This document shows, piece by piece, positions 1 to 64,000 of a stretch of DNA of 64,000 bases. Under the pieces are notes generated by a model. It was not told the origin of the DNA, searched no databases, and saw only the letters and a list, made by a program, of their open reading frames with translations. The position numbers were made by a program, and so were the translations under genes. Source of the DNA: Modestobacter sp. Leaf380. Its GTDB lineage: Bacteria; Actinomycetota; Actinomycetes; Mycobacteriales; Geodermatophilaceae. Position 1 is the first letter of the stretch; every line of letters begins with the position of its first letter. The stretch spans positions 767,012 through 831,011 of the forward strand of contig NZ_LMQC01000012.1 of assembly GCF_001424485.1 (NCBI RefSeq), read 5' to 3'.

Positions 1-2
1 CG

Positions 3-1154
3 GAGTTCAGCGTCTTCGCCACCGTCGTCCTCGTGCTCCTGCTGGCGACCACCGCGAGCCGCAGCGTCCACGGCGACGTCCTGGTGCTGCGCAGCCGGGG
101 CGGTGCGGCCGACCAGGACCCGGCCGTGGACCCCCGCCGCTCGACGAGGTCGGTGCTCGCCGTCTCGGGCTCCGTGGCCCTGCTGGTGCTGACCGGCACG
201 CTCACCGCCCGGCTCGCCGGCCTCCTCCCCGCGAGCGTGGTCCCGGTGCTCGTCGTCGCCGCGCTGGCCCTCCCCCTGCTCTGCCTGCAGGACCACCTGC
301 GGTGGATCGAGTACGCCCGCGGCCAGAGCCAGTTCGCGCTGGCCAACAACGCCACGTGGACCGTCACCGCCCTGGTCGGTCTGGCCGTGACCACGGCGGT
401 CCTCGAGCTGGACGCCGCCGCGGCGACCGCGGTCTGGGCCCTGGCCACGCTGCCGGGCACCGCGGTCGCCCTGCGCCGGCGGGGGCGGGACGGCCTGGGC
501 ATGCGGCACGGCCGCTCCCGGTGGCACCGTGACGTGCGCGGGCTCTCCCGTCCGCTCTTCCTGGACTTCCTGCTCACCCAGGCCACCGCCCAGGGCGCCC
601 TCCTCCTCGTGGCGGTGCTCGCCGGCGCCGACGAGATCGGGCACATCCGCAAGGCCCAGATCTGGCTGGGCGTGGCGACCGTCGTCACCACCGGGTTGCT
701 GTCGGCCCTGCAACCGGTCCTGGTGGCCCGGCACGCCGACCGCGGACACCGGTCCACCGTCCGGCTGGCCTCGGTGGTCGCCGTCGGGGCGTCGCTCTGC
801 TTCGTGGTCTACGGGGTGGTGCTGCAGCTGCTGCCGGTCCGCTGGGCCGAGGTGGTGGTCGGCGAGGGCTGGGAGACGGCGCGGGAGTACGTGGCGCCGC
901 TGACCCTGCTGGCCGTGGGCGGCGTCGCCGGCGGCTGCCTGGGCATCGCCCTGCGAGCGACCGGCCTGGTCGCCCGGCAGGTGGCCTGGCGGGCGGTGCT
1001 GGCCCCCGGGATGCTCGTCGCCACCGGTGTCGCGACCGTGCTGTCCGGCCCGCACGCGGGCACCTGGGCGCTGGCCGGCGGTTCCGTCGTCACCGCGCTG
1101 GTGTGGGTCGGCGTCCTCGCCCGCCCGCCGCGCGCGCAGCAGGTGGACCGGTGA
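3..1154 (+). CDS. Polysaccharide flippase-like membrane protein, 5' end outside window
   Basis: The frame is open to the left edge, so the N-terminus is missing; a GTG at 33 is the first possible start inside, but the codons before it read as the same hydrophobic helix. About ten hydrophobic helices alternate with short Arg-rich loops, and there is no catalytic motif. The helix pattern, together with the Wzy-type gene that follows in a 4-base overlap, fits the MOP/PST (Wzx-like) flippases that move undecaprenyl-pyrophosphate-linked repeat units across the membrane. Family assignment rests on topology and context, not on a sequence signature. A second, separate flippase lies at 22329-23873. 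Confidence 0.6.
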   Translation, partial: EFSVFATVVLVLLLATTASRSVHGDVLVLRSRGGAADQDPAVDPRRSTRSVLAVSGSVALLVLTGTLTARLAGLLPASVVPVLVVAALALPLLCLQDHLRWIEYARGQSQFALANNATWTVTALVGLAVTTAVLELDAAAATAVWALATLPGTAVALRRRGRDGLGMRHGRSRWHRDVRGLSRPLFLDFLLTQATAQGALLLVAVLAGADEIGHIRKAQIWLGVATVVTTGLLSALQPVLVARHADRGHRSTVRLASVVAVGASLCFVVYGVVLQLLPVRWAEVVVGEGWETAREYVAPLTLLAVGGVAGGCLGIALRATGLVARQVAWRAVLAPGMLVATGVATVLSGPHAGTWALAGGSVVTALVWVGVLARPPRAQQVDR

Positions 1155-2440
1155 GCGGCCCCGCACCCGTCCCCGCGTGGTCCGGCCGGGTGGCCCCGGC
1201 CAGGACGGCGGCCGCCCGGCCGCGGCGTCGGCGGGCCGCGCAGCTGCTCGCCCTGGTCTTCACCGTGACGGCGGCGCAGCCCTTCCCCTCCTCCGGTCCG
1301 GTGGTCTTCGCCGTCGGGGTCGGGGCGTTCGCCGTGACGTGGTGGCAGCTGCGCCTGGCCCGTCCCTCGTGGCTGGTCACCGCCTTCCTGGGGTGGTGCG
1401 TGCTGAGCGCCGGGTGGTCGGTGAGCCTGCCGCTGACCGTGCGCGGGGTGCTGGTCACCGGGGCGACGGTGCTGGCGGTGACCTCGCTCGTGCGGTCCCT
1501 GCGGGCCCCTGACGTGCTGTGGGCCCTGGCGCTGACGACCAAGGTGCTGACGGCGCTGAGCTGGGTGGTCTACCTGGCCGTGCCGACGATCGGCCGGGAG
1601 CAGGTGGCCTACCAGCAGGGCGCCTTCCGCGGCGTGTTCGTGCAGCGCAACAGCGCGGCGTTCGTGCTGGCCGTCGGGGTGCTGACGTTGATGGTCGTGG
1701 CGGCCACCGCACCGGCCGGCCGGGCCCGGCGCGGGGCGCTCGCCTGGTTGGCGGCGGTGTTCGCCGCACTGGTGCTGACCAGCAGCGGCACCGGTCTGGT
1801 CGTGACGGTGGCGTCGGCCGGGCTGCTGGGCGCCCTGCTGGTGTTGCGGCGCCGGTCGGCGGCGGTGAAGCGCACGGTCATCGCGCTGGCCGGTCTGACG
1901 GCCGTGGCCGCCGCGCTCAACGCCGCGGCCCTGCTGACGCTGGTGACCGGCTCACTGGGCCGGGACGACACGCTGACCGGGCGGACGGTCATCTGGGCCG
2001 CCGTCGAACCGACCATCGCGATGCGGCCGTGGACGGGGCACGGCTGGGGCGCCCTGTGGGTCGCCGGGGTCCCCCTCACCGAGCGGATGTGGGACCGGGC
2101 GCACTTCGAGTTCCCGCACGCGCACAACTCCTACCTGGACCTGCTGGCCCAGATCGGCGCCGTGGGGCTGGTGCTCGTCCTGCTGGTGGCACTGGCCGCC
2201 CTCACCCGCGCCACCCGGGCCATCGCGCGACCGGACCTGGACGCGGCTCCGCAGTGGGCCTTCGCGGTGACCACCCTGCTGCTGCTCTACGGGGTGGCCG
2301 AGCAGTCCTTCGTGTCCTACTACGGCCTGCTGCTGCTGGTCACCGCCGCGACGATGACCGAGCGCCGGCGGACGCCGACCGCAGCCGCCGAGGTCAGTCC
2401 CGCGGGGGCGGGGAGAGACCGCGCCGCACCCCGGCGGTGA
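1151..2440 (+). CDS. O-antigen ligase/polymerase (Wzy-like) membrane protein
   Basis: A polytopic membrane protein of 429 residues. Residues 323-330 carry HAHNSYLD, the periplasmic-loop signature of the O-antigen ligase/Wzy family, followed by a long hydrophobic helix (IGAVGLVLVLLVALAAL). Such proteins polymerise or transfer lipid-linked oligosaccharides at the outer face of the membrane. The GTG start at 1151 overlaps the upstream TGA (GTGA), which is preferred over a start at 1103 that would bury 50 bases in the flippase gene. Its 3' end overlaps the convergent glycosyltransferase gene by 47 bases. Polymerase versus ligase cannot be told from sequence. Confidence 0.8.
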   Translation: MSGPAPVPAWSGRVAPARTAAARPRRRRAAQLLALVFTVTAAQPFPSSGPVVFAVGVGAFAVTWWQLRLARPSWLVTAFLGWCVLSAGWSVSLPLTVRGVLVTGATVLAVTSLVRSLRAPDVLWALALTTKVLTALSWVVYLAVPTIGREQVAYQQGAFRGVFVQRNSAAFVLAVGVLTLMVVAATAPAGRARRGALAWLAAVFAALVLTSSGTGLVVTVASAGLLGALLVLRRRSAAVKRTVIALAGLTAVAAALNAAALLTLVTGSLGRDDTLTGRTVIWAAVEPTIAMRPWTGHGWGALWVAGVPLTERMWDRAHFEFPHAHNSYLDLLAQIGAVGLVLVLLVALAALTRATRAIARPDLDAAPQWAFAVTTLLLLYGVAEQSFVSYYGLLLLVTAATMTERRRTPTAAAEVSPAGAGRDRAAPRR

Positions 2441-3644
2441 AGGCCTCGCTGGTGAAGCGGTCCTCCAGCACGGCCGCCGCCCGGGTCGCCGCGGCGATGA
2501 GGTCCTCGGGGCGCAGCGCGGCCAGGGCCCCGACGAAGTCGGCCGGGGTCTCCGGGACGGCTGCCGCGGCCTCGGGGCCGATGCCCTCCAGCGCGACGGG
2601 CGTGGCCAGCAGCGGGACGCCCAGGCTCATCAGGGTCAGCGTCTTCAGCTTCACCCCGGCCCCCGCCCACACCGGGACGACGCCGGCCGCCACACCGGAG
2701 CAGGCCTCGGCCAGGTCAGCCACGAAACCGCGGTAGTCGACGGCCGGGGTGGCCCGCAGTCGGGCCTCCTGCGCCGGGGTGGCACCGGCGCCGACGACCC
2801 GCAGGGTCCAGCCGCCGGCGACCAGGGCCCCCCCGGCCGCGTCGAGGAACCGGAGCAGGCCGTCCCAGTTGGGCGTGTAGCCGAAGGTGCTGACCCACAG
2901 CAGCGTGCGGCTGGTGGGGTCCAGCCCCGCGGCAGGAGACCGCGGCGCCACCGTGGACGGCAGCACCAGCCGGGACCGCCGTCCGAAGACCCGGTGCAGC
3001 CGGTCGTCCTCCTCCCGGGAGGTCACCCACACCTCGTCCACCGCGGCCAGCACCCGGCGCTCGAACACCCAGGACAGCGGCAGCGTGGTCAGCGCCCGCA
3101 CCCGGCCGAGCAGGGAGGACACGGTGCGCAGCGCGTCGAGGTCGGAGGCCGTCAGGACGTTGGACTTGTCCCAGACGACCCGGGGGGCCACGCGGCGGGC
3201 CCAGGGGGCCGCGGGGCCGGCCGGCTCCCCGACCAGGACGACGACGTCGTACTGCCCGGTGGCGGCCTCCTGCGCCAGCAGCTCCTCCAGGCCGGGCGCC
3301 TCCTGCCGGTAGACCCACGGCGGGGTCAGCGTGGCCAGGCCGCGGGCCGTGCGGGCCACCCGTGCCCGCAGGCTGGTGACCCGCGCCCGGCGCAGCGGCA
3401 GCCGGTGCACCGTGGCCCCGGGCAGGGCGGCCCGCAGTGCGACCTCGTCGGCGGCCGTCGTCCCGGGCCGGTCCACGCAGACCGCGGTCAGCTCGGCGGA
3501 CTCGGCCAGGGCCTGCAGGACCATCGACCTCCGGACGGCGTCGCCGTGGTCGACGGGCCAGGGGAAGAACGTGCTGACCGCCAGCACCCGGGGCCGGGGG
3601 GCGGTCCCGGTCGGGTCGGCGGTCGGGGACTCAGCGGAGGACAC
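2394..3644 (-). CDS. Glycosyltransferase, GT4-like (GT-B fold)
   Basis: 416 residues. The N-terminal Rossmann half begins RVLAVSTFFPWPVDHGDAVR, typical of GT4 enzymes that start with a strand and a Gly/Asp acceptor loop. The C-terminal half has LLWVSTFGYTPNWDG and the donor-site region GAGVKLKTLTLMSLGVPLLAT. Predicted to be cytosolic or membrane-associated and to add a sugar to a lipid-linked EPS intermediate; donor and linkage are unknown. The GTG start sits behind GAGAGGG and overlaps the upstream glycosyltransferase gene by 14 bases, so it is the last gene of a three-gene minus-strand operon (5702 down to 2394). Confidence 0.8.
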   Translation of the reverse strand: MSSAESPTADPTGTAPRPRVLAVSTFFPWPVDHGDAVRRSMVLQALAESAELTAVCVDRPGTTAADEVALRAALPGATVHRLPLRRARVTSLRARVARTARGLATLTPPWVYRQEAPGLEELLAQEAATGQYDVVVLVGEPAGPAAPWARRVAPRVVWDKSNVLTASDLDALRTVSSLLGRVRALTTLPLSWVFERRVLAAVDEVWVTSREEDDRLHRVFGRRSRLVLPSTVAPRSPAAGLDPTSRTLLWVSTFGYTPNWDGLLRFLDAAGGALVAGGWTLRVVGAGATPAQEARLRATPAVDYRGFVADLAEACSGVAAGVVPVWAGAGVKLKTLTLMSLGVPLLATPVALEGIGPEAAAAVPETPADFVGALAALRPEDLIAAATRAAAVLEDRFTSEAFTAGVRRGLSPPPRD

Positions 3645-4716
3645 GGGCGAAGACCCTCTCGATCGCGAGGACCCGGCCCTCGGTGGTGAAGTGCTCCTCG
3701 TACCGGGTGCGGCTGGCCGCGCCCATGGCGGCCAGCAGGTCGGGCCGCAGCATCTCCGACAGCGTCGCAGCCACCACGGCGGGGTCGGCGTCCACGTCGA
3801 AGGTCCGGCCGTTCACGCCGTCGACCACGACCTCGGGACACCCCCCGACCCGGGGGGCGAGCAGCGGCCGGCCCAGCGCCGCGGCCTCCAGCAGGACGAG
3901 CGGGAGACCCTCCCAGCGGGACGTCAGGGCGACCACGTCGGCCCCGGCCATCAGGTCGGCGACGTCGGTCCGCGCACCCAGGAAGACCGGTCCGTCGGGC
4001 CCGAGCGCCTGCGCCGCGGACCGCGCCTCGTCCAGCAGGTCGCCCTCACCCGCCCACAGTGCCCGCACCTGCGGCCCCTCGGCGTTCAGCAGGCCCACGG
4101 CCGCGACGAAGCGCAGCGGGTCCTTCTGGGCGCTGACCCGGGCCACCACCAGGACCGTCGGCACGGTCTCAGCGCGGAGCACCGGCAGCACGCGCTGCCG
4201 TGCCGCGCCCACGTCGGGCACGGCGTTGAGCACCGTGGTCACCCGCTCGGCCGGTCGCCCGAAGTCGCGGACCAGCATGGTGGCCACCGCGGCGCTGCAG
4301 GCCACCAGGTGGTCGCCGCGGAAGGACGGGAGGCGGGTCCACCACCGGGCCGGGAAGACGTTGTGCACGTGCTCGACCACCCGGGTGCGTCGACCGGTGC
4401 GGGCCGCACGGGCGACCAGCGCCACCCCGCGCTGGTGGGCGTGTACGACGTCCGGGCGCCCGGCGCGGACGAGCCGGACCAGCCACAGCACCCGCCGCAG
4501 CCGGCCCGGCAGACCGCCACCGGCGGGCGGGTGCCGGCGGTGGACGGCGGCCGGGACGTCGTCCCAGAGCGCTCCGCCGGCAGCGGCGGCCAGCGTGACG
4601 TCGTGGCCGCGCGCCGAGAGCTCCGAGGCGACGTCGACGACGACCCGCTCGAGCCCACCGGTGTCCAGGCTGTCGGTGACCACCAGGACCGACCACCGGG
4701 GGGTGGGCGCGGTCAG
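3631..4716 (-). CDS. Glycosyltransferase, GT4 family (possible CTG start)
   Basis: The protein is a clear GT4 enzyme: VLVVTDSLDTGGLERVVVDV at the N-terminus, VVARVSAQKDPLRFVAAV at the start of the C-terminal domain and the donor-binding segment TSRWEGLPLVLLEAAALGRP with the family Glu. The best-placed start is unusual. A CTG at 4716 overlaps the TGA of the upstream gene (CTGA), giving LTAPTPRWSVLVVTD; the next candidate, a GTG at 4683, would remove most of the first beta strand, and no suitable ATG/GTG lies upstream in frame. Predicted to act after the Alg13/14-like enzyme in the same operon; donor sugar unknown. Confidence 0.8.
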   Translation of the reverse strand: MTAPTPRWSVLVVTDSLDTGGLERVVVDVASELSARGHDVTLAAAAGGALWDDVPAAVHRRHPPAGGGLPGRLRRVLWLVRLVRAGRPDVVHAHQRGVALVARAARTGRRTRVVEHVHNVFPARWWTRLPSFRGDHLVACSAAVATMLVRDFGRPAERVTTVLNAVPDVGAARQRVLPVLRAETVPTVLVVARVSAQKDPLRFVAAVGLLNAEGPQVRALWAGEGDLLDEARSAAQALGPDGPVFLGARTDVADLMAGADVVALTSRWEGLPLVLLEAAALGRPLLAPRVGGCPEVVVDGVNGRTFDVDADPAVVAATLSEMLRPDLLAAMGAASRTRYEEHFTTEGRVLAIERVFARVLR

Positions 4717-5702
4717 GGCGCGGTCCGGCGGACGCGGCGGCCGAGCGAGGCGCGGAGTGCAACCGCGTCCAGCTCCCCTGCCTCCCGGACGACGGCCACG
4801 CCCAGGTCGGCGACCAGGGCGGCGATCTCGCGCTGGTGGTCGTCGACGTGCTCGTCGCGGGCGGCCCGCCGGGGCACCACGACCGGGACCACGCCCTGCT
4901 CCAGGACCCCCAGCACGGAGCCGACCCCGGCGTGGGTGACCACGACGTCGGCCGCCCGGACGCAGTCCTCGAGCTCGGCCGGGTCCAGCAGGGGCACGAC
5001 CCGGCCGGGGAGGTCGTCGCGGGTGGTGGAGCCCAGCTGCCAGACGGTGTGCTCGTCGGCCAGGCCGGTGGCCAGCACGGCGTCGACGAGGGCGTCGAAC
5101 CGGTAGGGCCGGATGGTGCCGACGGTGACGAAGAGCCGGGGCCGGGCGGGCGGGACGCCCTCGGCCGGGACGACGGCGTACTCCGCCATCACGCTGGGGT
5201 GCTCGTGCCAGCGGCCCCCGGCCCACCCGGGGTGCTGGGACCAGAGGGTGGCCAGGTGCAGGCCGGACACGATGCGGCCGGTGAGCGACGGGCCGTGGGT
5301 GCGGGAGACGCTCTCCACGTAGTGCGCCGGGATGCCGGAGCGGCGGGCGGCGAGGAAGCCGGAGACCGCGACCGCCGCCCCCGTGCTGACGACGGCCTCG
5401 GCGCGTTCCTCGCGCAGCACCCGGGTGAGCGCCCGGGTGGCCCGCAGGACGCCGACGTGGTCGCGCGGCGCGACGTAGGGCAGCGTCAGGACGCGCCGGC
5501 CGGCCAGCAGCGAGCGGGTCTGGGGCGAGTCGAAGGTGACCCACAGCGAGTCGGGGTGCACGTCCATGGCGCGGCTGAGCACGTCCAGCTCGAAGAGGTG
5601 GCCACCGGAGGACGCGACCATCACCACCCGGCGGCCGTCGAAGTGCAGGCCGCCGGCGGGCCGTGGGGGCACCCGGGGAGCGCTGTGCGTGCTGGCAGCC
5701 AC
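4713..5702 (-). CDS. Fused Alg14/Alg13-like (PssD-PssE type) glycosyltransferase
   Basis: The N-terminal half starts VVMVASSGGHLFELDVLSRA, the SGGH motif of Alg14/PssD membrane-recruiting subunits. The C-terminal half has FVTVGTI and VVTHAGVGSVLGVLEQG with PRRAARDEHVDDHQ, the MurG/Alg13/PssE-type nucleotide-sugar site. Both halves sit in one chain of about 329 residues. The family adds the second sugar to a polyprenyl-pyrophosphate-linked sugar at the inner membrane face. The GTG at 5702 is chosen because GGGAG lies five bases upstream; a GTG at 5708 is possible. It leads an operon with two GT4 genes. A paralogue with the same architecture is at 38714-39661. Confidence 0.8.
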   Translation of the reverse strand: MAASTHSAPRVPPRPAGGLHFDGRRVVMVASSGGHLFELDVLSRAMDVHPDSLWVTFDSPQTRSLLAGRRVLTLPYVAPRDHVGVLRATRALTRVLREERAEAVVSTGAAVAVSGFLAARRSGIPAHYVESVSRTHGPSLTGRIVSGLHLATLWSQHPGWAGGRWHEHPSVMAEYAVVPAEGVPPARPRLFVTVGTIRPYRFDALVDAVLATGLADEHTVWQLGSTTRDDLPGRVVPLLDPAELEDCVRAADVVVTHAGVGSVLGVLEQGVVPVVVPRRAARDEHVDDHQREIAALVADLGVAVVREAGELDAVALRASLGRRVRRTAP

Positions 5703-5944
5703 GTCCACTCCCACCCCCCGTCCGTCGATGCACCCGCGCAGAGCCGTGCGGCCCGGATCCGGACGGTAATCGCCCGCGGGCCCGGCTCGGGACCATCCTG
5801 CAGAGGTCACCCCCCAAGGAGTGGTGCGCCGCCACGCAGAGCCACCAGACGGGGTGAGGTCACCCGTGGCGGGCTCCGGGCTGTGGGTTAATCAGGACGC
5901 CCGCCGACGACCGGTGACGGCGAGGACGACGGACGGGTGGACAC
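5703..5944. promoter_or_regulatory. Divergent intergenic region with inverted repeat and direct repeats
   Basis: This 242-base region separates the minus-strand glycosyltransferase operon from the plus-strand kinase gene and holds no convincing gene. GAGGTCACCC occurs at 5803-5812 and again at 5856-5865, 53 bases apart on the same face of the helix. The second copy is part of an inverted repeat GGGTGA-GG-TCACCC at 5852-5865. An A/T-rich patch TTAATCA at about 5888 could be a -10 for the kinase gene, and GATTACCGT read on the minus strand near 5762-5770 a -10 for the other side. The regulator is unknown and the promoter calls are weak. Confidence 0.4.
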
Positions 5945-7327
5945 GTGGATCTGAGGGACGTCCTGCGGGCGGTGCGCTCCCGGTGGTGGCTGCCGCTGCT
6001 GGGGGCGATGCTCCTGGGCGGGGTGGGTCTGGCCGGTGGTCTGCTGCGTGCTCCCGAGTACACCTCGCACACCCAGTTCTTCGTCTCCACGACCGAGAGC
6101 GCCAACGCCTCGGACGTCTTCCAGGGCAGCCAGTTCTCCCAGCAGCGGGTCTCCTCCTACGCGCGGCTGCTGACCGGTGAGGAGCTCGCCGGCCGGGTCG
6201 TGGACCGCCTGGGCCTGGACAGCACGCCGCGGGAGCTGACCGAGCAGGTCACCGCCGAGGCCGTGGTGGACACGGTGCTCATCGACGTCGACGTCACCGA
6301 CAGGGACCCGGAGCTGGCCCAGCGGGTCGCCGCGACCCTCGGTTCGGAGTTCATCGCCCTGGTCCAGGAGCTGGAGACCCCGGGCGCCGACGGGGTCTCC
6401 CCCGTGCGCGTCACCGTGACCGACGCGGCCGACCTGCCCGACGAGCCCAGTTCCCCGGCTCCGTGGGTCTACGTGGCCGGCTGCCTGCTCGCCGGGCTGC
6501 TGCTGGGCTGCGCCGCGGCGGTCCTGCGGCAGCAGCTGGACCGGTCGGTCCGCGACCCCGGCTCGGCCGCCGAGCTCGCCGGGGCTCCGCTGGTGGGCAT
6601 CGTGCTGCGCGACAACTCGCTGCAGACCCGGCCGACGCTGGCCGCCGACGACCAGGGCAGCACGGCGGAGGGCTTCCGTCAGCTGCGCACCAACCTGCAG
6701 TTCCTGGACGTGGACCGCCCGCCGCAGGTCATCATGATCTCCAGCGCCGTCGCCGGCGAGGGGAAGTCCGTCGTCGCGGTGAACCTGGCGCTGACCCTCA
6801 CGACAGCCGGCCGTCGAGTGGCCCTGGTCGAGGCCGACCTCCGCCGTCCCCGAGCCGCCCGCTACCTCGGCGTGCCGGGGGAGGTGGGCCTGACCGACGT
6901 GCTGGCCGGGCAGGCCGGTCTCGTCGACGTCCTCCAGCCGCTGGAGGGCGGCTCGCTGTCCCTCATCGCCGCCGGCCCCATGCCCCCCAACCCCAGCGAC
7001 CTGCTCGCCTCCTCGCACATGACCGACGTGCTCAACGCCCTGCGCGCCGACCACGACTACGTGGTCATCGACGCGCCCCCGCTGCTCCCCGTCGCCGACG
7101 CCAGTGGGCTCGCGGTGGCGGTGGACGGCGTGGTCCTGGTGGTCCGGCACGGGGCGACGCACAAGGAGCAGGTGCGCCAGGCCCGCGAGACCGTCGACCG
7201 GGTCGGTGGACGGGTGCTCGGGGTGGTGCTCAACGTCGTGCCCCCCAAGGCCGCCGCCAGCGTCGCCCGGGGCTACGGCCCGGGGTCCGCGTACGCCGCG
7301 GACGCCGACCGGCTCGCACCCGGGTGA
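5945..7327 (+). CDS. Wzz/Wzc-like chain-length protein with BY-kinase domain
   Basis: 460 residues. The Wzz part has a first transmembrane helix near residues 14-32 (WWLPLLGAMLLGGVGLAGG), an extracellular domain and a second helix near 172-195. The cytosolic kinase part has Walker A AGEGKS (270-275), Walker A' VEADLRRPR (295-303) and Walker B VVIDAP (Asp376), the hallmark set of bacterial tyrosine (BY) kinases of the CpsD/Wzc type. The C-terminal tail has only a few tyrosines (GYGPGSAY), fewer than in classical Wzc. Such proteins set EPS chain length and assemble with Wzy. A tyrosine phosphatase gene follows 34 bases downstream, the usual Wzc-Wzb pairing. GTG start. Confidence 0.9.
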   Translation: MDLRDVLRAVRSRWWLPLLGAMLLGGVGLAGGLLRAPEYTSHTQFFVSTTESANASDVFQGSQFSQQRVSSYARLLTGEELAGRVVDRLGLDSTPRELTEQVTAEAVVDTVLIDVDVTDRDPELAQRVAATLGSEFIALVQELETPGADGVSPVRVTVTDAADLPDEPSSPAPWVYVAGCLLAGLLLGCAAAVLRQQLDRSVRDPGSAAELAGAPLVGIVLRDNSLQTRPTLAADDQGSTAEGFRQLRTNLQFLDVDRPPQVIMISSAVAGEGKSVVAVNLALTLTTAGRRVALVEADLRRPRAARYLGVPGEVGLTDVLAGQAGLVDVLQPLEGGSLSLIAAGPMPPNPSDLLASSHMTDVLNALRADHDYVVIDAPPLLPVADASGLAVAVDGVVLVVRHGATHKEQVRQARETVDRVGGRVLGVVLNVVPPKAAASVARGYGPGSAYAADADRLAPG

Positions 7328-7361
7328 CCGGCGTCCCCGGGGACCGGTCCGGGGCACGCCG

Positions 7362-7961
7362 GTGCTGACCGGACGCCGCCGTGCGGCGCGGACGACGGTC
7401 CTCTTCGTCTGCACGGGCAACATCTGCCGGTCCCCCGTGGCCGAGCGACTGGCCCGGGCCGTGTTGGACGAGCGGGGTGACGGCGACCTCGTCGTCGCCA
7501 GCGCCGGGACGCACGCGGTCGTCGGCGCGGGGGTGCACCCGCTCAGCGCGCAGGTCCTGGCCGGGCTGGGCGGGTCACCCTCGGGCTTCGCCGCCCGCCA
7601 GCTGACCGCTCCGCTGGTGGCCGCGGCCGACCTGGTGCTGACCATGACCACCGGACAGTGGCGCTGGGTGGTCAACCTGGACCCCGGCGCCGCGGCCCGG
7701 TCGTTCCTGCTCCGCGAGGCTGCCACCCTGCTGGGTGCCGACACGCCCGGCGCGACGTCGTCTCCCCGGACGCCGGCGGACCGTCCGGGCAGCGCCCTGG
7801 CGCAAGCCCTGGATGCCGCCCGGCAGGTGCGCCCGGTCCGCTCGCCGTCGGACGTCCCCGACCCCGTGGAGGGCCCCCTGGACCTGCACGTCGAGGTGGG
7901 TGACGTGATCGCCGACTCGCTGCTGCCGGTGCTCGAGGCACTGGCGCCCGCTCGCGGCTGA
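7362..7961 (+). CDS. Low-molecular-weight protein tyrosine phosphatase (Wzb-like)
   Basis: The catalytic P-loop is VCTGNICRSP, with nucleophile Cys17 and Arg23 (CX5R), and a C-terminal DVPDP segment supplies the general-acid Asp. This is the LMW-PTP fold that dephosphorylates BY-kinases such as the one encoded just upstream, which cycles EPS polymerisation. At 199 residues it is longer than the usual 140-160; the extra length is a Pro/Ala/Ser-rich segment around residues 110-150 between the core and the acid loop. GTG start at 7362, 34 bases after the kinase stop, so the two are probably co-transcribed. Confidence 0.88.
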   Translation: MLTGRRRAARTTVLFVCTGNICRSPVAERLARAVLDERGDGDLVVASAGTHAVVGAGVHPLSAQVLAGLGGSPSGFAARQLTAPLVAAADLVLTMTTGQWRWVVNLDPGAAARSFLLREAATLLGADTPGATSSPRTPADRPGSALAQALDAARQVRPVRSPSDVPDPVEGPLDLHVEVGDVIADSLLPVLEALAPARG

Positions 7962-8084
7962 AGCGGGCCGGCGGTGCCGCCGTGACCGGTCGCACCGCGA
8001 TGCCAGGTCGTGGCGCGTCACCCGGAAGGCGGAGATCGGGCAGCATGCCCTCAACCGGCGCACCCGATGTGCCGAGGAAGGGGC

Positions 8085-9968
8085 ATGCCCGTTGTCGCTG
8101 CCCTCTCGGCCGCCGTGACGCTGGCCGTGGTCGCCGTGGGCGCCCCCCTCCTCTGGCCCCGCCCGCTCACCGGCCTGCTGGCCCGCCGCGCGGCCCACGT
8201 CGTCCCCCGCGTCGTCCTCGTCGTCTGCTCCCTGTGCCTGGTGCTCCAGGTGGCTTCCTGGCCAGGGGCCGACGGCGCCTCGGTCGGTGCCCGAGCCACG
8301 GACACCACGACCGCGACGGACCTGCCCGTGGCCGAACCGCCGGGCGTGCCCGTGCCCGCCGGGCGACCGGGCTCCGCAGGTGACCCCTCGGGTCCCGGTG
8401 CCACAGCCCTCCCGGCGCCCGCCGCCGGGGCCCTCACGCAGGTCGACGACGTCCCCTCCGCGAACGACGCCGGCGCCCGGGATCCCGCAGCCCCGGCGGA
8501 CCCCGCCGGACCGGTGACAGGCGACCCCGCCGACCCCGCTGCCCCGACCGCGGCCGCCGAGGAGTCCCCCGGCGTCGCCGTCCCGGTGGTGCCCACCACC
8601 GACGAGCAGCCCGGCCCCAACGTCGTCACCCACGTGACCCAGCTGACGGAGACCTCGGCGCTGCTGGCCAACCCCGGGATGGGCTACCAGGGCTGGACCG
8701 CGACCAGCGGCGCACTCCCCCAGTCCACCGACTACCGGCGCGGGGAGCACCCCCAGCAGGGCGGCTTCGACTGGGAGTCGCTGAACCCGTCCCGCGGGGT
8801 CTACGACTGGCGCCCGGTCGACACGCTGCTGTCCCAGGCCACCGCCGCGGGCCGGCAGGCCTCCTTCCGCGTCTACACGATGAGCGGTGCGCCCTACGGG
8901 GTGAACCGCGTCCCGGCCTGGGTCGAGGCCGCCGGGGCGATCATCCGGCCGACCGCGGACCTGGAGCCGGACTACCGCTCCGGGGTGTACCAGGCCGAGT
9001 GGGGACGCTTCGTCGACGCCATGGCAGCGCGGTACGACGGCGACCCGCGGATCGCCTTCATCGACATCTCCGGGTACGGGCTGTTCAACGAGTGGCAGGC
9101 CAACCCATACACCGACCTGGCCGACGCCGTCGGGCAGAACGACAGCATCGACTCCTCGACCCGCCGGCACCTGGTGCAGGTGTTCACCGGTGGCAGCGGG
9201 ACCGCCCGGGTCCTGGCCCCCGACGGCCGCACCGAGACGACCCTGGCGTACTCCCACCGCGGGTTCCAGCGGACCCAGCTGCTGATGCCCTACGGCGGCA
9301 TGTGGTCCTCGACCCGGTACGTGCTGATCAACCACCCACAGGTGGGCTTCCGCAACGACGCGCTCTTCGGGCCCGACGCGACCCTGTCGCTCCTGTCCCG
9401 CATCGGCTACGGCATCACCGACCTCTGGAAGCGCGCCCCGGTGCTCTTCGAGGCGATCGGCCCGCCGCCGGCCGGGACGATGGCCGAGGCCGCCGCCACG
9501 ATGCGCGGCCTGGGCGCCTCCTACTTCCACGAGAACGCCGTCGTCTTCGACCGGGCCGCGCTGACCGAGCTGGTCCGTCCCCTGGGCTACCGGTACGTCT
9601 GCCGGACCGTCGAGGCGCCGGTGGTCGTCACGACCGCGACCCCGCTGACGGTCCGCACCGACTGGACCAACTCCGGGACGGCGCGCGCCTACCCACGCAC
9701 CGGCCAGGTCTTCGACGTCACGTACGCACTGGCCCGGGCGGACGGCACCGTCGTCCACACCTGGGCGCAGGGCGAGGCGGTGTCGGAGTGGCTGCCCGGC
9801 GAGCAGCACCAGCTGACCACCTCGACGGTGCTGCCCGACCTGCCCCGCGGGAGCTACCAGCTGATGGTCGGGGTCCGACAGGCCTCCGACGGCGACCGCA
9901 TCCAGCTGCCGTTGACCACCTCGCGCACCGACGGCTGGTACCCGGTCTCCTCGGTGTCGGTGGTCTGA
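8085..9968 (+). CDS. Secreted DUF4832-type glycoside-hydrolase-like protein
   Basis: The ATG at 8085 follows GAGGAAGGGG, a good ribosome site. The protein has an N-terminal signal/anchor helix, a second hydrophobic stretch (VVLVVCSLCLVLQVASW) and a long Pro/Ala/Asp-rich linker to about residue 190. The folded domain begins NPGMGYQGW (196 on), then ESLNPSRGVYDWRPVD, and has FNEWQ with Asn335-Glu336 in the place of a TIM-barrel acid/base pair. The C-terminal part (TDWTNSGTARAYPRTGQ) resembles the beta-sandwich of DUF4832 proteins. It probably acts outside the cell on a polysaccharide, plausibly the EPS made by the flanking genes; substrate and activity are inferred. Confidence 0.7.
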   Translation: MPVVAALSAAVTLAVVAVGAPLLWPRPLTGLLARRAAHVVPRVVLVVCSLCLVLQVASWPGADGASVGARATDTTTATDLPVAEPPGVPVPAGRPGSAGDPSGPGATALPAPAAGALTQVDDVPSANDAGARDPAAPADPAGPVTGDPADPAAPTAAAEESPGVAVPVVPTTDEQPGPNVVTHVTQLTETSALLANPGMGYQGWTATSGALPQSTDYRRGEHPQQGGFDWESLNPSRGVYDWRPVDTLLSQATAAGRQASFRVYTMSGAPYGVNRVPAWVEAAGAIIRPTADLEPDYRSGVYQAEWGRFVDAMAARYDGDPRIAFIDISGYGLFNEWQANPYTDLADAVGQNDSIDSSTRRHLVQVFTGGSGTARVLAPDGRTETTLAYSHRGFQRTQLLMPYGGMWSSTRYVLINHPQVGFRNDALFGPDATLSLLSRIGYGITDLWKRAPVLFEAIGPPPAGTMAEAAATMRGLGASYFHENAVVFDRAALTELVRPLGYRYVCRTVEAPVVVTTATPLTVRTDWTNSGTARAYPRTGQVFDVTYALARADGTVVHTWAQGEAVSEWLPGEQHQLTTSTVLPDLPRGSYQLMVGVRQASDGDRIQLPLTTSRTDGWYPVSSVSVV

Positions 9969-9971
9969 GGG

Positions 9972-11750
9972 TCAGGCGGCCGAGTACCCCTCGGCCTGCA
10001 GCGCGTACAGCTCGGCGTACCGGCCGTCGGCGGCCACCAGCTCCTCGTGGGTGCCGCTCTCGACGATCCGCCCCTCGTGCATGACGTAGATGAGGTCGGC
10101 GAGCCGGACGCTGGAGTAGCGGTGCGAGATCAGCACGGCCGCCCGGCCGTCCAGCACCGTGCGGACGTCGCGGAAGAGCTCGTGCTCGGCGCGGGGGTCC
10201 AGGGCCGCGCTGGGCTCGTCGAGCACCACCACGGAGGAGTCCCGGTACAGCGCCCGGGCCAGCGCCAGGCGCTGCCACTGGCCGCCGGAGAAGTCCGCGC
10301 CCTCCTCCAGCTCGACGCCCAGGACGGTGTCCATCCCCTTGTCCAGGCGGTCGACGGCCACGCCCACCCCGACCCGGTCGATCGTCTGGCGGACCCGGGC
10401 GTCGTCCCGGGGGACGGAGGTGTCGGAGATGGCCACGTTGTCGCTGACGCTCATCATGTAGCGCAGGAAGTCCTGGAACAGGACGCTGCAGCTGGCCCGC
10501 AGGTCGTCCTCGCCGAGGGGCCGGCCGTCCCAGTCCACCGAGCCCGCCCCCGGGGTGTAGAGCCCGGCCACGATCTTGGCCAGCGTGGTCTTGCCCGAGC
10601 CGTTCTCCCCGACCAGGGCGACCACCTGCCCGCGCGGCACGCTGAAGGTGACGTCCTGCAGCGCCGCCCGGTCCTGCCCCGGGTAGGTGAAGTCGACGCC
10701 GGAGACGGTGAGGGCACCGCGCAGCTCGTGGCGCCGTCCGGCGACCGGGTGCGGCGGGTGGTCGGCTTGGAACGCGGCGAGGTCGGCGAGGAAGGGCGCG
10801 GACTCGACGAGCCGGCCGAAGGACCGGAACGCGGTGCTCAGCTGCCCACCGAGCAAGCGGGCGGCGATCGCCGCCGCACCGGCGTCGGGCAGGCTGATCC
10901 GTCCGCTGGAGGCCAACCAGACGATGACGGCGAGGGCCGCGGCCAGGGCGACGGCGGAGAACACGAGCCCGGCCAGTGCCTGCCTGCGCCGTGCGGCGAC
11001 GTGTCTCTCGAGGAGGGCCAGGTACTCGGCGTCGTGACCGTCGTGTCGCCGGATGAGCTCGGGGGCGGCGTCGAAGGCGCGCAGCTCTGCGGCGGTGACC
11101 CGGTGGCTGAGCAGGGACTTCAGGTAGGCGCGCTTCTGGGTGAAGGCGGTGGCCCGCCGGGTGAAGCGGAACTCGGCCTTGGCCACCCGGCGGGAGACGA
11201 GCACCGCCGGGACGGCGCCCAGCAGCAGCACCGGGACCAGCAGGGGGGCCACCGCGACCAGCGAGGCGGTCATGGCCACCACCCCGATGAGGCTGCCCAG
11301 GACGCTGAACAGCGCCGACACCACCGACAGCGGCCGGCTGACCGCGTTGCCGCGGACGCGTTCGAGCCGGTTGAGGAAGGCGGTGGACTCGTAGGTCAGC
11401 AGGTCCACGGCCGCGCACGAGGTGAGCAGCTCGCGCCACACGTGCTGGGAGACGCGCTCGCCCAACAGCCGCTGCTGCAGGCCCTGCAGCACGCCGACCG
11501 ACGCCGAGACCGACGTCGTCACCGCGAGCAGCACGAGCGGCAGCACCAGACCCGACGCGCCGGCGCCGTCCTCGAGGATCGCGGAGAGCGCCAGGTGGCT
11601 GGCGAAGACCAGGCCGAGGCCGCTGAGCGCACCGACCACCTGGAGCGACCCGGCGGTGAGGGTGCCGCGCCGGTCCGCCCGCCACACCGTGCGGACCGCA
11701 CCGGCCAACGGGAGTCCTGCGACGGCTGTGACCGTTCGGGGGAGCCGCAC
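9972..11750 (-). CDS. ABC exporter, fused transmembrane and ATPase domains (probable lasso D protein)
   Basis: 592 residues. The N-terminal ~330 residues form a six-helix exporter domain. The ATPase domain has Walker A GENGSGKTT (Lys387), signature SGGQ, Walker B SVVVLDEPSAALD and the switch His in ISHRYSS, all intact. Proteins of this layout export peptides and lipids as homodimers. Its place beside the regulators and precursor of the lasso cluster makes it the likely D (export/immunity) protein; a lipid or EPS role cannot be excluded. The GTG at 11750 is chosen because translation from further upstream would run through the divergent regulator gene. Its stop lies 3 bases from the convergent stop at 9968. 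Confidence 0.82.
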   Translation of the reverse strand: MRLPRTVTAVAGLPLAGAVRTVWRADRRGTLTAGSLQVVGALSGLGLVFASHLALSAILEDGAGASGLVLPLVLLAVTTSVSASVGVLQGLQQRLLGERVSQHVWRELLTSCAAVDLLTYESTAFLNRLERVRGNAVSRPLSVVSALFSVLGSLIGVVAMTASLVAVAPLLVPVLLLGAVPAVLVSRRVAKAEFRFTRRATAFTQKRAYLKSLLSHRVTAAELRAFDAAPELIRRHDGHDAEYLALLERHVAARRRQALAGLVFSAVALAAALAVIVWLASSGRISLPDAGAAAIAARLLGGQLSTAFRSFGRLVESAPFLADLAAFQADHPPHPVAGRRHELRGALTVSGVDFTYPGQDRAALQDVTFSVPRGQVVALVGENGSGKTTLAKIVAGLYTPGAGSVDWDGRPLGEDDLRASCSVLFQDFLRYMMSVSDNVAISDTSVPRDDARVRQTIDRVGVGVAVDRLDKGMDTVLGVELEEGADFSGGQWQRLALARALYRDSSVVVLDEPSAALDPRAEHELFRDVRTVLDGRAAVLISHRYSSVRLADLIYVMHEGRIVESGTHEELVAADGRYAELYALQAEGYSAA

Positions 11751-11776
11751 GACGGCCGATCCTAGGCGGCTTCGTC

Positions 11777-11782
11777 TAGCCT
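11777..11782 (+). promoter_or_regulatory. -10 element TAGCCT of a probable leaderless transcript
   Basis: TAGCCT fits the actinobacterial TANNNT -10 and ends seven bases before the ATG at 11790, so transcription would start at or next to the start codon. No ribosome-binding site precedes this ATG, which supports a leaderless mRNA. The same hexamer stands six bases before the GTG at 40471. Confidence 0.5.
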
Positions 11783-11789
11783 TCGGCGC

Positions 11790-12347
11790 ATGTCGGACGG
11801 CGACCCGTCGGGGGCGGACGCCCCGCTGGTGGTCGCTGTCGTGGACCCGCGACCCTTGGTGAGGGATCGACTGCATTCCGTCATCGACGGTCTGGACGGG
11901 GTGCACGTGCAGGCGGTCTACGCGGCCTGGTCGGACGTGCCCGCGCCAGTGGACGAGGACGTGGTGTGGGTGGGGCCCACCCACAACCGACTGGTCTCCG
12001 CGCGGCAGGTCAGCCTCGAGGACGTCGGCGTCGACGACCCGGGCGGCGTCCTCGCCCAGCTGCACTCCCCCGGCGTCGCCACCGCGCCGGACCCCGCGGA
12101 CGCCGACGACGTGGACCTCACCCACCGGCCGCTCTCCCCGCGGGAGGCCGTCGTGCTGGAGGGGATCGCCCGGGGCCGCAGCGCCACCGAGATCGCGGAG
12201 GACCTGGGGATCAGCACGAAGGCCGTGGAGAACGCCCGGCGCCGGGCGATGGAGAAGCTCGACGTCACCACCCAGGTCGAGGCGGTGTCCCGGGCGCACG
12301 CGCTGCGGGCGGCCGGGGTGGACCTCACCGGCGGGCGACTGCGGTGA
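11790..12347 (+). CDS. LuxR-type regulator with degenerate receiver-like N-terminus
   Basis: The C-terminal residues 115-175 are a LuxR/FixJ helix-turn-helix (LSPREAVVLEGIARGRSATE onward, with STKAVENARRRAMEKL as recognition helix). The N-terminus starts like a receiver (VVAVVDPRPLVRDRL) but then loses the fold markers: the phosphorylation-site region reads DEDVVWVGPTHN with no Asp in the canonical place. It therefore probably does not respond to a histidine kinase. It overlaps the next LuxR gene by four bases (GTGA), and the pair stands between the ABC exporter and the lasso precursor, so it is likely to control the lasso cluster. Confidence 0.75.
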   Translation: MSDGDPSGADAPLVVAVVDPRPLVRDRLHSVIDGLDGVHVQAVYAAWSDVPAPVDEDVVWVGPTHNRLVSARQVSLEDVGVDDPGGVLAQLHSPGVATAPDPADADDVDLTHRPLSPREAVVLEGIARGRSATEIAEDLGISTKAVENARRRAMEKLDVTTQVEAVSRAHALRAAGVDLTGGRLR

Positions 12348-12982
12348 GCGGGGCACCGCTGTCGGTCGTCGTCGCGGGCGGGTCCCGGCTCGTCAGGTCG
12401 GTCCTCCGGTCCAGCCTGCTGGAGTCCGCCGCCGGGCTGGCCGCCGTCGAGGTGGCCGAGGACCCCGAGGAGGTCGTGGCCCGGTGCGCGGCGGGTGCGC
12501 AGGTCGTGGTGGCCGGCACGACGATCGCCGGGGTGCCACTGGCCGAGGTGATGCCCCTGGCCCTGGCGTCGTCCGCGCGCGTCCTCGTGGTCTGCAACCG
12601 TGCCTCGGCCGGACTGGTCCCCGAGCTGCTGCTGCGCGGCGCGTCGGGCTACCTGGTGCTCGAGGAGTGCCGGGCGCAGGAGCTGTGGACGGCGGTGCAG
12701 GACGCGGCCGCGGGCGGGGCGACCCTGCACCCCGGCATCGCCACGCTGATCCTGGAGCAGTGGCGGGAGGCGCGGGCGGAGAGCCGGCCGGAGCTGACCG
12801 CGAAGGAGACCGAGGTGCTGCAGGCCATGCTCAGCGGCGACCCGGTGAAGTCGATCGCCCGCGAGCTGGGGTTGTCGGCGCGGACCGTGGACGCCCACCG
12901 GTCGCGGATCTACGTGAAGCTGGGCGTGAAGAGCCACGCCCAGGCGGTCCAGCGAGCGCTGGACCTGGGGCTGCTCGCGTGA
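12344..12982 (+). CDS. LuxR-type regulator, receiver lacking the phospho-acceptor Asp
   Basis: 212 residues. Residues 1-125 keep the length and beta/alpha rhythm of a response-regulator receiver, but the acidic pair (GGSRLVRSVL where DD is normal) is missing and the phospho-site reads QVVVAGTTIAG, with Gly58 where Asp is expected. Residues 151-207 form an intact LuxR HTH (LTAKETEVLQAMLSGDPVKS, SARTVDAHRSRIYVKLGV). The GTG start overlaps the upstream stop. It probably forms a dimer or heterodimer with the preceding regulator and acts independently of phosphorylation. It ends at a strong hairpin shared with the lasso precursor gene. Confidence 0.78.
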   Translation: MSGAPLSVVVAGGSRLVRSVLRSSLLESAAGLAAVEVAEDPEEVVARCAAGAQVVVAGTTIAGVPLAEVMPLALASSARVLVVCNRASAGLVPELLLRGASGYLVLEECRAQELWTAVQDAAAGGATLHPGIATLILEQWREARAESRPELTAKETEVLQAMLSGDPVKSIARELGLSARTVDAHRSRIYVKLGVKSHAQAVQRALDLGLLA

Positions 12983-12995
12983 GCAGCGGTGCGCC

Positions 12996-13017
12996 GGCGG
13001 GTGCTCACGCACCCGCC
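12996..13017. terminator. Bidirectional hairpin terminator between regulator and lasso precursor
   Basis: A perfect 9-base-pair stem, GGCGGGTGC / GCACCCGCC, with a TCAC loop, lies between two convergent stops (12982 and 13027). The symmetric GC-rich stem without a U tract is usual for actinobacterial terminators and could serve both strands. Confidence 0.65.
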
Positions 13018-13026
13018 AGCAGCCCG

Positions 13027-13197
13027 TCAGTTGGAGACGTTGCCGTTCTCGTCCGACTCGCCGATGGCGATGTTGCCGACACCCGGGATGACCAGGATGA
13101 CGCCGTCGGCAGCGCCGAAGGACTTGAACTGCAGGGTCATGTCGTGCAGCGAGCCGATCGTGGTGATGGCGGGCGCAGCGTAGGTGTTCTCGAGCAA
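13027..13197 (-). CDS. Lasso peptide precursor (A)
   Basis: A 56-residue peptide. The leader (1-22) has the conserved YxxPxLxxxGxxxxxT pattern: Tyr6, Pro9, Ile11 in place of Leu, Gly15, and Thr21 at the penultimate leader position. Cleavage after Leu22 gives a core starting QFKSFGAAD, whose ninth residue is Asp31, the right distance for a 9-residue macrolactam ring. The core is long (34 residues): a hydrophobic middle (GVILVIPGVGNIAIG) then an acidic/Asn-rich tail ending NVSN. An N-terminal Gln on the core is unusual. The start is TTG at 13197, six bases after GGGAG. The B1, B2 and cyclase genes lie nearby on the same strand and the kinase gene is divergent. Confidence 0.85.
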   Translation of the reverse strand: MLENTYAAPAITTIGSLHDMTLQFKSFGAADGVILVIPGVGNIAIGESDENGNVSN

Positions 13198-13306
13198 GGT
13201 GTTCTCCCGTTCGTCAGGTGTAGGGAGACCGTATGGTCCCGACCGGCCGGGAGGCACCGAGCAGCATCACCTAGGTGACTCGGGACGCACGGGGAGTGAG
13301 TGACAC
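13198..13306. promoter_or_regulatory. Divergent control region of the lasso precursor and kinase genes
   Basis: This region contains a perfect 12-base palindrome, TCACCTAGGTGA (13267-13278), 28 bases before the kinase ATG, and a second dyad GACC-GTAT-GGTC (13227-13238). The second dyad carries -10-like hexamers on both strands: TATGGT at 13232-13237 on the plus strand and TACGGT on the minus strand (13228-13233). Either dyad could bind the LuxR-type regulators encoded next door. The operator role is inferred. Confidence 0.5.
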
Positions 13307-14134
13307 ATGAGGCTGGGCTGCTACGGATTCGCGCTGCCGGACCTGACGGAGGCCGCGCACCTGCTCCGGTCGGTGGCGCCGGAGGCGCCCGCCCTGCGGG
13401 TGACGCAGAGCCGGCCGTCGGCGGGCCAGTCGCTGGACGCCGAGCCGGACGACCCCGGGTCGATCCCCTTCAGCGGCGGCGGAGGGCACGTGCGGCTGGA
13501 CCGCGGCGGGATGGCCGCGCACTACGTCACCGACCGCGAGATCCCCCACGAGCACCTGGTGCACCCGTACCTGGCCCGTGTGATGGCGTCCGCGGCGGCA
13601 TGGCTGGACCGCGACGCCCTGCACGCGGGGGCCATCGACCTCGACGGCCGGGCCTGGGGGGTCCTCGGCACCCGGGACTCCGGCAAGAGCTCGCTGCTCA
13701 CCCAGGCCCACGTGCTCGGCCTGCCGGTGCTCACCGACGACGTCGTGGTGATCGCCGACGGCGAGGTGCTGCCCGGCCCGGCGTCGATCGACCTGCGCGA
13801 GGGGGCGGCCGAGCACTTCGGCATCGGGGAGGCACTGGGCAGGGTCGGCCGACGCGATCGTTGGCGGGTGACCCTGCCCCCGGCCTCCGCCGCCCCGCTG
13901 GCCGGCTGGGTGTTGCCACTGTGGGACGACGACGTGTCGGTGACGCCGGTGCCGCTGACCTCACGGCTGCCGGTGCTGATGGTCAACCGGGCGCTCCCGG
14001 GCCCTCCCCCGGACCCGGCGCAGTTCTTCGACCTGGCCGCGCTCCCGATCGTGGTGTGGCGACGGCCCCGCGACTGGACCCGGATGGCCGAGGCGACCGA
14101 CGTCCTGCTGGAGCACCTGCGCCGGGTCAGCTGA
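13307..14134 (+). CDS. HPr-kinase-like protein, probable lasso precursor kinase (K)
   Basis: 275 residues. The C-terminal domain matches HPr kinase/phosphorylase folds: HAGA (106-109), P-loop GTRDSGKSS (121-129) and LTDD (142-145), followed by a beta-rich end. The HPr-specific tail is missing, as in the homologous kinases of paeninodin-type lasso clusters, which phosphorylate the C-terminal Ser of the precursor (known for that family). Here the precursor ends Ser-Asn, so the target would be penultimate Ser55 or Ser48, which is a mismatch to test. ATG start, divergent from the precursor gene; the 3' end overlaps the convergent cyclase gene by 8 bases. Confidence 0.78.
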   Translation: MRLGCYGFALPDLTEAAHLLRSVAPEAPALRVTQSRPSAGQSLDAEPDDPGSIPFSGGGGHVRLDRGGMAAHYVTDREIPHEHLVHPYLARVMASAAAWLDRDALHAGAIDLDGRAWGVLGTRDSGKSSLLTQAHVLGLPVLTDDVVVIADGEVLPGPASIDLREGAAEHFGIGEALGRVGRRDRWRVTLPPASAAPLAGWVLPLWDDDVSVTPVPLTSRLPVLMVNRALPGPPPDPAQFFDLAALPIVVWRRPRDWTRMAEATDVLLEHLRRVS

Positions 14135-15296
14135 CGTGCGCGGCCCACACCGACTGCAGCAGCGGCCAGGTGCGGGCGTCGGGGTCCTCCCCCGCCCAGG
14201 TGGCGGCCAGGCGCTCGACGTCGACGAGCTCGTGGTCGACCCCTGAGCCGTCCCACCGGGCCACGAACGCCCGGGTCTCAGGCCCCCAGAACGCACCGTT
14301 GAAGGTGGCCTTGCCGACCCGGACGAGCGTCTCCCGCGGGAGGACGTCGGCGAACAGGCGGATGGTCTCCCGCGAGCGGTGCAGGGGTCCGGCGCGCCCC
14401 CGCTCCCGGGCCACGGCCTGCAGGAAGCGGGGGTCGTTGAAGGGGTGCGCGACGGCCGCGCCGTGCCCGGCGGCCAGCAGCCCCAGGCTCTGCCGGGTGA
14501 CCTGGACGTAGCGGGAGGACCACCAGTGCCGCAGGACCGCCTGGTCGTGCCGCACCGGCTCGAGGTCGCGCAGCCGCTTCCACTCCTCCTGCACCTGCGC
14601 ATCGACCTCGGGGCGCAGCCAGGGGCTGGGGGCACTGGGCTCGGGACGACGGTCCAGGACCCGCCGGCGGACGGCGTGCGGCGCCCGGCTGGCGAGCAGC
14701 TCGACGAGGTCGGAGGGTGCCGGGCGGGCGCGGCGGGTGAGCACCCGGTTGAGCCGGTCCCACGCCCAACCCGGCGACATGATCTCGTCACCGCCGAAAC
14801 CCGTGAGCAGCGTCCCGCCGCGCGCAAAGGGGGCGATCGGGGCGTGGAAGGCGGTGTTGGCCGGCCAGAGGACGCCGTGCCGCTCGATCTCCCGGGTCGC
14901 CACGGGGCCCAGCAGGTCCAGCTCGGTGTCGACCTCCACGCGGTGCCACTCGACGCCCCCGACCTCGGCGACGACCTTCTCCTGCCAGGCGGTCTCCTCG
15001 GCTGCGGGGACGCCGGTGAAGCGCAGGCTCACCGCGACGGGAGGGGCCAGCCCCTCCCGGCGGGCGATGCGCGCCGCGACCGCCAGCACAGCGGAGGAGT
15101 CCCGGCCGCCGGAGAAGGAGACGACGCACGGCCCGTGTCGCAGGGCCTCGCGGACGACCTGCTCGAAGGCGACCCGGGCGGTCGGGGTGCCGGGGAGCGC
15201 CGGTGGGAGCGAGGCGGCGGGGTCCAGGCCCAGCACGAAGCCCGCCGCCAGCTCCAGCGGCGACATCTGCCAGGCACCGCGAGCGGCTGCGGTCAC
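14127..15296 (-). CDS. Lasso macrolactam synthetase (C), short asparagine-synthetase-like
   Basis: 389 residues. The PP-loop SGGRDS (62-67) and GFGGDEIMSPG downstream are the ATP-pyrophosphatase motifs of asparagine synthetase B. In lasso clusters the C protein adenylates the ring-acceptor Asp/Glu and closes the macrolactam with the new N-terminus. Most C proteins are near 600 residues with an N-terminal glutaminase-like domain; here only about 60 residues precede the PP-loop, so that domain is absent. The GTG start overlaps the B2 stop (GTGA), so it is the last gene of the operon. Role assigned from context plus motif. Confidence 0.85.
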   Translation of the reverse strand: MTAAARGAWQMSPLELAAGFVLGLDPAASLPPALPGTPTARVAFEQVVREALRHGPCVVSFSGGRDSSAVLAVAARIARREGLAPPVAVSLRFTGVPAAEETAWQEKVVAEVGGVEWHRVEVDTELDLLGPVATREIERHGVLWPANTAFHAPIAPFARGGTLLTGFGGDEIMSPGWAWDRLNRVLTRRARPAPSDLVELLASRAPHAVRRRVLDRRPEPSAPSPWLRPEVDAQVQEEWKRLRDLEPVRHDQAVLRHWWSSRYVQVTRQSLGLLAAGHGAAVAHPFNDPRFLQAVARERGRAGPLHRSRETIRLFADVLPRETLVRVGKATFNGAFWGPETRAFVARWDGSGVDHELVDVERLAATWAGEDPDARTWPLLQSVWAAHVS

Positions 15297-15718
15297 CGCG
15301 GGGGCAACCGGTGCAGCTCGGTGTACGTCTGGGCCACGGCGTCGCCGGCCTCGATGTCCAGCCAGGCGTGGGCCTTGACCTCACCGCCGGTCTTCGCAAC
15401 GCCGATGACCACCTCGCAGGGCACGTCGTGGGCCGCCAGCCAGGTCTGCAGCACGAGGCTGCGCTCCAGGCAGGTCGGCTCGGTCCGGCGCAGCACGAAC
15501 TCCACGCCGCGGCGCGCCCCGGCGGTGAGTGCCGGGGCCGGGGGCGGGACGGTCGCCTGCACCCCGTCCCGGGCCAGTGCGGCGCGCGCCGACCGCAGGC
15601 TGCGGTGCGCCCACCAGGCGCCACGGGCGCTGGCCAGACTCCACCGCCCGACCAACGGAGCCCGGCGGTAGGCGCGCCACTGGTCGGGCCCGTGCAGCCG
15701 GGAGGGGTAGCCGGTCAC
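15293..15718 (-). CDS. Lasso leader peptidase (B2), transglutaminase-like fold
   Basis: 141 residues. The Cys-His-Asp triad of the transglutaminase-like B2/McjB C-terminal family is visible: Cys83 in PTCLERSLVLQ, His117 in KAHAWLD and Asp121. It cleaves the leader after the penultimate-Thr motif of the precursor. As in other actinobacteria, the leader-binding half is a separate protein (B1), encoded immediately upstream with a GTGA overlap; it also overlaps the cyclase gene. Confidence 0.88.
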   Translation of the reverse strand: MTGYPSRLHGPDQWRAYRRAPLVGRWSLASARGAWWAHRSLRSARAALARDGVQATVPPPAPALTAGARRGVEFVLRRTEPTCLERSLVLQTWLAAHDVPCEVVIGVAKTGGEVKAHAWLDIEAGDAVAQTYTELHRLPPR

Positions 15719-15996
15719 CCCTCGAGCAGCCCCCGGGTGCGCGCGTCCGCCAGGAAGGCGGCGACGTCGGTCGCCGCGCGCTCACGGTCGATCCCGAACT
15801 CCTGCTGCAGTGCATCGACCAGCGCCGGCTCGGTCGTGCCGTCGGCGATCCGGGTCCACAGGACCCGCCCGGCGGCGTTGACCCCGAGGTAGTCCGAGGT
15901 GGCCAGGTCCAACGCGATGACCTCGCCGTCGGCCTCGCGCCAGGAGACCGCGCCGGGGCGCAGCCTGATCTCCGTGTCCGATCCAGGAGTGGTCAC
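15715..15996 (-). CDS. Lasso leader-binding protein (B1), PqqD-like RRE
   Basis: 93 residues with the PqqD/RRE pattern DLATSDYLGVNAAGRVLWTR (30-49) followed by a helical end. RRE proteins bind the precursor leader, chiefly its Tyr-Pro motif, and present it to B2. GTG at 15996 is chosen one base after the methyltransferase stop, behind a G-rich site (GGGGACGGGCGG); an open frame extends upstream but would lie inside the methyltransferase gene. It overlaps B2 by four bases. Confidence 0.85.
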   Translation of the reverse strand: MTTPGSDTEIRLRPGAVSWREADGEVIALDLATSDYLGVNAAGRVLWTRIADGTTEPALVDALQQEFGIDRERAATDVAAFLADARTRGLLEG

Positions 15997-15997
15997 G

Positions 15998-16801
15998 TCA
16001 CCGCCCGTCCCCGGGCCCGCCCGCTGCCTGCCCGACGGCCCAACCGTAGTCACCGGTCCCGCTGGCGACGAGGGTGAGACCCGCCGCGGCCACCTCGTCG
16101 CGGATCTGGGCGCGGGTGAAGTGGTGGGCGAAGTTGGGTGAGAGGGCGTCACCGAGGACCGGTGCCTCCCGGTGACGCCAGCGGCGCAGCACCCGGGCCA
16201 CCCGGTGGGCCGCGGTGAACTGCCGGCGGTCCGCCGGCATCGGGAAGTAGGAGAGGACGACGACGCCCCGTCCGCCGGTGGCTGCAGCCGCCGTCCGCAG
16301 CAGCTCGACGCGCTGGGCGCGGGAGGGCACCAGCATGTAGGAGCCCCACCCCAGGACGACGGCGTCCGCGGTGACGCCGGCCGGGACGACCGAGCGGTCG
16401 GAGACGTGCACCCGGGCGCCGAAGCCGTCGGCCTCGGTCAGCGTCGACCCGAAGGAGGCGAGGGCGGCGTTGGGCTCGTACCCCTGGACGTCGAACCCCG
16501 CGGCCAGCAGGGCGAGGACCTCCCGTCCGCCACCGGCGCCGGTGACGAGCACGCGACTGCCCGGTGCGAGGTGCTCGCGCACCACGTGCTCCTCCCAGGG
16601 GAAGAGACCACGGCGGTTGTGCGCCTCGGTCAGGTAGACGGCCTCACCGTCGTAGTAGGCCTGGTCCAGCCGGGCCAGCTGCTCCTCGTCCAGGAACCCA
16701 AGCCACAGCCCGTCCCACACCCCCCGCACCCGCTGGACCAGCGACTCCAGCAGCCGGTCGCCCCGCAGGTAGACGCTCAGCCACCCCGGTCGGGCGCTCA
16801 C
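15998..16801 (-). CDS. Class I SAM-dependent methyltransferase in the lasso operon
   Basis: 267 residues. Motif I, VLVTGAGGGRE (84-94), then an acidic strand end (GYEPNAALA) and AVVLGWGSYML define a class I Rossmann methyltransferase. It overlaps the nucleotidyltransferase gene (GTGA) and is followed one base later by B1, so it belongs to the lasso operon. Methylation of a lasso C-terminus is known for lassomycin-type clusters, but this protein is not obviously of that type; the target could be the peptide or a phosphate/nucleotide group added to it. The function is inferred from position. Confidence 0.75.
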   Translation of the reverse strand: MSARPGWLSVYLRGDRLLESLVQRVRGVWDGLWLGFLDEEQLARLDQAYYDGEAVYLTEAHNRRGLFPWEEHVVREHLAPGSRVLVTGAGGGREVLALLAAGFDVQGYEPNAALASFGSTLTEADGFGARVHVSDRSVVPAGVTADAVVLGWGSYMLVPSRAQRVELLRTAAAATGGRGVVVLSYFPMPADRRQFTAAHRVARVLRRWRHREAPVLGDALSPNFAHHFTRAQIRDEVAAAGLTLVASGTGDYGWAVGQAAGGPGDGR

Positions 16802-17997
16802 GCGGCCTCCGCCGACACCGCGGTCAGGTAGGCCGCCAGGTCGGTGGGGTCGCCGGAGGGGTAGAGCGTGGAGCCCGGGTGCTCGGGGCCCTGCACGAAG
16901 GCGACGGCACCGGACGGGCCCTGCAGGCGGCGGCGAGCACGGCGCAGCAGCAGGTCGACGACCCGCCGGTCCTCCAGCGCACCGGTGGACAGCCGGGCCG
17001 GCCACCCGCCGGTGTCGCTGGTCGCCCGAGCCGCGGTCCGGCCCACCAGTCGCTCGGCCAGCGCCCAGTCCCGTCCCAGCAACGAGCGGAGCACCGCCGG
17101 GGGCACCGGGGTGCCCACGAGCGTGGCGCTGCGCTGGAGCACGAGCCCGATGGGCACCGGGACACCCCACGCCCGGGCCGTGGCGATCAGCTGGTCCCAG
17201 TCGACGGCCCGGTCCTGCACGGACAGGGCCACGTCCAACAGCCAGGAGACCCGGGAGGCCCCCGCGAGGGCGGCGTGCAGGCAGACGTGCGCGAGGGCCA
17301 CGTCGGGCTGCAGCACCGGGGCGGTGGTCGAGCCGAGCGGCACCCGCTCGACGTCCCGGAGCAGGTCGGCGGTGGAGATCGTCGCCCGCTGCCGGCGCAG
17401 GGACCGGTTGATCATCGTCCAGTGCAGGTCGATCGAGGTGCCGTGCCGGCCGACGGCCGCGACCTCGCCGGGCACCTCCCGGCGCAGGAGCGTGAAGTTG
17501 CGGCTGAGCAGGCCGCCGCCGGTGGCGCTGAGCGCGCGCAGCGCGTCCCCCAGGCGGTCCGGCGGTACCAGCAGGTCGAGGTCGATGGCACTGCGGGCCA
17601 CGCCCACCCGGGCGTACACCGCGCTGAGCACCGGGCCCTTGAAGCAGGCCCACGGGATGTGGGCGGCGTCGAGGGCTGCTCCGGCGACGGCCAGGTCGGC
17701 ATCGGCCTGCACCTGTCGCCTGCGTGCCCGGCCCAGCCGCTTCTCGGCCGCCTCCCGCACCGCGGCCGGCAGACCGGGGACCTCCTCGGCGTGGGCGGCC
17801 AGCGTCAGCCAGCCGCGGTGCTGGCTGAGCGCAGCCTCCAGCTCGGCCGTGTCCCCCGCCCAGTGCGGCGCGGCACCCGGTCGACCGGCCACCCGGCGCA
17901 CCGCCCACAGGACGAGGTCAGAGGGGACTGTCGTGCTCCGGGGGGACGGCTCCGTTGACGACACCCGGACATGCTCGCCCACCACGCGTGGGACCAC
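16798..17997 (-). CDS. Nucleotidyltransferase family protein in the lasso operon
   Basis: About 399 residues (GTG 17997; a GTG at 17964 is an alternative). The segment ACFKGPVLSAVYARVGVARS followed by AIDLDLLVPP is the pattern of the NTP_transf_5 family (KG, then R..DLDLLV with metal-binding Asp residues). The rest is helical. The same family occurs beside the HPr-kinase-like gene in paeninodin-type lasso clusters, where its role is not established. It is the first gene of the five-gene lasso operon and starts 5 bases after the UDP-glucose dehydrogenase stop, so read-through from the EPS genes is possible. Confidence 0.75.
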   Translation of the reverse strand: MVPRVVGEHVRVSSTEPSPRSTTVPSDLVLWAVRRVAGRPGAAPHWAGDTAELEAALSQHRGWLTLAAHAEEVPGLPAAVREAAEKRLGRARRRQVQADADLAVAGAALDAAHIPWACFKGPVLSAVYARVGVARSAIDLDLLVPPDRLGDALRALSATGGGLLSRNFTLLRREVPGEVAAVGRHGTSIDLHWTMINRSLRRQRATISTADLLRDVERVPLGSTTAPVLQPDVALAHVCLHAALAGASRVSWLLDVALSVQDRAVDWDQLIATARAWGVPVPIGLVLQRSATLVGTPVPPAVLRSLLGRDWALAERLVGRTAARATSDTGGWPARLSTGALEDRRVVDLLLRRARRRLQGPSGAVAFVQGPEHPGSTLYPSGDPTDLAAYLTAVSAEAA

Positions 17998-18001
17998 CAG
18001 G

Positions 18002-19321
18002 TCAGCCTGCGCGGCGCCCCAGTGCGCGGTAGGACCAGCCGGCCGCCTCCCACGCGTCCCGGTCCAGCGCCTGCCGACCGTCGAGCACGCGCTTCTTGGC
18101 CACGATCTGCCCGAAGGCGACCGGGTCGAGCTCGCGGAACTGCTTCCACTCGGTGAGCAGCAGGACGGCGTCGGCGCGCTCGGCGGCCTCCTCGGCGGAG
18201 TCGACGACGAGCAGCTGCGGCCACGAGCGCTTGATGTTCTCGTTGGCCGCCGGGTCGGTCACCTGGACGCTGGCGCCCTGCAGCTGCAGCTGGGCGGCCA
18301 CGTTCAGCGCCGGGGAGTCCCGGATGTCGTCGGAGTCGGGCTTGAAGGCGGCGCCGAGGACGGCGATGCGCTTGCCCACCAGGGACCCGTCGCAGACCTC
18401 GCGGGCCAGGTCGACCATCCGGATGCGGCGGCGCATGTTGATGTTGTCGACCTCGCGCAGGAACGTCAGCGCCTGGTCGGCACCGAGCTCGCCGGCCCGG
18501 GCCATGAACGCGCGGATGTCCTTGGGGAGGCAACCGCCACCGAAGCCGAGGCCGGCGTTGAGGAACTTGCGGCCGATCCGGTCGTCGTGGCCGATGGCGT
18601 CGGCCAGCTGCTTCACGTCCGCGCCGGTGGCCTCGCAGAGCTCGGCCATGGCGTTGATGAAGGAGATCTTGGTTGCCAGGAAGGAGTTGGCCGCGGTCTT
18701 CACCATCTCCGCGGTCGCGTAGTCGGTGACCACCTGCGGGGTGCCGGCGTCGACGATGGAGGCGTAGACCTCGTCGAGGGTGGCCTGGGCGGTGTCGCCG
18801 TCGGGGCCGGCGGGGATGCCGTAGACGAGCCGGTCGGGGTGCAGCGTGTCCTGGACGGCGAAGCCCTCGCGGAGGAACTCCGGGTTCCAGGCGAGGATCG
18901 CGCCGGGGACCTTGCCGCTGACCAGCTCGGCGAGCCGGGCCGCCGTCCCCACCGGGACGGTGGACTTGCCGACGACGAGCTCACCGGGCTGCAGGACCTG
19001 CAGCAGCGACTCGGTGGCCGCCTCGACGTAGCGCAGGTCGGCGGCGTACTCACCGCGCTTCTGCGGGGTGCCGACGCAGACGAAGTGGACGGCGCTGCCG
19101 GCGGCCTCGGCCATGTCGGGGCTGAAGCGCAGCCGGCCCGAGGCGAGCGAGCGGCCGAGCAGTTCCTCGAACCCGGGCTCGTGGAACGGCGCCTTGCCGG
19201 CGGAGAGCAGCTGGGCCTTGGGGACGTCGACCTCGATGCCGACGACGTCGTGGCCGAGCTCGGCCATGGAGGCGGCGTGGACGGCACCGAGGTAGCCGCA
19301 ACCGATCACGGAGATGCGCAC
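18002..19321 (-). CDS. ugd: UDP-glucose 6-dehydrogenase
   Basis: 439 residues. The N-terminal NAD site is SVIGCGYLGAVHAASMAELG ending with acidic GIEVD. The catalytic Cys264 lies in GFGGGCLPKD, and the C-terminal UDP-binding half includes LGAAFKPDSDDIRDSPAL. It oxidises UDP-glucose to UDP-glucuronate in the cytosol, supplying acidic sugar for the EPS. GTG start, eight bases after AAGGA. It lies downstream of the sugar-phosphate transferase gene on the same strand (56-base gap). Confidence 0.93.
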   Translation of the reverse strand: MRISVIGCGYLGAVHAASMAELGHDVVGIEVDVPKAQLLSAGKAPFHEPGFEELLGRSLASGRLRFSPDMAEAAGSAVHFVCVGTPQKRGEYAADLRYVEAATESLLQVLQPGELVVGKSTVPVGTAARLAELVSGKVPGAILAWNPEFLREGFAVQDTLHPDRLVYGIPAGPDGDTAQATLDEVYASIVDAGTPQVVTDYATAEMVKTAANSFLATKISFINAMAELCEATGADVKQLADAIGHDDRIGRKFLNAGLGFGGGCLPKDIRAFMARAGELGADQALTFLREVDNINMRRRIRMVDLAREVCDGSLVGKRIAVLGAAFKPDSDDIRDSPALNVAAQLQLQGASVQVTDPAANENIKRSWPQLLVVDSAEEAAERADAVLLLTEWKQFRELDPVAFGQIVAKKRVLDGRQALDRDAWEAAGWSYRALGRRAG

Positions 19322-19377
19322 GGGGTGGGTCCTTGTCGTTGCAGGGGACGCGGTCCGCAGACCGCGTACGGACTGGG

Positions 19378-20880
19378 TCAGTAGGCGCCGGAGCCGCGGA
19401 ACACGGCTCCCACGGTCTTCCACAGGATCATGAAGTCGAACATCAGGGACCAGTTCTCCACGTAGCGCACGTCGATGCGCACGGAGTCGTCCCACGACAG
19501 GTCGGACCGGCCGCTGATCTGCCAGAGCCCGGTGATGCCGGGCTTGACCAGGAAGCGCCGGTGCATGTCGAAGCCGTAGCGCTCGACCTCGCGGGGCAGC
19601 GGCGGGCGGGGGCCCACGAGCGACATCTGGCCGGTGAGCACGTTGAGGAGCTGGGGCAGCTCGTCGAGGGAGTAGCGGCGCAGGACCCGGCCCACGCGGG
19701 TGACCCGCGGGTCGCCCTTCATCTTGAACAGGACGCCGTTGCCCTCGTTCACCGGCTGCAGGGCGGCCAGCCGGGCCTCGGCGTCGACGACCATGCTGCG
19801 GAACTTGAGCATGGTGAAGACGCGGCCGTCCTGCCCGACCCGCTGCTGCCGGTAGAAGACCGGGCCGCTGCTGGTGGCCTTGACGGCGGCGGCGGTGGCG
19901 GCCAGGACCGGGAGCAGCAGCACGATGACGAGGGCGGCGGCGCACTTGTCGACGGCGGCCTTCGTCAGGCGCCGGATGCCGCGCATCTCGGGGCGCTCCA
20001 CGTGCATGAGCGGCAGCCCGCAGACGGGGCGGATGTTGACCCGGGGGCCGACGACCTCGGTGACGGCCGGGGCCAGCAGGAGCTCGGCCCGGGTCTTCTC
20101 CAGCTCCCAGCCGAGCCGACGCAGCTTGGCGCCGTCCAGCTCGGGGCTGGGGAGGACGGCCACGGTGTCCACCTCGTGCCGGCGGACGACCTCGGCCACC
20201 TGGTCGAGGTCACCCAGGACGGGGACCCCGTCGAACCAGCCGCCCTCGGCACCGCCGGGGACACAGAACCCGATGACGTCGTAGCCCTGGTACGGCTCGC
20301 TGTCGATCTGCTGGTGGAGAGCAGCGACGCCGTTGCGGTGACCCACGACGATCGTCGTCTGCATGAACCGGCCGTGTGCACGCTGGCGGTGCAGCCATGC
20401 CCGGTGGGCGTAGCGGGTCACCAAGGTCACCAGGGTCGCCAGCGGGATGGCGACGACGACGAAGCCGCGGGCCAGGTCCAGCCGGAACGCCCAGGACACG
20501 GTGCCGACGCCGGCCAGCAGGCAGATGGCGGCCGATGCGACCCGGCGGAACTCCTCGGCGCCGATCCAGAGGAAGCGCTGCTCGTAGGCCCGGTTCAGGG
20601 ACATCACCGCGACCCACGCGGCGGGCAGGACCAGCACGGTCCAACCGGGCGCACCCACCTCGGGCAGGGCGCCGGGCTGCGTCGGGCCGAACCGGACGAA
20701 GAAGCCCACGACACCGCCCAGCAGGGCGGCCAGCACGTCGAACCCGACGAGCCGGATGACGTAGTTCTTGCGCCAGCGGCGGCGGGCGACGGTGCCCTCG
20801 CCGCGCAGTCGGTCGGCGAAGCGGAAACGGGAGACCCGCGGGGCCTGGACACGGGCGACATCCGACTCGACCTGGGTCAC
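19378..20880 (-). CDS. Polyprenyl-phosphate sugar-1-phosphate transferase (EPS initiating enzyme)
   Basis: 500 residues. It has several N-terminal transmembrane helices, a soluble CoA-binding-like domain in the middle, then the PF02397-type catalytic end: a hydrophobic helix (AALVIVLLLPVLAATAAAV), SSGPVFYRQQRVGQDGRVF, KFRSM, DELPQLLNVLTGQMSLVGPR and the final KPGITGLWQISGR. It transfers a sugar-1-phosphate (often glucose or galactose) from a UDP-sugar to undecaprenyl phosphate, the first membrane step of EPS assembly. The GTG start follows GAGGGAGAG. The nearby glycosyltransferases would extend its product. Confidence 0.92.
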   Translation of the reverse strand: MTQVESDVARVQAPRVSRFRFADRLRGEGTVARRRWRKNYVIRLVGFDVLAALLGGVVGFFVRFGPTQPGALPEVGAPGWTVLVLPAAWVAVMSLNRAYEQRFLWIGAEEFRRVASAAICLLAGVGTVSWAFRLDLARGFVVVAIPLATLVTLVTRYAHRAWLHRQRAHGRFMQTTIVVGHRNGVAALHQQIDSEPYQGYDVIGFCVPGGAEGGWFDGVPVLGDLDQVAEVVRRHEVDTVAVLPSPELDGAKLRRLGWELEKTRAELLLAPAVTEVVGPRVNIRPVCGLPLMHVERPEMRGIRRLTKAAVDKCAAALVIVLLLPVLAATAAAVKATSSGPVFYRQQRVGQDGRVFTMLKFRSMVVDAEARLAALQPVNEGNGVLFKMKGDPRVTRVGRVLRRYSLDELPQLLNVLTGQMSLVGPRPPLPREVERYGFDMHRRFLVKPGITGLWQISGRSDLSWDDSVRIDVRYVENWSLMFDFMILWKTVGAVFRGSGAY

Positions 20881-21091
20881 GGCTCTCCCTCATCACTGCT
20901 GGAGCGACCCCGGACGGGTCACACATCGTCGCCGACCTCGATGTGCGGCACTGAGGACCCTAACGGGAAGCGTCACTCTTCCGAGGCTTCCGCGATCACC
21001 TTTGCGTGAACGCTTGGTCACAGAGCGAAACGCCCTGGCAGACCAGTCCCTCGTTCCGGCCCGCCGGCGTGTCGATCCGTCACGTTCCGCT
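20881..21091. other. Intergenic region at the start of the less GC-rich block
   Basis: No gene is seen in these 211 bases. The base composition is visibly less GC-rich than to the left, with several A/T-containing patches. It must carry the promoter of the sugar-phosphate transferase gene (minus strand), but no single -10/-35 pair stands out. Confidence 0.4.
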
Positions 21092-21982
21092 TCAAAGACC
21101 ACCGCGGACCGTCGAGAGCCGGCGGCGGAGCACTCTCCCGGCCCGCGCCGCCTCCACTCGCAGCTTCCAGCTCAACATGTGCGGGAGGGGAAGCCGCTGG
21201 ATCCCGAACTCAGCTGCGAGGGATCGGGGAAGGGGACGCCCACCACCCACGGCCCCCTTCTTGGACACGTTCTGACCGTTGTTGACGCAGTAGAAGGCCG
21301 CGCGGAAGGGCACGGCCTCCAACGAGAGGCGTTCCCGCAGACTGCGGTGAGAGCCCAGCTCGTTGCGCAGCACGTCGTCGCCCCATGCCTCGAGCAGCTC
21401 CTCGCGCGTCGCGCCCAACAGGACGTCAGGGCGCCCGAGCCGATCACGGCGGAACACCAGGGAGCTCCCGCACTTGGTGTTGAAGTCCGGCTGCTCAGCC
21501 ACCAGACCGGTGCGGACGTCGTAGCGGTAGCCCTCGTCCACGAACCACCCTGCGCGCTCCGGACTACCGAGGACGTGCCCGACGAAACGGCTGCTCAAAG
21601 CGTCGTCAGCGTCCACGTACGCGACGTACCCGGCGGGGATGACCGCCATTGCGACAGCGTGCTTGCTGCCCCTGTCCAACCGGACACCGGCCTGCCTGCG
21701 GGCCCCCACCTCGAGGTGGTCTGCAGGGGGCGGGAAGTCCACGGTGAGCGTGTGCACCGGGATGGAGAGGTCGCGCGGCGGCGTGTAGTCCCGGTTCGCC
21801 ACCACCAGCACGCGGCACCGCCGGTCCTGCTGGTTGTCCAGAGAGCGGAGCGTCGCCTCGAGGAGTTCGATGACACGGGGGTAGTCGTCCGTGTTGTCGG
21901 GATGCCGCAAGGTCGTGACGAAGGTGACGACGTCGTCCTCGGAGCTCAGCCCGGGGTCTACAGGTCCAGTGGTGGTTGCCAT
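21092..21982 (-). CDS. Glycosyltransferase, GT2-like (GT-A fold)
   Basis: 296 residues from an ATG preceded by a perfect AGGAGG. The N-terminal VVTFVTTLRHPDNTDDYPRV begins a GT-A nucleotide-binding half, and VAYVDADDALSS is the DxD metal/donor motif. The C-terminal third is basic and has no membrane helix. Predicted to add a sugar from a nucleotide donor to the second EPS repeat unit. It is divergent from the flippase gene at 22329. Family membership is moderately sure, the substrate unknown. Confidence 0.7.
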   Translation of the reverse strand: MATTTGPVDPGLSSEDDVVTFVTTLRHPDNTDDYPRVIELLEATLRSLDNQQDRRCRVLVVANRDYTPPRDLSIPVHTLTVDFPPPADHLEVGARRQAGVRLDRGSKHAVAMAVIPAGYVAYVDADDALSSRFVGHVLGSPERAGWFVDEGYRYDVRTGLVAEQPDFNTKCGSSLVFRRDRLGRPDVLLGATREELLEAWGDDVLRNELGSHRSLRERLSLEAVPFRAAFYCVNNGQNVSKKGAVGGGRPLPRSLAAEFGIQRLPLPHMLSWKLRVEAARAGRVLRRRLSTVRGGL

Positions 21983-22328
21983 GCGTCCTCCTGTCGGTGC
22001 CCGACCCGTCAGAGCGGTCGTGGCGTTACGCGGGGCGGCCCCGCTGACGTCGACCCCGCCGCCCGCGGACCCGGACACTGTCCCAGACCCACAGGAGCGG
22101 CGGCCCTCCCTATGACCGCCGAGCCCGAGCACCTGCAGTGATGTCCGTCGCTGACCCACCCAACCGATGGCACGACCGATATCGTCACCCGCCAGTGGTC
22201 CTCTGATGACAGCGCGCAGTCAGTGCCGCCCGTGCCACGTCGTCCTGCGCACCGACCGACCACCACTCCCGCACAAAGCTCAACCCGACTGAGCAAGACG
22301 ACCCACGACGAGGGCGAGGCACGCTCCG
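21983..22328. other. 346-base divergent intergenic region without a gene
   Basis: This separates the minus-strand glycosyltransferase from the plus-strand flippase operon and should carry both promoters. No open frame with coding character, RNA gene or convincing repeat was recognised. Confidence 0.4.
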
Positions 22329-23873
22329 ATGAGCATGAGCGACGGATCCCGGACGCCCCCCACCGTCGCCTCCCCGACACTTCCTGCTCCCGAGTCAGGC
22401 GGGCCGGTGACCGACGTGGTGACTCCTCGGGACGACGTCCCCCCGGCGGTCCCCTCCCTAGGACGGAAGATGCGCACGGGGGTCCTGTGGACCGCCACCA
22501 CCCGTTTCGCCGCCCAGGGGCTTCAGTTCGCCTCGTCGATCGCCCTCGCCCGCCTCCTGCTGCCCGAGGACTTCGGTCTGGTCGCGCTGGTCATCGCGAC
22601 CACCGGGTTCGCGGGCATCTTCGTCGAGCTCGGACTGGGGGCTGCGGTGGTGCAGAGACCAGAGCTCGACGATGCGCTGCTCACCACCGCCTTCTGGCTG
22701 AACGCGGTGCTCGGGGTGGTGATGGCGCTGACCATCACCCTGACGGCTCCGCTCCTCGCTGTCTTCTACGGAGCACCTGAGCTGACCTACCTGCTCCCCA
22801 CCGCGAGCCTGGTCTTCGTCGTCTCATTGGGCGTCGTGCAGACGGGCCTGCTGCGTCGAGAACTCGACTTCCGCCGCCTCGGAGTCGTCTCGGTGGTGAA
22901 CACGGCTGTCACCGCGCTCGTGTCCATCAGCGCGGCTGCCAGTGGGATCGGACCCATGGCCCTGGTGCTCGGCACGCTGGCGGGGACCATCGCCTCGACC
23001 GTCCAACTGTGGGTCTACCTGCCGTGGCGGCCACGGGGTCGACCCAGCCGGGAGAGCGCAACAGATCTCTGGCGGTTCTCCCGGGGCCTGCTGGGGTTCA
23101 GCACGGTCAACTACTGGTCGCGCAACGCCGACAACCTTCTCGTCGGCAAGTTCCTGGGGGTCACCGCGCTGGGCTTCTACGGCCGCGCCTACAACCTCAT
23201 GATGATGCCGGTCACCCAGATGAGTGCTGTGCTGTCCACCGTGCTCTTCCCAGCACTGAGCAAGCTCCAGCGTGACCAGAAGCGGTTCGGCCAGGGGTGG
23301 CTCGTCAGCACGAAGGCGTCATGGCTGCTCGGCGCCCCGCTCGGAGTCGGGGTCGCAGTCACCGCACCAGCCCTCGTCGAGGTCCTCTATGGAGAGCGCT
23401 GGCTCCCCATGGCGCCCGTTCTGGCGCTCTTGTCCGCTTCCGTTCCCGCTCAGCTGCTCGGATCCAACACCGGGCCCGTCTTCCAGGCACTCGGTCGGAC
23501 CGGCCTGCAGTTCAAACTGGGACTGGTGACAAGCAGCCTCACGGTCTTGGCCATCGTCGTGGCGCTGCCCCACGGGATCGTCGCAGTCGCCTTCGCGCTC
23601 GCCGTCAAGAGCTGGGTGCTCGTCTGGGTCCCGTTGCTGCCGGCTCTGCGGCTGGCCGGTGTGAGGCTGTCCACTTTGGGTCGTTCCCTCGCCTTCACCG
23701 CCATGTCGACGGGCCTCATGGCGATCGCGGCGTGGTCACCGCGGTGGTTCATGGGCGACGCATCACCGGTGGCCGTCCTGCTGACCCAGGTCACTCTCGG
23801 CGCCCTCGTCTTCTGCGGGCTCATAGTCATCGGTGAACGCCCGTACCTGCGAACGCTGAGGGGGCGGCGATGA
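22329..23873 (+). CDS. Polysaccharide flippase (WzxC/PST family)
   Basis: 514 residues with 12-14 predicted helices. The start of the membrane part (KMRTGVLWTATTRFAAQGLQ, then LARLLLPEDFGLVAL) is the characteristic N-terminus of PST/MOP-superfamily EPS flippases, and YWSRNADNLLVGKFLGVTAL is another family segment. A 50-residue Pro/Thr-rich cytosolic N-terminus precedes it. It moves the lipid-linked repeat unit to the outer leaflet. It overlaps the downstream glycosyltransferase by four bases (ATGA) and begins a three-gene operon. Confidence 0.9.
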   Translation: MSMSDGSRTPPTVASPTLPAPESGGPVTDVVTPRDDVPPAVPSLGRKMRTGVLWTATTRFAAQGLQFASSIALARLLLPEDFGLVALVIATTGFAGIFVELGLGAAVVQRPELDDALLTTAFWLNAVLGVVMALTITLTAPLLAVFYGAPELTYLLPTASLVFVVSLGVVQTGLLRRELDFRRLGVVSVVNTAVTALVSISAAASGIGPMALVLGTLAGTIASTVQLWVYLPWRPRGRPSRESATDLWRFSRGLLGFSTVNYWSRNADNLLVGKFLGVTALGFYGRAYNLMMMPVTQMSAVLSTVLFPALSKLQRDQKRFGQGWLVSTKASWLLGAPLGVGVAVTAPALVEVLYGERWLPMAPVLALLSASVPAQLLGSNTGPVFQALGRTGLQFKLGLVTSSLTVLAIVVALPHGIVAVAFALAVKSWVLVWVPLLPALRLAGVRLSTLGRSLAFTAMSTGLMAIAAWSPRWFMGDASPVAVLLTQVTLGALVFCGLIVIGERPYLRTLRGRR

Positions 23874-25060
23874 GCGCGACCGGAAGTGCGCCCGACCGGG
23901 TGCTCTACGTGCTCAGCAAGTACCCGGTGCTGTCGGAGACCTTCGTCAGGAACGAGATCGCGGCCCTCCGGACGGCGGGTGTGCGGGTCGACGTCCTGAC
24001 GCTGCGCGCGGGATCGACCGGCGACGTGCCGGAGGGCTGGGCCGGCCCCTTCGAGGTAGCTCGCCGTCCCGCCCTCGGCGTGGTCGTCTCGTCGCTGGTC
24101 TGGTGGGCGCTCCACCACCCCGTGCGGTTGTCGAAGCTCGTCCACCTGCTGCTCGTGCTACGGGGACGCGATGCCCGCCTGGCCCTGACAGTTCTCCCCA
24201 GCGTCCTCCGCCCGCACATCGGGGTCCGGTCGGTACACACCCACTTCGGTTGGCGTGCCTCCGCACCGTGTCTGTTCGCCGGCCTTCTCCTGGCCGCCCG
24301 GTCCTCCGTCACCCTGCACGCCAACGACATCTACGTGCCCACTGACGACCTGCCCCGCAAGCTCCGCCGATTCGACCGCCTGGTCACCGTCTGCGACTAC
24401 AACGTCGCCGTGGTCCGGGGTCTCTGCGGACACGACGTCGACGTCTTCGTCGTGCCCTGCGGGGTGTCCGTCCCGGTCGAACCTCTGGCCCCCGTCACCG
24501 GTGCCCGGGTGCTCTCCGTCGGTCGCCTGGTCCCCAAGAAGGGGTTCGTGGACCTGGTTGCTGCGATGGCGGTCGTCGTCGCACAGCGGCCCGACGCGAC
24601 CCTCGAGATCATCGGCGACGGGTCGGGCCGACTCGAGGTCGAGGAGCTCATCGAGCGACTGCACCTCACGGACGCCGTCACGCTGAGCGGATCACGGCCG
24701 AACGGGGAGGTCCTCGACACCATGTCGAGCGCCTCGGTCTTCGCGCTCGCTTGCGCCTGGGAGGACGACGGCGGCAGCGACGCCCTGCCCGTGGTCCTGC
24801 GAGAGGCCATGGCCCGCGGGCGGCCCGTGGTCTCCACGGACGTGGCCGGGATCCCGGAGACCCTGGACGGTGTCGGCTGGGTGGTGCCGAGCGGGGACGT
24901 CCCTGCGCTCGCCGACGCTCTCCTGGAAGCACTCGAAGACACCCAGGAAGCCTCACGACGGGGCACAGCAGCCCGTGAGCGGGTCTCCCAACACCACACC
25001 CTCCGGCACACCGCCGAGGGGATGAAGCGAGTTTTCGACATGGTCGGCGAGAGGAACTGA
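23870..25060 (+). CDS. Glycosyltransferase, GT4 family (colanic-acid type)
   Basis: 396 residues. VLYVLSKYPVLSETFVRNEI is the N-terminal signature of colanic-acid/WcaL-type GT4 enzymes. SVGRLVPKKGFVDLVAAM starts the C-terminal domain, and the donor site is WEDDGGSDALPVVLREAMARG. Cytosolic, acting on the lipid-linked repeat unit. It overlaps the flippase gene upstream, and a pyruvyltransferase follows with a one-base gap. Confidence 0.88.
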   Translation: MSATGSAPDRVLYVLSKYPVLSETFVRNEIAALRTAGVRVDVLTLRAGSTGDVPEGWAGPFEVARRPALGVVVSSLVWWALHHPVRLSKLVHLLLVLRGRDARLALTVLPSVLRPHIGVRSVHTHFGWRASAPCLFAGLLLAARSSVTLHANDIYVPTDDLPRKLRRFDRLVTVCDYNVAVVRGLCGHDVDVFVVPCGVSVPVEPLAPVTGARVLSVGRLVPKKGFVDLVAAMAVVVAQRPDATLEIIGDGSGRLEVEELIERLHLTDAVTLSGSRPNGEVLDTMSSASVFALACAWEDDGGSDALPVVLREAMARGRPVVSTDVAGIPETLDGVGWVVPSGDVPALADALLEALEDTQEASRRGTAARERVSQHHTLRHTAEGMKRVFDMVGERN

Positions 25061-25061
25061 C

Positions 25062-26327
25062 GTGCGTCTGCTGGTGATTGGAGCTGTGTCCGGCAACGGT
25101 GGTGATGCCGCGATCCTGCATGCGGAGATCGAGACCGTTCGAGAGGCACTGGGCTCAGAGGAGCTGACTGTGGACGTGGTGGACAGCAACCCCGGGGTTG
25201 CCCGTCGCGTCGTCCCGGGCCTGGACAGGGTCGTGGGTCTGAAGGACCCGGACGCCCTCACACCCCGACGTCCCACTGACCGGTCACTTCCGTCCCGGGC
25301 CTACCGCCGGGTACGCAGGAGCCTGCGTCGTCCGCGCGCAACAGCACCCGCGGCGGGGCCACTGACGATGCGGATGCCGCGCGCCGAGGTCCTCGACTTG
25401 TTCCAGGACGCCGACGTCGTTCTCTACACCGGCGGGACGAGCCTCGTCGAGCACTACCCCCTGGAGGAGAAGTTCGCGCACATCGAGGTCGCGCTGACCG
25501 CTCGCCGACCGCTCGTGCTGGGCACCCAGAGCCTGGGACCGTTCCAGCGACCAGCACACCAGGAGCAGGTCAGGCGGGTGACTGCGCGGGCGTCGGCGGT
25601 GCTGCTCCGGGACGACCGATCTCTCGGCAACCTCGGCCAGATCGGTGCCGACGTGTCGCGCGCCAAGGTGCTGCCGGACATCGTCTTCGCCCTGGCGGAT
25701 CCCCGGCCGCAACGGCCGGTGACACAACGGCCTCGTGTAGCGGTGTCGGCTCGAGCCTGGAACCACTTCTCCGGAACATCCGCCGCCGCCGGCCAGGCTT
25801 CTTACGTCGACGCCTTGCGCGGGGCGGTCACCTGGCTCGTCCGCGAACGGCAGGCCGAGGTCGTGTTCCTCTCGACGTGTCAGGGCATCGACGAGTACTG
25901 GATCGACGACTCCCACACCGCGTCCATGATCGCTGCCGGCCTCCCCGAGGACGTCCGGCAGGGCGTCACTGTCGAGCGAGGACACCGTTCTCCAGCCGAA
26001 CTGCAGGACGCGTACGCCTCGTTCGACGTCGTGCTGGCGACCCGCATGCACGCCGCGATCTTGTCGCTCAACGCGGGGACACCGGTGGTCGCCGTGGCCT
26101 ACGAGTTCAAGACCACCGAGCTCTTCCGCGGACTCGGTCTCGAGGAGCTGTCGCACGACATCGAGACGGTGTCGGCTGCGGGGCTCACGGCGAGCCTGGA
26201 CCACGTCCTGAGCCATCAGGGCGCGGTGCGCGAGGTGGTTGCAGGCAAGGTCGTCGCATGGCGCCGGGAGGCCCGCGAGCTCGGGCTCCTGGTCGTCTCA
26301 GCCCGGCGGAAACGGGCAGACAGCTAG
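25062..26327 (+). CDS. Polysaccharide pyruvyl transferase family protein
   Basis: 421 residues. It starts LLVIGAVSGNGGDAAILHAE, the GN(G)GD motif of the family, with VVLYTGGTSLVEHY, LVLGTQSLGPF and the C-terminal LATRMHAAILSLNAGTPVVA. These WcaK/CsaB-like enzymes transfer pyruvate from phosphoenolpyruvate to sugars as ketals, adding negative charge to the polymer. GTG start, GAGGA six bases upstream. Last gene of the flippase operon, followed by a double hairpin. Confidence 0.87.
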   Translation: MRLLVIGAVSGNGGDAAILHAEIETVREALGSEELTVDVVDSNPGVARRVVPGLDRVVGLKDPDALTPRRPTDRSLPSRAYRRVRRSLRRPRATAPAAGPLTMRMPRAEVLDLFQDADVVLYTGGTSLVEHYPLEEKFAHIEVALTARRPLVLGTQSLGPFQRPAHQEQVRRVTARASAVLLRDDRSLGNLGQIGADVSRAKVLPDIVFALADPRPQRPVTQRPRVAVSARAWNHFSGTSAAAGQASYVDALRGAVTWLVRERQAEVVFLSTCQGIDEYWIDDSHTASMIAAGLPEDVRQGVTVERGHRSPAELQDAYASFDVVLATRMHAAILSLNAGTPVVAVAYEFKTTELFRGLGLEELSHDIETVSAAGLTASLDHVLSHQGAVREVVAGKVVAWRREARELGLLVVSARRKRADS

Positions 26328-26329
26328 CC

Positions 26330-26396
26330 AGCCAGGTCGGACCTGGCTGATCCGGGTTGCGAGCGGCGACTCCACGTGGATCGTGGGTCGCCGCTC
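26330..26396. terminator. Double hairpin between convergent operons
   Basis: Two perfect stems lie between the stop at 26327 and the convergent stop at 26402. AGCCAGGT/ACCTGGCT (26330-26348) has a 3-base loop. GAGCGGCGAC/GTCGCCGCTC (26361-26370 and 26387-26396) has a 16-base loop that contains the palindrome TCCACGTGGA. It can act on both strands. Confidence 0.75.
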
Positions 26397-26401
26397 GTCT
26401 G

Positions 26402-27148
26402 TCACACCGGCGTACGGTCCCAGGACTGCGTGCGATCGGCCCAGTCGTCGTCCGAGACCTCGTCGACCGGCTGCTCTGGCGCGGGTGCCCGACGGTGCGA
26501 CCGGCGCCGCCGCTTGTCACGACCGCCGGCGACCATGAGTGCCAGTCGGTCGACCGCCACCGCTGCGACCATGGCGAGGACCAGGCCGGCGAGAGCCAGT
26601 CCGACGACCACCCGCAACCGATCGGGGTAGGCCTCGATCGGGACGTCCGTCGGAGAACCGACGGCCGTGGTGAACACCTGGTCAGCCGGCGCACCCGCAG
26701 CAACCTGGATCTGCTGGACGACGCCGGCAGACCCCGCGACGACCGTGGCCATGGCCGCCTCGGCCTCCACCTCCGACGTCCCTGTGACCGACAGCTGCAC
26801 CACCAACGACGACTGCTCGTCCCACACGGCGGCCAGGGCGACGCGCTGGCCTGGGATGAGCTGGGTCTGGACGATGGCCGTGTTCAGCGAGTCTGCCAGC
26901 AGGGCGGCCAGTGTGGCCCCGCCGGACTGTGCCCCGAAGGGGTTGGTGGAGAAGCCTCCCGTGCCCGAGGTCGGAAGCCGGGCGTTCAGCAGGGACGGGG
27001 AGGGCAGCACCACGATGCTGGACGAGACCGAGTAGATCGGCTGGACGTTGCGGTAGCCCTGGACTGCCAGCACCCCTGACAGCGCCACGACGAGCAGCAC
27101 GACGTACCAACGTCGCAGACAGGCCCGTAGAACGGCGGCGATCGTCAT
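26402..27148 (-). CDS. Wzz-like chain-length/co-polymerase protein without kinase (first copy)
   Basis: 248 residues. The N-terminal transmembrane helix follows a short basic start (LRACLRRWYVVLLVVALSG), and a periplasmic alpha/beta domain with YSVSSSIVVLPSPSLLNA follows. A second helix near 185-205 (GLALAGLVLAMVAAVAV) leads to a basic cytosolic tail. This is the co-polymerase half of Wzz/CpsC without the BY-kinase domain. A paralogue sharing the start and the NPFG motif is at 29178-29843. It follows the Wzy-like gene on the minus strand. Confidence 0.8.
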   Translation of the reverse strand: MTIAAVLRACLRRWYVVLLVVALSGVLAVQGYRNVQPIYSVSSSIVVLPSPSLLNARLPTSGTGGFSTNPFGAQSGGATLAALLADSLNTAIVQTQLIPGQRVALAAVWDEQSSLVVQLSVTGTSEVEAEAAMATVVAGSAGVVQQIQVAAGAPADQVFTTAVGSPTDVPIEAYPDRLRVVVGLALAGLVLAMVAAVAVDRLALMVAGGRDKRRRRSHRRAPAPEQPVDEVSDDDWADRTQSWDRTPV

Positions 27149-27320
27149 CTCATGCCTGCCTCACACGTCGGTGTAGCACTCGGACTCCTGGGTGCAGCTG
27201 GAGGTGCTCCTCCCTGCCCCACGCGATCGGGGACCCGCCCATCGTGCGCGCCCTGTCGCCCCCTGGCGAGCAGGTGCGCGCGGGTCGCGGGGTGTTCTGG
27301 CTCCCATCGCCGGGCAACCC
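27149..27320. other. 172-base gap between Wzy- and Wzz-like genes
   Basis: No gene is seen. ATG-AGA-TGA just before the Wzz start (27153 down) forms a two-codon open frame whose stop overlaps the real ATG, possibly coincidental. Confidence 0.3.
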
Positions 27321-28730
27321 TCACCTCCGCGCGCTCTCGTACGGCGAGACCAGCGGCGGGAGAGACGTCGGGCTGCCCGGAACCTCGGGCCACCAGGTGC
27401 TCCTCACCACAACGGACGACATGCCGACCAGCACGAAGACCAGCATGGCGCTCTGCTGGAACGCCAGGGTGTCGAAGGTGTAGGCAGCGACTCCTGAGGC
27501 GGCAAGACCACCGGACAGGGCACCAGCCAGGCTGGACCGCTCTGGACTGCGCGGCCGCGCACGGGCAGCAAGACCGTTGAGCACAGCAGGCACCACGAGC
27601 AGAGCGGCGAAGCCGACGACCGCGACGAGACCACCGCTGACCAGAAAGCCCAGCCACTGGTTGTCGAGGTAGCCGTCTGCGCTGGTCAGCGTCTCGCCGA
27701 GGAGGGGACTCCGATCGAACACCTCCATCACGTCGGCGTAGTCGTCGAGTCGGCCCGCGATGCTGTCATCGTCCGTCGAGGTCACGCTGACTCCCCGGAA
27801 CAGCACGACGAAGGCATCGACGACGCGCGGGACCAAGAGGACAGCGACCGCTGGGGCCAGGACGAGGCCGACGGCGACTGCCCAGCGCTGAGCCCGGGTG
27901 GCCAGACAGAGGTAGACCAACATCCCGACTGCGATGCACAACAACCCCGAGCGGGACAGCGCGAACGGCGTGGCCATCGCGATGAGCGCGGCGACGGCCA
28001 TGCTGCTGACGCGACGAACCCGGGTCCCGGCGAACACGGCCATGTGGATGGCGAGCGGCAGGGTCACGGCCAAGCAGACGGCGAACTCGATCGGGTGCGA
28101 GGTCGTGCCGAGGACCCGGACGAAGTCCAGCCTGTCCCGCAACACCCCGGGGTTGCTGGTGAACGCCAGTCCCGGCAGCCGGATCACCTCGGCCCACACG
28201 AAGTCCGCTCCAGTGGCCTGCGCGAGGCCGACGGCAGCGTTGAGTGCGCTCCCTGCCAGCAACCAGCCGAGCAGCCGGCGGACTGCGGCGAGATCGGGAA
28301 CAGACACCGCGATCAACATGGCGATGGCGCAACCAGCCAAGAGGACCAAGAAGTAGCGGAGGCTGGTGGCCGCGTCGGTCGTCGTCAGGTTCCGCCCGGT
28401 CGAGACCCCGTAGCTGAACAGGGACTGCGCCGCGTAGAGGACGAGCACGACGAGGACCGGGTCCACACGGCGGTGCCCGTGCTCTGGCGGTCGTGCGCGC
28501 AACAGACCCAGCAGCAGCAGGAGCAGGGCGGCGAACCCGAGGAGCCGGATCGGAGACCCGTTCGAACGCAGCGGCCCCGCGAGGACCACCTCGCTGGGGA
28601 AGACGAACAGCAGAGCGCAGAACAAGACAGCCAAGGCCGAGGACGGGCCAGGTCCCATCGTCCTGCCCACGACGTCGCGCGCTGACGCCCGGTGGTGCCC
28701 ACGCTCGGCACCACGCTCCGGCAGACGCAT
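27321..28730 (-). CDS. O-antigen polymerase/ligase-like membrane protein (Wzy, second copy)
   Basis: 469 residues with about 11-12 hydrophobic helices. LAFTSNPGVLRDRLDFVRVLG, then TSHPIEFAVCLAVTLPLAIH, and the loop SIAGRLDDYADVMEVFDRSP before ETLTSADGYLDNQWL match the outer-loop layout of the O-antigen ligase/Wzy family. It would polymerise the repeat unit carried by the flippase at 22329. The ATG at 28730 lies two bases after the acetyltransferase stop; a start about 25 codons later is possible. Confidence 0.78.
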   Translation of the reverse strand: MRLPERGAERGHHRASARDVVGRTMGPGPSSALAVLFCALLFVFPSEVVLAGPLRSNGSPIRLLGFAALLLLLLGLLRARPPEHGHRRVDPVLVVLVLYAAQSLFSYGVSTGRNLTTTDAATSLRYFLVLLAGCAIAMLIAVSVPDLAAVRRLLGWLLAGSALNAAVGLAQATGADFVWAEVIRLPGLAFTSNPGVLRDRLDFVRVLGTTSHPIEFAVCLAVTLPLAIHMAVFAGTRVRRVSSMAVAALIAMATPFALSRSGLLCIAVGMLVYLCLATRAQRWAVAVGLVLAPAVAVLLVPRVVDAFVVLFRGVSVTSTDDDSIAGRLDDYADVMEVFDRSPLLGETLTSADGYLDNQWLGFLVSGGLVAVVGFAALLVVPAVLNGLAARARPRSPERSSLAGALSGGLAASGVAAYTFDTLAFQQSAMLVFVLVGMSSVVVRSTWWPEVPGSPTSLPPLVSPYESARR

Positions 28731-28732
28731 CC

Positions 28733-29185
28733 TCAGCCTTCGGTCGTCGGCGGTGCGTCCGCCGAGAGGAACCGGCCGTAGTGCCCGACCTCAATGTCGC
28801 GACGGATCACCTTGGCCGGGTTCCCGGCCACGATCGTCCGCGGCGGGACGTCCTTCGTCACGATGGCGCCCGCAGCCACGATGCTTTCGTCACCCACCGT
28901 CACGCCGGGGAGGATCATGCTCCGCGCACCCACGAAACAGTTCTGCCCGATCACCGTGTCGACGTACAGGCCCCGGGTCCGGTCGTGGCAGAGGATCGTG
29001 GCCCCGAAGGCCACGTAGCTGTGCGCTCCCACGTGCACCCCCGCCGGGTACGTGCGGTCAAAGTAGGCGGACAGGGAGAACATGGCCGTGGGGTGGATGT
29101 GCATCCCCCACAGCCGGTTGTAGTACTGACGCCGGCTGCCTTGCAGCGCGGTGCGGAGCAGGCGCAGCTGATTGAGGCTAGGCAT
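28733..29185 (-). CDS. Hexapeptide-repeat O-acetyltransferase (WcaF-like)
   Basis: 150 residues, mostly left-handed beta-helix hexapeptide repeats: VHVGAHSYVAFGATILCHD, VIGQNCFVGARSMILPGVTV, ending VAGNPAKVIRRD, which is the xenobiotic/maltose/colanic acetyltransferase signature. It transfers acetyl from acetyl-CoA to a sugar in the cytosol. The ATG at 29185 overlaps the TAG of the upstream Wzz-like gene by eight bases. Confidence 0.85.
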   Translation of the reverse strand: MPSLNQLRLLRTALQGSRRQYYNRLWGMHIHPTAMFSLSAYFDRTYPAGVHVGAHSYVAFGATILCHDRTRGLYVDTVIGQNCFVGARSMILPGVTVGDESIVAAGAIVTKDVPPRTIVAGNPAKVIRRDIEVGHYGRFLSADAPPTTEG

Positions 29186-29843
29186 CGACGGTCTCCGTTG
29201 CTCGGGGCCTGCTCGACAACTCGGCACGGACGGCTTCCCGCCGACGGAGTCCGACGTCGAGGACGGTCGAGAGGGTGATGGCCGTGAGCACCCCGGCGGC
29301 GAGGGTCACGATGGTCATGCGCTGACGGTCGGGCGTGATGCGCACCGGGAAGTCCAGTCCCTCACCACCCACGGCCTGGAACGTGATTTCACTAGGGACT
29401 CCCCGCTCAGCCTGCAGCTGCTCGAGCAGACGCCGCGTGGCAGCCTCCGCCGTCGCCATGGCCTGCTGAGCACCTGCGGCGTCTCCCGACGTGGTCTCCA
29501 ACGAGATGAGGGTGGGTCGGCGACCGTCCCACTCCGCGACCAGGGCCGACCCTGTCGGCAGCTGCGAGGACACCTCCGCGAGGCCGAGGTTGCGGCTGAC
29601 GAGGACCGCCAAGACCACAGGGGAGCCAAACGGGTTGGTGTCGGGCGTGACCCCCTCGGGTGCGGTGATGTCACGGGCTGCCGAGAGTCCTGGGCTCGGC
29701 ACGACGGTCACCGACGCCGACACCCGGTACGCCGGGCGGGAGGCATCGAAGAGACCGACCGCGGCCACGGCGAAGACGGCGAACACGGGCAGGAGGACGT
29801 ACCACCTGCGCACGCACGCGCGGAGCAGCTCGATGACGTCCAC
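29178..29843 (-). CDS. Wzz-like chain-length/co-polymerase protein without kinase (second copy)
   Basis: 221 residues. It starts LLRACVRRWYVLLPVFAVFA like the copy at 26402 and shares VVPSPGLSAA and TNPFG. A second helix near 175-195 (TLAAGVLTAITLSTVLDVG) ends in a short basic tail. There is no kinase motif. With the BY-kinase protein at 5945 it is the third chain-length type protein in the window. GTG start behind GGGGG. It begins the operon Wzz, acetyltransferase, Wzy, Wzz. Confidence 0.78.
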   Translation of the reverse strand: MDVIELLRACVRRWYVLLPVFAVFAVAAVGLFDASRPAYRVSASVTVVPSPGLSAARDITAPEGVTPDTNPFGSPVVLAVLVSRNLGLAEVSSQLPTGSALVAEWDGRRPTLISLETTSGDAAGAQQAMATAEAATRRLLEQLQAERGVPSEITFQAVGGEGLDFPVRITPDRQRMTIVTLAAGVLTAITLSTVLDVGLRRREAVRAELSSRPRATETVDA

Positions 29844-30076
29844 GCTCGGACCCCCGTGAGTCTCGGGTCAAGGGCAAGAGCCCATGATGTCAACGGATCG
29901 TCCGGTCTCGTCGCAGGCGCGGTGAGTGATGAGCCACGTACTCCTCGTTCACCGAACCCTTCCCGGCCCGGAAGCAGCGTGGCACAGTCGGCGCAGACAA
30001 TCGCCTGTGCGCTGGTCGTCCGGGCGAGGTGCCCTGTCGTCACCTCACGCCTCACCACAAGCCAGAGGACGCGCTC

Positions 30077-30964
30077 GTGCCACGAAGCAGACGCCTGCCC
30101 CTCGCCCTCCTGGGGGTGGCCGCCTTGCTCGGAGGGTGCGCTGGCGGCCCGACGACAGACGTCGTCCTGGACGCTCGCCCCTCCGTGGCGGCCCAACCGA
30201 CTGTCGTCGCCGATGCCGGCCCGCCAGGCCCGGACAACACCGGAGTACCAGCCGACGTCGACCTGAGGCCCAGTGACGACCTCTACATCACCCAGCCCGG
30301 GTCGGTGATCGACGGCCTGGACGTGGACGGGTGCGTCGTTGTGCGTGCCTCCGACGTCGTCATCCGCAATTCACGCATCCGCTGTGCCGAACCGGTGACG
30401 GCGAACGTGGTGCAGGTGGAGAACGGGGCGACGGGACTGGTCATCGAGGACACCGAGATCGACGGCCTCGGGGAGGCCGACATCGCTGTGGGTTGGAGCG
30501 ACTACACCTTGCGTCGTGTCGACATCCACAGCACGAACGACGGGGTCCGGCTGGGCGACGACGTCCTCATCGAGGACTCGTGGATCCACGACATGATCCG
30601 CCAGGGTGGACTGCACCCCGACTGCATCCAGGCAACGACCGGCAGCGACATCACCGTCCGGAACAACACCTTGGACGTCTACAACCGGGAACGCGATGAC
30701 CTCAACAACGCCGCCGTGCAGTTGGGCAGCGAGACGGGCCCCCGACTCCTCGAACGTGTGCTGATCGAGGACAACTACCTGAATGGCGGGAATTACACCG
30801 TCAACGTCCGAGGCGACACCAACTTCCAGGACGTCGTCTTCCGAGGGAACCGCTACGGGACGGACAGCCGGTACGGGCCTGCGATGGCACCGGGGGGTGT
30901 GGAGTTCTCCAGCGAGCGCATGGACGAAGGAGACACGGACTTCTCGGTCACGACTGCCCGCTGA
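30077..30964 (+). CDS. Lipoprotein with right-handed beta-helix (polysaccharide-lyase-like)
   Basis: 295 residues from GTG 30077, behind AGAGGA. The signal ends in the lipobox ALLGGC, so the mature N-terminus is a lipidated Cys. Residues ~85-290 form parallel beta-helix rungs: DGLDVDGCVVVRASDVVIRN, LVIEDTEIDGLG, VRLGDDVLIEDSWIHDMIRQ, VLIEDNYLNGGNYTVNVRGD. Such folds are common in polysaccharide lyases, epimerases and depolymerases. There is no family-specific catalytic set visible, so the activity is open; conserved Asp/His in HDM..GGLHPDCIQ are candidates. A longer paralogue is at 32961. Its stop is one base from the convergent gene's stop. Confidence 0.75.
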   Translation: MPRSRRLPLALLGVAALLGGCAGGPTTDVVLDARPSVAAQPTVVADAGPPGPDNTGVPADVDLRPSDDLYITQPGSVIDGLDVDGCVVVRASDVVIRNSRIRCAEPVTANVVQVENGATGLVIEDTEIDGLGEADIAVGWSDYTLRRVDIHSTNDGVRLGDDVLIEDSWIHDMIRQGGLHPDCIQATTGSDITVRNNTLDVYNRERDDLNNAAVQLGSETGPRLLERVLIEDNYLNGGNYTVNVRGDTNFQDVVFRGNRYGTDSRYGPAMAPGGVEFSSERMDEGDTDFSVTTAR

Positions 30965-30965
30965 G

Positions 30966-31934
30966 TCAACGCTGGGCGACGGGGATCAACGGGGCCGCGG
31001 CCTGGGCCGGCGCGCCTCCCCAGCCGTCGGTCCAGTCGGCCCGTGCACGCCAGGCAGCCCGCCACACCCGCTCGTGGGCGGGTCGACGCTGTTCCAGGGC
31101 ACCACGCAACAGCACGCCAGCACGCAAGGCCGACGTCGACCAAGCGCGACGCACTGCGGACGGAGACCTCCGGGCCAGCGTCGCCTTCCCCCGCAGCACC
31201 ATCACGACCTTGGCCCCCGAGGTCGACGAGGCGCCGCCGGCGTGTGTCGCCACGACGGTCGGGACGAAGGACAGGCGGCGACCGAGGGCCGAGGCGCGTG
31301 CGCTGAGGTCGACGTCCTCGCCGTACATGAAGTAGCGGGGGTCGAACCCGCCGAGCTCATCCCACAGCTCGGACGACGTCAACAGCACACAGCCGGTCAC
31401 GACCCCGACATCACGTTCGGAGTCCCGCCGCCATCCCCCTAGAGCCTCGGGGTTGGTGACGGACGACCTGGCCATGAGTGTCGACAGACCGGTGGCGAAG
31501 CAGAACTCGCCCCACACCGTCGGCGCGCCGAGACAGGAGTAGGGGTCCAGGGACCCGTCGGGCCGCTCCAACCGCCCCGTCACGATGCCACGGGTCGGGT
31601 CCGCGTCGAGGTGGGCCACCAGGGCCTCCAGAGCGCCCTCGCGCAGGATGGCGTCCGGGTTGAGCAGGAGGATGCGGTCACCGTTCGCCCACGCGCGAGC
31701 GGCGTTGCACGCCCGACCGAAACCCAGGTTGACCTCTGACCGCAGGGCTGTCACCCGATGGGAGAACCGCTCCAGCACCGGCGTGAGCGGCGGCTCCGAA
31801 CCGTTGTCCACGAGGATGATCTCCGTGGAGTCGTCGACGGCGTCCACGAGCGCCTCGAGACACCGGGTGAGCCAGACCGGCGAGCCGAACCCGACGACCA
31901 GCACGGAGACACGAGGGTGCTGACCGTCGGTCAC
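30966..31934 (-). CDS. Glycosyltransferase, GT2 family (WbbL/rhamnosyltransferase-like)
   Basis: 322 residues. VSVLVVGFGSPVWLTRCLEA, then ILVDNGSEPP and LNLGF-type VNLGFGRACNAA, the DPD motif in LLLNPDAILREG, and ELGGFDPRYFMYGEDVDLSA are the complete set of WbbL-type GT2 enzymes. Predicted to add rhamnose or another deoxysugar to the EPS repeat. The GTG start overlaps the stop of the upstream GT2 gene. Confidence 0.9.
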   Translation of the reverse strand: MTDGQHPRVSVLVVGFGSPVWLTRCLEALVDAVDDSTEIILVDNGSEPPLTPVLERFSHRVTALRSEVNLGFGRACNAARAWANGDRILLLNPDAILREGALEALVAHLDADPTRGIVTGRLERPDGSLDPYSCLGAPTVWGEFCFATGLSTLMARSSVTNPEALGGWRRDSERDVGVVTGCVLLTSSELWDELGGFDPRYFMYGEDVDLSARASALGRRLSFVPTVVATHAGGASSTSGAKVVMVLRGKATLARRSPSAVRRAWSTSALRAGVLLRGALEQRRPAHERVWRAAWRARADWTDGWGGAPAQAAAPLIPVAQR

Positions 31935-32785
31935 AGCGACTGCCGAGACGACTCGTCGCGGTTCCAGACGGCGCCACGCCGCCGGATCGAGCGGTGGAGT
32001 ACACCGACCCGGACGGCAGCCGTCACCAACACGAACACCGCCAGCTTCCTGGCGGGCAGCTCTCGGGCTATCGCGCCGAGTCCGCGGTGACCCCGGACAG
32101 TGTCCTGGGTCTCCAGCACGGACGACCGCTCGAGTGCGACGTTGCCGGCGCGGACCCGGACGGCGCGGTGGACCAAGGCCCGGAGGTTCCTCGGCGGGTG
32201 GATGACCAGGCCGGGCCGGGTCGTCGCTCGCTGCGACGAGGGGAAGGTGCGCCGCGCATACAGGTCGTCGGCCACCACCGACGGGAAGGGGAGCAACCGC
32301 TGGTGACCTTCACGGGACACCGCGAAGGCGCCCGACCCGACGTAAGCGTCGTTCATGACCGGCAGCGCCAACCACACGTCGTAATACCAGCGGACCCAGC
32401 GGGAGCACCCGCTGAAGTCGGGCTGGAGAGCGGGCCCCACGACGTGGACGTCGCCGACACGCAACCGGTCTGCCAGGCCGCGAGCAGCGTCGGTACAGAG
32501 GTCCACGTCGGCGTCGAGGTAGATCCGCGGGAACCGGCTCGCCACACGGTCGCCCTCGTTGAGGGCCGCAGCCTTGCCTGCACCGGCGAGGTCGAGGACG
32601 GTCACGTCCCCTCCGTGGGCGCGCGCCTTGGTGACCGTGTCGTCGGTGCACGCGTTGGCTGCGACCACGACCTCGAACTCACCCGGTCGCGCATCACGGA
32701 GCAGGGTGTTGAGACACCGGTCGATGACGCGCCCCTCCTCGTGTGCCGGGATGACCACTGACACCCCGTCGGTCACCTCGGCCAT
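31931..32785 (-). CDS. Glycosyltransferase, GT2 family
   Basis: 284 residues from ATG 32785, behind GAGGGG. SVVIPAHEEGRVIDRCLNTL and VVVAANACTDDTV form the nucleotide site, and IYLDADVDL carries the DxD motif. A C-terminal hydrophobic helix (KLAVFVLVTAAVRVGVL) probably anchors it to the membrane. It is first in a two-gene operon and divergent from the beta-helix gene at 32961. Confidence 0.85.
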   Translation of the reverse strand: MAEVTDGVSVVIPAHEEGRVIDRCLNTLLRDARPGEFEVVVAANACTDDTVTKARAHGGDVTVLDLAGAGKAAALNEGDRVASRFPRIYLDADVDLCTDAARGLADRLRVGDVHVVGPALQPDFSGCSRWVRWYYDVWLALPVMNDAYVGSGAFAVSREGHQRLLPFPSVVADDLYARRTFPSSQRATTRPGLVIHPPRNLRALVHRAVRVRAGNVALERSSVLETQDTVRGHRGLGAIARELPARKLAVFVLVTAAVRVGVLHRSIRRRGAVWNRDESSRQSL

Positions 32786-32960
32786 GCACCCACCCCTCAT
32801 CGCGCGCCCGGGGCCAGCGGGCCCGGTCGTCCGGTCCGAGTATGTCGGCCGGTTCCTCGGCGCACCCGATCCGTTCCCGACGGATGCGCGTGATCCGTCG
32901 CACGTCGACTTCACCCTTCTGGGCGGTTACAGATCGTGGCCACTCGAACACCATCTGTTC

Positions 32961-34472
<1,512 letters not shown>

Positions 34473-34477
34473 CCGGG

Positions 34478-35605
34478 TCAGCCGTCGCTGCCTGAGGCTG
34501 CCAGCAGGGCGAGATGCGCCTGCGCACGGACCCGCCAAGTGTGCGCAGCCACGAACTGCTCCAGTCGGCGAGACGTCCCAGGTGAGGAGGAACCGTCCAA
34601 CGCGGCCCGCAGGGCCTCGCCGACGTCGTCAGCACTACGGACGACGTGGACGTGTGGGGCATCCAGCCACTGGACCGCCGGTAGGTCCGTGGACACCACG
34701 GGCAGCCCTGCGGCGAGGTACTCCAGGAGCTTGAGCGGGAAACTGGCGTCGTTGAACGCCGATGCGACATAAGGCAACAGCCCCACGTCGCTCGCGCGGA
34801 GCAGACCCGCGACGACTGCTGGAGGTTGCTCCCCCAGCAGTTTGATGCGTCCGGACCGGAGGTGCGGCGCCCAAGAATCCGAGGACGAGAAGGTGGTCTG
34901 CTGGCGGCCCACGACACACACGGTCACCCCAGCCGCGCACACGGCGCCCAGGAGCTCCACGTCGATGCGATCGGACACCATGCCGATGAACACCGCTCGT
35001 GGCGCGGACACGTCTGCCAGCAGGGCTGCGGGATCTGCGCTGTGCGCTCCGGGTTCACAACCGGGCGGGATGACGTGAGCTGGCGTGCGGGCGCCCATGG
35101 AGGCCGCAGCGCGGGCGAGGACAGGCGAGACGACGGAGACGACGTCGACCAGCCCCAGGAGCGCTCTCCGGTGGCGCTCGACCCGCCGGGCAGGGACGTT
35201 GATCAAGCCGGCGCCCGCGACGTAGTCGTCCTTGAGCAGGAGCTCGGTCCGCCACGGCCTCAGCGCGCGCACCGTGAGCGGGTGCGCGGCGGTCACGAGC
35301 ACCGAGGGAGCGGGCTCCGACCGGCACACCCACCGGACGACGGCCGCGGTCCACAGTGCCGTGAGCAGCGACAGGCCAGAGCGCCGGCCACGCGGGAGCA
35401 TCCGCGGAGAGACCACAAGCAGCCCGTCGACCTGCCGGACCCTCGACGGGTGTGGGCCCGAACGCCCCAGTCCGAACAGCGGCACGGCCGGCTCGACGTA
35501 GACGACGTCCACGAACTCCGTCAGGGCTCTGGCAACGCGCTGGTCGTAGAGCTGGTGTCCCTCGTACGAGGTCGATGCCAGGAGGACGACTCGACCGAGT
35601 CTCAC
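34478..35605 (-). CDS. Glycosyltransferase, GT4-like
   Basis: 375 residues. VVLLASTSYEGHQLYDQRVA at the N-terminus, RAVFIGMVSDRIDVELLGAV at the domain swap and LPYVASAFNDASFPLKLLEY-type donor loop followed by AAGLPVVSTDLP mark a GT-B enzyme related to Pel/TuaH-like glycosyltransferases. GTG start overlapping the upstream stop (GTGA). Third in the run of minus-strand transferases 38611 to 34478. Confidence 0.82.
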   Translation of the reverse strand: MRLGRVVLLASTSYEGHQLYDQRVARALTEFVDVVYVEPAVPLFGLGRSGPHPSRVRQVDGLLVVSPRMLPRGRRSGLSLLTALWTAAVVRWVCRSEPAPSVLVTAAHPLTVRALRPWRTELLLKDDYVAGAGLINVPARRVERHRRALLGLVDVVSVVSPVLARAAASMGARTPAHVIPPGCEPGAHSADPAALLADVSAPRAVFIGMVSDRIDVELLGAVCAAGVTVCVVGRQQTTFSSSDSWAPHLRSGRIKLLGEQPPAVVAGLLRASDVGLLPYVASAFNDASFPLKLLEYLAAGLPVVSTDLPAVQWLDAPHVHVVRSADDVGEALRAALDGSSSPGTSRRLEQFVAAHTWRVRAQAHLALLAASGSDG

Positions 35606-36726
35606 GCGCGCGCGCCCAGGAGCTCTAGGAGGGGGAGGTGCCTCCTGCGCCAGGACAGTTCCTCGACGCAGGCGCGGCGTGCTGTCTCCGGTTGTCGTTC
35701 GCGCGCGACCGCACGTAGTGCGGCCGCTGCGTGGTCCCCACCGGGCTCGACCCAGAGGATCTGGGGACTGTCGACGTCCATGCCCGGCAGGCGCGTGGCG
35801 ACGACCGGGGTCCCCGAGGCCAGGTACTCGTACAACTTCAGCGGCGACATCGCTTCCGTCAGTGGCGTCCGGTGGTGCGCCAGCAGGCAGACGTCACTGT
35901 CCTGTGCGAGCCGGACGATCTCCTGCCGCGTCCGCGAACCCAGGAGCGTGACGCCCTCTGCCGCTTCGAGGCGCCCTTTCACGGCGACGTCGACGACCGG
36001 GCCGGCCACCCGGACGTCAAACCCCGCCTGTGCGACTGCCTCGAAAGCGCTCAGGTCGAGTCGAGAGTCCACCGTCCCGGCGTAGAGCGCGGTGGGTCGG
36101 GGACGCCCTGTCCGCGTTTCTGGTCTAGGCGACCACAGGACGGGATCCACACCGTTCGGGATGACCAGGCCAGGGCCCCTGGGGTCGATCCGATCCAGGA
36201 GGACCTGGGAGACCGCGACCACCGTCATGCCACTGCGGGCGATGCGTTGGTACGCCCGCAGAGTCAGGTCCCGGTAGGGGGCGTGGTCGGGGATCGCAGA
36301 CTCGTCGTCTTGCGCGTAGAAGACACGTTGGCCTCCCCAGCCGTTCCCCAGGTAGGCAGCGTGCCAGAGGTTGAAGGTCACGAGCGCGGGCTCCTGGAGC
36401 CCGTGTGCCCGCGCCGCGAGACGAGTCTGGAGGTCGTAGGCCCGGTACCGGCGCCGCAGACCGTCGTCGGAGACCGGCGGGGTCGTCAGGAGACTCAACG
36501 GTCGTACGCCCCGCAGCCCGGGTCCGCGAGGAGCTGGACGGTCTCCCTTGAGCCTGCGGTACACCTGCGACTTGACACCTCGGGGGTGATCAGCCACCAG
36601 AACGGTCCTCACCTCCGGGGAGGCACGCAAGGTGACCAACGTCTGATCGGCTGTGGAGTAGAAGCCGCGGCGTACGGCGTCGGTCCAGGTGTCGGAGACC
36701 AGCGCGACGACGACGTCGACCGTCAT
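35602..36726 (-). CDS. Glycosyltransferase, GT4-like
   Basis: 374 residues from ATG 36726, which overlaps the upstream stop (ATGA). It has VFYAQDDESAIPDHAPY in the first domain, ALYAGTVDSRLDLSAFEAVA at the start of the second and LTEAMSPLKLYEYLASGTPV at the donor site with the family Glu. It resembles the neighbouring gene at 34478 in its C-terminal half, so the two may be an old duplication. Donor and acceptor unknown. Confidence 0.82.
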   Translation of the reverse strand: MTVDVVVALVSDTWTDAVRRGFYSTADQTLVTLRASPEVRTVLVADHPRGVKSQVYRRLKGDRPAPRGPGLRGVRPLSLLTTPPVSDDGLRRRYRAYDLQTRLAARAHGLQEPALVTFNLWHAAYLGNGWGGQRVFYAQDDESAIPDHAPYRDLTLRAYQRIARSGMTVVAVSQVLLDRIDPRGPGLVIPNGVDPVLWSPRPETRTGRPRPTALYAGTVDSRLDLSAFEAVAQAGFDVRVAGPVVDVAVKGRLEAAEGVTLLGSRTRQEIVRLAQDSDVCLLAHHRTPLTEAMSPLKLYEYLASGTPVVATRLPGMDVDSPQILWVEPGGDHAAAALRAVARERQPETARRACVEELSWRRRHLPLLELLGARA

Positions 36727-37841
36727 CGGGGGTCCTCCTGCACAGCGCGGCCGGCGCAGTCCTCGAAGACCGTCGTGTACTGGGCGGCCACAGCCGACCA
36801 GTCCCGGCCGCCGAGGTCGGGCCGGATCCCGGCGTCGCGAGAGCCGGCCGCCGCCAGGGCCTGGGCCAGGTGGTCGGCCTCCAGCGGGTGGTGGAACCCG
36901 TGCACCCATTCTGGCCCGACCTCGCGGCGGAGCGCCGCAGTGACGTCGTTCTCGGGCACCAGCACGGGGCGGGCCAGGGACAAGGCTGCGAACACCACCC
37001 CCGAGTTGTGGATCTCTTTGTACGGGAGGACGACGAGCGCGACGGAAGCGACCAGTTCCGCCAGCTCTTCATCGGGCAGGAAACCGAGGTGGAGCTCCAA
37101 CCGGGGGTCCGAGGCTGCCGCTCGCTCGACCAACGTCCTCATGGCTTCGTCCGCGGGCTCCCCTGCGATGACCAGGCGCTCCTCGGGGTCACTGACGTCC
37201 GCGAAGGCACTCACCAGAGCGTCGATCCCCTTGTAGGGACGCAAGAAACCGAAGAACATCAAGCCCCGCCCAGCCGCGTGTGAGCCGTTGGACGGCCCAG
37301 CCATCTCGGCGCGGTAGTGACCGTGCGGGATGGTCACCATCGGGGTGTCCGCCCGGCCGTGTGTCGCCTCGTTGAGCCGGACGTGACAGGTGACGCTGCG
37401 ATCGAGGAGCGTCAGGACAGTGCGCTCCACCAGACCCCCTTCCTCGTGCGGGGCCACGTTGTGCAGCGTGCGAACGACCCCTGACCCACGGAACCGCACC
37501 CGACACAGCAAGGCGACGAGCAGTGCGGTCCGGACCCAGGCGCGGGTCTTCCTCCGGTGACGCACGAGGTTCTCGGGCCAGTGCACGTGGAGGACGTCCC
37601 AGTCGTCGAGCAGCGCGGCTCGGTAGGAGAAGGAAGAGACCACGACACGACGGGGATCGAGCTGACCGGCGACGTGGTCCATGTAGCTCGGATGGGCGCC
37701 ACCCAACCTCACTGACTGAAGCACCCGAACGGGTCCGTTCGAGCGTCCGACCAATAACCTCCTGCGCCGCGCCGCCCGTGACACACCCACTGTCACCACC
37801 CCGGCCGCGAGAGCCCAGCGGCCAGTCCGGGAGAACGTCAT
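36723..37841 (-). CDS. Glycosyltransferase, GT-B fold (GumK/AceA-like)
   Basis: 372 residues. DVLHVHWPENLVRHRRKTRA, VVRTLHNVAPHEE, LMFFGFLRPYKGIDALVSAF and VVLPYKEIHNSGVVFAALSL are typical of membrane-associated GT-B enzymes that act late in EPS repeat assembly. A hydrophobic N-terminal stretch (WALAAGVVTVGV) suggests membrane contact. The ATG at 37841 is preferred over a GTG two codons earlier because it overlaps the upstream stop (ATGA). Confidence 0.8.
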   Translation of the reverse strand: MTFSRTGRWALAAGVVTVGVSRAARRRRLLVGRSNGPVRVLQSVRLGGAHPSYMDHVAGQLDPRRVVVSSFSYRAALLDDWDVLHVHWPENLVRHRRKTRAWVRTALLVALLCRVRFRGSGVVRTLHNVAPHEEGGLVERTVLTLLDRSVTCHVRLNEATHGRADTPMVTIPHGHYRAEMAGPSNGSHAAGRGLMFFGFLRPYKGIDALVSAFADVSDPEERLVIAGEPADEAMRTLVERAAASDPRLELHLGFLPDEELAELVASVALVVLPYKEIHNSGVVFAALSLARPVLVPENDVTAALRREVGPEWVHGFHHPLEADHLAQALAAAGSRDAGIRPDLGGRDWSAVAAQYTTVFEDCAGRAVQEDPR

Positions 37842-38611
37842 CGCCACAGTTCGACCGGGAAGCTCGCGATCAGGGCCTCGTCGACAACCGGCGCGGCCTC
37901 GCCGCCCATCTCGATCGCCTCTTCGACCGAGGACGCGAAGGCGGGTGCAGTCCGACCGGTCCCCTCGTAGTAGTCCAAGTACTTGAAGGCGGGCTCCGCA
38001 CCAGGGAGCACCAGCCGCGCGGGGATCCCGAAGCTCTCAGCGACGACGATCCCGTGGAGGGAGGACCCAACCACCATGTCGCTGCTGGCAATACGACCCA
38101 GGACGTCCCAGACGGGGGCGCGGGGGTCAACGAAGTCCGGGTGCCTGCGGTGGGCGGGGACGTCATGCAGGTTGGGGACGACAGTGAGCCGGCGCCGCGC
38201 ACGGCCACGCGAGAGTGTCGTCCGCGACCACAGCCGGCCCACGAGGACGCCGGGATCCCCATACACCTCGGGCACCTGCACGCCCGAGCCCAGGAGGACG
38301 TCACGGGTCCTCGGCCCTCGCACGGCACGCACGTCAAGCCGATCGCAACCGACCGGATGGTCCAGGTTCTTGCCGTTGACGCCGGAGCCCCAGACAACGT
38401 CCCCCGGTTGGGCAAAATGGAGGACAGAGCCGATGGACAGCAAGCGCGCATCAGCGGCCGCCTCCCCGGCACCTGACCGACGGAGCATCTCCTGCACCAC
38501 GATCGGGCCCAGCAGGTCGCCGAAGTTGTCCACGGGCCTCGTGACGCTCTTCGGGAGGAACCGTGACCTCCGACGGCGCGGGTTCCAGTGGAAGAGCTCG
38601 ACGTCAGGCAT
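37838..38611 (-). CDS. Polysaccharide pyruvyl transferase family protein (GumL/ExoV-like)
   Basis: 257 residues, shorter than the pyruvyltransferase at 25062. The N-terminal VELFHWNPRRRR and VDNFGDLLGPIVV carry the N-F-G-D motif of GumL/ExoV ketal pyruvyltransferases. VVWGSGVNGK and MVVGSSLHGIVVAESFGIP follow. It adds pyruvate ketal from PEP to a terminal sugar. It is the first gene of the four-gene minus-strand operon ending at 34478. Confidence 0.85.
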   Translation of the reverse strand: MPDVELFHWNPRRRRSRFLPKSVTRPVDNFGDLLGPIVVQEMLRRSGAGEAAADARLLSIGSVLHFAQPGDVVWGSGVNGKNLDHPVGCDRLDVRAVRGPRTRDVLLGSGVQVPEVYGDPGVLVGRLWSRTTLSRGRARRRLTVVPNLHDVPAHRRHPDFVDPRAPVWDVLGRIASSDMVVGSSLHGIVVAESFGIPARLVLPGAEPAFKYLDYYEGTGRTAPAFASSVEEAIEMGGEAAPVVDEALIASFPVELWR

Positions 38612-38642
38612 GTCGCCGCTCCTCGCTCCCAGCGACGTCCGC

Positions 38643-38707
38643 GGAGCGACAGGCGCTCCCGGACACTGCCGATCGTGCGCCAGACGCGTGGTCCTCGACG
38701 GCGTCTG
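38643..38707 (-). terminator. Hairpins between the Alg13/14-like gene and the pyruvyltransferase operon
   Basis: CAGACGC/GCGTCTG (38681-38687 and 38701-38707) and GGAGCG/CGCTCC (38643-38648 and 38654-38659) are two short stems in the 102-base gap after the stop at 38714. They may end the upstream transcript. No U tract is present. Confidence 0.4.
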
Positions 38708-38713
38708 TGCCGC

Positions 38714-39661
38714 TCACGCCAGGCTGAACGGCGCCGCGTTCGCCCGGTTCCGCACCCGGGTGGCGGCAGCCGCGCGGAGCAGCTCGATGGTCACGCCCTC
38801 GACCTCGGAGGTCGCCGCCAGGCCCCGCTCGCTGAGCAAGCCGGCGATCTGCAGCTGGTGGTCGTCGACGTGCTCGTCGAACTCGGGGCGGCGCGGCACC
38901 AGCACCGGGAAGCGGCCGGCCTGCAGCGCGGCCAGGGCGCTGCCCGTGCCGGCGTGGGCGATGACGACCTGGCTGTCGGCCATGGCGGCGAAGAGCTCGG
39001 CGGCGGGCACCCGGGGCCGGGCGTCGATGCCCAGCCCGCTGACGTCGGTCGAACCGGTCTGCCAGAGCACCTCGACACCGGCCGGGATGACCTGCACCAG
39101 GCGCTCGACCAGCCGCCGGAAGCCGTAGGACTCCGAGGTGCCCAGGGACACGACGATGCGGCGGATCTCGGTGGTGTCGTCCGCGCGCTCCAGGGTCACG
39201 CCCTCGTAGCCGTCGAAGACCGAACCGCCGTAGGACCAGTGCCGGTCGGCCCAGGTCTCGTGCTGGGTGAACATGTGGATGCCGGGGAACCGGCGCAGCA
39301 GCTTGCCGGACACGGACGGACCGTGCACGCGGGTCGCGCTCTCCAGGTAGTAGCAGGGCACGCCGTGCGCGCGGGCGACGGGCATGACCGACAGCGCCAG
39401 GCTCGCGCCGGTGGACACCACGGCGGAGATGTCCCGGTCGCGGAACGTGGCGCGCGCCTTCCAGGCGTTGCTGGCGACGGCGCGCCAGTCGCGCGTGGGC
39501 GCCGGGTCCATCCACTGGACCTGCTCGCCGGCGAGCAAGGAACGCGTCTGGGCGGTCGGGACCGACATCCAGAGCCGGTCCTCACCGACGGGGAGGCGGG
39601 GGGCGAGGGTCACCAGCTGCATCAGGTGCCCACCGTCGTTGGCCACCAGCAGGGCAGTCAC
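38714..39661 (-). CDS. Fused Alg14/Alg13-like glycosyltransferase (second copy)
   Basis: 315 residues. It has the same layout as the gene at 4713-5702: ALLVANDGGHLMQLVTLAPR, SVPTAQTRSLLAGEQV, TGASLALSVMPVARAHGVPC, VVIAHAGTGSALAALQAG and PRRPEFDEHVDDHQ. The Alg14-like half recruits and the Alg13-like half binds the nucleotide sugar, here in one chain. GTG start with GAGGA eight bases upstream. The two copies mark the two EPS blocks, each probably making the second sugar transfer for its own polymer. Confidence 0.82.
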   Translation of the reverse strand: MTALLVANDGGHLMQLVTLAPRLPVGEDRLWMSVPTAQTRSLLAGEQVQWMDPAPTRDWRAVASNAWKARATFRDRDISAVVSTGASLALSVMPVARAHGVPCYYLESATRVHGPSVSGKLLRRFPGIHMFTQHETWADRHWSYGGSVFDGYEGVTLERADDTTEIRRIVVSLGTSESYGFRRLVERLVQVIPAGVEVLWQTGSTDVSGLGIDARPRVPAAELFAAMADSQVVIAHAGTGSALAALQAGRFPVLVPRRPEFDEHVDDHQLQIAGLLSERGLAATSEVEGVTIELLRAAAATRVRNRANAAPFSLA

Positions 39662-39965
39662 GGGTCAGGTCCTCGTTCCGTCGATGTCTTCGGCTGCGCA
39701 CTCCCCCGAGCCGCCGGAGGACCGCTCCAGCGACCGTGCGCACCGAGTAGACCCCGGATGCACCCCCCTGCGTCCAGCAGACACACCGGGTAATCAGTTC
39801 TTCACGATCCGGTACCACTGTGTACACACGACGGGTGGGTGTGAACCGTCCGTCTCACCTGCACCCATCACGAAGCGTCACAGCCAGGAGCGGTGACTCT
39901 CACCCTGCGGCGTGGGGGACATCACAGACTGCTTCTGCGCCGACACAGTCTGTGGGTGCGAGGGG
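39662..39965. other. 304-base intergenic region without a gene
   Basis: It carries the promoter of the Alg13/14-like gene. CTGATTACCC on the minus strand (about 39787-39796) resembles the GATTACC patch upstream of the first Alg13/14-like gene and may be a -10. No coding frame, RNA gene or strong hairpin was recognised. Confidence 0.3.
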
Positions 39966-40316
39966 TCAGGAGAGCTGCGCCCTGAGCTCCCGGGTGAACG
40001 CTGCCGCAGCCTGCCGACCGGGCACGCGTGCCCGCCCGACCACGCGGCCGAAGACCCGACGTCGCTGCTCCCGCTGCCCGTGCACCGACAACGTGACGCG
40101 CCGCGTCCCGGACCCGAGCTCGTGCCAGCTAACCCGCAGGACCAGGAGCAGGACACCCCCGGCGCCGACGACGTCGTAGCGCACGGACCCGGCGTTGGCC
40201 GACGACTCGACCACCCGCTCCGGCCCCGCGGACACGGCCAGGGCGGCCCGGGCGCCGGCGGCCCGCAGCGCCTGGGGTCCCGCCGAGCTGACGACGACGA
40301 AGCCCACGTCCTCCAC
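39966..40316 (-). CDS. Small hypothetical protein
   Basis: 116 residues from GTG 40316. It begins VEDVGFVVVSSAGPQALRAA and alternates short strands with basic segments (TRRVTLSVHGQREQRRRVFG), ending in a likely amphipathic helix (AAAAFTRELRAQL). There is no membrane helix and no recognised domain; codon bias supports it being real. It stands alone on its strand, divergent from the VanZ-like gene. Confidence 0.5.
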   Translation of the reverse strand: MEDVGFVVVSSAGPQALRAAGARAALAVSAGPERVVESSANAGSVRYDVVGAGGVLLLVLRVSWHELGSGTRRVTLSVHGQREQRRRVFGRVVGRARVPGRQAAAAFTRELRAQLS

Positions 40317-40458
40317 GCCCGACCACCGTCCTCGTCCACCTCGGGCAGACCCCGGTACACGCACCCTGGCACGTGCCGGGCCCCACCGGTACCGGACGGT
40401 CCGCCACCTCACCAGTCCGGGTCGCTGCGGATGGGCGGGAGGGGACGGCGGGTCGGGC

Positions 40459-40464
40459 TAGCCT
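40459..40464 (+). promoter_or_regulatory. -10 element TAGCCT of a probable leaderless transcript
   Basis: TAGCCT stands six bases before the GTG at 40471, which has no ribosome-binding site. It is identical to the hexamer before the regulator gene at 11790. Confidence 0.5.
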
Positions 40465-40470
40465 GATGCA

Positions 40471-40902
40471 GTGGGGCCACGGGCAGCGCGGTGGACGCTG
40501 GCCCTGCTCCTCGTCGGTGCTGGCGCCCTCACCCTGGGCCCCCTCCCGGTCTCCCTGCTGGACGCCACCTCCACCGTCGTCGGCGTCCTGACCGGACGCT
40601 CCACCATCACTGTCCGGGCGCCGACCGAGCAGGTCTTCAACGTGCTCCTCTTCCTCCCCCTGGCCGCCCTGGCCGTGCTGGCGTGGCCACGGTGGCGTCC
40701 TGTCGCGGTCTGGGTCGCCTGCGTCGCCGTGTCCGTGGGCATCGAGGCGACGCAGGCGCTGGTCCTGACCGACCGGGTGCCCTCGGTCCGCGACGTCCTG
40801 CTCAACAGCACGGGCGCGGCGATCGGCGTGGCTCTCGGCACTGCCAGGCGCGCCTCGGGGAAGGGCTCCCCGGACCGGCCCTCACCGCGCGACACCGCCT
40901 GA
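40471..40902 (+). CDS. VanZ-like membrane protein
   Basis: 143 residues with about four transmembrane helices. VFNVLLFLPLAALAVLAWPR, VGIEATQALVLTDRVPSVRD and VLLNSTGAAIGVAL contain the N-F-LFLP, E.xQ and D..N..GA.iG residues of the VanZ family, named for a teicoplanin-resistance protein but mostly of unknown function. The GTG start is apparently leaderless. Nothing in the neighbourhood points to glycopeptide resistance. Confidence 0.85.
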   Translation: MGPRAARWTLALLLVGAGALTLGPLPVSLLDATSTVVGVLTGRSTITVRAPTEQVFNVLLFLPLAALAVLAWPRWRPVAVWVACVAVSVGIEATQALVLTDRVPSVRDVLLNSTGAAIGVALGTARRASGKGSPDRPSPRDTA

Positions 40903-41136
40903 GGCTGCGCGACACGCCCGTCCGCGGCCCGTGCCACTGACACGGTCGGACCGGTGCGACCGCGGCCGGACCAGGCCTGCAGGGTGCTCGCGCCGAACGT
41001 CGAACCCCATCCCCACCAGCCGTCCCGGAGGCCCCACCCGGTGACCCGGCGGCACCTTACGGTCACCGGCAGTGCCAGTACCCGTCTCGCCGACCACCCG
41101 ACCGGGTGACCGACCGACCCCCTGGAGGACCTCCGC
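40903..41136. promoter_or_regulatory. Peptidase promoter region with 9-base inverted repeat
   Basis: CCGGTGACC (41038-41046) and GGTCACCGG (41061-41069) form a perfect inverted repeat with a 14-base spacer. TACGGT (41058-41063), a TANNNT -10 candidate, overlaps the right arm, so a repressor bound here would block polymerase. The peptidase start follows 73 bases downstream behind GGAGG. The regulator is unknown. Confidence 0.45.
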
Positions 41137-42870
41137 GTGAAGTCGATGAGAACTGCCGTCGCCTCGGCGGCGAGCGTCGGACTGCTGTCCGTCGGCGTGT
41201 TCGCCGCCCTCCCCGCCGCAGCCGCGCCCGCCCCGGCCCCCGTCGCACCCGCGATCGGGGACGCCGTCTACGACCACCTCGAGGCGCTGCAGTCGATCGC
41301 CGACGCCAACGGCGGCAACCGGGCCCTCGGCACCCCCGGCTACGAGGCCTCCGCGGCCTACATCGAGACGACGCTGCGCGCCGCCGGCTACGCCCCGGAG
41401 CGCCAGTACTTCGACGTCTCCGAGCAGGACGTCACCTCGACCCTCACCACCACCCCCGTCGTCTCCGCGGACGACCTCGGCACCGCGGTCGCAGGGAGCC
41501 CGGACACCCCGGTCGCCGGCCTCACCGGGTCCCTGGTCCAGCCGGTCGACGCCGGCCGGCTCGGCTGCGACGCCGCGGCCTACGAGGGCGTCGACCTGAC
41601 GGGGTCCATCGCCCTGGTCAGCCGCGGGTCCTGCCTGTTCTCCGTCAAGGTGCAGACCGCCGCTGCGGCCGGCGCTGCGGGCGTCGTCCTCTACAACAAC
41701 GTCCCCGGGGCGCTGTCGCCGACCGTCGAGGGCGCGACGGGCCTCGTGCCCACCACCGCCCTCACCCAGGCGCAGGGCACCGAGCTCGGCGCGGCCCTGG
41801 CCGAGGGGCCCGTCAGTGCGACGCTGGTGGTCCAGACCGTCACCACCACGGTCGAGACCTTCAACATCCTCGCCGAGACGTCGACCGGCCGTGACGACAA
41901 CGTGGTCATGCTCGGCGCCCACCTGGACTCCGTGCCCGAGGGCCCCGGCATCAACGACAACGGCAGCGGGTCCGCCGCCGTCCTGGAGACCGCCGTCCGC
42001 CTCGCGGACGACGCACTCAACAACCAGGTGCGCTTCGCCTGGTGGGGTGCCGAGGAGGTCGGCCTGGTCGGTTCCACCCACTACGTCGACGACCTCGTCG
42101 CGAACGACCCGACGACGCTGGACGAGATCGCCACCTACCTGAACTTCGACATGGTCGGCTCGCCGAACTACGTCATCTCCGTCTACGACGCCGACCAGTC
42201 GACGTTCCCGGCCCCGGTCACCGTGCCCGAGGGCTCGGAGGCCACCGAGGACGTCTTCACCGACTACTTCGACGGCATCGGGCAGGCCTGGGTCGACACC
42301 GAGTTCAGCGGCCGTTCGGACTACCAGGCCTTCATCGCCAACGGCGTCCCGGCCTCGGGCCTGTTCACCGGAGCCGACGACGTGAAGACCGAGGAGGAGG
42401 TCGCGCTCTTCGGCGGGACGGCCGGGATCATCCACGACCCGAACTACCACACCCCCGGTGACGACCTGAGCAACATCGACACCAAGGCCCTGGACATCAT
42501 GTCCCAGGCGATCCTGGCTGCCACGACCTCCCTGGCCGCGGACACGTCCGCCGTCAACGGGGTCCAGCCGCCCCGGACCGGTCTGGTCGTGGAGAACGTC
42601 CGCGCCAACACCCTGTGCCTGCTGGGCAAGGCGGTCGTGGTCGTCGGTGGCCGCAACGGCGACGACGTCGTCGTCGACCTGACCTACGGGACCCCCTACG
42701 GCCAGCGCGTCGACACCACCGTGCAGCCCGGCGAGCAGTCGGTCGCGTTCCTGAGCTCCAAGGCCAAGCGCGTCCCGGCCGGCACGGCCACCGTCACGGC
42801 CACCGCCACCGTCGACGGCGTCCCCGTGAGCCAGACCTACGAGGTGGCCTACCCCGGCAAGCGCTGCTGA
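41137..42870 (+). CDS. Secreted M28-family metallopeptidase with PA domain
   Basis: 577 residues. The Sec signal ends AALPAAAAP. A PA insert (about 125-215: VDLTGSIALVSRGSCLFSVK) sits inside the peptidase domain. Zinc ligands are visible: His262 and Asp264 in GAHLDSV, the Asp of INDNGSGSAAVLE, Glu306-Glu307 in WGAEEVG, the Asp in LNFDMVGSPNY and the last His in YHTPGDD. The C-terminal ~100 residues form a beta-sandwich with two Cys. Predicted extracellular aminopeptidase. GTG start behind GGAGG. Confidence 0.92.
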   Translation: MKSMRTAVASAASVGLLSVGVFAALPAAAAPAPAPVAPAIGDAVYDHLEALQSIADANGGNRALGTPGYEASAAYIETTLRAAGYAPERQYFDVSEQDVTSTLTTTPVVSADDLGTAVAGSPDTPVAGLTGSLVQPVDAGRLGCDAAAYEGVDLTGSIALVSRGSCLFSVKVQTAAAAGAAGVVLYNNVPGALSPTVEGATGLVPTTALTQAQGTELGAALAEGPVSATLVVQTVTTTVETFNILAETSTGRDDNVVMLGAHLDSVPEGPGINDNGSGSAAVLETAVRLADDALNNQVRFAWWGAEEVGLVGSTHYVDDLVANDPTTLDEIATYLNFDMVGSPNYVISVYDADQSTFPAPVTVPEGSEATEDVFTDYFDGIGQAWVDTEFSGRSDYQAFIANGVPASGLFTGADDVKTEEEVALFGGTAGIIHDPNYHTPGDDLSNIDTKALDIMSQAILAATTSLAADTSAVNGVQPPRTGLVVENVRANTLCLLGKAVVVVGGRNGDDVVVDLTYGTPYGQRVDTTVQPGEQSVAFLSSKAKRVPAGTATVTATATVDGVPVSQTYEVAYPGKRC

Positions 42871-42886
42871 GGCAGACCGACCCACG

Positions 42887-42923
42887 ACAGCGGGCCCTCC
42901 CCATCCCGGGGAGGGCCCGCTGT
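42887..42923 (+). terminator. Strong hairpin terminator after the peptidase gene
   Basis: A 16-base-pair perfect stem (ACAGCGGGCCCTCCCC at 42887-42902 and its complement at 42908-42923) with a 5-base loop, 16 bases after the stop. It also faces the end of the convergent formate dehydrogenase operon. Confidence 0.85.
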
Positions 42924-42957
42924 GTCGTTGCGGTGAGGTGGGCGCGGCCCACCGCGC

Positions 42958-44166
42958 TCAGCTCGCTGCCGCAGCCTCCGCGGCCGCTGCCTCGGCGCGT
43001 GCGGCCATCCGGGCCCGCTGCGGCACGACGACGTACTTCGGGTCCTTGGACGACGCCATGCCGGCGTCGAACACCCCGAACCGGGTCAGCGCCGAGCCCG
43101 CGGCCAGCAGCACACCGGAGGCGACCGCGCCCCAACGCCGGCCGCCCAGGACCGCCGCGCCGACCGCACCGGTCGCGGTGCAGGCCTTCGCCAGGCGCAG
43201 CAGCGTCCCGGCCCGGCCGATGTGGAAGGGCTCGGAGACGATGCCGTGGTCGTGCTCCACCTTGTGCATCGCCACCAGCTCGACCGCGGCACCGACCACG
43301 GCGGCCTTGCGGGCCGGGCCGGCCTGGTCGACCGGCGTGAAGACCATCGACAGGCCACCACCGGCGGCGAGCCCGGAGCCGGTGAACACGAACGGCAGCT
43401 GGTCGCCGGGCTCGTGCCAGGACGGCGTCGCGGTGTTGGCCAGCAGCACCGCGGTGTAGGCCGCCATCGGCCCCCCGAACGCCGCTCCCGCGACACCCAC
43501 CGTCCGGCGCAGCCCCACGGACCGCACCAGCCGCGGGACCCAGCCCGACGAGCCGCGCACCGCGGGGACCTGGCCCAGCAGGTGCAGGGCCGCCGTGGCA
43601 CCGGTGAACGCGCTGAACGGGGACAGGATGTAGGAGCCCACGCTCAGCGGCGACGTCGGCTTGAACACCCGCAGCATGTGCAGGAACCGCTCCGGCCGTC
43701 CCAGGTCGTGGATCAGGAAGCCGACCGAGGCGATCGCCCCGCCACCGGCGATGAGGTGCGCGGTCCGGGCGAGCGCCGGGCGGTCGGTGAACTCGGCCAT
43801 CGCGCCCAGCACCGAGGCCGAGCCGGCCGCACCACCCAGGAACAGGTAGAGCGGCACGTCCGGGGTCTTCCAGACGGCGGACTTCACGATCTGCCGGCCG
43901 TAGTAGGACTGGAAGTCCGCGTCGCCGACCGTCGGGTCGCCGTCGCGGGCACCACCGCGGCGGCCACCGCCCTTGCGCTTGCGCTTCTCCCGCTTCAGCG
44001 CGGAGGGGCCGTCGGCCTTGCGCCAGCCGCCGCCCGGCGTCGCCACCCCGGAGGTGCCCGGGCGGTGGTCCAGCGGTGCGTCGACGGCCTCGGCGGGCAC
44101 CCCGGTCTCCGACAGACCCGGGCTCTGCTCCTGGGTCACCTCCGGGCCGTGCTGCGGGCCGGTCAC
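42958..44166 (-). CDS. nrfD: NrfD/PsrC-like membrane subunit of formate dehydrogenase
   Basis: 402 residues. A ~90-residue cytosolic N-terminus with a Lys/Arg cluster (LKREKRKRKGGGRRGG) is followed by about eight transmembrane helices: LYLFLGGAAGSASVLGAMAE, IASVGFLIHDLGRPERFLHM (the NrfD HDLGRP motif), and others. It anchors the complex and passes electrons to quinone. GTG start overlapping the FdhB stop. Third gene of the fdh operon. Confidence 0.87.
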   Translation of the reverse strand: MTGPQHGPEVTQEQSPGLSETGVPAEAVDAPLDHRPGTSGVATPGGGWRKADGPSALKREKRKRKGGGRRGGARDGDPTVGDADFQSYYGRQIVKSAVWKTPDVPLYLFLGGAAGSASVLGAMAEFTDRPALARTAHLIAGGGAIASVGFLIHDLGRPERFLHMLRVFKPTSPLSVGSYILSPFSAFTGATAALHLLGQVPAVRGSSGWVPRLVRSVGLRRTVGVAGAAFGGPMAAYTAVLLANTATPSWHEPGDQLPFVFTGSGLAAGGGLSMVFTPVDQAGPARKAAVVGAAVELVAMHKVEHDHGIVSEPFHIGRAGTLLRLAKACTATGAVGAAVLGGRRWGAVASGVLLAAGSALTRFGVFDAGMASSKDPKYVVVPQRARMAARAEAAAAEAAAAS

Positions 44167-45254
44167 CGCCGGCGTCCCAGGAACGAGGTCACCGCGATGC
44201 CGACCAGCATCGCGGCCGCACCGGCGGCGTGCCGCCACATCGAGGGCAGGTCTCGGGTGGTCACCACCGGGTCCGGCGGCAGGCCGTAGACCTCCGGCTC
44301 GTCCAGCAGCAGGAAGAAGGCCCCCGCTCCCCCGACGCCGTCGTCGGTGTCCCGGCCGTAGAGCCGCGCCGTCTCCACGCCCTGGCCCTGCAGGGTCGCC
44401 AGACGTGCGTCGGCCCGGGCCTGCAGCTCCTCCAGGTCGCCGAACTGGATCGACTGGGTGGGGCACGCCGTCGCGCAGGCCGGCTGCAGACCGTCGGTCA
44501 GCCGGTCGTAGCACATCGTGCACTTGAAGACCCGGCCGTCGTCCTTGCGCTGGTCGATCACGCCGTACGGGCAAGCCGGCACGCAGTAGCCGCAGCCGTT
44601 GCAGATGTCGTCCTGCACGACGACGGTGCCGAACTCGGTCCGGAACAGCGCCCCGGTCGGGCACACGTCCAGGCAGCCGGCGTGCGTGCAGTGCTTGCAG
44701 ACGTCGCTGGACATCAGCCAGCGGATCTCCCGGTCGGCCGACTGGGACGTCTGCGGGTCGAAGGAGGACAGCGCCTGGGCGTTCAGCACGTCGTGCTGGG
44801 CCACCGTGGTGCCGTCCGCCGCCCCGTGCGACGGGGACTCGGCACTCCCGCAGGACCCGCCGCAGCCACCGCCGCCGTCGGTGCCCTGGCCGGGTGCGGC
44901 GGGCAGCCCGATCGAGGGCATCGGCAGGTCCACGGCACGCGACTGCTCGACGAAGGCCACGTGCCGCCACGAGTTCGCACCGAGCATGCCGGTGTTGTCG
45001 TAGGACATCCCGGACAGGCCCATGGCGTCACGGTTGCCGTCGGCGTCGTCCATCGGGAGCGTGTTCCACTCCTTGCAGGCGACCTCGCAGGCCTTGCACC
45101 CGATGCACACGCTGGTGTCGGTGAAGAACCCGACCCGGGCCGGGTGGTCGTCCTCGTAGCCGGCCTCGCCGGTCACGTCGGGCAGTGGTCCGAAGAGCCT
45201 GTTCTCCGGGTCGTTCCCGGTGAACGCGGGGCTCGCGGAGCTGATGCTGGTCAC
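44163..45254 (-). CDS. fdhB: Formate dehydrogenase iron-sulfur (beta) subunit
   Basis: 363 residues. It has four ferredoxin-type Cys clusters: VCIGCKACEVACKEWN, VCKHCTHAGCLDVCP, ICNGCGYCVPACPYGV and CTMCYDRL...CATACPTQS. A C-terminal hydrophobic helix (AAGAAAMLVGIAVTSFL) contacts the membrane subunit. It carries electrons from the molybdenum subunit to NrfD. A Gly/Cys-rich insert (GGGGCGGSCGSAES) lies between the first and second clusters. GTG start behind GGGAGGGG and overlapping the FdhA stop. Confidence 0.9.
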   Translation of the reverse strand: MTSISSASPAFTGNDPENRLFGPLPDVTGEAGYEDDHPARVGFFTDTSVCIGCKACEVACKEWNTLPMDDADGNRDAMGLSGMSYDNTGMLGANSWRHVAFVEQSRAVDLPMPSIGLPAAPGQGTDGGGGCGGSCGSAESPSHGAADGTTVAQHDVLNAQALSSFDPQTSQSADREIRWLMSSDVCKHCTHAGCLDVCPTGALFRTEFGTVVVQDDICNGCGYCVPACPYGVIDQRKDDGRVFKCTMCYDRLTDGLQPACATACPTQSIQFGDLEELQARADARLATLQGQGVETARLYGRDTDDGVGGAGAFFLLLDEPEVYGLPPDPVVTTRDLPSMWRHAAGAAAMLVGIAVTSFLGRRR

Positions 45255-48200
45255 GCTGTCCCCTCCCAGCTGTCGGACGGGCGGCGCTGCGTGGTCTCGG
45301 CTGCCGGCGCGTCCTCCCCCGTCATGTTCGTCTCCTCGACCGGGGAGCGCCCGCCGACGGGCACCCGGCCCGACTTCACCCCGGCCCGCTCGCGGTAGGA
45401 CTCGACCAGGTCGACCAGGGCCGGACCCCGCGGGCGGCGTCCGGGCTGGATGTCGCAGGTGGCGACCTTGGACTCCTGGATGTGCACGTTGGGGTCCATC
45501 ACGACGCCGAACAGGTCGTTGCCGCTGTCGCCGGTGGACAGGCCCTGCTCGCCCCAGTGGTACGGGACGCCGATCTGGTGCACGACCTTCCCGCCGCCCA
45601 CCTTGAGCGGACGCATCCGCTCGGTGACCAGCACCCGGGCCTCGATCGCCGTCCGGGCGCTGACCAGGGTGGCCCACCCGGCGTTCTCCAGCCCCCGCTC
45701 AGCGGCCAGCTGCGGGCTGACCTCGACGAAGAACTCCGGCTGCAGCTCGGACAGGTAGGGCAGCGTGCGGCTCATCCCGCCGGCGGTGTGGTGCTCGGTG
45801 AGCCGGTAGGTGGTGAACACGTACGGGTAGACCGGGCTGGTCGGCGGGTTGCTCCGGTTCCAGGCGGCCTCGATGACCTCCCGGCCCGGGTTGGCCTGCT
45901 GCTCGTAGAGCGCGTTGGGCACCGGGGACTCGTCGGGCTCGTAGTGCGTGGGCAGCGGCCCGTCCGCCAGCCCGGACGGCGCGAACAGCCACGCCTTCCC
46001 GTCGTTCTGCATGATGAACGCGTCGGCCCCGGAGATGCCGTCGGGCCCCGTCGCACCCGGCTCGGGCCGGTAGGACGGCGGCTTGGTCGCCTCGAAGTCC
46101 GGCACGTCGTGCCCGGTCCAGCGCTGCGCCTCCTCGTCCCACCAGACGTAGGCCTTGCGCTCGCTCCACGGCTTGCCCTCGGCGTCCGCGGACGCGCGGT
46201 TGTAGAGCGTGCGGCGGTTCGCCGGCCACGCCCAGCCCCACTCGGCCGCCACCCAGTCCTGCTCGCGGCCGGGACGGCGCCGGTCGGACTGGTTGACCTC
46301 GTCGGCGTAGACGCCGGTGTAGATCCAGCAGCCGGCCGTCGTGGACCCGTCGTCCTTGAGCTCGGTGTAGGAGCTGAGCGTCCTGCCGTCGGGCCCGACG
46401 CCGTTGATCTCGCGCAGCACCGCCTCGGCACTGGGCTCGACCAGCGGGCCGTGCGTCGGGTAGTCCCAGGTCAGCGACAGCAGCGGGACGTCGCGCGGGT
46501 CGGTCGAGTCGGCGAGCCGCTCGCGCAGGATGCGGCCCAGGTGGAAGTAGAACCACAGGTCGCTGCGGGCGTCGTCCGGCGGCTGGACCGCCTGGCGGTG
46601 CCACTGCAGCAGCCGCTGGGTGTTGGTGAAGGTGCCTTCCTTCTCCGTGTGCGAGGCGGCGGGCATGAAGAAGACCTCGGTGCCGATCTGCTCGGTCACC
46701 AGCTCGCCGGTCTCGATCTCCGGTGCGGTCTTCCAGAAGGTCGCCGACTCGATCATCTGCAGGTCCCGGACGACGAGCCAGTCCAGGTTCGCCAGCCCCA
46801 GGCGCTGCATCTTGCCGTTCGCGTGGCCCACGGCCGGGTTCTCCCCGACCAGGAAGTAGCCGGGGATCTTGCCCTGGATCATGTCCGCGACCTGGCGGTA
46901 GGAGCCGTGGTCACCGTTGATCTTGGGCAGCATGTCGAAGGCGTAGTCGTTCTCCGCCGTCGCGGCGTCGCCGAACCAGGCCTTGAGCAGGCTGACCGTG
47001 TAGGACCGGGTGTTGCCCCAGAAGCCGGCCATCCGGTCCCCGACCGCGCAGTACTCGTCCAGGGACGTGTGCTCGGCGGCGTGCGGCATCGGCAGGTAGC
47101 CGGGCAGCAGGTTGTAGAGCGTCGGGATGTCGGTCGAGCCCTGGATGGAGGCGTGCCCGCGCAGCGCGAGGATGCCGCCGCCGGGACGGCCCATGTTCCC
47201 CAGCAGGGCCTGCAGGATGCCGGCGGTGCGGATGTACTGCACGCCCACGGTGTGGTGCGTCCAGCCCACCGAGTAGACCCAGGCCGTCGTCCGCTCCCGG
47301 TTGCTGTTCGCCGTCACCGCGCGGGCGACGTCGAGGAACACCTCGGGCTCGATGCCGCACACGTCGGCGACCATCTGCGGGGTGTACCGGGCGAAGTGCC
47401 GCTTCATCACCTGGTAGACGCAGCGGGGGTGCTGCAGCGTCGGGTCGGTGCGCGGCTTGCCCACCGCGTCGGCGTCGGGCGCGGGCGGGTCGATCTCGTC
47501 GGTGCCGGTCGCCGAGGGCTCGTGCGCACCCTCGAACTGCCAGCTGGTCTTGTCGTAGCTGCTGGACTCGTCGTCCCAGCCGGAGAACAGGCCGCCCAGG
47601 TCCTCGGTGTCGACGAAGTCCTCACCGACGATGGAGGAGGCGTTGGTGAACGCCGTGACGTACTCGCGGAAGTCGAGCTCGTTCTCCAGGACGTAGGAGA
47701 TCAGCCCACCCAGGAACGCGATGTCCGTGCCCACGCGCAGCGGCACGTGGGTGTCGGCCAGCGCGCTGGTCCGGGTGAAGCGCGGGTCGATGTGGATGAC
47801 CTTGGCGCCCCGCGCCTTGGCCTCCATCACCCACTGGAACCCGACGGGATGGCACTCGGCCATGTTCGAGCCCTCGATGACGATGCAGTCGCTGTTGACC
47901 AGGTCCTGCTGGAAGTTCGTGGCCCCGCTTCTTCATCAGGTAGTTCTCTTCGTTGTCCAGCGTCGCGCCACCGAGGCTGGCCAGCCCCATGGTGCGGTTG
48001 ACCCGCTGGTCACCGTCGAACTCCTGCCAGCCCTCCTCCCGGGCGGCGAGCACCCGGTCGGCGATCATCTCCATCGCGACGTCGAGCTCCAGGTCCTCCC
48101 ACTCCGTGCCGTAGGGACGGCGGTACTTGACCGTCGTCGTCCGGGTCGGGGAGGTGACCAGGGACTTGCTCGCGCTGCCCTTGGGGCAGAGGCGTCCGCG

Positions 48201-48461
48201 GCTGACCGGGGAGTCCGGGTCGCCCTCGATCTGCACGATCTGCTCGTCCTTGACGAACACCCGCTGGCCGCAGCCCACCGCGCAGTAGGGGCAGATGGAC
48301 TTGACCACCCGGTCGGCGGTCGCCGTCCGGCTGGTGGTGTGTTCGGTCGCCTTGCTCCGCGCCGAGTGACCGCGACCCAGGGGGTCGTCACCGGTCAGCT
48401 GGCGGTACAGCGGCCAGGAGTCGAGCCAGGTCTTCACCGCCTGGATGGTGCCACCGGTCAC
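45251..48461 (-). pseudogene. fdhA: Formate dehydrogenase catalytic (alpha) subunit, broken by deletion/frameshift
   Basis: Two frames together encode one FdhA. Frame one (48461 to about 47928) has the 4Fe-4S motif ICPYCAVGCGQRV, RGRLCPKG and ends in GGATLDNEENYLMKK. Frame two resumes at about 47926 with GATNFQQDLVNSDCIVIEGS and runs through the whole molybdopterin and C-terminal domains to 45251. In relatives about 32 residues join these two points, including the Sec/Cys metal ligand and the following HSS..G.SFGRG segment. Here one C remains between AAG and GGG, so about 95 bases are missing and the frame shifts. This is either a real inactivation or an assembly collapse at the SECIS-like hairpin expected there. 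Downstream subunits are intact. Confidence 0.85.
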
Positions 48462-48488
48462 GCCGGCGTGCGCAGCGGGAGGGGCCTG

Positions 48489-48514
48489 CCGGGGGTCACC
48501 CTCGAGACCCCCGG
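48489..48514 (-). terminator. Hairpin after the small membrane protein gene
   Basis: CCGGGGGTC / GACCCCCGG, a 9-base-pair stem with an 8-base loop, in the 64-base gap between the stop at 48526 and the fdhA start. Confidence 0.55.
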
Positions 48515-48525
48515 GCCCGGCGGGG

Positions 48526-48744
48526 TCAGCCCCGGACGGGGTGCGGGGTCCGGAGCAGCAGGGCCAGCGCCGCCATCGCGACCACCCACCCCGCGACGAT
48601 GAACAGGTCCCCCGCGTGCAGGCCGTGCGTCACGGTCAGCTGCAGGAGCACGGGGCCGTCGTTGGCGTACCGGCCGGTCACCAGGAGGTAGGCGAACCCG
48701 GACACGACGAAGGCCGCGACGAGAGCACACAGCCACCGGACCAC
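48526..48744 (-). CDS. Small two-helix membrane protein
   Basis: 72 residues from GTG 48744 (a GTG about 13 codons upstream is also possible). Two hydrophobic helices (LCALVAAFVVSGFAYLLV and LFIVAGWVVAMAALALLL) flank a loop with two His (LTVTHGLHAGD). No family is recognised. It is just upstream of the formate dehydrogenase operon on the same strand and might be co-expressed, although a hairpin intervenes. Confidence 0.55.
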   Translation of the reverse strand: MVRWLCALVAAFVVSGFAYLLVTGRYANDGPVLLQLTVTHGLHAGDLFIVAGWVVAMAALALLLRTPHPVRG

Positions 48745-48921
48745 GGGTGAACGGTAGACGGCGCCGGGGTGGCCATCGTGTGCCACGGGACGCACGGGAC
48801 ACGGGGGGCGCGGGTCGCGCCGCGACACGCTGACGTCTCTGTACTCGGGTGCCTCCGGAGTGTCACGATGCCGGTCGCCCGGGAGAGTGGTCCCGGACGG
48901 CACACATGGGGGCGCACGGCG

Positions 48922-49794
48922 ATGCCAGACCTGACCGAGACGCCCCGGCGGACCCTCCCCCCGGTCCCGCCCGTCACCCGGCGCCCGATCGACGCGCCGC
49001 GGCCCGGGGACAGCGGTCGACACGCTGCCGTCGACACCTCGGACGACGAGACGCGCGTCCACCCGCCCGTGACCGACCTGGTGGACTCGGGGCGGCACGC
49101 CGACCTCACCGGCGGGGTCGCGGCCGCCGTCGCCCGCGAGCCGTGGACGGACAGCTGGTCCGCCGGGCCGGAGACGGGCAGCTGGTCCACCGGCAGCGAG
49201 ACGGGGCGGCACGCCGCCGTCGGCCCCGACGACGCGGACGACCTCTCCACCACCGGCTCGCACCGCGTCCTGGTCACCCGGCCCTCCCGGAGCCGCTGGG
49301 TCCCGGCCGGCGTGGGTGCCGGTGTCCTGGGCATCGTCGCCGCCGTCCTGATGACCAGCGGTTTCAGCAGCGGCGCCGCGGCCGGGCCGGCCACCGACGA
49401 GGCAGCCCGTACCGAGGCCGTCCCGACGACTGCCCCGGCGCCCACCACCACCGAGGCTCCGCTGCCCACCCCGCCGATGAGCACCATCGTCATCAGCCCA
49501 GGCACCCCGGGGAGCGGGGGCAGTCAGCGGGCGACCTCCGCGAGCCGCACCTCGGCGTCCTCACCTGCACCCCGTCCGGCGTCGGGCGCCCAGACGGCAG
49601 CGGTCACCCCTGCCCCGTCGACCGCGGAGACCCAGGGGACGCCGGGCGGCGGCCCGCCGATGGACACCGTCACCGAGGTCGTCCCCAGCCCCGGGTCGAC
49701 GTCCCCCACCACGGAGCCCGTGGCGCCGACGGCCGGACCCACGAGCGAGCCGGTCGGCACGCCCCCGGCGCCCACGGGCCCGCCGACCCCCTGA
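48922..49794 (+). CDS. Single-pass membrane protein with (S/T)GRHA repeats and Pro/Thr-rich tail
   Basis: 290 residues from ATG 48922; longer starts upstream are possible. The acidic cytosolic N-terminus repeats a short motif: SGRHAAVD, SGRHADLT, TGRHAAVG and a variant TGSHRV. One transmembrane helix (WVPAGVGAGVLGIVAAVLM) is followed by a ~140-residue Thr/Pro/Ser/Ala-rich extracellular tail of low complexity. No enzyme domain. The repeats look like binding or phosphorylation sites. Function unknown. Confidence 0.6.
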   Translation: MPDLTETPRRTLPPVPPVTRRPIDAPRPGDSGRHAAVDTSDDETRVHPPVTDLVDSGRHADLTGGVAAAVAREPWTDSWSAGPETGSWSTGSETGRHAAVGPDDADDLSTTGSHRVLVTRPSRSRWVPAGVGAGVLGIVAAVLMTSGFSSGAAAGPATDEAARTEAVPTTAPAPTTTEAPLPTPPMSTIVISPGTPGSGGSQRATSASRTSASSPAPRPASGAQTAAVTPAPSTAETQGTPGGGPPMDTVTEVVPSPGSTSPTTEPVAPTAGPTSEPVGTPPAPTGPPTP

Positions 49795-49952
49795 CCGCCC
49801 GGCGCCACTGGCGCCCGAACACCGCGGGCGGTCCGACCGGCCCGGCGCCGACCACCCTCGGCGGGTCGCCGCGGAACACGCCGGGACGACTGGACCCCCG
49901 TCGGCCCAGCTCACTACCGTCGGTCACACACGAGCGACCGGGGGCAACACAC

Positions 49953-50519
49953 GTGGACCAGCAGACCCGTCGAGGCAGCTCCAGGGGGAGCACCCGCCGC
50001 AGCGGTCACCGCAGGGCGGCCCCCGGCCGTCGGGACCTGCGCTGGCTGCCGAAGGCGCTGGTCATCTGGACCCTGAGCTTCCTCGCCGTCCCGACCGTGG
50101 TCCTCGTGCACCAGGCGACCCAGGACGAACGGTCGCCGACGCCCACGGGAGTGGAGAACGCCGCGGAGACCCAGGACGGGGCTCCCCCGCCGTCGCCGAC
50201 GCCCACGGTCGTCCCGGCACCCTCCTCCGTCGTCCCGGCACCCACCTCACCGCTGGACGACGAGACCCCGGCGTCCACCACCACGCCGGCCGACGCGACG
50301 ACGACGACACCCGAGCCGACCCCGGCGACCGTGACACCCGCCCCGAGCTCGAGCACGTCACCCGAGGCGTCACCCGACGCGGCGGACACCGAGACCCCCG
50401 CGTCGGGGGTCACGCCCCCGTCGGACACCCCCGGACCGACGGCGTCCTCGACGGCCGGCAGCACATCGGTCACCACCGCCCCCGCACCCACCTGCTCGGC
50501 GGGTTGCGGGAGCGACTGA
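49953..50519 (+). CDS. Single-pass membrane protein with Ser/Thr/Pro-rich tail
   Basis: 188 residues from GTG 49953, behind GGGGG. A very basic N-terminus (RRGSSRGSTRRSGHRRAAPG) precedes one helix (ALVIWTLSFLAVPTVVLV), then a Thr/Pro/Ser-rich extracellular region ends CSAGCGSD. The two terminal Cys could form a disulfide or bind metal. Composition resembles the protein encoded at 48922, so they may be partners or both cell-wall spacers. No function assigned. Confidence 0.55.
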   Translation: MDQQTRRGSSRGSTRRSGHRRAAPGRRDLRWLPKALVIWTLSFLAVPTVVLVHQATQDERSPTPTGVENAAETQDGAPPPSPTPTVVPAPSSVVPAPTSPLDDETPASTTTPADATTTTPEPTPATVTPAPSSSTSPEASPDAADTETPASGVTPPSDTPGPTASSTAGSTSVTTAPAPTCSAGCGSD

Positions 50520-50536
50520 CCGCAGATCCCGCCGGG

Positions 50537-50698
50537 TCAGCGAGTGGGCGTGTGCTCTCCCAGAGCGCCCGCGGCCCACAGGTCGACCTCGTGCCGGGCA
50601 GCGTCGTTCCGGTCGGCGATGCGCATGGCGGTGCCCATCCAGGCGCCGGCGGCGCAGGCGATCAACGACCACGAGAGAACGAGCCAGAGCCACATCAT
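50537..50698 (-). CDS. Small single-helix membrane protein
   Basis: 53 residues. ATG 50698 follows GAGG at a good distance. One N-terminal helix (WLWLVLSWSLIACAAGAWMG) is followed by a charged end (MRIADRNDAARHEVDLWAAG). No family is recognised. Ribosome site, codon bias and membrane design support a real gene. Confidence 0.5.
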   Translation of the reverse strand: MMWLWLVLSWSLIACAAGAWMGTAMRIADRNDAARHEVDLWAAGALGEHTPTR

Positions 50699-50875
50699 CG
50701 GGACCTCGCGGTTGGGAGTGGTGGTGCGTGTGGGGCGAATGTAGTGGTCTGCGTCTCTTCCCCCTGCACCGACCCGCCGAAACGTGTAACGCATCGGTGA
50801 CCCTGAGTTCCCCCATCGGGTGACTCGTCGCCCCTGTCGCTCCACCTGGCCCTCCGGACACCCGAGAGTGAGTGC
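50699..50875. promoter_or_regulatory. Upstream region of the c-di-GMP operon with direct repeats
   Basis: CATCGGTGAC (50792-50801) and CATCGGGTGAC (50814-50824) repeat two helical turns apart, 50-80 bases before the GTG at 50876. The repeat spacing suggests a dimeric or tandem activator site. Unproven. Confidence 0.35.
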
Positions 50876-53518
50876 GTGACCACCGGCCCCCTCGCCCTCT
50901 CGGCGCCTGTCGGGTCCCTCGCCGCACCTCTCCGCCGGCCGGCTGCGCTGACGGCCCTGCTGGTCGCCGCGATCCTCGTCGCGGGAGCCGTCCCCGGCCT
51001 GGTCGGGCACACCCTGCTGCTCCTGCTGACCCTCGGCGGCATCGCCGGCGCCTCCCTGGCCACCGTCCACGCCGCCTCGGACAGCGTCCGACCGGCGGTC
51101 TGGCGCTGGTACGCCGGCACCACGATCGCGGCCCTGCTCGGGTCCGCGACGGTCCAGCTGGTCGCCGGGGACGCCGTCCCCCCGACGTTCGGCGCCCTGC
51201 CGGGGATGCTGCTCGCGCTGGTGCCCCTGGGCCTGCTCATCCCGCGCGGCACCTGGGCAGGCGTGCGGGCCCAGCTGGTCAGCTCGCTGTCGCTGTTCGT
51301 CATCGCCTGCCTGCTGTGCCTGCTGACCCTCTTCATCCTGGTCACCGGCGGCGGCATCGACGTGGGCACCATGCGCGGGGTCACCCTCTACGCCCTCGGC
51401 TCGACGCTGGCGCTCACCACCGGCGCCAGCCTGCTCGTCGTCACCAGCAGCGCCGGGCCGCAGCGCCGCACCGCGCTGCTCGCCCTCGCCGGCCAGCTCG
51501 CCAACGCCCTGGCCAGCGCCCTGGGCGCCCTGCTGCCCGTCCTGTCCCCGGACAGCCAGACCCCGCACCCGGTCACCTCGGTGGCCGGCGTGCTGGGCGC
51601 CGGCTTCCTGCTGCTGGCCGCCCGCAGCGACCGCGCGCCGCTGCCCGAGCGGGGCAGCGACGCGCTGCGGTCGCCGCTGAGCGCACTGCTGCCGCACCTC
51701 ACCGCCCTGGCCGGCGGCTCGCTGCTGCTGCTGACCGTGGTCAGCACCGGCACCGTCGACCGGGTCGGGCTCAGCCTCGGCGTCCTGGGTCTGGTGCTGC
51801 TCGTCGTCCACCAGGCGGTGTCCTGGCGCGACCAGCAGGCCCTGACGGACAGGCTGCAGCGCAGCGAGGCCTACTTCCGCACGCTGGTCCGCTCCAGCGT
51901 CGACCCGGTCGTCATCCTGGACGACCGGCTCCGGGTGACCTGGTCCTCCAGCGCCCTCACCGACCTGCTCGGGCTCGACCCCGGCCGCACCGTGGGCCAG
52001 GAGCTCACCGCCACCGTCCACCCCGACGACGCCCCCGGACTGGTCACCGCCCTGAGCGCGACCGACCGCGACGAGACCGCCGAGGGCCGCACCCGCACCG
52101 CCCGCCTCCGCCACACCGACGGTGGCTGGCGGCTGATCCAGGTCCGGATCCGGGACCTGCGGGAGGACCCCGACGTGGGCGCGCTGGTGCTGCACTGCCG
52201 CGACGTCACCCGGGAGGCCGTCACCCCCGACGACACCGACCGCCCGCTGGTCGCCACCACCGACCCGGTCACCGGCCTGCCCAACCGGGCCGCGCTGGTG
52301 CAGCGACTGGCCCACCTGCTCCGCGCCCCCGGGACGGCGAACTCCCTGGTGATGGTCGGGCTGACCGGCCTGCCCGACGGCAGCGCGGGGGACGAGGCAC
52401 CCCCGGCGGTGCTGGTCGAGCTGGCCGGCCGCTTCTCCCGCGTGCTCCGCGGCGACGACTGGCTGGTCCGGTCCGGGCCCGCCGAGTTCGCCGTCGTCGT
52501 CACCGGCAGCGTCGCGGACGCCGAGACCGTCGCCAACCGGCTCACCGCCACCGTCGACGCCGACCACCCCGTCGCCGGGCTGCGGGTGTCGGCCTCGGCC
52601 GGCGTCATCCCGCTGGACGGCGACACCGACGCCGGTGAGGCACTGCGCCGCGCCGACGTGGCCATGGTGAGCGCCCGCGCCGCCGGACCGGGCCGGGTCC
52701 GCCGGCACTCGGTGGCCCTGCTCATCGCGCAGAACCGGCGGGACGCCCTGCGCCACGACCTGGCCGGTGCGCTGGACCGCGACGAGCTGCGGCTGGTCTA
52801 CCAACCCGTCGTGGACCTGGCACTGCACCGCACCGGTTCCGTCGAGGCCCTGCTGCGCTGGCAGCACCCCACCTGGGGTGCGGTGTCCCCCGCGGAGTTC
52901 GTGCCACTGGCCGAGGAGTCCTCGCTGGTGGTGACGCTGGGTCGCTGGGTGCTGCGCACCGCCACGGCGACCGTCGCCGCGCTGCCCGGCTCGTCGCTGG
53001 CCGTCGCGGTCAACGTCTCGGCCCGGCACGTCCGCAGCGGAGAGCTGCTCACCGACGTCCTGGACGCGCTGGCGGCCAGCGGGCTGCCCGCCTCCCGGCT
53101 CACCCTCGAGCTCACCGAGTCGGTGCTGCTGGACGCCACCCACGTCACCGACGAGCTGCTGGCCCTGCGCCGGCTGGGCGTCCGGATCGCGGTGGACGAC
53201 TTCGGCACCGGCTGGTCCTCGCTGGCCTACCTGGTCGGGCTACCGATCGACGTGCTCAAGATGGACCGCCAGTTCCTCGCCCAGATCGAGGTCGACCCGC
53301 AGCGGCGGGCGCTGTGCCGCTCGGTCCTGCACCTGGGCAGCAGCCTGGGGATGGACGTCGTCGTCGAGGGCGTGGAGACCACCGCCGAGCTGCAGCTGCT
53401 GCGCGACATGGGCCACCGCTTCGTGCAGGGCTTCCTGCTGGCCCGCCCCATCGAGGCCGCCGACCTGACCGCCCGGCTGGACGGCGTCCTCGCCCTGCCC
53501 GGCGGGAGCCCGTCGTGA
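50876..53518 (+). CDS. Membrane PAS-GGDEF-EAL protein, degenerate GGDEF, intact EAL (likely c-di-GMP phosphodiesterase)
   Basis: 880 residues. About ten N-terminal helices, then PAS (about 325-430), GGDEF-fold (about 460-615) and EAL. The GGDEF motif reads SGPAEF (533-538) and the upstream DLDxFK segment is lost, so no cyclase activity is expected. The EAL domain keeps EALLRW (657-662), NVSARHV, ELTESVL, DDFGTGWSSL, KMDRQFL, VVEGVET and QGFLLARPI, the full catalytic set. It overlaps the next gene by four bases (GTGA), a protein with the opposite pattern. Predicted c-di-GMP hydrolase at the membrane. Confidence 0.88.
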   Translation: MTTGPLALSAPVGSLAAPLRRPAALTALLVAAILVAGAVPGLVGHTLLLLLTLGGIAGASLATVHAASDSVRPAVWRWYAGTTIAALLGSATVQLVAGDAVPPTFGALPGMLLALVPLGLLIPRGTWAGVRAQLVSSLSLFVIACLLCLLTLFILVTGGGIDVGTMRGVTLYALGSTLALTTGASLLVVTSSAGPQRRTALLALAGQLANALASALGALLPVLSPDSQTPHPVTSVAGVLGAGFLLLAARSDRAPLPERGSDALRSPLSALLPHLTALAGGSLLLLTVVSTGTVDRVGLSLGVLGLVLLVVHQAVSWRDQQALTDRLQRSEAYFRTLVRSSVDPVVILDDRLRVTWSSSALTDLLGLDPGRTVGQELTATVHPDDAPGLVTALSATDRDETAEGRTRTARLRHTDGGWRLIQVRIRDLREDPDVGALVLHCRDVTREAVTPDDTDRPLVATTDPVTGLPNRAALVQRLAHLLRAPGTANSLVMVGLTGLPDGSAGDEAPPAVLVELAGRFSRVLRGDDWLVRSGPAEFAVVVTGSVADAETVANRLTATVDADHPVAGLRVSASAGVIPLDGDTDAGEALRRADVAMVSARAAGPGRVRRHSVALLIAQNRRDALRHDLAGALDRDELRLVYQPVVDLALHRTGSVEALLRWQHPTWGAVSPAEFVPLAEESSLVVTLGRWVLRTATATVAALPGSSLAVAVNVSARHVRSGELLTDVLDALAASGLPASRLTLELTESVLLDATHVTDELLALRRLGVRIAVDDFGTGWSSLAYLVGLPIDVLKMDRQFLAQIEVDPQRRALCRSVLHLGSSLGMDVVVEGVETTAELQLLRDMGHRFVQGFLLARPIEAADLTARLDGVLALPGGSPS

Positions 53519-56055
53519 GGCGGGTGTCGACCGCGGGGGCGGTCAGCCTGCTCCTGGCCCTGCTGGCCCTGGTCGTCGCCGTGCCGCTGTCGGCGCCCGA
53601 CGGCAGCGGCCGGCAGTGGGACAACCTGGTGCTGGGCGTCGTCGGCAGCGCCGCGGCGGTGCGCGCCTCCCGGGCCACCCGCGGCATGGACCGCCGCACC
53701 CTGGTGCCCTGGCGGCTGATGGCCGTCTGTGGCTCCCTGTTCGCCACGGCCAGCCTGCTCACCGGGACCGGGCTCACCCCCGCGTTCGGCGAGGTCGGCG
53801 TCGGGGACGTGCTGCTGCTCCCGGCCGTCTGCATCCCCCCGCTGGTCTGCGGGCTGCTGGCCAGCCAGGTGCGCAGCACCCGCTGGCCGGCCCCGCTCGT
53901 CGACGGCGCGATGGTCACCGCCTCGCTGCTGGTGGTCAGCGACGTGCTGGTCTTCTCCCCCGCCGCCGACGTCACCCCGCTGGCGGCCGCCTACGGCGTG
54001 TACGCCGCGGTCGCCGTCGGCACCGCGGGGGCGCTGTGCACCGTGTCCACCCGCGCCCTGCGCCGGTCGGCGACGGCGATGATCGCCTCGACCTCGCTGA
54101 TCGCGCTGGCCACGGTGATGCTCGCGCTGGGCATCGCCGACCCCTCCCAGGCCTGGCAGGCCGTCGGGGACGTCGCGGTGGTCCTGGCGCTGGAGGCCTC
54201 GGTCCTGGCGATCACGTCCTCGCCGCTGTCCTGCAGCCGGCACGAGGACCCGCGCGCCGGCGCCCCCCGGGTCAACTTCCTCGGCCTGGCGATCACCGTC
54301 GGGGCCACCGTGGGGCTGCCGGTGGTGCTGGTCTCGGCCGTGCTGCGCGGGCAGCCGCTGTCGGCCGCGGCGGTCGTCGGCACCGCGGGCGTCGTCGTGC
54401 TGCTGCTGCTGCGCAACACCCTGCGGATCCGGGACAGCGGTCGCCTCATCGAGGACCTGGTGCGCACCGAGGAGGACTTCCGCGAGCTGGTCGAGTCCTC
54501 CTCCGACGGGGTCGCCATCGTCGACGGCGACCACCGGCTGCAGTTCGCCTCCCGCGCCGCCCGCCACCTGCTCGGCCTGCCCGCCGAGGGCCCGCTGTCG
54601 GGGTCGCTGCTGGACCGGGTCGACGCCGAGGACCACCAGCGGGTCGGGGCGGCGCTGACCGCCGGCGCCGTGCTGCACTTCCGCGTCACCGACGCCGACG
54701 GCGAGCCCACCGACCTCGAGGTCACCCACCACGACCGCGCCGCCGGGGACCGCCGGGTCCTGCAGCTGCGCGACGTCACCACCCGCCGCCGCCGGGAGCG
54801 CGAGCTGGAGCGGATGGCCTACACCGACCACCTGACCCGGCTGCCCAACCGGGCGATGCTGTTCCAGCAGATGGCCGGCGGGACCACCGAACGCTGCCTG
54901 CTGGTGCTCGACCTCGACGGGTTCAAGGCCGTCAACGACGAGGCCGGGCACGAGGCCGGTGACCACCTGCTGGTCGAGGTGGCCGGCCGGCTGCGCACCG
55001 TCGTCCGCGAGCAGGACGTGGTGACCCGGCTGGGGGGCGACGAGTTCGCCGTCCTGGTCGAGGGCACCCTCAGCGAGGCCGTCGAGGCCGCCCAGCGGAT
55101 CGTCGACGTCCTCGCGCTCCCGCACCGCACGGCCGAGTGGACCTTCGCCATCGGGGCCAGCGTCGGGGTGTCGCAGCTGCGCCCGGGCAGCGGCCAGCTG
55201 GCCTTCCGCGAGGCCGACGCCGCGCTGCGCGCAGCCAAACAGGCCGGCAAGGGCTGCCTGCGCGTCTGGGACGACGGCCGGGGCGCCCAGGTCGCCGACT
55301 CCGACGTCGCCACCGCCCTGGCCGAGGGGCACGTCCAGCTGCGCTACACCCTGGCCGGCACGACCGGGGAGCCGCTGCGCTCGCTGCACGCCGTCCCGGT
55401 CTGGCAGCACCGCACGGCCGGACTGCTGCCCGCGGCCGAGCTGTGGGCGGCCGCCGGGCGGCAGGGCCAGGACGCGCTGCTGCAGCGCTGGGTGCTCGCC
55501 ACCGCCACCGCGCACGCGGTCGGCCTGCCGCGGCAGCTGGCGCTGGCCATCGACCTCCCGGCCGGGCACGTCCAGGTGGACCAGCTCGCCGACGACGTCG
55601 CGACCGCGCTGGTGACCGCGGACCTCCCCGCGCACCGGCTGTGCCTGGCGCTGACCGAGGACGCCCTGCTCACCGCGCCCGCCGCGCTGCCCGGGGTGCT
55701 GCACGAGCTGCACGCCGCCGGGGTCCGGATCTGCCTGGACGACTACGGCATGGGCCGCACCCTGGTCTCGCACCTGTCCCGCATCCCGCTGAACTCGATC
55801 CGCATCGACGTCTCGGCCCTCGGCGGCCGTGGGGACGACGAGCACACCCTGCGGGTCGTGCGGGCCATCACGGCCAACGCGGAGGCCTTCGGGCTGATGG
55901 TGGTGGCGCACGGCGTCGAGCCGGGTCCGCTGCTGGACGGCGTCCTGGACGCCGGTGTCCAGATGGTCCGCAGCCGGGCGACGCCGCAGCTGGTGCCCAT
56001 CGAGGAGGTCGCGGAGCTGCTGCGCGTTCCGGCCGGCGAGCCCGCGCTGCGCTGA
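53515..56055 (+). CDS. Membrane PAS-GGDEF-EAL protein, intact GGDEF, degenerate EAL (likely diguanylate cyclase)
   Basis: 846 residues from GTG 53515, behind GGGAG and overlapping the upstream stop. About eight N-terminal helices, PAS (about 320-420), then GGDEF with DLDGFKAVNDEAGHEAGD, GGDEF (507-511) and an allosteric I-site R498-x-x-D501 five residues before it. In the EAL-fold half the signature is HAVPVW (625-630) instead of EALxRW, and QGF is replaced by MVRSR, so no hydrolysis is expected. The pair therefore splits synthesis and breakdown of c-di-GMP between two coupled proteins. Confidence 0.88.
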   Translation: MRRVSTAGAVSLLLALLALVVAVPLSAPDGSGRQWDNLVLGVVGSAAAVRASRATRGMDRRTLVPWRLMAVCGSLFATASLLTGTGLTPAFGEVGVGDVLLLPAVCIPPLVCGLLASQVRSTRWPAPLVDGAMVTASLLVVSDVLVFSPAADVTPLAAAYGVYAAVAVGTAGALCTVSTRALRRSATAMIASTSLIALATVMLALGIADPSQAWQAVGDVAVVLALEASVLAITSSPLSCSRHEDPRAGAPRVNFLGLAITVGATVGLPVVLVSAVLRGQPLSAAAVVGTAGVVVLLLLRNTLRIRDSGRLIEDLVRTEEDFRELVESSSDGVAIVDGDHRLQFASRAARHLLGLPAEGPLSGSLLDRVDAEDHQRVGAALTAGAVLHFRVTDADGEPTDLEVTHHDRAAGDRRVLQLRDVTTRRRRERELERMAYTDHLTRLPNRAMLFQQMAGGTTERCLLVLDLDGFKAVNDEAGHEAGDHLLVEVAGRLRTVVREQDVVTRLGGDEFAVLVEGTLSEAVEAAQRIVDVLALPHRTAEWTFAIGASVGVSQLRPGSGQLAFREADAALRAAKQAGKGCLRVWDDGRGAQVADSDVATALAEGHVQLRYTLAGTTGEPLRSLHAVPVWQHRTAGLLPAAELWAAAGRQGQDALLQRWVLATATAHAVGLPRQLALAIDLPAGHVQVDQLADDVATALVTADLPAHRLCLALTEDALLTAPAALPGVLHELHAAGVRICLDDYGMGRTLVSHLSRIPLNSIRIDVSALGGRGDDEHTLRVVRAITANAEAFGLMVVAHGVEPGPLLDGVLDAGVQMVRSRATPQLVPIEEVAELLRVPAGEPALR

Positions 56056-56066
56056 TACTGAGAGCC

Positions 56067-56852
56067 GTGCACCTGACCTTCCTCGGCCACTCGACGGTCC
56101 GCGTCGAGCTGGCCGGGCGGGTGGTGCTCACCGACCCGCTGCTCACCGGCGGCGTGGGGCCGCTGCGCCGCGTGGTGCCCCCGCTGGACCCGGCCACCTG
56201 GGCCGACGTCGACCTGGTGCTGATCAGCCACCTGCACGGGGACCACCTGCACCTGCCCTCGCTCCGCCGGCTAGGTCGCGGCACCCGCATCGTCGTCCCG
56301 CGCGGGGGCGGGGCCTGGCTGCGGGCCCGGGGCTTCACCGCGGTGTCCGAGCTGGCCCCCGGGGAGTCGGTGTCCGAGGGCGCGCTCACCGTCACCGGCG
56401 TGCCGGCCCGGCACAGCGGGCACCGCTGGGGCCCCCGCTCCACCCACGGCCCGGACGCCGTCGCGATGGGGCACCTGGTCGCCGGCGACGGCCGGTGCGT
56501 CTACGCCGCCGGGGACACCGACGTCTTCCCCGGCATGCGCGACCTCCCCCCGCTGGACGTCGCGCTGCTCCCGGTCTGGGGCTGGGGCACCTCGCTGGGC
56601 CCCGGCCACATGGACCCCGCCGCCGCAGCCCTGGCCTGCGCGTTGCTCCGCCCGCGCGTCGCCGTCCCGGTGCACTGGGGCACCCTGGCCGCCGTGGGGA
56701 CGACGACACTGCCGCGGGTGGGCCCGCTGATGAGACGGCTGCTGGTCGACCCCCCGCGAGAGTTCGCCGCCGCCGTCGCGGCCGCCGACCTGCGCACCCG
56801 GGTGCTCGTGACGGCGCCCGGCACCCGGGTCCGGCTGGAGGAGGCGTCGTGA
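56067..56852 (+). CDS. MBL-fold metal-dependent hydrolase (UlaG-like)
   Basis: 261 residues. HLTFLGHSTVRVEL opens the fold, and SHLHGDHLHLP carries the HxHxDH metal motif. ARHSGHRWG, AAGDTDVFPGM and VPVHWGTL give the remaining ligands. It resembles the UlaG/L-ascorbate-6-phosphate lactonase branch, whose members cleave varied substrates. GTG start behind TGAGAG, 11 bases after the cyclase stop; it overlaps the DedA gene. Substrate unknown. Confidence 0.85.
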   Translation: MHLTFLGHSTVRVELAGRVVLTDPLLTGGVGPLRRVVPPLDPATWADVDLVLISHLHGDHLHLPSLRRLGRGTRIVVPRGGGAWLRARGFTAVSELAPGESVSEGALTVTGVPARHSGHRWGPRSTHGPDAVAMGHLVAGDGRCVYAAGDTDVFPGMRDLPPLDVALLPVWGWGTSLGPGHMDPAAAALACALLRPRVAVPVHWGTLAAVGTTTLPRVGPLMRRLLVDPPREFAAAVAAADLRTRVLVTAPGTRVRLEEAS

Positions 56853-57457
56853 GCGTCGCGGTGCTGGCCTCGGGCTGGACCGACGGCAGCAGCGTCGGGT
56901 ACCCGGTGCTCTTCGGCGGGGTCCTGCTGGGCTCGGTCGTGCCGGTGGTGCCGACCGGTCCACTGCTGTCGGTGGCCGCAGCGGTGGCGATGACCACCGA
57001 CCGGCTCGACATCGCCCTGGTGCTGCTGCTGGCCACCCTCGGCGCCTTCCTCGGCGACGTGGTCACCTTCGCCGTCGCCAGGTCCGGCGGCCCCGCCGCG
57101 GTCCGCTGGGTCTCCCGCGGGCAGCACGCCGACCGGCTGGAGGAGGTCCGCGGCCAGTTCGCCCGGCACGGCTGGCAGATCGTCGTCGTCGGCCGGCTGC
57201 TGCCGGCCGGCCGGATCCCGGTCCTGCTGGCCGCCGGCACCCTGGCCTACCCGTGGAAGCGGCTGCTCCCGGCCTCGCTGGGCGCCGCGTTCCTCTGGGC
57301 AGTGGCCTACGCCCTGCTCGGCGTCGTCAGCGGCGGGGTCTTCGACAACCCGCTGGTGGCCACCCTCGTCGCGACCGGGCTGGTCCTCGTCGTCGGCCTG
57401 GTCGGCAACCTGATCGCCTCCCGGCGCCGCGAGAAGAAGAAGGCCCCCCGACCGTGA
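56849..57457 (+). CDS. DedA-family (VTT-domain) membrane protein
   Basis: 202 residues with about five hydrophobic segments. VVPVVPTGPLLSVAAAVAMT, LGAFLGDVVTFAVARSGG, then GWQIVVVGRLLPAGRIPVLL with the conserved G/R..P.GR of DedA proteins, and a C-terminal helix ending in a basic tail. Family members flip polyprenyl or glycerophospholipids. GTGA overlaps at both ends place it in the operon 50876-59592. Confidence 0.88.
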   Translation: MSVAVLASGWTDGSSVGYPVLFGGVLLGSVVPVVPTGPLLSVAAAVAMTTDRLDIALVLLLATLGAFLGDVVTFAVARSGGPAAVRWVSRGQHADRLEEVRGQFARHGWQIVVVGRLLPAGRIPVLLAAGTLAYPWKRLLPASLGAAFLWAVAYALLGVVSGGVFDNPLVATLVATGLVLVVGLVGNLIASRRREKKKAPRP

Positions 57458-59592
57458 GCACGAGGTACGTCCCGCACCGCCCACCCGCCCGGCGGGTGCT
57501 GACCGGCGGCCGGCTGGTCACCCGGGTCCTGCTGGTCTGGGCGCTGACGACGGCGGCCCTGCTGCTGCTGGACCGCTGGCTCACCGGCTTCGCCATGCAC
57601 GCCTGGTGGCAGCCACCGGTGGCCGCGCTGCTGCTGGGCGTGCTGGCCGGTGTCGTGTGGCCGCTGCTCATGCGGGTCGCGCTGCCGATCGCCTTCTTCA
57701 CCCTGGGCCTGGGCGGCTTCCTGGTGCTCGGCGCCGGCGTCCTGGGCGTCTTCTACGCCATCCCCGGGGTCACCGTGACCTCCTTCCGGACCTCCGTCGT
57801 GGTGGCCGTGGTGATGGCCGGGGTCGCCGCGCTGATCAGCTCCGCGCTGGCCCTGGACGAGGACGAGCTGTTCTTCCGCCGGGCCCGCCGCAAAGCCACC
57901 GGCGCCCCGGAGGACGACGTCCCCGGGGTGCTCTTCCTGCAGATCGACGGGCTGGGGCACCAGGTGGCGCAGCGCGCCGTGCGGGACGGGTCGATGCCCA
58001 CCCTGGCCGCCTGGCTGCGCGCCGACAGCCACGTGCTGACCTCCTGGCACACCGACTGGAGCTCCCAGACCGGGGCCAGCGTCTGCGGGATCCTGCACGG
58101 GGACAACCACGACATCGTCGGGTTCCGCTGGTACGAGAAGGAACGCGACCGGGTCGTCGCCGTCTCCCACCCCGAGGACGCCGCCCTCGTGGAGGCCCGG
58201 CACAGCGACGGCCGGGGCCTGCTCTCCGGGGACGGCGCCGGCCGGGGCAACCTGTTCACCGGCGACGCCCGGCACGTGTCGCTGACCATGAGCTCGCTGG
58301 CCGTCGTGGTCCCCAAGGGGGCCCGGCGGGAGCGGCGCGGGTCCGACCGGCTCGGCGCCGGCTACTACGCCTACTTCGCCAACCCGGTGAACGCGCTGCG
58401 CACGCTGGCGGTCTCCCTGGTCGACGTCGCCCGCGAGCTGGCCGCCGCGTCCCGCCAGCGCCGTGCCGACGTCGTCCCCCGGGTGAGCCGGGGCGGGGTC
58501 TACCCGCTGGCCCGGCCGGGGACCACGGTCATCGCCCGGGACGTCGTCGTCGCCGCGCTGATCGAGGACATGCTGGCCGGCCGGCCCGTCGCCTACGCGG
58601 ACTTCCTGGGCTACGACGAGGTCGCGCACCACTCGGGCATCGAGCGCTTCGACACCCTCGAGGTGCTGCGCAGCATCGACCAGCAGATCGGCCGGCTCTG
58701 GCGGGCCACCCAGCTGGCCCCCCGCCCCTACCACCTGGTGTGCCTGTCCGACCACGGCCAGACCCAGGGCTGGGCGTTCGCGGACCGGTTCGGCGAGTCG
58801 ATCGAGGAGCTGGTGGGCCGGCTCTGCGGCGGAGCCCCGCAGACCCGCCGGCACCGGGGACGCCGCAAGCCGCTCACCGGGCCGGCCGACTCCCGCCGTC
58901 CGGCGGAGGGCTGGCAGGTGGGTGCCGCGCTGGCCGAGGCCGCCTCCGGGGGTGGGCTGGTCGCCCGCCGGCTGCGGGACCGGGTCGAGCGCGCCGGGTC
59001 CGCCGAGCACCGGACCCGCGACGTCACCGGTGAGCCCGGCCGGGTCGCCCGGGTGGCCCCCGGCGTGGTCTGCGTGGTCAGCGGCCACACGGCGATGGTG
59101 TCCTTCACCGACCTGCCCGGGCGGGTCACCCTGGAGACCATCGAGCGCGAGTGGCCCGACCTGCTGCCCTCCCTCGTCGACCACGACGGCGTGGGGTTCC
59201 TGCTCGTGCACTCCGCGGAGTTCGGCCCCGTCGTCCTGGGCCGGGACGGGCTGCACCGGCTGGACTCCGGCGTCGTCATCGGGGAGGACCCGCTGGCCCT
59301 CTACGGCGAGCACGCCGCCCGGCTCGTCGCCCGGACGTCGACCTTCCCGCACTGCGCCGACGTGATGGTCAACAGCCGCTTCGACCCGGCCACCGAGGAG
59401 GCCTCCCCCTTCGAGCCGCACGTCGGCTCGCACGGCGGACTGGGCGGCCCCCAGCAGCACGGGTTCCTGCTGCACCCCTCCTCCTTCGCCGCACCCGGCG
59501 AGGTCGTCGGCGCCGAGCACCTGCACCGGGTGCTCCGCGGCTGGCTCTCCGACCTGGGCCACCCGGACCCGCACGCCCCCTCCCCCGCCTGA
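57454..59592 (+). CDS. Holin-4-like membrane domain fused to alkaline-phosphatase-superfamily phosphodiesterase
   Basis: 712 residues. The first ~140 hold four helices matching the phage-holin-4_2-type domain (PPVAALLLGVLAGVVWPLLM, LPIAFFTLGLGGFLVLGAGV). The rest is a type I phosphodiesterase fold: metal Asp165 in LQIDGLGHQ, nucleophile Thr206 in SSQTGAS, LGYDEVAHHSG, SDHG (Asp433, His434) and a C-terminal HGGLGGPQQHGF His. All metal sites are present. The fusion probably acts on a lipid-phosphate or cell-envelope polymer at the outer face. GTG start overlapping the DedA stop. Confidence 0.87.
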   Translation: MSTRYVPHRPPARRVLTGGRLVTRVLLVWALTTAALLLLDRWLTGFAMHAWWQPPVAALLLGVLAGVVWPLLMRVALPIAFFTLGLGGFLVLGAGVLGVFYAIPGVTVTSFRTSVVVAVVMAGVAALISSALALDEDELFFRRARRKATGAPEDDVPGVLFLQIDGLGHQVAQRAVRDGSMPTLAAWLRADSHVLTSWHTDWSSQTGASVCGILHGDNHDIVGFRWYEKERDRVVAVSHPEDAALVEARHSDGRGLLSGDGAGRGNLFTGDARHVSLTMSSLAVVVPKGARRERRGSDRLGAGYYAYFANPVNALRTLAVSLVDVARELAAASRQRRADVVPRVSRGGVYPLARPGTTVIARDVVVAALIEDMLAGRPVAYADFLGYDEVAHHSGIERFDTLEVLRSIDQQIGRLWRATQLAPRPYHLVCLSDHGQTQGWAFADRFGESIEELVGRLCGGAPQTRRHRGRRKPLTGPADSRRPAEGWQVGAALAEAASGGGLVARRLRDRVERAGSAEHRTRDVTGEPGRVARVAPGVVCVVSGHTAMVSFTDLPGRVTLETIEREWPDLLPSLVDHDGVGFLLVHSAEFGPVVLGRDGLHRLDSGVVIGEDPLALYGEHAARLVARTSTFPHCADVMVNSRFDPATEEASPFEPHVGSHGGLGGPQQHGFLLHPSSFAAPGEVVGAEHLHRVLRGWLSDLGHPDPHAPSPA

Positions 59593-59615
59593 GCCCCTCC
59601 TCCGCCGAGACCGCA

Positions 59616-59658
59616 CGACGGCGACGCCGACACGCCGGCCACCGGCGGGTCGCCGTCG
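59616..59658 (+). terminator. Nested hairpin ending the c-di-GMP operon
   Basis: CGACGGCGA/TCGCCGTCG (outer arms, 59616-59624 and 59650-59658) enclose CGCCGG-CCA-CCGGCG (59633-59647), 24 bases after the stop at 59592. Confidence 0.65.
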
Positions 59659-59723
59659 ACGTCCTGCCAGGTCGGGGCGGGTGTCGGCTCAAGGAGCGGG
59701 CCCGTCCGGCCGATCTGTCCTGC

Positions 59724-60134
59724 ATGACCCTGCTGGACGACGCCCCGGTGCACCACGCGCCGGTCGCCGTCCTGCCCGACGCCACCGGCATGCTGGCCGC
59801 CGCACCCGTCGGCGCGACGCTGGTCCTCCTCGCCCTGCCCGCGGACCCGGTGCTCGCCGACCGGGCCGAGCGCACCGTGCGCCGGGAGACCCGCGCCGAG
59901 GACCGGTCGCTGCGGCTGTCGGCCACCGAGCTCGCGGTCGTGCTGGCGGTCCCCGAGGCCGACCGGGACGCCGTCGCCGACCGGTTGCTGTCCGTCGTGG
60001 AGCGGTCGACCGGGCTGACCGCCGCGGCCGGCGTCTGCGTGCTCACCGGCCGCACCGACCCGCTGGGTCTGGCCCGGGCCGGCCTCGCCGTCGCCTGGGC
60101 GTGCGGCGGCAGCCGCGCCGTCCGGCACCCCTGA
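59724..60134 (+). CDS. Small protein resembling the C-terminal half of a GGDEF domain
   Basis: 136 residues from ATG 59724. LRLSATELAVVLAVPEADRD aligns by eye to the strand-turn-strand around RLGGDEFAVVL, with SATEL in place of GGDEF, and AAAGVCVLTGRTDPLGLARA to the SxGvA..... helix after it. The catalytic Asp/Glu and the substrate-binding N-terminal half are missing, so it cannot be a cyclase; it might bind nucleotide or a partner. A relation to the two GGDEF genes upstream is an inference from this resemblance. Confidence 0.5.
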   Translation: MTLLDDAPVHHAPVAVLPDATGMLAAAPVGATLVLLALPADPVLADRAERTVRRETRAEDRSLRLSATELAVVLAVPEADRDAVADRLLSVVERSTGLTAAAGVCVLTGRTDPLGLARAGLAVAWACGGSRAVRHP

Positions 60135-60347
60135 CACCGGCGCTGACACCACCCTCGGCACCACCCCCGGCACCGCCACGGCCGCACCCCGCCACCGGTT
60201 CCGCGGCACCCCGACCACCATCAGGTGGACGGCGGGCAGACGGCAGGTAACCGCTGGTCAGGGCCCGTTACGGGCGTGTGCACCGCTGCGGGTCCCGCGT
60301 GAAGATCACGTGAACCGGGTCCCGTCCGCGCGACAGGAGCGACACGT

Positions 60348-61364
60348 GTGACAGACAGTGGGGGCATGCGACCCGACGCCCGTGCCTGGTTCGACAACCG
60401 CACCTCGTCGGCCACCTCGTTGGCCGAGATCGACACCGCTGCCCTGCTCGCGGCCAAGCGCCGCGGTGGGCACCGGGTGAGCGTCGTGCTGCCCGCCCGG
60501 AACGAGGCGGCCACCGTCGGTGGCCTGGTCAGCGACCTCGTCGCCCGCTGGGTGACCGACGTGCCGCTGGTCGACGAGGTGCTGGTCATGGACTCCGACT
60601 CCACCGACGACACCGCGGCCATCGCCCGGGCCGCCGGCGCCGACGTCGTCGCCACCGCCGACGTGCTGCCCACCCTGGGCTCGCGCCGCGGCAAGGGCGA
60701 GGCGTTGTGGAAGTCCCTGGCCGCCACCACCGGCGACCTGGTGGTCTTCATGGACTCCGACCTGCTCAACGACGTCAGCCACTACGTGCCCGGCCTGCTG
60801 ACCCCGCTGCTCACCGACCCCCGCATCGACTACGTCAAGGGCTGCTACACCCGCCCGCTGACCGTCGACGGCGAGGTGCGGGCGGCCGGCGGCGGCCGGG
60901 TCACCGAGCTCACCGCCCGCCCGCTGCTCAACGCGCTGTGGCCCGAGCTCGCCGGCTTCGTGCAGCCCCTGGGCGGGGAGTACGCCGGACGGCGCTCGGC
61001 CCTGGAGCAGGTGCCCTTCGTCTCCGGCTACGGCGTCGAGGTGGGCCTGCTGGTGGACCTGCTGCAGGTGTGCGGCCTGCCCGGGCTGGCCCAGGTCGAC
61101 CTCGGCACCCGCGTGCACTCCCACCAGAGCGACGAGGCGCTGGGCGTGATGGCCGGGCAGATCGTGTCCACCGTGCTGTCCCGCGCCAAGCGCGGCAGCA
61201 GCGACCGGCACCGCGGGGCGCCCGGCGGCCTGCTCACCCAGTTCGCCCACGACGGTGCGGGCTTCGTGCCCGCCAGCGTCCCCGTCGCGGTCGACCAGCG
61301 GCCCCCCATGGTCACCGTCGGCGAGTACGCCGAGCGCTGGTCCGAGGAGGCCGTGGTCGGCTGA
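60348..61364 (+). CDS. gpgS: Glucosyl-3-phosphoglycerate synthase-like GT (first copy)
   Basis: 338 residues from GTG 60348, eight bases after AGGAG. SVVLPARNEAATVGGLVSDL, LVMDSDSTDDTAAI, RRGKGEALWKSLAATTGD, VFMDSDL (DxD) and GGRVTELTARPLLNALWPEL with QPLGGEYAGRR are the complete GT81/GpgS pattern. GpgS joins glucose from a nucleotide donor to 3-phosphoglycerate, the first step of glucosylglycerate and methylglucose-lipopolysaccharide synthesis in actinobacteria. A paralogue follows at 61482. Confidence 0.88.
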   Translation: MTDSGGMRPDARAWFDNRTSSATSLAEIDTAALLAAKRRGGHRVSVVLPARNEAATVGGLVSDLVARWVTDVPLVDEVLVMDSDSTDDTAAIARAAGADVVATADVLPTLGSRRGKGEALWKSLAATTGDLVVFMDSDLLNDVSHYVPGLLTPLLTDPRIDYVKGCYTRPLTVDGEVRAAGGGRVTELTARPLLNALWPELAGFVQPLGGEYAGRRSALEQVPFVSGYGVEVGLLVDLLQVCGLPGLAQVDLGTRVHSHQSDEALGVMAGQIVSTVLSRAKRGSSDRHRGAPGGLLTQFAHDGAGFVPASVPVAVDQRPPMVTVGEYAERWSEEAVVG

Positions 61365-61481
61365 GCGGCGCGGCACCCGGGCCGCCCGGGTGCCGGACCG
61401 GGGCGGGTGTGTCACTGTGCTCGTCCCGGCAAGCCACGCCGGCAGGTCGGCGGCTGCGTCGCCGGACCCGCAGGAGAGTGC

Positions 61482-62444
61482 ATGCGCGCCGACGTCCGAG
61501 CGCTCCTCGAGGACCGCACCACCCGCGCGGCCGACCACGACCCCCGGCAGCTGCTGGCCGCCAAGCAGCGTGGGCGGACCTCGGTCAGCGTGGTGCTCCC
61601 GGCCCGCGACGAGGAACGCACCGTGGGGGCCATCGTCGGGACGCTGCGCCGGGCCTGGCAGCAGGAGATCCCGCTGGTCGACGAGATCGTCGTCGTGGAC
61701 AGCGACTCGACCGACGACACCGCCCGGGTCGCCGCCGCCGCCGGCGCCCGGGTGGTCGCCGTCGACTCGGTCCTGCCCGAGCTCGGCCGGCTGCCCGGGG
61801 GCGGCAAGGGCGAGGCGCTGTGGAAGTCGCTGGCAGCCACCACCGGTGACCTGCTGGTCTTCCTGGACGCCGACCTCGTCGACGTGGACCCGGGGTACGT
61901 GGCCGGGCTGCTGGGCCCGCTGCTGTCGGACCCCTCGGTCGGGTTCGTCAAGGGCGTCTACGACCGTCCGCTGCTGACCTCCGAGGGGCTGGTCCCCACC
62001 GGCGGCGGCCGGGTGACCGAGCTGCTGGCCCGGCCGCTGCTCAACGCGCTGTGGCCCGAGCTCGCCGGGGTCGTGCAGCCCCTGGGCGGGGAGTACGCCG
62101 GGCGACGCACGCTGCTGGAGCAGGTGCCGTTCGTCTCCGGCTACGGGGTCGAGTTCGGCCTGCTCGTCGACCTCACCCGGCTGGCCGGGGTTCGGACGCT
62201 GGCCCAGGTGGACCTGGGCACCCGGCGGCACGGGCACCAGAGCGACGCCGCCCTGGGCCGGATGGCCGGCCAGGTGCTGCAGACCGCACTGTCCCGGCTG
62301 CCCGGGGGTGCCCCGGTGACCGCGGCCGACCTGCTGCAGTTCGTCCGCACCGACGAGGCCCTGGAGGCCGTCGGCTGGGACGTCGGCGTCGTGGAACGGC
62401 CACCGATGGCCCAGGTCCGGGCCGCCGCGGGTCGACGCCGATGA
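61482..62444 (+). CDS. Glucosyl-3-phosphoglycerate synthase-like GT (second copy)
   Basis: 320 residues from ATG 61482, behind AGGAGAG. It shares the same motifs as the preceding gene: SVVLPARDEERTVGAIVGTL, VVVDSDSTDDTARV, GGGKGEALWKSLAATTGDLL, FLDADLV, GGRVTELLARPLLNALWPEL and QPLGGEYAGRR. The C-terminal 40 residues differ. A tandem duplication followed by divergence is likely; one copy may use another donor or acceptor. It overlaps the downstream GT4 gene (ATGA). Confidence 0.85.
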   Translation: MRADVRALLEDRTTRAADHDPRQLLAAKQRGRTSVSVVLPARDEERTVGAIVGTLRRAWQQEIPLVDEIVVVDSDSTDDTARVAAAAGARVVAVDSVLPELGRLPGGGKGEALWKSLAATTGDLLVFLDADLVDVDPGYVAGLLGPLLSDPSVGFVKGVYDRPLLTSEGLVPTGGGRVTELLARPLLNALWPELAGVVQPLGGEYAGRRTLLEQVPFVSGYGVEFGLLVDLTRLAGVRTLAQVDLGTRRHGHQSDAALGRMAGQVLQTALSRLPGGAPVTAADLLQFVRTDEALEAVGWDVGVVERPPMAQVRAAAGRRR

Positions 62445-63658
62445 GGCTGCTGATGGACGCCGGGCCCTGGCTCGCGGTGCCGCCGGTCGGTTACGGCGGC
62501 CTGGAGAACGTCGTCGCCACGCTCACCACCGAGCTGCGGGCCCGGGGCCACGAGGTCGTGCTGGCCACGGTGGGTGAGTCCACGCTGCCCGCCGAGGAAC
62601 GGGTCAGCGCCTTCCCGACCGGGCAGTTCGCCCGCCTCCCCGGTCCCTACCCGCAGGTCGTCGGGGTGGCGCACGCGCACGCCGGGCTGGTCCTGGACAC
62701 CGTGGCCCGGTACGCGGGCGCCGGCCGGCCCTTCGACCTGGTGCACACCCACCTCGAGGTGGTCGGGCCGGCGGTGCTGGGCGCGATGGGCGTCAGCGCA
62801 CCGCCGGTGCTGCACACCCTGCACTGGGACCTCGCCCGCAACGCCGACTTCTACGCCACCTTCGACGGCCGCGGCCGGGTCGCCTACGTCGGGGTCTCGG
62901 AGAGCCAGCTGGCCCGCGGCCCGGAGCTGCTGCAGCGGCAGTCCCTGGGCCACGTGCCCCTGGCGGTGCCGGTGACCGACGTCCCCCCGCTGCCGCGGGC
63001 ACGGCGCGGGCCCTACGCGCTGCTGCTGGCCCGGCTCACCCCCACGAAGGGCGCGCTGACGGCGATCGAGGCGTGCGCCCGCGCCGACGTGCCGCTGGTG
63101 CTCGCCGGTCCGGTCGGCCCGTACCCCGACCAGGCCGCCCTGGCCGCCGCGCTGGCCGCCCCGGGCGGGGCGCGGGACAACGCCGACGTCGCGTGGTTCT
63201 GCGAGCACGTCCGCCCGCACCTGGACGGCGAGCGGGTGCGCTGGGTGGGCAGCGTGGCCGGCCAGGAGAAGGCCGAGCTGCTCGGCGGCGCCCGGGCCGC
63301 GCTGTTCCCGATCGACTGGGAGGAACCCGGGGGTACGGCGGTGTGCGAGGCACTCGCCGCCGGCACCCCGGTCGTGGCGATGGCCCGGGGATGCCTGCCC
63401 ACGCTGGTCGACCACGGGGTCACCGGCTTCCTGGCCGACGACGTCGACGGGTTCACCGAGGGCCTGCGCGCGGTCGCCGACATCGACCCGGCGGTGTGCG
63501 CGCGGGAGGCCCGTCGCCGGTTCGCCCCGCCGGTGATGGCAGCGGCCTACGAGGCGCGCTACCACCAGCTGCTGGGCCGCGCACCGCAGCAGACCCGGCC
63601 GCTCACGCTGCCGGCCCCGCGAACACCACCGTCAGGGCGTGCCGCTGCCGCGCGCTGA
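62441..63658 (+). CDS. Glycosyltransferase, GT4 family
   Basis: 405 residues. LLMDAGPWLAVPPVGYGGLE is the N-terminal acceptor loop of a GT4 subgroup, ALLLARLTPTKGALTAIEAC starts the donor domain, and PIDWEEPGGTAVCEALAAGT carries the family Glu-x7-Glu. Its overlap with the GpgS-like gene suggests it works on the same product, for example a glucosylglycerate-derived or trehalose-type glycoside. Its 3' end overlaps the convergent dehydrogenase by 56 bases. Confidence 0.87.
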   Translation: MRLLMDAGPWLAVPPVGYGGLENVVATLTTELRARGHEVVLATVGESTLPAEERVSAFPTGQFARLPGPYPQVVGVAHAHAGLVLDTVARYAGAGRPFDLVHTHLEVVGPAVLGAMGVSAPPVLHTLHWDLARNADFYATFDGRGRVAYVGVSESQLARGPELLQRQSLGHVPLAVPVTDVPPLPRARRGPYALLLARLTPTKGALTAIEACARADVPLVLAGPVGPYPDQAALAAALAAPGGARDNADVAWFCEHVRPHLDGERVRWVGSVAGQEKAELLGGARAALFPIDWEEPGGTAVCEALAAGTPVVAMARGCLPTLVDHGVTGFLADDVDGFTEGLRAVADIDPAVCAREARRRFAPPVMAAAYEARYHQLLGRAPQQTRPLTLPAPRTPPSGRAAAAR

Positions 63659-64000
63659 GCTCGGCGACCACGCGGGGGGCCTCGTCCAGCGGGAGGACGT
63701 CGGTGACCAGCACCTCCCGGACCAGCCGACCGTGCCCGGCGAGCAGGCCCAGCGTCTCGGTGGCCAGCCGGCGCCGGTCCCACAGGTGCGCCAGCCCGCG
63801 GGGCACCCGGCCGATCTGGGCGCACACCAGGGACAGCCCGTTGTGGTGGAACTCCTCCCCCAGCCGGACGTCGTCGGCCCCGCCGACGTAGAACGCCAGG
63901 TCCACCACGGTGCCCTGCGGCCGCAGGCAGCGCAGCGCGGTCGCCAGTGCCGCCGCGGTGCCGCGGCACTGGAAGACCACGTCGGCGCCGCGGTCGGCGG
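63603..64000 (-). CDS. Zinc-binding alcohol dehydrogenase-like protein, 5' end outside window
   Basis: Only the C-terminal 132 codons are inside the window. GADVVFQCRGTAAALATALR, LRPQGTVVDLAFYVGG and the final RHALTVVFAGPA match the cofactor-domain end of medium-chain (Zn-type) dehydrogenases of the MDR superfamily. The catalytic zinc site would lie beyond the right edge, so the substrate cannot be guessed. Confidence 0.75.
   Translation of the reverse strand, partial: ADRGADVVFQCRGTAAALATALRCLRPQGTVVDLAFYVGGADDVRLGEEFHHNGLSLVCAQIGRVPRGLAHLWDRRRLATETLGLLAGHGRLVREVLVTDVLPLDEAPRVVAELSARQRHALTVVFAGPAA

Follow-up and report, generated by a model that had tools for sequence, protein, structure and literature searches.

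Lasso peptides are defined, in the available text of PMC10368454, by an Asp or Glu at core position 7-9. The closest described systems are the paeninodin-like clusters (PadeK/ThcoK type), which share with the locus analysed here discrete B1 and B2 proteins, an HprK-like kinase with a His-Lys-Asp-Asp set, an NTP transferase and a capsule or exopolysaccharide (EPS) setting (excerpts of PMC13381572 and PMC9266682), and whose known kinases modify a C-terminal Ser. Pseudomycoidin (PsmK/PsmN) also has a kinase adjoining a nucleotidyltransferase-family protein, and PsmN is required for the hexose on phospho-Ser (PMC9266682, in part). Outside Bacillota, the Bradymonadales bsf lasso cluster contains a kinase (BsfK) and a nucleotidyltransferase (BsfN), the kinase acting on a Ser that is not the last residue (PMC10368454, available sections). 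Linear polyphosphorylated peptides (LPPs) share the kinase, NTP transferase, RRE, MsbA-like exporter and, often, the capsule locus, and methylated lasso peptides (StspM, lassomycin) share a methyltransferase within the lasso cluster.

Because kinase, nucleotidyltransferase and capsule/EPS surroundings are described together for paeninodin-like clusters of Bacilli in the accessible portion of PMC13381572, that part of the present locus is of a known kind; the layout reported in a preliminary description of this DNA is present, but its embedding in EPS genes is not new. The differences lie elsewhere. Paeninodin-like clusters have a WxxP leader and belong to Bacillota, whereas this locus has a YxxP leader and is actinobacterial, and its family adds a short cyclase, a Lys-x5-Asp rule and an extra methyltransferase; the window peptide has Ser as its penultimate residue. 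Pseudomycoidin differs in ring spacing, host phylum and methyltransferase, and bsf has Ile at -2 and a predicted Gly1-Asp8 ring (PMC10368454, same sections), in contrast to the Thr and variable Asp position found here. LPPs have no cyclase and a SipW-like signal peptidase according to the excerpted PMC13381572, whereas our locus has a cyclase and, among its ten proteins, no Pfam match to a signal peptidase. Mitomycin 7-O-methyltransferase served as the template for modelling StspM (PMC9266682, in the text available), whereas the methyltransferase here resembles only Methyltransf_23, below cut-off.

Layout of the Modestobacter locus

The window, a stretch of 64,000 nucleotides from Modestobacter sp. 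Leaf380, holds a complete lasso-type RiPP locus at 9972-17997. Every component named in the preliminary description (precursor, B1, B2, cyclase, kinase, NT, MT, exporter and two LuxR-type regulators) was recovered in place:

5945..7327, plus strand: Wzz-like chain length protein with a ParA/AAA_31 domain, EPS flank
9972..11750, minus strand: MsbA-like ABC exporter (ABC_tran), probable GTG start at 11750
11790..12347, plus strand: LuxR-type regulator 1, GerE 51.3 bits
12344..12982, plus strand: LuxR-type regulator 2, GerE 64.1 bits
13027..13197, minus strand: precursor peptide A, 56 aa, GGGAG ahead of the TTG start at 13197
13307..14134, plus strand: kinase K, predicted HPr-kinase-fold peptide kinase, 275 aa, His-Lys-Asp-Asp set
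14127..15296, minus strand: cyclase C, short macrolactam type, 389 aa, PP-loop SGGRDSS
15293..15718, minus strand: leader peptidase B2, NF033537 and Transglut_core3, Cys/His motif
15715..15996, minus strand: B1, PqqD-like RiPP recognition element, start probably the GTG at 15996
15998..16801, minus strand: methyltransferase MT, class I SAM, 267 aa, Methyltransf_23 under cut-off
16798..17997, minus strand: NT, NTP_transf_5 family protein, 399 aa, PF14907 107.7 bits
18002..19330, minus strand: UDP-glucose/GDP-mannose dehydrogenase family protein (UGD), UDPG_MGDP_dh domains, EPS flank
19378..20880, minus strand: sugar transferase, Bac_transf 231 bits, EPS flank

The EPS genes reported on both sides were likewise borne out, and comprise Wzy_C, glycosyltransferases, the Wzz-like protein, UGD, Bac_transf, a flippase-type Polysacc_synt and pyruvyltransferases. 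Family assignments held above the Pfam cut-offs for the exporter (ABC_tran 105.7 bits, cut-off 25), both regulators (GerE, cut-off 23.5), B1 (PqqD 58.4 bits, cut-off 23.4), B2 (Transglut_core3 47.2 bits, cut-off 26), the cyclase (Asn_synthase 53 bits, cut-off 21) and NT (cut-off 31.2), the translated NT also showing a DxD and a DLHW motif. B2 also matched the lasso B2 model NF033537 (49.3 bits, cut-off 33) and has a Cys...His-Ala-Trp motif. The Pfam and NCBIfam searches, which could have placed B1, B2 and C in unrelated families, put them in lasso-type ones. The best NCBIfam match of the exporter, MsbA_lipidA at 230.8 bits, is below cut-off, and the Pfam search of the two regulators returned no receiver-domain match. 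A PsmN-like role is proposed for NT.

The assignments of the precursor, kinase and methyltransferase proved weaker than had been implied. The precursor matched no Pfam or NCBIfam family. The kinase had no Pfam match, NCBIfam scores far below cut-off (FomB kinase 24.3 bits, HprK_rel_A 16.1) and weak matches only in a PDB sequence search; its AlphaFold model (pLDDT 94.3) matches the structures of PEP carboxykinases and HPr kinases, and His106, Lys127, Asp144 and Asp145 are invariant in 7/7 and in 18/18 aligned sequences. Judged by these residues the catalytic set is intact. The earlier placement of the locus among lasso-type RiPP clusters, with tailoring genes in the style of paeninodin, is supported. 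MT reached 21.5 bits against Methyltransf_23 (cut-off 27) and 21.8 against a daptide methyltransferase model (cut-off 175), with weak matches only in the PDB sequence search, and its GAGGGREVLAL segment is unchanged in all six aligned proteins.

The short cyclase and the distribution of the locus

Cyclase C lacks the N-terminal glutaminase-like domain, covering only positions 243-381 of the 668-position NCBIfam lasso cyclase model; with 28.7 bits against a cut-off of 525 and the N-terminal half unmatched, it falls outside the full-length lasso cyclases. The predicted model matches TsnB9 and asparagine synthetase, a PDB sequence search with the cyclase profile gave no match at E 0.01, and the PP-loop is intact in seven aligned Geodermatophilaceae proteins. 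The preliminary description was right about the short cyclase, which is however not peculiar to this locus. In 29 of 39 related frames the SGGxDS motif is preceded by a stop no more than 124 residues away, too near for these to hold the missing domain, and another cluster gene is directly upstream in 8 of the remaining 10; because all 39 were fetched with short-cyclase profiles, the 29/39 does not give the overall frequency of the short form. By these frames the short form is a trait of the clade. As a hallmark of the precursors with the conserved Lys described below (Lys-type) it was rejected, and since both groups use short cyclases the missing domain does not account for the Lys.

The locus occurs in 7 of 112 Geodermatophilaceae genomes, counting that of the window, and in scattered other Actinomycetota. 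With tblastn, A, K, C, B2, B1, the ABC exporter, LuxR2 and NT were matched in all six other family loci, NT of L016 only at E 3e-5, and MT in five. A contig scan with the cyclase alignment yielded 20 loci; the scan with a single cyclase sequence found no relative, and a plasmid search with the cyclase gave no match. We excluded L018-L020 (weak query match, no gene block) and gave one count each to L013 and L014, identical with L021 and L022, and to L137, identical with L026. Among 17 related loci NT was detected in 13 and MT in 8 (8 of 14 when loci above 12 kb are counted), so the methyltransferase gene that had been highlighted is present but is a facultative cluster member; by eye, its presence shows no clear link to the last precursor residue. 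B2 was not detected in L028, L030 and L040, two of these contigs being shorter than 10 kb.

Spacing of Lys and Asp in the precursors

The leader of the window precursor (...YAAPAITTIGSLHDMTL) bears the YxxPx(L/I) motif and Thr as first described; the motif, combined with the cluster's PqqD-like RRE, is a lasso trait. The predicted core of 34 residues, QFKSFGAADGVILVIPGVGNIAIGESDENGNVSN, contains Lys3 and Asp9. Across 14 aligned precursors Y, P, G, T, K and D are invariant, the leader aromatic residue being Tyr, not Trp, in 14/14. The window peptide ends NVSN and thus does not have the C-terminal Ser of paeninodin-like peptides as its last residue; Ser is last in 13 of 19 related precursors, and occupies one of the two final positions in 17.

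These 19 precursors derive from 17 loci, and since the rows are related their counts are not independent. The distance from the leader Thr to the ring Asp is variable, with Asp at core position 9 in five precursors, 10 in six, 11 in five and 12, 13 and 16 in one each. Lys precedes the Asp by exactly six residues in 17 of the 19 and by seven in two, the L025 precursor having been found by a pattern demanding Lys and Asp and that of L105 by a profile containing both. When the residues between Thr and Asp were shuffled, the mean was 2.4 and the maximum 10, and 17 was reached in 0 of 20,000 shuffles. Chance frames without a surrounding cluster were dropped (L016, L021, L107), and L107 and L116 yielded no precursor.

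An acid at core position 7-9 occurs in 5 of the 19, the window peptide included, compared with 45 of 46 control precursors (43/43 plus two of L127-L129, L129 missing it), a comparison that favours the controls somewhat because most of their rows come from a pattern requiring an acid at core 6-13, a filter also applied to Lys-type rows of the same search. The controls include rows from stretches without a detected short cyclase (L114, L115, L118, L120-L122) and from outside the short-cyclase search (L126-L129); Lys six before an Asp is also found in 5/43 of them, and the grouping into Lys-type and other was made after the fact. On the cyclase tree the Lys-type loci require 2 changes against 12.8 with shuffled labels (as low in 0/500), or 3 against 12.5 when the precursor of L025 is omitted. 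L029 and L031, without the Lys, lie near the Lys-type cyclases but are not firmly placed, and the L040 cyclase is placed among the others. With these three omitted, all 16 Lys-type cyclases have Asn147, as do 6 of 19 others.

The joint movement of the two residues is clearest in close relatives. The window and L012 have Lys3/Asp9, and L021 and L022, whose cyclases are 66 and 62% identical to that of the window, have Lys4/Asp10, the extra residue between Thr and Lys shifting both. A one-residue change in ring size is reported to cause a significant drop in lasso production (PMC13352647, available part). A ring through the side chains of Lys-x5-Asp has 26 atoms, compared with 25 and 28 for N-terminal rings of eight and nine residues and 31-40 for N-terminal rings to D10-D13.

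Readings of ring closure

The fixed spacing of Lys and Asp suggests that the ring may close in a manner not known for lasso peptides. The reading that we tentatively prefer, while holding it short of probable, is that the product is a lasso-type peptide, ATP-dependently cyclised from Lys to Asp, phosphorylated near the C-terminus and further decorated. B1 would bind the YxxP leader and B2 would cleave one residue past the leader Thr. In two steps that would be new, the short cyclase would adenylate the ring Asp (Asp9 in the window), and the nucleophile would be not the N-terminal amine, as in a classical lasso, but the amine on the side chain of the conserved Lys that precedes this Asp by six residues (Lys3), giving a 26-atom Lys-x5-Asp macrolactam with a free N-terminal tail. 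Macrolactams from a Lys side chain to an acid are made in graspetides by ATP-grasp ligases, whereas the ten cluster proteins have no Pfam match to such a ligase. K would phosphorylate a Ser near the C-terminus, and the phosphate could receive a sugar or a nucleotide from NT; MT may methylate the peptide, and the MsbA-like exporter would secrete a product that perhaps acts at the polysaccharide coat; the peptide is probably phosphorylated and sugar-decorated. Against closure by Lys, the lasso nucleophile as published is the N-terminus (accessible parts of PMC13352647 and PMC10368454), and by eye a second Thr could act as residue -2 in L015, L024, the first precursor of L028 and L040, which would bring Asp to 7 or 9. 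No Lys-closed lasso or short lasso cyclase is announced in the titles and abstract openings surveyed, a scope with subscription papers mostly outside it.

An ordinary class II lasso peptide, the ring type assumed in the preliminary description, is unlikely, though it deserves the most serious attention among the alternatives. B2 would cut after Thr-Leu, the Gln1 amine would be joined to Asp9, the Lys would be structural or could serve recognition instead, the relatives would have larger rings, and K, NT and MT would tailor as in paeninodin and pseudomycoidin. The invariant leader Thr (14/14), the lasso-type families of B1, B2 and C and the known chemistry of kinase with nucleotidyltransferase (PMC9266682, excerpted) agree with this, and because Asp stays at position 9 a canonical 9-residue ring fits the window peptide and the four other Lys3 precursors. 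For most of the family, however, an N-terminal ring is doubtful: the precursors without an acid at 7-9 would need rings of 10-13 residues or more, and the constant Lys-Asp distance is left without explanation.

It is improbable that a peptidase trims the peptide so that Lys becomes residue 1, its alpha-amine being joined to Asp7 in a 22-atom ring of the xanthomonin size. Lys-x5-Asp is exactly a 1-7 spacing, and L015 and L024 have a Thr at position -2 relative to the Lys. Yet the Thr-Lys distance is variable and Lys is preceded by F, Y, A, D, G, N, P, T, H or S across the 19 precursors, leaving no constant cut site, and the sole PF13471 match in the window genome is the cluster's own B2. Still less credible is that NT or MT modifies the Lys, placed at a constant distance from the Asp, and that the product is linear or no lasso, as phosphorylated linear relatives (LPPs; PMC13381572, in part) and the weak daptide likeness of MT might indicate, for the seven aligned family cyclases retain an intact PP-loop and, with MT in 8/17 and NT in 13/17 loci but the Lys in all 19 precursors, neither enzyme explains the Lys.

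If Lys does close the ring, lasso-type cyclases would not be bound to the N-terminus, a route to rings placed within a peptide would follow, and precursor recognition in genome mining would change, as 14 of the 19 would escape the acid-at-7-9 rule; if it does not, the family implies rings of at least 10 residues or a novel cut site, both uncommon among lasso peptides. It is conceivable, and we put it more cautiously still than the Lys-to-Asp product itself, that these loci form an actinobacterial subfamily of lasso-machinery RiPPs with a one-domain cyclase and an internal Lys-Asp ring, lasso-like with two tails, carrying phosphate, sugar and in some cases methyl groups and destined for the polysaccharide coat. 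Either way, the association of kinase, nucleotidyltransferase and EPS genes known from Bacilli is extended to Actinomycetota, in a host where a cell-coat role is open to testing by gene removal.

Organization and distribution of the locus

The lasso-type locus is flanked on both sides by EPS genes, with its own genes arranged as follows.

17997 to 14127, minus strand: tightly packed block of NT (NTP_transf_5 protein), MT (methyltransferase), B1 (PqqD-like RRE), B2 (leader peptidase) and C (cyclase)
13307-14134, opposite in orientation to the NT-C block: kinase K
13027-13197, minus strand: precursor A
plus strand: two LuxR-type genes
9972-11750, minus strand: ABC exporter

Overlaps of a few bases occur at the NT/MT, B1/B2 and B2/C junctions. 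Assessed with curated models, B1, B2, C (as Asn_synthase), NT, the exporter and both LuxR-type genes passed Pfam cut-offs, while MT, the kinase and the precursor fell under the cut-off or had no model; the resemblance of MT to a daptide methyltransferase model is too slight to count. The kinase catalytic set (His106, Lys127, Asp144, Asp145) is invariant across 18/18 aligned proteins, and the AlphaFold model (pLDDT 94.3) is matched in the PDB foremost by PEP carboxykinases, with HPr kinases at ranks 38, 44, 47 and 48. Within the EPS block, a DUF4832 protein (8010-9968) adjoins the exporter. The EPS stretch at 21092-38611 looks as if it were of foreign origin, judging from a GC3 of 0.75-0.87 in selected frames relative to mostly 0.91-0.98 on either side.

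The cyclase was matched full-length in 7 of 112 family genomes, its own included, and weakly in three more; all six other family loci carry the same gene block. Two of the family loci belong to Blastococcus, which places the window in Geodermatophilaceae. Scanning genome contigs with the cyclase alignment returned 20 loci, every one actinobacterial by title, including Blastococcus, Nocardioides flavescens, Cellulomonas carbonis, Jatrophihabitans, Thermoleophilia, Solirubrobacteraceae, Acidimicrobiia and Micromonospora, and additional loci were drawn from sampled genomes.

Lys-Asp spacing in the precursors

In 14 aligned precursors the leader Tyr, Pro, Gly and Thr and the core Lys and Asp are all invariant, and five precursors found later bring this Lys-type set to 19 from 17 loci. 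Counted from the residue after the leader Thr-x, the Asp lies at core position 9 (five precursors), 10 (six), 11 (five), 12, 13 or 16 (one each), while the Lys-to-Asp distance is 6 in 17/19 and 7 in the remaining two. The standard deviation is 1.66 for the Thr-Asp distance versus 0.31 for the Lys-Asp distance, in 19 rows that are mutually related, two of which came from searches already informed of the Lys. Among 46 other precursors with similar leader patterns, separated from the Lys-type set after the fact, 45 have an acid at core 7-9 and five have some Lys six residues before an Asp.

An N-terminal ring with any cut site fixed to the Thr would, from these sequences, need six ring sizes across the 19 precursors. 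Judged by eye, a second Thr could bring the ring back to 7 or 9 residues for four of them (L015, L024, the first of L028, and L040) and fails to do so in L021, L022, L025, L026 (both), L027, the second of L028, L030, L037 and L105.

Within the 17 Lys-type loci, the kinase is always found (weak or partial in L028, 38 bits, and L040, 19 bits), B2 occurs in 14 (none detected in L028, L030 and L040), NT in 13, part of these weak, and MT in eight; absences in L026, L028 and L040 say little because these contigs are under 10 kb. Locus L017 has two B1 genes (5526-6276 and 9089-9358), one adjoining a B2 that is inverted and apart from C, and L106 has two short cyclases and two precursors inside 20 kb of one genome (G612). 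An Acidimicrobiia MAG (L029:5448-6191, minus strand) encodes seven consecutive leader-bearing mini precursors, whose cores span just 10-13 residues, which is very little for ring threading.

The short cyclase

Against the lasso cyclase model, which has 668 positions, the window cyclase aligns over 243-381. Among 39 related cyclases with a readable SGGxDS motif, 29 frames have a stop at most 124 residues ahead of it, a sample in which full-length relatives would be under-represented because loci were fetched with short-cyclase profiles. The other ten are open for 170-348 residues ahead of the motif; eight of these have B2 (L012, L015, L016, L022, L023, L024, L026) or the exporter (L027) directly upstream, leaving L034 and L036 as ambiguous cases. 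The structural model (pLDDT 90.3) is similar to TsnB9 and to asparagine synthetase, at query-normalized TM scores of 0.41-0.52, and no glutaminase-type Pfam match was found among the ten cluster proteins. Asn147, Asp196 and Asp373 of the window cyclase (14127-15296) are conserved in Lys-type cyclases and not in others, making them candidates for Lys contact.

In a maximum-likelihood phylogeny of 38 cyclases, 17 of them labelled Lys-type, this label requires two changes versus 12.8 on average for shuffled labels (0/500 as low), although kinship of rows makes any label cluster; with L025 labelled as other, the values are 3 and 12.5. Lys-type cyclases may have a single origin, with which the starred branches are compatible. 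L040 groups among the other cyclases, and the placement of L029 and L031, both without the Lys, is not settled.

Ring closure and relation to known systems

Going by the genes it contains, the locus operates in the manner of paeninodin and pseudomycoidin clusters, differing from paeninodin in leader, phylum and last residue. According to PMC13381572, a kinase, an NTP transferase and an MsbA-like exporter are clustered in Bacilli capsule loci, and paeninodins and LPPs are termed restricted to Bacillota, their biological roles being stated as unknown. The locus shares B1, B2 and a PP-loop cyclase with lasso peptides, but the cyclase is not full-length and 14/19 of the precursor family fail the rule of an acid at core 7-9, so that we file it, from its genes, as a variant within the lasso kind and not as a plain member.

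We propose that the short cyclase would join the conserved Lys side chain, instead of the N-terminal amine, to the Asp, because the Lys-Asp distance is fixed, the resulting ring would arithmetically comprise 26 atoms, compared with 25 in an 8-residue and 28 in a 9-residue ring, and lasso production reportedly falls upon one-residue changes in ring size (PMC13352647). Our literature search found no earlier report of a Lys-closed ring, a weak negative as most subscription journals lie outside the literature searched. The penultimate residue of the window precursor is Ser. If the Lys closes the ring, the free N-terminus would offer MT a possible target.
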